Positions 1-23,666 of a stretch of 23,666 nt of DNA are shown piece after piece. Within the stretch, counting starts at the first letter, position 1, and every line of letters begins with the position of its first letter. Source of the stretch: Saccoglossus kowalevskii (Eukaryota > Hemichordata > Enteropneusta > Harrimaniidae); NCBI RefSeq assembly GCF_000003605.2, contig NW_003155253.1:1-23666 (forward strand). Direction: 5' to 3'. The notes below the pieces were generated by a model. That model had not been told where the DNA came from and did no database searches. It saw only the letters and a program-made list of their open reading frames with translations. The position numbers and the translations under genes were made by a program.

Positions 1-3
1 TAA

Positions 4-13
4 TTTATCAACA
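4..13 (+). repeat. Left arm of 10-bp inverted repeat flanking the satellite
   Basis: TTTATCAACA here is the exact reverse complement of TGTTGATAAA at 21321-21330, which begins where the satellite ends. The two arms enclose the whole array plus about 270 bp of left flank. They might be termini of a mobile element that carries the satellite, or a chance match in AT-rich DNA. No target-site duplication could be established because the left arm lies 3 bases from the window edge. Confidence 0.35.
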
Positions 14-22
14 TTAAAAACA

Positions 23-56
23 ATCAACAAACATGTAATCTGTCATATTTGTTGAT
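23..56. repeat. Imperfect 13-bp-arm hairpin
   Basis: ATCAACAAACATG (23-35) and CATATTTGTTGAT (44-56) are inverted copies with one mismatch, separated by the 8-base loop TAATCTGT. The stem shares the ATCAACA word with the 10-bp arm at 4-13, so this left flank contains nested copies of a short inverted motif. Subterminal hairpins of this kind occur in non-autonomous transposons, but nothing else here proves that origin. Confidence 0.5.
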
Positions 57-65
57 GTTGAAACG

Positions 66-86
66 TTATATATTTGCAGGGTAAGT
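66..86 (+). promoter_or_regulatory. Compact acceptor-donor pair (possible recursive splice point or 1-nt exon)
   Basis: The sequence TATATATTTGCAG, then G, then GTAAGT puts an acceptor-like AG (78-79) one base before a full consensus donor (81-86). A conventional exon ending at position 80 would have to be extremely short: in the phase required by the exon at 21409, an in-frame TGA lies at 59-61, and the only AG after it is at 78-79. If used, the site would contribute a single G, which with GA at 21409-21410 would give a glycine codon if the previous exon ends at a codon boundary. It may equally be a chance juxtaposition. Confidence 0.25.
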
Positions 87-284
87 AAAATAAGCATACA
101 CAAACATAAAGTGAAAATGTAACATGGAAACTAATTATCTTTATTTTAAATTATATTTGTTCTACCACTACAAATGAATACAATAAAGTTTACAAATGTA
201 TGTATAAGATATGTACAATATTACCATGAAAAAAAACTCCAGTCTGTGGTTGAAACGTCTTTTTTGAAGAAAGCACAACTAAAA
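87..284. other. AT-rich left flank of satellite, no gene seen
   Basis: This stretch is AT-rich intronic sequence without a convincing open frame, repeat or RNA gene. Immediately before the array, CACAACT (274-280) followed by AAAATATCC resembles a satellite unit with an internal deletion. The array edge may therefore contain a decayed partial copy, and the true boundary could lie about 10 bp further left than 285. Confidence 0.6.
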
Positions 285-417
285 TATCCAGGGTGGGAAG
301 GTCCAGCATACACAACTGTTTGCTATGCTAAGCTATCCAGGGTGGGAAGGTCCAGCATACACAACTGTTTGCTATGCTAAGCTATCCAGGGTGGGAAGGT
401 CCAGCATACACAACTGT

Positions 418-866
418 TTTCCATGCTAAGCTATCCAGGGTGGGAAGGTCCAGCATACACAACTGTTTGCTATGCTAAGCTATCCAGGGTGGGAAGGTCC
501 AGCATACACAACTGTTTGCTATGCTAAGCTATCCAGGGTGGGAAGGTCCAGCATACACAACTGTTTGCCATGCTAAGCTATCCAGGGTGGGAAGGTCCAG
601 CATACACAACTGTTTGCTATGCTAAGCTATCCAGGGTGGGAAGGTCCAGCATACACAACTGTTTTCCATGCTAAGCTATCCAGGGTGGGAAGGTCCAGCA
701 TACACAACTGTTTGCTATGCTAAGCTATCCAGGGTGGGAAGGTCCAGCATACACAACTGTTTTCCATGCTAAGCTATCCAGGGTGGGAAGGTCCAGCATA
801 CACAACTGTTTGCCATGCTAAGCTATCCAGGGTGGGAAGGTCCAGCATACACAACTGTTTTCCATG
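418..866. repeat. Left-edge satellite sub-domain rich in TTCCATG units
   Basis: Four of the first twelve unit junctions are of the TTCCATG type (near 418, 663, 761 and 859). The remaining 20 kb contains only about nine more (near 4876, 5759, 7081, 9780, 10122, 14691, 15328, 19150 and 20719). The edge of the array therefore has its own variant composition, as expected if edges are homogenised less often than the interior. Confidence 0.75.
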
Positions 867-1200
867 CTAAGCTATCCAGGGTGGGAAGGTCCAGCATACA
901 CAACTGTTTGCTATGCTAAGCTATCCAGGGTGGGAAGGTCCAGCATACACAACTGTTTGCTATGCTAAGCTATCCAGGGTGGCAAGGTCCAGCATACACA
1001 ACTGTTTGCCATGCTAAGCTATCCAGGGTGGGAAGGTCCAGCATACACAACTGTTTGCTATGCTAAGCTATCCAGGGTGGGAAGGTCCAGCATACACAAC
1101 TGTTTGCTATGCTAAGCTATCCAGGGTGGGAAGGTCCAGCATACACAACTGTTTGCCATGCTAAGCTATCCAGGGTGGGAAGGTCCAGCATACACAACTG

Positions 1201-1885
1201 TTTGCTATGCTAAGCTATCCAGGGTGGGAAGGTCCAGCATACACAACTGTTTGCTATGCTAAGCTATCCAGGGTGGGAAGGTCCAGCATACACAACTGTT
1301 TGCTATGCTAAGCTATCCAGGGTGGGAAGGTCCAGCATACACAACTGTTTGCTATGCTAAGCTATCCAGGGTGGGAAGGTCCAGCATACACAACTGTTTG
1401 CTATGCTAAGCTATCCAGGGTGGGAAGGTCCAGCATACACAACTGTTTGCTATGCTAAGCTATCCAGGGTGGGAAGGTCCAGCATACACAACTGTTTGCT
1501 ATGCTAAGCTATCCAGGGTGGGAAGGTCCAGCATACACAACTGTTTGCTATGCTAAGCTATCCAGGGTGGGAAGGTCCAGCATACACAACTGTTTGCTAT
1601 GCTAAGCTATCCAGGGTGGGAAGGTCCAGCATACACAACTGTTTGCTATGCTAAGCTATCCAGGGTGGGAAGGTCCAGCATACACAACTGTTTGCTATGC
1701 TAAGCTATCCAGGGTGGGAAGGTCCAGCATACACAACTGTTTGCTATGCTAAGCTATCCAGGGTGGGAAGGTCCAGCATACACAACTGTTTGCTATGCTA
1801 AGCTATCCAGGGTGGGAAGGTCCAGCATACACAACTGTTTGCTATGCTAAGCTATCCAGGGTGGGAAGGTCCAGCATACACAACT
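1201..1885. repeat. Run of near-identical consensus satellite units
   Basis: More than a dozen consecutive units here show the plain GCTATG junction and no substitution I could see. A similar run lies at about 16690-17280. Such homogeneous blocks between variant-rich zones suggest recent local expansion, by unequal exchange or slippage, of a single unit type. Confidence 0.7.
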
Positions 1886-4396
1886 GTTTGCCATGCTAAG
1901 CTATCCAGGGTGGGAAGGTCCAGCATACACAACTGTTTGCTATGCTAAGCTATCCAGGGTGGGAAGGTCCAGCATACACAACTGTTTGCTATGCTAAGCT
2001 ATCCAGGGTGGGAAGGTCCAGCATACACAACTGTTTGCTATGCTAAGCTATCCAGGGTGGGAAGGTCCAGCATACACAACTGTTTGCTATGCTAAGCTAT
2101 CCAGGGTGGGAAGGTCCAGCATACACAACTGTTTGCTATGCTAAGCTATCCAGGGTGGGAAGGTCCAGCATACACAACTGTTTGCTATGCTAAGCTATCC
2201 AGGGTGGGAAGGTCCAGCATACACAACTGTTTGCCATGCTAAGCTATCCAGGGTGGGAAGGTCCAGCATACACAACTGTTTGCTATGCTAAGCTGTCCAG
2301 GGTGGGAAGGTCCAGCATACACAACTGTTTGCCATGTTAAGCTATCCAGGGTGGGAAGGTCCAGCATACACAACTGTTTGCTATGCTAAGCTATCCAGGG
2401 TGGGAAGGTCCAGCATACACAACTGTTTGCTATGCTAAGCTATCCAGGGTGGGAAGGTCCAGCATACACAACTGTTTGCTATGCTAAGCTATCCAGGGTG
2501 GGAAGGTCCAGCATACACAACTGTTTGCCATGCTAAGCTATCCAGGGTGGGAAGGTCCAGCATACACAACTGTTTGCTATGCTAAGCTATCCAGGGTGGG
2601 AAGGTCCAGCATACACAACTGTTTGCTATGCTAAGCTATCCAGGGTGGGAAGGTCCAGCATACACAACTGTTTGCTATGCTAAGCTATCCAGGGTGGGAA
2701 GGCCCAGCATACACAACTGTTTGCTATGCTAAGCTATCCAGGGTGGGAAGGTCCAGCATACACAACTGTTTGCTATGCTAAGCTATCCAGGGTGGGAAGG
2801 TCCAGCATACACAACTGTTTGCCATGCTAAGCTATCCAGGGTGGGAAGGTCCAGCATACACAACTGTTTGCTATGCTAAGCTATCCAGGGTGGGAAGGTC
2901 CAGCATACACAACTGTTTGCCATGCTAAGCTATCCAGGGTGGGAAGGTCCAGCATACACAACTGTTTGCTATGCTAAGCTATCCAGGGTGGGAAGGTCCA
3001 GCATACACAACTGTTTGCTATGCTAAGCTATCCAGGGTGGGAAGGTCCAGCATACACAACTGTTTGCTATGCTAAGCTATCCAGGGTGGGAAGGTCCAGC
3101 ATACACAACTGTTTGCTATGCTAAGCTATCCAGGGTGGGAAGGTCCAGCATACACAACTGTTTGCCATGCTAAGCTATCCAGGGTGGGAAGGTCCAGCAT
3201 ACACAACTGTTTGCTATGCTAAGCTATCCAGGGTGGGAAGGTCCAGCATACACAACTGTTTGCTATGCTAAGCTATCCAGGGTGGGAAGGTCCAGCATAC
3301 ACAACTGTTTGCTATGCTAAGCTATCCAGGGTGGGAAGGCCCAGCATACACAACTGTTTGCTATGCTAAGCTATCCAGGGTGGGAAGGTCCAGCATACAC
3401 AACTGTTTGCTATGCTAAGCTATCCAGGGTGGGAAGGTCCAGCATACACAACTGTTTGCTATGCTAAGCTATCCAGGGTGGGAAGGTCCAGCATACACAA
3501 CTGTTTGCTATGCTAAGCTATCCAGGGTGGGAAGGTCCAGCATACACAACTGTTTGCTATGCTAAGCTATCCAGGGTGGGAAGGTCCAGCATACACAACT
3601 GTTTGCTATGCTAAGCTATCCAGGGTGGGAAGGTCCAGCATACACAACTGTTTGCTATGCTAAGCTATCCAGGGTGGGAAGGTCCAGCATACACAACTGT
3701 TTGCTATGCTAAGCTATCCAGGGTGGGAAGGTCCAGCATACACAACTGTTTGCTATGCTAAGCTATCCAGGGTGGGAAGGTCCAGCATACACAACTGTTT
3801 GCTATGCTAAGCTATCCAGGGTGGGAAGGTCCAGCATACACAACTGTTTGCTATGCTAAGCTATCCAGGGTGGGAAGGTCCAGCATACACAACTGTTTGC
3901 CATGCTAAGCTATCCAGGGTGGGAAGGTCCAGCATACACAACTGTTTGCTATGCTAAGCTATCCAGGGTGGGAAGGTCCAGCATACACAACTGTTTGCTA
4001 TGCTAAGCTATCCAGGGTGGGAAGGTCCAGCATACGCAACTGTTTGCCATGCTAAGCTATCCAGGGTGGGAAGGTCCAGCATACACAACTGTTTGCTATG
4101 CTAAGCTATCCAGGGTGGGAAGGTCCAGCATACACAACTGTTTGCTATGCTAAGCTATCCAGGGTGGGAAGGTCCAGCATACACAACTGTTTGCTATGCT
4201 AAGCTATCCAGGGTGGGAAGGTCCAGCATACACAACTGTTTGCCATGCTAAGCTATCCAGGGTGGGAAGGTCCAGCATACACAACTGTTTGCTATGCTAA
4301 GCTATCCAGGGTGGGAAGGTCCAGCATACACAACTGTTTGCTATGCTAAGCTATCCAGGGTGGGAAGGTCCAGCATACACAACTGTTTGCCATGCT

Positions 4397-4464
4397 AAGC
4401 TATCCAGGGTGGGAAGGTCCAGCATACACAACTGTTTGCTATGCTAAGCTATCCCGGGTGGGAA
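4397..4464. repeat. Linked variant pair GCCATG then atcCcgg (copy 1)
   Basis: A GCCATG junction is followed one unit later by ATCCCGGG at 4451-4458. The same pair recurs at 8128 (75 units on) and at 14511 (205 units on, after correcting for the length changes between). The CCCGGG form creates a CpG that the consensus lacks. Confidence 0.75.
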
Positions 4465-6601
4465 GGTCCAGCATACACAACTGTTTGCTATGCTAAGCTA
4501 TCCAGGGTGGGAAGGTCCAGCATACACAACTGTTTGCTATGCTAAGCTATCCAGGGTGGGAAGGTCCAGCATACACAACTGTTTGCTATGCTAAGCTATC
4601 CAGGGTGGGAAGGTCCAGCATACACAACTGTTTGCCATGCTAAGCTATCCAGGGTGGGAAGGTCCAGCATACACAACTGTTTGCTATGCTAAGCTATCCA
4701 GGGTGGGAAGGTCCAGCATACACAACTGTTTGCCATGCTAAGCTATCCAGGGTGGGAAGGTCCAGCATACACAACTGTTTGCTATGCTAAGCTATCCAGG
4801 GTGGGAAGGTCCAGCATACACAACTGTTTGCTATGCTAAGCTATCCAGGGTGGGAAGGTCCAGCATACACAACTGTTTTCCATGCTAAGCTATCCAGGGT
4901 GGGAAGGTCCAGCATACACAACTGTTTGCTATGCTAAGCTATCCAGGGTGGGAAGGTCCAGCATACACAACTGTTTGCTATGCTAAGCTATCCAGGGTGG
5001 GAAGGTCCAGCATACACAACTGTTTGCTATGCTAAGCTATCCAGGGTGGGAAGGTCCAGCATACACAACTGTTTGCTATGCTAAGCTATCCAGGGTGGGA
5101 AGGTCCAGCATACACAACTGTTTGCTATGCTAAGCTATCCAGGGTGGGAAGGTCCAGCATACACAACTGTTTGCTATGCTAAGCTATCCAGGGTGGGAAG
5201 GTCCAGCATACACAACTGTTTGCTATGCTAAGCTATCCAGGGTGGGAAGGTCCAGCATACACAACTGTTTGCTATGCTAAGCTATCCAGGGTGGGAAGGT
5301 CCAGCATACACAACTGTTTGCCATGCTAAGCTATCCAGGGTGGGAAGGTCCAGCATACACAACTGTTTGCTATGCTAAGCTATCCAGGGTGGGAAGGTCC
5401 AGCATACACAACTGTTTGCTATGCTAAGCTATCCAGGGCGGGAAGGTCCAGCATACACAACTGTTTGCTATGCTAAGCTATCCAGGGTGGGAAGGTCCAG
5501 CATACACAACTGTTTGCTATGCTAAGCTATCCAGGGTGGGAAGGTCCAGCATACACAACTGTTTGCTATGCTAAGCTATCCAGGGTGGGAAGGTCCAGCA
5601 TACACAACTGTTTGCCATGCTAAGCTATCCAGGGTGGGAAGGTCCAGCATACACAACTGTTTGCTATGCTAAGCTATCCAGGGTGGGAAGGTCCAGCATA
5701 CACAACTGTTTGCTATGCTAAGCTATCCAGGGTGGGAAGGTCCAGCATACACAACTGTTTTCCATGCTAAGCTATCCAGGGTGGGAAGGTCCAGCATACA
5801 CAACTGTTTGCTATGCTAAGCTATCCAGGGTGGGAAGGTCCAGCATACACAACTGTTTGCTATGCTAAGCTATCCAGGGTGGGAAGGTCCAGCATACACA
5901 ACTGTTTGCTATGCTAAGCTATCCAGGGTGGGAAGGTCCAGCATACACAACTGTTTGCTATGCTAAGCTATCCAGGGTGGGAAGGTCCAGCATACACAAC
6001 TGTTTGCTATGCTAACCTATCCAGGGCGGGAAGGTCCAGCATACACAACTGTTTGCTATGCTAAGCTATCCAGGGTGGGAAGGTCCAGCATACACAACTG
6101 TTTGCTATGCTAAGCTATCCAGGGTGGGAAGGTCCAGCATACACAACTGTTTGCTATGCTAAGCTATCCAGGGTGGGAAGGTCCAGCATACACAACTGTT
6201 TGCTATGCTAAGCTATCCAGGGTGGGAAGGTCCAGCATACACAACTGTTTGCTATGCTAAGCTATCCAGGGTGGGAAGGTCCAGCATACACAACTGTTTG
6301 CTATGCTAAGCTATCCAGGGTGGGAAGGTCCAGCATACACAACTGTTTGCTATGCTAAGCTATCCAGGGTGGGAAGGTCCAGCATACACAACTGTTTGCT
6401 ATGCTAAGCTATCCAAGGTGGGAAGGTCCAGCATACACAACTGTTTGCTATGCTAAGCTATCCAGGGTGGGAAGGTCCAGCATACACAACTGTTTGCCAT
6501 GCTAAGCTATCCAGGGTGGGAAGGTCCAGCATACACAACTGTTTGCTATGCTAAGCTATCCAGGGTGGGAAGGTCCAGCATACACAACTGTTTGCTATGC
6601 T

Positions 6602-6653
6602 AAGTTATCCAGGGTGGGAAGGTCCAGCATACACAACTGTTTGCCATGATAAG
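6602..6653. repeat. Linked variant pair cTTatcc then gccatgAtaag (copy 1)
   Basis: AAGTTATCC near 6602 is followed one unit later by CCATGATAAG near 6644. The only other CCATGATAAG, near 18272, is preceded by the same AAGTTATCC. The spacing is 237 units after correcting for indels. Two linked rare changes this far apart indicate common descent by block copying and not independent mutation. Confidence 0.8.
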
Positions 6654-9336
6654 CTATCCAGGGTGGGAAGGTCCAGCATACACAACTGTTTGCTATGCTA
6701 AGCTATCCAGGGTGGGAAGGTCCAGCATACACAACTGTTTGCTATGCTAAGCTATCCAGGGTGGGAAGGTCCAGCATACACAACTGTTTGCTATGCTAAG
6801 CTATCCAGGGTGGGAAGGTCCAGCATACACAACTGTTTGCCATGCTAAGCTATCCAGGGTGGGAAGGTCCAGCATACACAACTGTTTGCTATGCTAAGCT
6901 ATCCAGGGCGGGAAGGTCCAGCATACACAACTGTTTGCCATGCTAAGCTATCCAGGGTGGGAAGGTCCAGCATACACAACTGTTTGCTATGCTAAGCTAT
7001 CCAGGGCGGGAAGGTCCAGCATACACAACTGTTTGCTATGCTAAGCTATCCAGGGTGGGATGGTCCAGCATACACAACTGTTTTCCATGCTAAGCTATCC
7101 AGGGTGGGAAGGTCCAGCATACACAACTGTTTGCTATGCTAAGCTATCCAGGGTGGGAAGGTCCAGCATACACAACTGTTTGCCATGCTAAGCTATCCAG
7201 GGTGGGAAGGTCCAGCATACACAACTGTTTGCTATGCTAAGCTATCCAGGGTGGGAAGGTCCAGCATACACAACTGTTTGCTATGCTAAGCTATCCAGGG
7301 TGGGAAGGTCCAGCATACACAACTGTTTGCTATGCTAAGCTATCCAGGGTGGGAAGGTCCAGCATACACAACTGTTTGCTATGCTAAGCTATCCAGGGTG
7401 GGAAGGTCCAGCATACACAACTGTTTGCTATGCTAAGCTATCCAGGGTGGGAAGGTCCAGCATACACAACTGTTTGCTATGTTAAGCTATCCAGGGTGGG
7501 AAGGTCCAGCATACACAACTGTTTGCTATGCTAAGCTATCCAGGGTGGGAAGGTCCAGCATACACAACTGTTTGCTATGCTAAGCTATCCAGGGTGGGAA
7601 GGTCCAGCATACACAACTGTTTGCTATGCTAAGCTATCCAGGGTGGGAAGGTCCAGCATACACAACTGTTTGCTATGCTAAGCTATCCAGGGTGGGAAGG
7701 TCCAGCATACACAACTGTTTGCTATGCTAAGCTATCCAGGGTGGGAAGGTCCAGCATACACAACTGTTTGCTATGCTAAGCTATCCAGGGTGGGAAGGTC
7801 CAGCATACACAACTGTTTGCTATGCTAAGCTATCCAGGGTGGGAAGGTCCAGCATACACAACTGTTTGCTATGCTAAGCTATCCAGGGTGGGAAGGTCCA
7901 GCATACACAACTGTTTGCCATGCTAAGCTATCCAGGGTGGGAAGGTCCAGCATACACAACTGTTTGCTATGCTAAGCTATCCAGGGTGGGAAGGTCCAGC
8001 ATACACAACTGTTTGCTATGCTAAGCTATCCAGGGTGGGAAGGTCCAGCATACACAACTGTTTGCCATGCTAAGCTATCCAGGGTGGGAAGGTCCAGCAT
8101 ACACAACTGTTTGCTATGCTAAGCTATCCCGGGTGGGAAGGTCCAGCATACACAACTGTTTGCTATGCTAAGCTATCCAGGGTGGGAAGGTCCAGCATAC
8201 ACAACTGTTTGCTATGCTAAGCTATCCAGGGCGGGAAGGTCCAGCATACACAACTGTTTGCCATGCTAAGCTATCCAGGGTGGGAAGGTCCAGCATACAC
8301 AACTGTTTGCTATGCTAAGCTATCCAGGGCGGGAAGGTCCAGCATACACAACTGTTTGCCATGCTAAGCTATCCAGGGTGGGAAGGTCCAGCATACACAA
8401 CTGTTTGCTATGCTAAGCTATCCAGGGTGGGAAGGTCCAGCATACACAACTGTTTGCTATGCTAAGCTATCCAGGGCGGGAAGGTCCAGCATACACAACT
8501 GTTTGCTATGCTAAGCTATCCAGGGTGGGAAGGTCCAGCATACACAACTGTTTGCTATGCTAAGCTATCCAGGGTGGGAAGGTCCAGCATACACAACTGT
8601 TTGCCATGCTAAGCTATCCAGGGTGGGAAGGTCCAGCATACACAACTGTTTGCTATGCTAAGCTATCCAGGGTGGGAAGGTCCAGCATACACAACTGTTT
8701 GCTATGCTAAGCTATCCAGGGTGGGAAGATCCAGCATACACAACTGTTTGCTATGCTAAGCTATCCAGGGTGGGAAGGCCCAGCATACACAACTGTTTGC
8801 TATGCTAAGCTATCCAGGGTGGGAAGGTCCAGCATACACAACTGTTTGCTATGCTAAGCTATCCAGGGTGGGAAGGTCCAGCATACACAACTGTTTGCTA
8901 TGCTAAGCTATCCAGGGTGGGAAGGTCCAGCATACACAACTGTTTGCCATGCTAAGCTATCCAGGGTGGGAAGGTCCAGCATACACAACTGTTTGCTATG
9001 CTAAGCTATCCAGGGTGGGAAGGTCCAGCATACACAACTGTTTGCTATGCTAAGCTATCCAGGGTGGGAAGGTCCAGCATACACAACTGTTTGCTATGCT
9101 AAGCTATCCAGGGTGGGAAGGTCCAGCATACACAACTGTTTGCTATGCTAAGCTATCCAGGGTGGGAAGGTCCAGCATACACAACTGTTTGCTATGCTAA
9201 GCTATCCAGGGTGGGAAGGTCCAGCATACACAACTGTTTGCTATGCTAAGCTATCCAGGGTGGGAAGGTCCAGCATACACAACTGTTTGCCATGCTAAGC
9301 TATCCAGGGTGGGAAGGTCCAGCATACACAACTGTT

Positions 9337-9398
9337 TGCTATATGCTAAGCTATCCAGGGTGGGAAGGTCCAGCATACACAACTGTTTGCTATATGCT
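9337..9398. repeat. Two consecutive 51-bp units (TA insertions)
   Basis: CTATATG replaces CTATG at 9339-9345 and again at 9390-9396, so two neighbouring periods measure 51 bp. Single copies of the same insertion are at 11157-11160 and 13910-13913. Because 51 is divisible by 3 and 49 is not, these units briefly keep one reading frame and create the only spurious minus-strand open frame in the array (9251-9433). Confidence 0.9.
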
Positions 9399-11392
9399 AA
9401 GCTATCCAGGGTGGGAAGGTCCAGCATACACAACTGTTTGCTATGCTAAGCTATCCAGGGTGGGAAGGTCCAGCATACACAACTGTTTGCTATGCTAAGC
9501 TATCCAGGGTGGGAAGGCCCAGCATACTCAACTGTTTGCTATGCTAAGCTATCCAGGGTGGGAAGGTCCAGCATACACAACTGTTTGCTATGCTAAGCTA
9601 TCCAGGGTGGGAAGGTCCAGCATACACAACTGTTTGCTATGCTAAGCTATCCAGGGTGGGAAGGTCCAGCATACACAACTGTTTGCCATGCTAAGCTATC
9701 CAGGGTGGGAAGGTCCAGCATACACAACTGTTTGCTATGCTAAGCTATCCAGGGTGGGAAGGTCCAGCATACACAACTGTTTTCCATGCTAAGCTATCCA
9801 GGGTGGGAAGGTGCAGCATACACAACTGTTTGCTATGCTAAGCTATCCAGGGTGGGAAGGTCCAGCATACACAACTGTTTGCCATGCTAAGCTATCCAAG
9901 GTGGGAAGGTCCAGCATACACAACTGTTTGCTATGCTAAGCTATCCAGGGTGGGAAGGTCCAGCATACACAACTGTTTGCTATGCTAAGCTATCCAGGGT
10001 GGGAAGGTCCAGCATACACAACTGTTTGCTATGCTAAGCTATCCAGGGTGGGAAGGTCCAGCATACACAACTGTTTGCTATGCTAAGCTATCCAGGGTGG
10101 GAAGGTCCAGCATACACAACTGTTTTCCATGCTAAGCTATCCAGGGTGGGAAGGTCCAGCATACACAACTGTTTGCTATGCTAAGCTATCCAGGGTGGGA
10201 AGGTCCAGCATACACAACTGTTTGCCATGCTAAGCTATCCAGGGTGGGAAGGTCCAGCATACACAACTGTTTGCTATGCTAAGTTATCCAGGGTGGGAAG
10301 GTCCAGCATACACAACTGTTTGCTATGCTAAGTTATCCAGGGTGGGAAGGTCCAGCATACACAACTGTTTGCCATGCTAAGCTATCCAGGGTGGGAAGGT
10401 CCAGCATACACAACTGTTTGCTATGCTAAGCTATCCAGGGTGGGAAGGTCCAGCATACATAACTGTTTGCTATGCTAAGCTATCCAGGGTGGGAAGGTCC
10501 AGCATACACAACTGTTTGCTATGCTAAGCTATCCAGGGTGGGAAGGTCCAGCATACACAACTGTTTGCCATGCTAAGCTATCCAGGGTGGGAAGGTCCAG
10601 CATACACAACTGTTTGCTATGCTAAGCTATCCAGGGTGGGAAGGTCCAGCATACATAACTGTTTGCTATGCTAAGCTATCCAGGGTGGGAAGGTCCAGCA
10701 TACACAACTGTTTGCTATGCTAAGCTATCCAGGGTGGGAAGGTCCAGCATACACAACTGTTTGCTATGCTAAGCTATCCAGGGTGGGAAGGTCCAGCATG
10801 CACAACTGTTTGCTATGCTAAGCTATCCAGGGTGGGAAGGTCCAGCATACACAACTGTTTGCTATGCTAAGCTATCCAGGGCGGGAAGGTCCAGCATACA
10901 CAACTGTTTGCTATGCTAAGCTATCCAGGGTGGGAAGGTCCAGCATACACAACTGTTTGCTATGCTAAGCTATCCAGGGTGGGAAGGTCCAGCATACACA
11001 ACTGTTTGCTATGCTAAGCTATCCAGGGCGGGAAGGTCCAGCATACACAACTGTTTGCCATGCTAAGCTATCCAGGGTGGGAAGGTCCAGCATACACAAC
11101 TGTTTGCTATGCTAAGCTATCCAGGGTGGGAAGGTCCAGCATACACAACTGTTTGCTATATGCTAAGCTATCCAGGGTGGGAAGGTCCAGCATACACAAC
11201 TGTTTGCTATGTTAAGCTATCCAGGGTGGGAAGGTCCAGCATACACAACTGTTTGCTATGCTAAGCTATCCAGGGTGGGAAGGTCCAGCATACACAACTG
11301 TTTGCCATGCTAAGCTATCCAGGGTGGGAAGGTCCAGCATACACAACTGTTTGCTATGCTAAGCTATCCAGGGTGGGAAGGTCCAGCATACA

Positions 11393-11406
11393 CAACTGTC
11401 AACTGT
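11393..11406. repeat. 7-bp tandem duplication CAACTGT inside the satellite
   Basis: CAACTGT occurs twice in a row, so this period is 56 bp. It is the largest length change in the array. It occurs once only, which marks it as a recent slippage event that has not spread to other units. Confidence 0.95.
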
Positions 11407-13077
11407 TTGCTATGCTAAGCTATCCAGGGTGGGAAGGTCCAGCATACACAACTGTTTGCTATGCTAAGCTATCCAGGGTGGGAAGGCCCAGCATACACAA
11501 CTGTTTGCTATGCTAAGCTATCCAGGGTGGGAAGGTCCAGCATACACAACTGTTTGCTATGCTAAGCTATCCAGGGTGGGAAGGTCCAGCATACACAACT
11601 GTTTGCTATGCTAAGCTATCCAGGGTGGGAAGGTCCAGCATACACAACTGTTTGCTATGCTAAGCTATCCAGGGTGGGAAGGTCCAGCATACACAACTGT
11701 TTGCTATGCTAAGCTATCCAGGGTGGGAAGGTCCAGCATACACAACTGTTTGCTATGCTAAGCTATCCAGGGTGGGAAGGTCCAGCATACACAACTGTTT
11801 GCCATGCTAAGCTATCCAGGGTGGGAAGGTCCAGCATACACAACTGTTTGCTATGCTAAGCTATCCAGGGTGGGAAGGTCCAGCATACACAACTGTTTGC
11901 TATGCTAAGCTATCCAGGGTGGGAAGGTCCAGCATACACAACTGTTTGCTATGCTAAGCTATCCAGGGTGGGAAGGTCCAGCATACACAACTGTTTGCTA
12001 TGCTAAGCTATCCAGGGTGGGAAGGTCCAGCATACACAACTGTTTGCTATGCTAAGCTATCCAGGGTGGGAAGGTCCAGCATACACAACTGTTTGCTATG
12101 CTAAGCTATCCAGGGTGGGAAGGTCCAGCATACACAACTGTTTGCCATGCTAAGCTATCCAGGGTGGGAAGGTCCAGCATACACAACTGTTTGCTATGCT
12201 AAGCTATCCAGGGTGGGAAGGTCCAGCATACACAACTGTTTGCCATGCTAAGCTATCCAGGGTGGGAAGGTCCAGCATACACAACTGTTTGCTATGCTAA
12301 GCTATCCAGGGTGGGAAGGTCCAGCATACACAACTGTTTGCTATGCTAAGCTATCCAGGGTGGGAAGGTCCAGCATACACAACTGTTTGCTATGCTAAGC
12401 TATCCAGGGTGGGAAGGTCCAGCATACACAACTGTTTGCTATGCTAAGCTATCCAGGGTGGGAAGGTCCAGCATACACAACTGTTTGCTATGCTAAGCTA
12501 TCCAGGGTGGGAAGGTCCAGCATACACAACTGTTTGCTATGCTAAGCTATCCAGGGTGGGAAGGTCCAGCATACACAACTGTTTGCTATGCTAAGCTATC
12601 CAGGGTGGGAAGGTCCAGCATACACAACTGTTTGCTATGCTAAGCTATCCAGGGTGGGAAGGTCCAGCATACACAACTGTTTGCTATGCTAAGCTGTCCA
12701 GGGTGGGAAGGTCCAGCATACACAACTGTTTGCTATGCTAAGCTATCCAGGGTGGGAAGGTCCAGCATACACAACTGTTTGCCATGCTAAGCTATCCAGG
12801 GTGGGAAGGTCCAGCATACACAACTGTTTGCTATGCTAAGCTATCCAGGGTGGGAAGGTCCAGCATACACAACTGTTTGCTATGCTAAGCTATCCAGGGT
12901 GGGAAGGTCCAGCATACACAACTGTTTGCTATGCTAAGCTATCCAGGGCGGGAAGGTCCAGCATACACAACTGTTTGCTATGCTAAGCTATCCAGGGTGG
13001 GAAGGTCCAGCATACACAACTGTTTGCTATGCTAAGCTATCCAGGGTGGGAAGGTCCAGCATACACAACTGTTTGCT

Positions 13078-13145
13078 ATGTTAAGCTATCCAGGGTGGGA
13101 AGGTCCAGCATACACAACTCTTTGCTATGCTAAGCTATCTAGGGT
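13078..13145. repeat. Three-variant haplotype gTtaag / aactCttt / atcTagg (copy 1)
   Basis: TGTTAAG, then AACTCTTTG one unit later, then ATCTAGGG appear together. The identical trio recurs at 19941-20005, exactly 140 units downstream after removing one 2-bp insertion. A related pair lacking the CTCTTT change (TGTTAAG then ATCTAGGG) lies at 17834-17897. AACTCTTTG is found only at these two places. Confidence 0.85.
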
Positions 13146-15721
13146 GGGAAGGTCCAGCATACACAACTGTTTGCTATGCTAAGCTATCCAGGGTGGGAAG
13201 GTCCAGCATACACAACTGTTTGCTATGCTAAGCTATCCAGGGTGGGAAGGTCCAGCATACACAACTGTTTGCTATGCTAAGCTATCCAGGGTGGGAAGGT
13301 CCAGCATACACAACTGTTTGCTATGCTAAGCTATCCAGGGTGGGAAGGTCCAGCATACACAACTGTTTGCCATGCTAAGCTATCCAGGGTGGGAAGGTCC
13401 AGCATACACAACTGTTTGCCATGCTAAGCTATCCAGGGTGGGAAGGTCCAGCATACACAACTGTTTGCTATGCTAAGCTATCCAGGGTGGGAAGGTCCAG
13501 CATACACAACTGTTTGCTATGCTAAGCTATCCAGGGTGGGAAGGTCCAGCATACACAACTGTTTGCTATGCTAAGCTATCCAGGGTGGGAAGGTCCAGCA
13601 TACACAACTGTTTGCTATGCTAAGCTATCCAGGGTGGGAAGGTCCAGCATACACAACTGTTTGCCATGCTAAGCTATCCAGGGCGGGAAGGTCCAGCATA
13701 CACAACTGTTTGCTATGCTAAGCTATCCAGGGTGGGAAGGTCCAGCATGCACAACTGTTTGCTATGCTAAGCTATCCAGGGCGGGAAGGTCCAGCATACA
13801 CAACTGTTTGCTATGCTAAGCTATCCAGGGTGGGAAGGTCCAGCATACACAACTGTTTGCTATGCTAAGCTATCTAGGGTGGGAAGGTCCAGCATACACA
13901 ACTGTTTGCTATATGCTAAGCTATCCAGGGTGGGAAGGTCCAGCATACACAACTGTTTGCTATGCTAAGCTATCCAGGGTGGGAAGGTCCAGCATACACA
14001 ACTGTTTGCTATGCTAAGCTATCCAGGGTGGGAAGGTCCAGCATACACAACTGTTTGCTATGCTAAGCTATCCAGGGTGGGAAGGTCCAGCATACACAAC
14101 TGTTTGCTATGCTAAGCTATCCAGGGTGGGAAGGCCCAGCATACACAACTGTTTGCTATGCTAAGCTATCCAGGGTGGGAAGGTCCAGCATACACAACTG
14201 TTTGCTATGCTAAGCTATCCAGGGTGGGAAGGTCCAGCATACACAACTGTTTGCTATGCTAAGCTATCCAGGGTGGGAAGGTCCAGCATACACAACTGTT
14301 TGCCATGCTAAGCTATCCAGGGTGGGAAGGTCCAGCATACACAACTGTTTGCTATGCTAAGCTATCCAGGGTGGGAAGGTCCAGCATACACAACTGTTTG
14401 CTATGCTAAGCTATCCAGGGTGGGAAGGTCCAGCATACACAACTGTTTGCCATGCTAAGCTATCCAGGGTGGGAAGGTCCAGCATACACAACTGTTTGCT
14501 ATGCTAATCTATCCCGGGTGGGAAGGTCCAGCATACACAACTGTTTGCTATGCTAAGCTATCCAGGGTGGGAAGGTCCAGCATACACAACTGTTTGCTAT
14601 GCTAAGCTATCCAGGGTGGGAAGGTCCAGCATACACAACTGTTTGCTATGCTAAGCTATCCAGGGTGGGAAGGTCCAGCATACACAACTGTTTTCCATGC
14701 TAAGCTATCCAGGGTGGGAAGGTCCAGCATACACAACTGTTTGCTATGCTAAGCTATCCAGGGTGGGAAGGTCCAGCATACACAACTGTTTGCCATGCTA
14801 AGCTATCCAGGGTGGGAAGGTCCAGCATACACAACTGTTTGCTATGCTAAGCTATCCAGGGTGGGAAGGTCCAGCATACACAACTGTTTGCTATGCTAAG
14901 CTATCCAGGGTGGGAAGGTCCAGCATACACAACTGTTTGCTATGCTAAGCTATCCAGGGTGGGAAGGTCCAGCATACACAACTGTTTGCTATGCTAAGCT
15001 ATCCAGGGTGGGAAGGTCCAGCATACACAACTGTTTGCTATGCTAAGCTATCCAGGGTGGGAAGGTCCAGCATACACAACTGTTTGCTATGCTAAGCTAT
15101 CCAGGGTGGGAAGGTCCAGCATACACAACTGTTTGCTATGCTAAGCTATCCAGGGTGGGAAGGTCCAGCATACACAACTGTTTGCTATGCTAAGCTATCC
15201 AGGGTGGGAAGGTCCAGCATACACAACTGTTTGCTATGCTAAGCTATCCAGGGCGGGAAGGTCCAGCATACACAACTGTTTGCTATGCTAAGCTATCCAG
15301 GGTGGGAAGGTCCAGCATACACAACTGTTTTCCATGCTAAGCTATCCAGGGTGGGAAGGTCCAGCATACACAACTGTTTGCTATGCTAAGCTATCCAGGG
15401 TGGGAAGGTCCAGCATACACAACTGTTTGCCATGCTAAGCTATCCAGGGTGGGAAGGTCCAGCATACACAACTGTTTGCCATGCTAAGCTATCCAGGCTG
15501 GGAAGGTCCAGCATACACAACTGTTTGCTTTGCTAAGCTATCCAGGGTGGGAAGGTCCAGCATACACAACTGTTTGCTATGCTAAGCTATCCAGGGTGGG
15601 AAGGTCCAGCATACACAACTGTTTGCTATGCTAAGCTATCCAGGGTGGGAAGGTCCAGCATACACAACTGTTTGCTATGCTAAGCTATCCAGGGTGGGAA
15701 GGTCCAGCATACACAACTGTT

Positions 15722-16072
15722 TGCCATGCTAAGCTATCCAGGGTGGGAAGGTCCAGCATACACAACTGTTTGCTATGCTAAGCTATCCAGGGCGGGAAGG
15801 TCCAGCATACACAACTGTTTGCCATGCTAAGCTATCCAGGGTGGGAAGGTCCAGCATGCACAACTGTTTGCTATGCTAAGCTATCCAGGGTGGGAAGGTC
15901 CAGCATACACAACTGTTTGCTATGCTAACCTATCCAGGGCGGGAAGGTCCAGCATACACAACTGTTTGCTATGCTAAGCTATCCAGGGTGGGAAGGTCCA
16001 GCATACACAACTGTTTGCTATGCTAAGCTATCCAGGGTGGGAAGGTCCAGCATACACAACTGTTTGCCATGC
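15722..16072. repeat. Eight-unit higher-order block, copy A
   Basis: The junction order is GCCATG, GCTATG with gggCggg, GCCATG with catGca downstream, GCTATG, GCTATG with aaCctat and gggCggg, GCTATG, GCTATG, GCCATG. The same order is found at 17290-17640 and 18613-18963. The two gggCggg changes are 147 bp apart in all three copies. Copy A and copy B share the aaCctat change; copy C lacks it. Confidence 0.85.
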
Positions 16073-17289
16073 TAAGCTATCCAGGGTGGGAAGGTCCAGC
16101 ATACACAACTGTTTGCTATGCTAAGCTATCCAGGGTGGGAAGGTCCAGCATACACAACTGTTTGCTATGCTAAGCTATCCAGGGTGGGAAGGTCCAGCAT
16201 ACACAACTGTTTGCTATGCTAAGCTATCCAGGGTGGCAAGGTCCAGCATACACAACTGTTTGCCATGCTAAGCTATCCAGGGTGGGAAGGTCCAGCATAC
16301 ACAACTGTTTGCTATGCTAAGCTATCCAGGGTGGGAAGGTCCAGCATACACAACTGTTTGCTATGCTAAGTTATCCAGGGTGGGAAGGTCCAGCATACAC
16401 AACTGTTTGCCATGCTAAGCTATCCAGGGTGGGAAAGTCCAGCATACACAACTGTTTGCTATGCTAAGCTATCCAGGGTGGGAAGGTCCAGCATACACAA
16501 CTGTTTGCTATGCTAAGCTATCCAGGGTGGGAAGGTCCAGCATACACAACTGTTTGCTATGCTAAGCTATCCAGGGTGGGAAGGTCCAGCATACACAACT
16601 GTTTGCCATGCTAAGCTATCCAGGGTGGGAAGGTCCAGCATACACAACTGTTTGCTATGCTAAGCTATCCAGGGCGGGAAGGTCCAGCATACACAACTGT
16701 TTGCTATGCTAAGCTATCCAGGGTGGGAAGGTCCAGCATACACAACTGTTTGCTATGCTAAGCTATCCAGGGTGGGAAGGTCCAGCATACACAACTGTTT
16801 GCTATGCTAAGCTATCCAGGGTGGGAAGGTCCAGCATACACAACTGTTTGCTATGCTAAGCTATCCAGGGTGGGAAGGTCCAGCATACACAACTGTTTGC
16901 TATGCTAAGCTATCCAGGGTGGGAAGGTCCAGCATACACAACTGTTTGCTATGCTAAGCTATCCAGGGTGGGAAGGTCCAGCATACACAACTGTTTGCTA
17001 TGCTAAGCTATCCAGGGTGGGAAGGTCCAGCATACACAACTGTTTGCTATGCTAAGCTATCCAGGGTGGGAAGGTCCAGCATACACAACTGTTTGCTATG
17101 CTAAGCTATCCAGGGTGGGAAGGTCCAGCATACACAACTGTTTGCTATGCTAAGCTATCCAGGGTGGGAAGGTCCAGCATACACAACTGTTTGCTATGCT
17201 AAGCTATCCAGGGTGGGAAGGTCCAGCATACACAACTGTTTGCTATGCTAAGCTATCCAGGGTGGGAAGGTCCAGCATACACAACTGTT

Positions 17290-17640
17290 TGCCATGCTAA
17301 GCTATCCAGGGTGGGAAGGTCCAGCATACACAACTGTTTGCTATGCTAAGCTATCCAGGGCGGGAAGGTCCAGCATACACAACTGTTTGCCATGCTAAGC
17401 TATCCAGGGTGGGAAGGTCCAGCATGCACAACTGTTTGCTATGCTAAGCTATCCAGGGTGGGAAGGTCCAGCATACACAACTGTTTGCTATGCTAACCTA
17501 TCCAGGGCGGGAAGGTCCAGCATACACAACTGTTTGCTATGCTAAGCTATCCAGGGTGGGAAGGTCCAGCATACACAACTGTTTGCTATGCTAAGCTATC
17601 CAGGGTGGGAAGGTCCAGCATACACAGCTGTTTGCCATGC
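17290..17640. repeat. Eight-unit higher-order block, copy B
   Basis: This block has the same order of diagnostic variants as 15722-16072, exactly 1568 bp (32 units) downstream. It includes gggCggg at 17361 and 17508, catGca at 17423 and aaCctat at 17495. It also has a private change, cacaGctg, near 17627, acquired after the duplication. Confidence 0.85.
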
Positions 17641-18612
17641 TAAGCTATCCAGGGTGGGAAGGTCCAGCATACACAACTGTTTGCCATGCTAAGCTATCCA
17701 GGGTGGGAAGGTCCAGCATACACAACTGTTTGCTATGCTAAGCTATCCAGGGTGGGAAGGTCCAGCATACACAACTGTTTGCTATGCTAAGCTATCCAGG
17801 GTGGGAAGGTCCAGCATACACAACTGTTTGCTATGTTAAGCTATCCAGGGTGGGAAGGTCCAGCATACACAACTGTTTGCTATGCTAAGCTATCTAGGGT
17901 GGGAAGGTCCAGCATACACAACTGTTTGCTATGCTAAGCTATCCAGGGTGGGAAGGTCCAGCATACACAACTGTTTGCTATGCTAAGCTATCCAGGGTGG
18001 GAAGGTCCAGCATACACAACTGTTTGCTATGCTAAGCTATCCAGGGTGGGAAGGTCCAGCATACACAACTGTTTGCCATGCTAAGCTATCCAGGGTGGGA
18101 AGGTCCAGCATACACAACTGTTTGCTATGCTAAGCTATCCAGGGTGGGAAGGTCCAGCATACACAACTGTTTGCTATGCTAAGCTATCCAGGGTGGGAAG
18201 GTCCAGCATACACAACTGTTTGCTATGCTAAGTTATCCAGGGTGGGAAGGTCCAGCATACACAACTGTTTGCCATGATAAGCTATCCAGGGTGGGAAGGT
18301 CCAGCATACACAACTGTTTGCTATGCTAAGCTATCCAGGGTGGGAAGGTCCAGCATACACAACTGTTTGCTATGCTAAGTTATCCAGGATGGGAAGGTCC
18401 AGCATACACAACTGTTTGCCATGCTAAGCTATCCAGGGTGGGAAGGTCCAGCATACACAACTGTTTGCTATGCTAAGCTATCCAGGGTGGGAAGGTCCAG
18501 CATACACAACTGTTTGCTATGCTAAGCTATCCAGGGTGGGAAGGTGCAGCATACACAACTGTTTGCTATGCTAAGCTATCCAGGGTGGGAAGGTCCAGCA
18601 TACACAACTGTT

Positions 18613-18963
18613 TGCCATGCTAAGCTATCCAGGGTGGGAAGGTCCAGCATACACAACTGTTTGCTATGCTAAGCTATCCAGGGCGGGAAGGTCCAGCATA
18701 CACAACTGTTTGCCATGCTAAGCTATCCAGGGTGGGAAGGTCCAGCATGCACAACTGTTTGCTATGCTAAGCTATCCAGGGTGGGAAGGTCCAGCATACA
18801 CAACTGTTTGCTATGCTAAGCTATCCAGGGCGGGAAGGTCCAGCATACACAACTGTTTGCTATGCTAAGCTATCCAGGGTGGGAAGGTCCAGCATACACA
18901 ACTGTTTGCTATGCTAAGCTATCCAGGGTGGGAAGGTCCAGCATACACAACTGTTTGCCATGC
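18613..18963. repeat. Eight-unit higher-order block, copy C
   Basis: This is a third copy of the block, 1323 bp (27 units) after copy B and 59 units after copy A. It carries gggCggg at 18684 and 18831 and catGca at 18746, but the consensus aaGctat where A and B have aaCctat. A and B are therefore closer to each other than to C, or C is the older state. Confidence 0.8.
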
Positions 18964-19119
18964 TAAGCTATCCAGGGTAGGAAGGTCCAGCATACACAAC
19001 TGTTTGCTATGCTAAGCTATCCAGGGTGGGAAGGTCCAGCATACACAACTGTTTGCTATGCTAAGCTATCCAGGGTGGGAAGGTCCAGCATACACAACTG
19101 TTTGCTATGCTAAGCTATC

Positions 19120-19275
19120 CAGGATGGGAAGGTCCAGCATACACAACTGTTTTCCATGCTAAGCTATCCAGGGTGGGAAGGTCCAGCATACACAACTGTT
19201 TGCTATGCTAAGCTATCCAGGGTGGGAAGGTCCAGCATACACAACTGTTTGCCATGCTAAGCTCTCCAGGGTGGG
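19120..19275. repeat. Four-unit haplotype ggAtggg / TTCCATG / GCCATG / ctCtcc (copy 1)
   Basis: GGATGGG at 19122-19128 is followed by a TTCCATG junction, one plain unit, then GCCATG with GCTCTCC. The same order starts at 20690 (GGATGGG) and ends at about 20835, exactly 32 units (1568 bp) later. In the second copy the last junction has also lost one C (CATGTAAG at 20821-20828). Confidence 0.85.
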
Positions 19276-20820
19276 AAGGTCCAGCATACACAACTGTTTG
19301 CTATGCTAAGCTATCCAGGGTGGGAAGGTCCAGCATACACAACTGTTTGCTATGCTAAGCTATCCAGGGTGGGAAGGTCCAGCATACACAACTGTTTGCT
19401 ATGCTAAGCTATCCAGGGTGGGAAGGTCCAGCATACACAACTGTTTGCTATGCTAAGCTATCCAGGGTGGGAAGGTCCAGCATACACAACTGTTTGCTAT
19501 GCTAAGCTATCCAGGGTGGGAAGGTCCAGCATACACAACTGTTTGCTATGCTAAGCTATCCAGGGTGGGAAGGTCCAGCATACACAACTGTTTGCTATGC
19601 TAAGCTATCCTGGGTGGGAAGGTCCAGCATACACAACTGTTTGCTATGCTAAGCTATCCAGGGTGGGAAGGTCCAGCATACACAACTGTTTGCTATGCTA
19701 AGCTATCCAGGGTGGGAAGGTCCAGCATACACAACTGTTTGCTATGCTAAGCTATCCAGGGTGGGAAGGTCCAGCATACACAACTGTTTGCTATGCTAAG
19801 CTATCCAGGGTGGGAAGGTCCAGCATACACAACTGTTTGCTATGCTAAGCTATCCAGGGTGGGAAGGTCCAGCATACACAACTGTTTGCTATGCTAAGCT
19901 ATCCAGGGTGGGAAGGTCCAGCATACACAACTGTTTGCTATGTTAAGCTATCCAGGGTGGGAAGGTCCAGCATACACAACTCTTTGCTATGCTAAGCTAT
20001 CTAGGGTGGGAAGGTCCAGCATACACAACTGTTTGCTATGCTAAGCTATCCAGGGTGGGAAGGTCCAGCATACACAACTGTTTGCTATGCTAAGCTATCT
20101 AGGGTGGGAAGGTCCAGCATACACAACTGTTTGCTATGCTAAGCTATCCAGGGTGGGAAGGTCCAGCATACACAACTGTTTGCCATGCTAAGCTATCCAG
20201 GGTGGGAAGGTCCAGCATACACAACTGTTTGCTATGCTAAGCTATCCAGGGTGGGAAGGTCCAGCATACACAACTGTTTGCTATGCTAAGCTATCCAGGG
20301 TGGGAAGGTCCAGCATACACAACTGTTTGCTATGCTAAGCTATCCAGGGTGGGAAGGTCCAGCATACACAACTGTTTGCTATGCTAAGCTATCCAGGGTG
20401 GGAAGGTCCAGCATACACAACTGTTTGCTATGCTAAGCTATCCAGGGTGGGAAGGTCCAGCATACACAACTGTTTGCTATGCTAAGCTATCCAGGGCGGG
20501 AAGGTCCAGCATACACAACTGTTTGCTATGCTAAGCTATCCAGGGTGGGAAGGTCCAGCATACACAACTGTTTGCTATGCTAAGCTATCCAGGGTGGGAA
20601 GGTCCAGCATACACAACTGTTTGCTATGCTAAGCTATTCAGGGTGGGAAGGTCCAGCATACACAACTGTTTGCTATGCTAAGCTATCCAGGATGGGAAGG
20701 TCCAGCATACACAACTGTTTTCCATGCTAAGCTATCCAGGGTGGGAAGGTCCAGCATACACAACTGTTTGCTATGCTAAGCTATCCAGGGTGGGAAGGTC
20801 CAGCATACACAACTGTTTGC

Positions 20821-20834
20821 CATGTAAGCTCTCC
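20821..20834. repeat. Single-base deletion in a satellite unit
   Basis: CATGTAAG replaces CATGCTAAG, giving a 48-bp period. It is the only net deletion in the array. A one-base insertion (GCCTATG at 21161-21167) six units later gives a 50-bp period. GCCTATG looks like a mix of the GCCATG and GCTATG junction types. Confidence 0.9.
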
Positions 20835-21320
20835 AGGGTGGGAAGGTCCAGCATACACAACTGTTTGCTATGCTAAGCTATCCAGGGTGGGAAGGTCCAG
20901 CATACACAACTGTTTGCTATGCTAAGCTATCCAGGGTGGGAAGGTCCAGCATACACAACTGTTTGCTATGCTAAGCTATCCAGGGTGGGAAGGTCCAGCA
21001 TACACAACTGTTTGCTATGCTAAGCTATCCAGGGTGGGAAGGTCCAGCATACACAACTGTTTGCTATGCTAAGCTATCCAGGGTGGGAAGGTCCAGCATA
21101 CACAACTGTTTGCTATGCTAAGTTATCCAGGGTGGGAAGGTCCAGCATACACAACTGTTTGCCTATGCTAAGCTATCCAGGGTGGGAAGGTCCAGCATAC
21201 ACAACTGTTTGCTATGCTAAGCTATCCAGAATGGGAAGGTCCAGCATACACAACTGTTTGCTATGCTAAGCTATCCAGGGTGGGAAGGTCCAGCATACAC
21301 AACTGTTTGCTATGCTAAGC

Positions 21321-21408
21321 TGTTGATAAACAACATAGCACCAAAATACTAAGCAAATAACTTAATAGTCTGTTTCTGAATCGTTTTTACATGCTGTTTT
21401 TATTGTAG
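21321..21408 (+). other. 3' end of giant intron, with inverted-repeat arm and acceptor
   Basis: The satellite stops at 21320 and TGTTGATAAA (21321-21330) begins at once; this is the inverted match to 4-13. A small hairpin, GTTG-ATAAA-CAAC, covers 21322-21334. The rest is AT-rich, ending in the pyrimidine-rich tract TGCTGTTTTTATTGTAG and the acceptor AG at 21407-21408. I see no exon or RNA gene here. Confidence 0.8.
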
Positions 21409-21596
21409 GACTTCAGGCTCCTTTGCTAGTTCGTCATCCAGAAACTGGAGACTTATTGATCAACTTTGACCCAATGATATACCAAGTTATCAGAGAAACA
21501 GACTGCCTTATGAAATTAGGATTAGATGTCCCAGAGACAGCAAAAATAATCAAACTTAGTGAAGATATATTAAAGAGTACCTACGACAAATTAAGG
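21409..21596 (+). CDS. Axonemal dynein heavy chain, tail exon (DNAH5/DNAH8-like), partial
   Basis: This is an internal coding exon of 188 nt. It opens with GA, completing a split codon, then runs 62 codons beginning LQAPLLVRHPETGD and ending STYDKLR. It matches, by my recognition of the family, the DHC_N1 tail region of axonemal dynein heavy chains, where a stretch of the LLVRHPETG...NFDP...RET type is characteristic. Outer-arm gamma (DNAH5/DNAH8) is the closest class; inner-arm and beta types read differently here. The protein is a microtubule minus-end-directed ATPase of cilia and flagella, and this part lies in the tail that binds intermediate chains and neighbouring heavy chains, not in the motor. 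The exon is bounded by TTGTAG upstream and AGG/GTAGAT downstream. Reading past the donor meets TAA at 21660, as expected in an intron. Nothing looks broken. Confidence 0.85.
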
Positions 21597-22031
21597 GTAG
21601 ATATCAGATTCCTTACAAATTGCAATACCATATTTGCCCTTTTAGAAGTGCATCTTCTATAAGTTTTTTGAGTTGTTTTTGAAATGAAATGTTTGTATCA
21701 TTAAGATACACTAACAAATGACTTGTGCTGTTTATTCCAGTGTAATCATAGCTAATTACAGATCAACAATTTTTTATCAAAAATAATATCATATTTGTGA
21801 TCAAATGTACAAGTGTCAAAATGCCAAAAAAAATAACATAACAAAAAGCTCCAATATAAGCACTCCCAAAACGTAGACATAAGCTTATAAACTCTCAATC
21901 TCCCAGCCTTGTGTTAGATTATGCAGCATTATTGATTAGATTTTCAGAGCTGTAAATGGTTTGGTGGAAAGTGATTTGCAAATGTAAGTAATAATTATGT
22001 TCATATGGTAATATGATTTCTTTTTTTCCAG
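21597..22031 (+). other. Intron between the two dynein exons (435 bp)
   Basis: It begins GTAGAT and ends with the T-rich tract TTTTTTTCCAG. It is AT-rich throughout and has no coding potential. A decoy acceptor (TTTATTCCAG, 21731-21740) lies inside. Phase is 0 at both sides: the codon before it ends at 21596 and the next codon starts at 22032, so the two exons join in frame as ...KLR then MVLDENSK.... That agreement supports both exon boundaries. Confidence 0.85.
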
Positions 22032-22229
22032 ATGGTTCTGGACGAAAATAGTAAATTACGAGACAGTGTCTTACCAATCTTCATGCCTTTAATGACTAAT
22101 TTTATCAAGAGAATTGACATAGCATTGAATCCAGCTTTAACATTACTGTCATGGACTTCATTAAATTTAGATTCATACTTCGCAAATGTGCAGTCCGCTA
22201 TGAGAGAATTGTCTTTACTTAATAAACGT
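22032..22229 (+). CDS. Axonemal dynein heavy chain, next tail exon, partial
   Basis: This exon of 198 nt encodes 66 residues, phase 0 at both ends, reading MVLDENSKLRDSV... and ending ...LSLLNKR. The leading ATG is an internal methionine, not a start: it directly follows the acceptor CAG and continues the previous exon. The LSWTSLNLDSYF motif (about residues 40-51 of the exon) is the best diagnostic; a WTSxN-type motif at this place marks outer-arm gamma heavy chains (DNAH5/DNAH8) as I know them, while beta-type chains differ. The segment is helical, with regular spacing of hydrophobic residues, as expected of the dynein tail bundle. The donor CGT/GTAAGT is a perfect consensus. About 128 residues of a protein normally above 4000 are visible, so the ortholog assignment is provisional. 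Confidence 0.85.
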
Positions 22230-22390
22230 GTAAGTATAATTTTAGTTTGTTTTAGTCAACTTTCCGTTGTGTGCAATTATGCACTTTGGGTTGGCTGTAT
22301 TTTATGGTCATCCAGGTATAACTGTCACTCAGCAGGAAAATACACCATGACTGAAATGGTGTAAATCCCAATTAGAAATCCCTAGTTGCA

Positions 22391-22442
22391 TACATGTACT
22401 CTTGTGCTTAATGGCAGTTAGTATTAGGCAGGTACATGTACT
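22391..22442. repeat. Paired TACATGTACT words
   Basis: TACATGTACT occurs at 22391-22400 and again at 22433-22442. Its first eight bases are a perfect palindrome. The pair may belong to a short dispersed element, but no boundaries could be defined. Confidence 0.4.
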
Positions 22443-22823
22443 TGGTCTCTGCTCTGTGACTGACAGCGTGGTGGAGGGCATGGTGTAATTCAGGCGTTGG
22501 CGTTTAGTGTTGGGCTTGCTAGTTTTAAAGTTATTTTCCTGGAGAGAGATGAAAAGTTTGTATTCACTGAGAACGGTCAAAATTTGCAGACACCACAATT
22601 CAAACTATTGTTGGAATCCCTACAAGCCACACAGATTTCAAAATAGTTGTAGTCCTGCATACTAGACTCACAAAGGATGGCCATTTATTTGGTGTGCTGT
22701 GAAGGCAGGACAATTTCTTCAACAAAATTGTCATTCATCATAAGTGGTTTCAATGATGTTTCCCAAATCAAAATACATTAGAGACGCTTTGTCAGCAAGG
22801 AAACCCCTGCATTGACGTATTTG

Positions 22824-23245
22824 CATAACTTAAATGAACTGTCAGAACTAGGCTAAGTCAAAGAAGCGATAGACAGAGAATGAGTTGGGAAACAACGCCT
22901 GCCGTGCGTGTCGAGCCAGCTAGCCAATACCCTCAATCTGTAATGCCGCAATATATAGTGTCAAGGTGTTAGCCACGCTAGCTAAGATAATCACACGTTG
23001 AGCTTAAAAACAATCAAGCATTGGCGCCGGTAATCTTTTCCTGCCTTGGCATTGGCTTGAAATTGTCTATACCAATAAACAAGCTGGTTGCTATACAGCT
23101 GGTAGTGAGGGGAAAGATTACATTGCTTAATCTGCTTCTCAAGGTTACGTATAAAAGATGACACATTTAAAACTGTGTTAAACATAAATACATAACTTAA
23201 ATGAACTGTCAAAACTAGGCTAAGTCAAAGAAGCGATAGACAGAG
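22824..23245. mobile_element. Candidate small element bounded by 55-bp direct repeats
   Basis: 22824-22878 and 23191-23245 are 55-bp direct repeats with one mismatch (the 22nd base, G versus A), starting CATAACTTAAATGAACTG and ending GATAGACAGAG. Weaker similarity (a GTTGGG word) continues past both copies. The 312 bp between them contains a nested foldback: GTAATCTTTTCC (23030-23041) with GGAAAGATTAC (23111-23121), and inside it GCTTG with CAAGC. A TATAAAAG word lies at 23150-23157. The shape would suit a terminal-repeat non-autonomous retroelement or a recent local duplication; I saw no primer-binding site or target-site duplication that decides between them. Confidence 0.5.
23030..23121. 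repeat. Nested foldback sequence
   Basis: Outer arms GTAATCTTTTCC and GGAAAGATTAC differ by one T; inner arms GCTTG and CAAGC pair within them. The foldback lies centrally in the segment bounded by the 55-bp direct repeats. Confidence 0.45.
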
Positions 23246-23282
23246 CATAAGGTTGGGCAGTCAGGTACTGCTGATGATAATT

Positions 23283-23666
23283 AGTCCCCATTCGGACGAA
23301 GTCCGAAAATGGAGACTTATAATTCAGTGTCCGTCCGTGCGTTCGTCAGGAGTCATATCTCAGAATCCCTTTGACCGATTCTGTTCATTCTTTGCATGTG
23401 CCTAGTTCTTTATGTGGGACATATGCACATGCAGTGGTTTAGCAATTCAATTCAAAATGGCCGACTGGCAGCCATCTTGTTTTTTGAAAATGTTGTATTT
23501 TGAACATGTTTTGTCAGTTGTCATTCAAACTTGGTACATAGATTATACATGTTAGGATACATGTCCATGACGATTTATTTCGCAATTGGATCAAAGATGG
23601 TCGACTGGCAGGCATTTTTTTTTTTTTTATGCGGTATCTTGGACGTGCTCTGTCAGTTTTCATTAA
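23283..23666. repeat. Dispersed invertebrate repeat with internal copies of ~136-140 bp (truncated by window end)
   Basis: It begins near a perfect hairpin, TTCGGAC-GAA-GTCCGAA (23291-23307), followed by GTCCGTCCGTGCGTTCGTC. The body is diverged tandem copies: TCATTC at 23385 and 23521 and TCATTA at 23660 start successive copies, and a CGACTGGCAG core (23462 and 23602) lies in each of the two full ones. Each copy runs through an ATTCAAAATGG-like word and ends in TTTTGTCAG or CTCTGTCAG. ATGGC...GCCAT (23458-23476) forms a small stem. A 14-T run sits at 23615-23628. No protein is encoded. I take it for a dispersed element common in marine invertebrate genomes. Confidence 0.6.

Follow-up and report, generated by a model that had tools for sequence, protein, structure and literature searches.

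Does a 21-kb block of near-identical tandem repeats lying upstream of a dynein exon represent a counterpart of the giant repeat-filled introns of Drosophila Y-linked dynein genes, or is it a simpler kind of repeat that happens to have grown in such a gene? This question is raised by the first 23,666 nucleotides (hereafter the window) of a 196,648-bp contig of the hemichordate Saccoglossus kowalevskii, C4457, which begins at window base 1 and carries 284 bp before the repeats start. An earlier note on this DNA had described a satellite within an axonemal dynein heavy chain intron and had drawn a parallel with the fruit-fly genes kl-3 and kl-5. In our best reading, the array is an ordinary though unusually long intron minisatellite, neutral and housed in a permissive intron, rather than a counterpart of the fruit-fly giant Y introns.

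The array was defined by Tandem Repeats Finder (TRF), by decomposition into units and by genome-wide pattern counts. TRF, run on the window, returned a single row over the region, with none other overlapping it: a plus-strand repeat at 285-21321 (21,037 bp) with a period of 49 bp, 429.0 copies of the consensus TATCCAGGGTGGGAAGGTCCAGCATACACAACTGTTTGCTATGCTAAGC and 98% matches, bearing out the unit, copy number and length that the earlier note had given. Unit decomposition showed that 275 of the 429 whole units are identical to the consensus, and that a single T-to-C change at one site is the sole variation in 53 others; the units fall into 40 kinds, 19 of which are singletons, and their mean pairwise difference is 1.6%. 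Across 17 blocks of 25 whole units, changes per unit range from 0.20 to 0.68 in a flat profile, indicating that the array has no clearly aged edge. Inspection of unit order revealed repeated blocks of variants, one of 10 units at 15539 and 17107 (30.7 bits) and one of five units at 12989 and 19851 (22.2 bits), both of which outscore every one of 60 shuffled unit orders (maximum 18.6 bits); a third duplicated block, at 17.7 bits, does not exceed that maximum. Duplication of this kind is the trace expected of unequal exchange or segmental conversion, which suggests that the array was shaped by one of these mechanisms.

Genome-wide searches of the 572-Mb assembly returned the unit at this locus only. 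An exact 34-base part of the unit gave 362 matches, all 362 of them within the window, and none on the reverse strand, while a 24-base part searched with up to three mismatches gave 429 matches, every one inside the array. These counts pertain to the readable part of the assembly, N stretches lying outside their reach, and within that part the 49-bp unit is private to this locus. A genome-wide satellite DNA family is therefore rejected, the window being the only place where the readable part of the 572 Mb yielded copies of the unit; and since the unit is restricted to one locus, the label "satellite" in the sense of such a family, as applied in the earlier note, is the wrong term. What is found instead corresponds to a minisatellite, with units in the range of about 10-100 bp, high identity and confinement to one locus. 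Locus-specific minisatellites, or VNTRs, of introns have units of tens of bases arranged head to tail at a single locus, and polymorphism is a mark of the class. The window array resembles them in unit length, head-to-tail order, high homogeneity, single location and the arrangement of variant units in blocks; it differs in its extent, 21 kb being long for a minisatellite.

We found little in the unit itself to suggest a product. A coding array is rejected, as the longest stop-to-stop run is 83 amino acids across 21 kb, and a structured RNA finds no support: folds of one and two 49-bp units are no more stable than shuffled sequences (z=0.47 and -0.44), and a search of Rfam gave no match to the unit at gathering scores. 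Splice and polyadenylation motifs are likewise scarce: the 21,037 array bases contain no GTRAGT, one GTRAG, no CAG preceded by a pyrimidine tract (eight or more C/T) and no AATAAA, as compared to three, four, four and three, respectively, in 2,629 flank bases that include real exons and splice sites. Because all copies share one ancestry, this absence amounts to one draw of a 49-mer and not to 429 independent draws.

The sequence to the right of the array reads, on the plus strand, as the 3' end of an intron (21322-21408), with a pyrimidine-rich tract and an acceptor AG at 21407-21408, followed by a dynein tail exon at 21409-21596 that Pfam, PDB and genome searches place at the end of DHC_N1 and at human DNAH5 from residue 692. 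A 435-bp phase-0 intron (21597-22031), with a GTAGAT donor and the acceptor TTTTTTTCCAG, leads to a second tail exon at 22032-22229 (about DNAH5 residues 754-817 by Pfam and PDB searches), which ends at a donor GTAAGT; the reading frame is kept across the two exons. Together, they encode Pfam DHC_N1 profile positions 451-562 (E=5.1e-28) and match DNAH5 residues 692-817 (E=4.7e-21), in accord with the earlier proposal of an axonemal dynein heavy chain exon downstream of the repeats. A search of PDB sequences with an E-value limit of 0.001 gave 22 matches. Dynein heavy chain is the label of 18; the other four are labelled CFAP57, AAA+ ATPase, IDAf-alpha and RSPH9, and their lengths of 4583-4730 residues fit dynein chains. 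The top match, to residues 821-943 of 9fqr_I3 (E=5.8e-27), bears the label CFAP57, which disagrees with its 4730-residue length and with its matches, and we take this chain to be DNAH8. Judged by these best matches, the host gene is predicted to encode an axonemal outer-arm dynein heavy chain of the DNAH5/DNAH8 type. Comparison of the first exon with its paralogue on contig C2352 over 62 codons shows 68%, 73% and 45% identity at codon positions 1, 2 and 3, apparently the pattern of a sequence under protein constraint.

The intron that begins after the second exon occupies the remainder of the window (22230-23666, plus strand), and a genome sequence search located interspersed repeats in it at 22881-23282 and 23266-23664. 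The first of these stretches has a match on contig C362 (94%) and a partial one on C369 (97%); the second is a repeat of about 390 bp into which fall 42 of the 45 matches listed (40 of 1523 candidates scored). Two 75-bp direct repeats, at 22815-22889 and 23182-23256, are 88% identical and lie 367 bp apart.

Whether the array belongs to an intron of the dynein gene can be approached through the acceptor. Exon 21409-21596 opens with the two bases GA, which complete a split codon that we infer to be glycine from the paralogues on C2352 and C4775, both of which read SG-L without interruption at the place of the window acceptor. The window gene would accordingly contain a phase-1 intron within a glycine codon where C2352 and C4775 carry none, indicating that the array very probably sits within an intron of one transcript. 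Seen from its 3' side, this intron has a minimum length of 21,408 bp, set by the contig start, and the array makes up 98% of the visible part (21,037 of 21,408 bp). The earlier placement of the array in a dynein intron is thus made very probable by the acceptor and by a split codon that fits the paralogues; an upstream exon, which the earlier note had proposed to locate in the assembly, is not assignable among the readable contigs. A DHC_N1 search of the readable genome (35 matches) and a search with the 181 residues that come before this region in the C2352 gene (six matches, E up to 10) both failed to yield an orphan exon that could be assigned to the window gene; this exon would lie in unassembled sequence, within a run of N or on a different contig.

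Two other contigs were considered as carriers of other parts of the gene. C1309, which encodes DNAH5-type exons for residues 280-496 followed by stem exons, matches DHC_N1 at positions 28-147 but is more diverged (111.8 bits to DNAH5, versus 330.1 for C2352) and was not established as a partner; the window gene itself scores 78.5 bits to DNAH5, as compared to 122.5 for C2352 at the same region. The gap within the C1309 gene is explicable by the contig's own N run at 35186-48548. The C1309 gene (61683-64789 and 26714-33524) further carries a lysine-rich tail insert, KPKPKRKGKDKD. C2318, with DNAH5-type stem exons that score 467.4 bits to DNAH5 residues 1201-1532 (331 residues), is much less diverged and likewise was not established as a partner.

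The left flank (1-284, no strand assigned) is the start of the contig, as delimited by contig coordinates, sequence search and three-frame translation. No dynein exon was seen in it by translation, and homology searches gave no dynein match there. Inspection by eye revealed CAG-G-GTAAGT at 77-86 (GTAAG at 81), about 200 bp before the array, which comes near a recursive (zero-length) splice site; with one base too many, it was rejected as an exact one.

It is improbable, though worth weighing, that the array is real and its setting is not, the exons being a displaced duplicate or the contig start a misjoin, such that no transcript crosses the repeats. The contig starts just 284 bp before the array, the readable genome offers no orphan upstream exon, and none of 52 DHC_N2 matches falls on C4457, all being on other contigs; because bases 23667-31000 of C4457, directly beyond the window, read N, this last absence says little. 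Against a stranded or misjoined fragment, the exons possess open frames, acceptors, donors and codon-position constraint, the split codon agrees with the SG-L of both paralogues, and a search with the window exons gave six matches in the readable genome, two to themselves and four at 37-46% identity, with no other near-identical copy.

We consider it likely that a minisatellite confined to this locus grew to 21 kb within an intron of a gene for an axonemal dynein heavy chain of the outer arm (DNAH5/DNAH8 type). Under this model, the array would have grown by unequal exchange or conversion between units, would be transcribed passively within the pre-mRNA, and would be spliced out with the intron, having no role of its own. 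As consensus donors, acceptors with a pyrimidine tract and poly(A) signals are nearly absent from the 49-mer, each copy would add length and few cryptic sites, so that expansion would be nearly neutral. Against this account, searches of the readable genome recovered neither a 5' splice site nor an upstream exon, and the length of the array is exceptional, far exceeding that of any other array examined (the next is 2.0 kb).

Examination of other contigs with TRF showed that tandem repeats are frequent in the stretches examined and that their units vary from gene to gene. Within 30.6 kb of readable sequence, C2318 (L042) carries arrays at 3993-4514 (29 bp x 18.0) and 5893-7889 (50 bp x 39.9), both between dynein stem exons, as well as at 26324-26592 (37 bp x 7.2) and 30780-31422 (55 bp x 11.7); none of the 12-mers of the 49-bp unit occurs in its first 8500 bases. 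On C4775 (L017), an array at 99577-100411 (168 bp x 5.0) overlaps a fragment of a dynein exon, NPGLSALNWTSLSIE, that is present in repeated copies, which suggests that part of the coding sequence was amplified, and a second array lies at 104526-104637 (20 bp x 5.6). The parts of C1309 and C2352 examined hold arrays of at least 100 bp with 1.9-3.0 copies, and the C1211 stretch holds no array of 100 bp or more. Small arrays, such as one of 41 bp x 6.5, also occur at eight non-dynein loci (25.5 kb), a non-random set that entered the comparison through matches to repeats or flank of the window. With minisatellites present in introns of another dynein gene and beside some unrelated loci, chance in a genome rich in tandem repeats may explain one long array.

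Drosophila kl-3 is the orthologue of DNAH5/DNAH8, and the window locus resembles kl-3 and kl-5 in having a tandem array, very probably intronic, in an outer-arm axonemal dynein heavy chain gene. It seems very unlikely to us that the array acts as a functional giant intron of the Y-loop style, delaying or gating dynein expression in spermatogenesis and requiring dedicated RNA-binding proteins. The shared gene class, kl-3 and kl-5 being outer-arm dyneins (PMC8248703), would favor such a role, as would the 98% share of the array in a visible intron that may be longer still and the presence of intronic arrays in a second DNAH5-type gene, that of C2318. The dimensions argue otherwise: kl-3 is a Y-linked gene with visible loops that spans at least 4.3 Mb, some of its introns comprising megabases of simple satellites such as AATAT (PMC6508621), whereas the sequence of the window locus shows a 21-kb array of a private 49-mer that is unstructured. 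Drosophila testis genes whose largest intron measures 50-100 kb showed no consistent downregulation upon splicing-factor loss (PMC11207136); the window array falls below the size at which Drosophila effects are seen, an argument that weakens if the intron extends far past the contig start. The Y-loops of D. pseudoobscura are thought to derive from genes on the Y, the kl-3/kl-5 homologues of that species being autosomal and thought to be loop-free, and the authors of that work suggest that loop formation goes with Y linkage and not with the identity of the gene (PMC6508621). Within about 2 My, moreover, both the sequence of mega-introns and the genes that carry them turn over (PMC8794474). The unit is also not shared with other arrays in the manner of Y-loops, occurring at one locus only in the readable genome. 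Thus, of the parallel drawn earlier, the gene class stands and the mechanism finds no support, leaving what we regard as a weak analogy.

There is similarly only a slim chance that, in distantly related animals, introns of DNAH5/DNAH8-type genes have repeatedly gained long arrays whose units are unrelated, late, strong and germline- or cilia-restricted transcription tolerating or using slow introns. The arrays behind such a reading are the 49-mer described here, the 29-mer and 50-mer of C2318 and the AATAT of Drosophila kl-3. A literature search for arrays in dynein introns, conducted mostly without full texts or subscription journals, found no report outside Drosophila.

Least probable of all is that a mobile element, non-autonomous and of Helitron/Helentron or other type, entered the intron and that the array is its tandem core, a situation comparable to that of satellite-like arrays in oysters: elements with such cores occur in Crassostrea gigas (PMC7492417) and, by eye, the 10-base TTTATCAACA (4-13) and its reverse complement TGTTGATAAA (21321-21330) flank the array on both sides, but the left flank has no copy family (two genome matches, itself and one on C2916 at 71% over the 83 query bases 73-155) and no unit copies exist elsewhere in the readable genome. 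The oyster cores and the window array are alike as tandem arrays among the genes of an animal genome; in a study that covered 100-500 bp units, the former are dispersed and short, at most 29.3 monomers of mostly 140-180 bp (PMC7492417), whereas the latter is found at one place. The 87 bases to the right of the array have no match but themselves among the matches listed (40 of 1523 candidates scored).

Taken alone, then, the locus amounts to a single long minisatellite in an intron. It would gain broader significance if whole-genome counts gave sperm and cilia genes more such arrays than other genes of equal intron content, and it offers a clean test case because its unit is private and easy to probe.

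Among the contigs surveyed, C4830 (L054) carries at 13523-14863 a COX1 gene that requires TGA to be read as Trp, with seven such codons inside. The C-terminal stretch of its product resembles those of echinoderms and hemichordates, and the features of the gene tentatively suggest an ambulacrarian host. The 529 residues of COX1 are open under table 2, so that AGA and AGG are absent, and reading ATA as Ile gives more usual residues.
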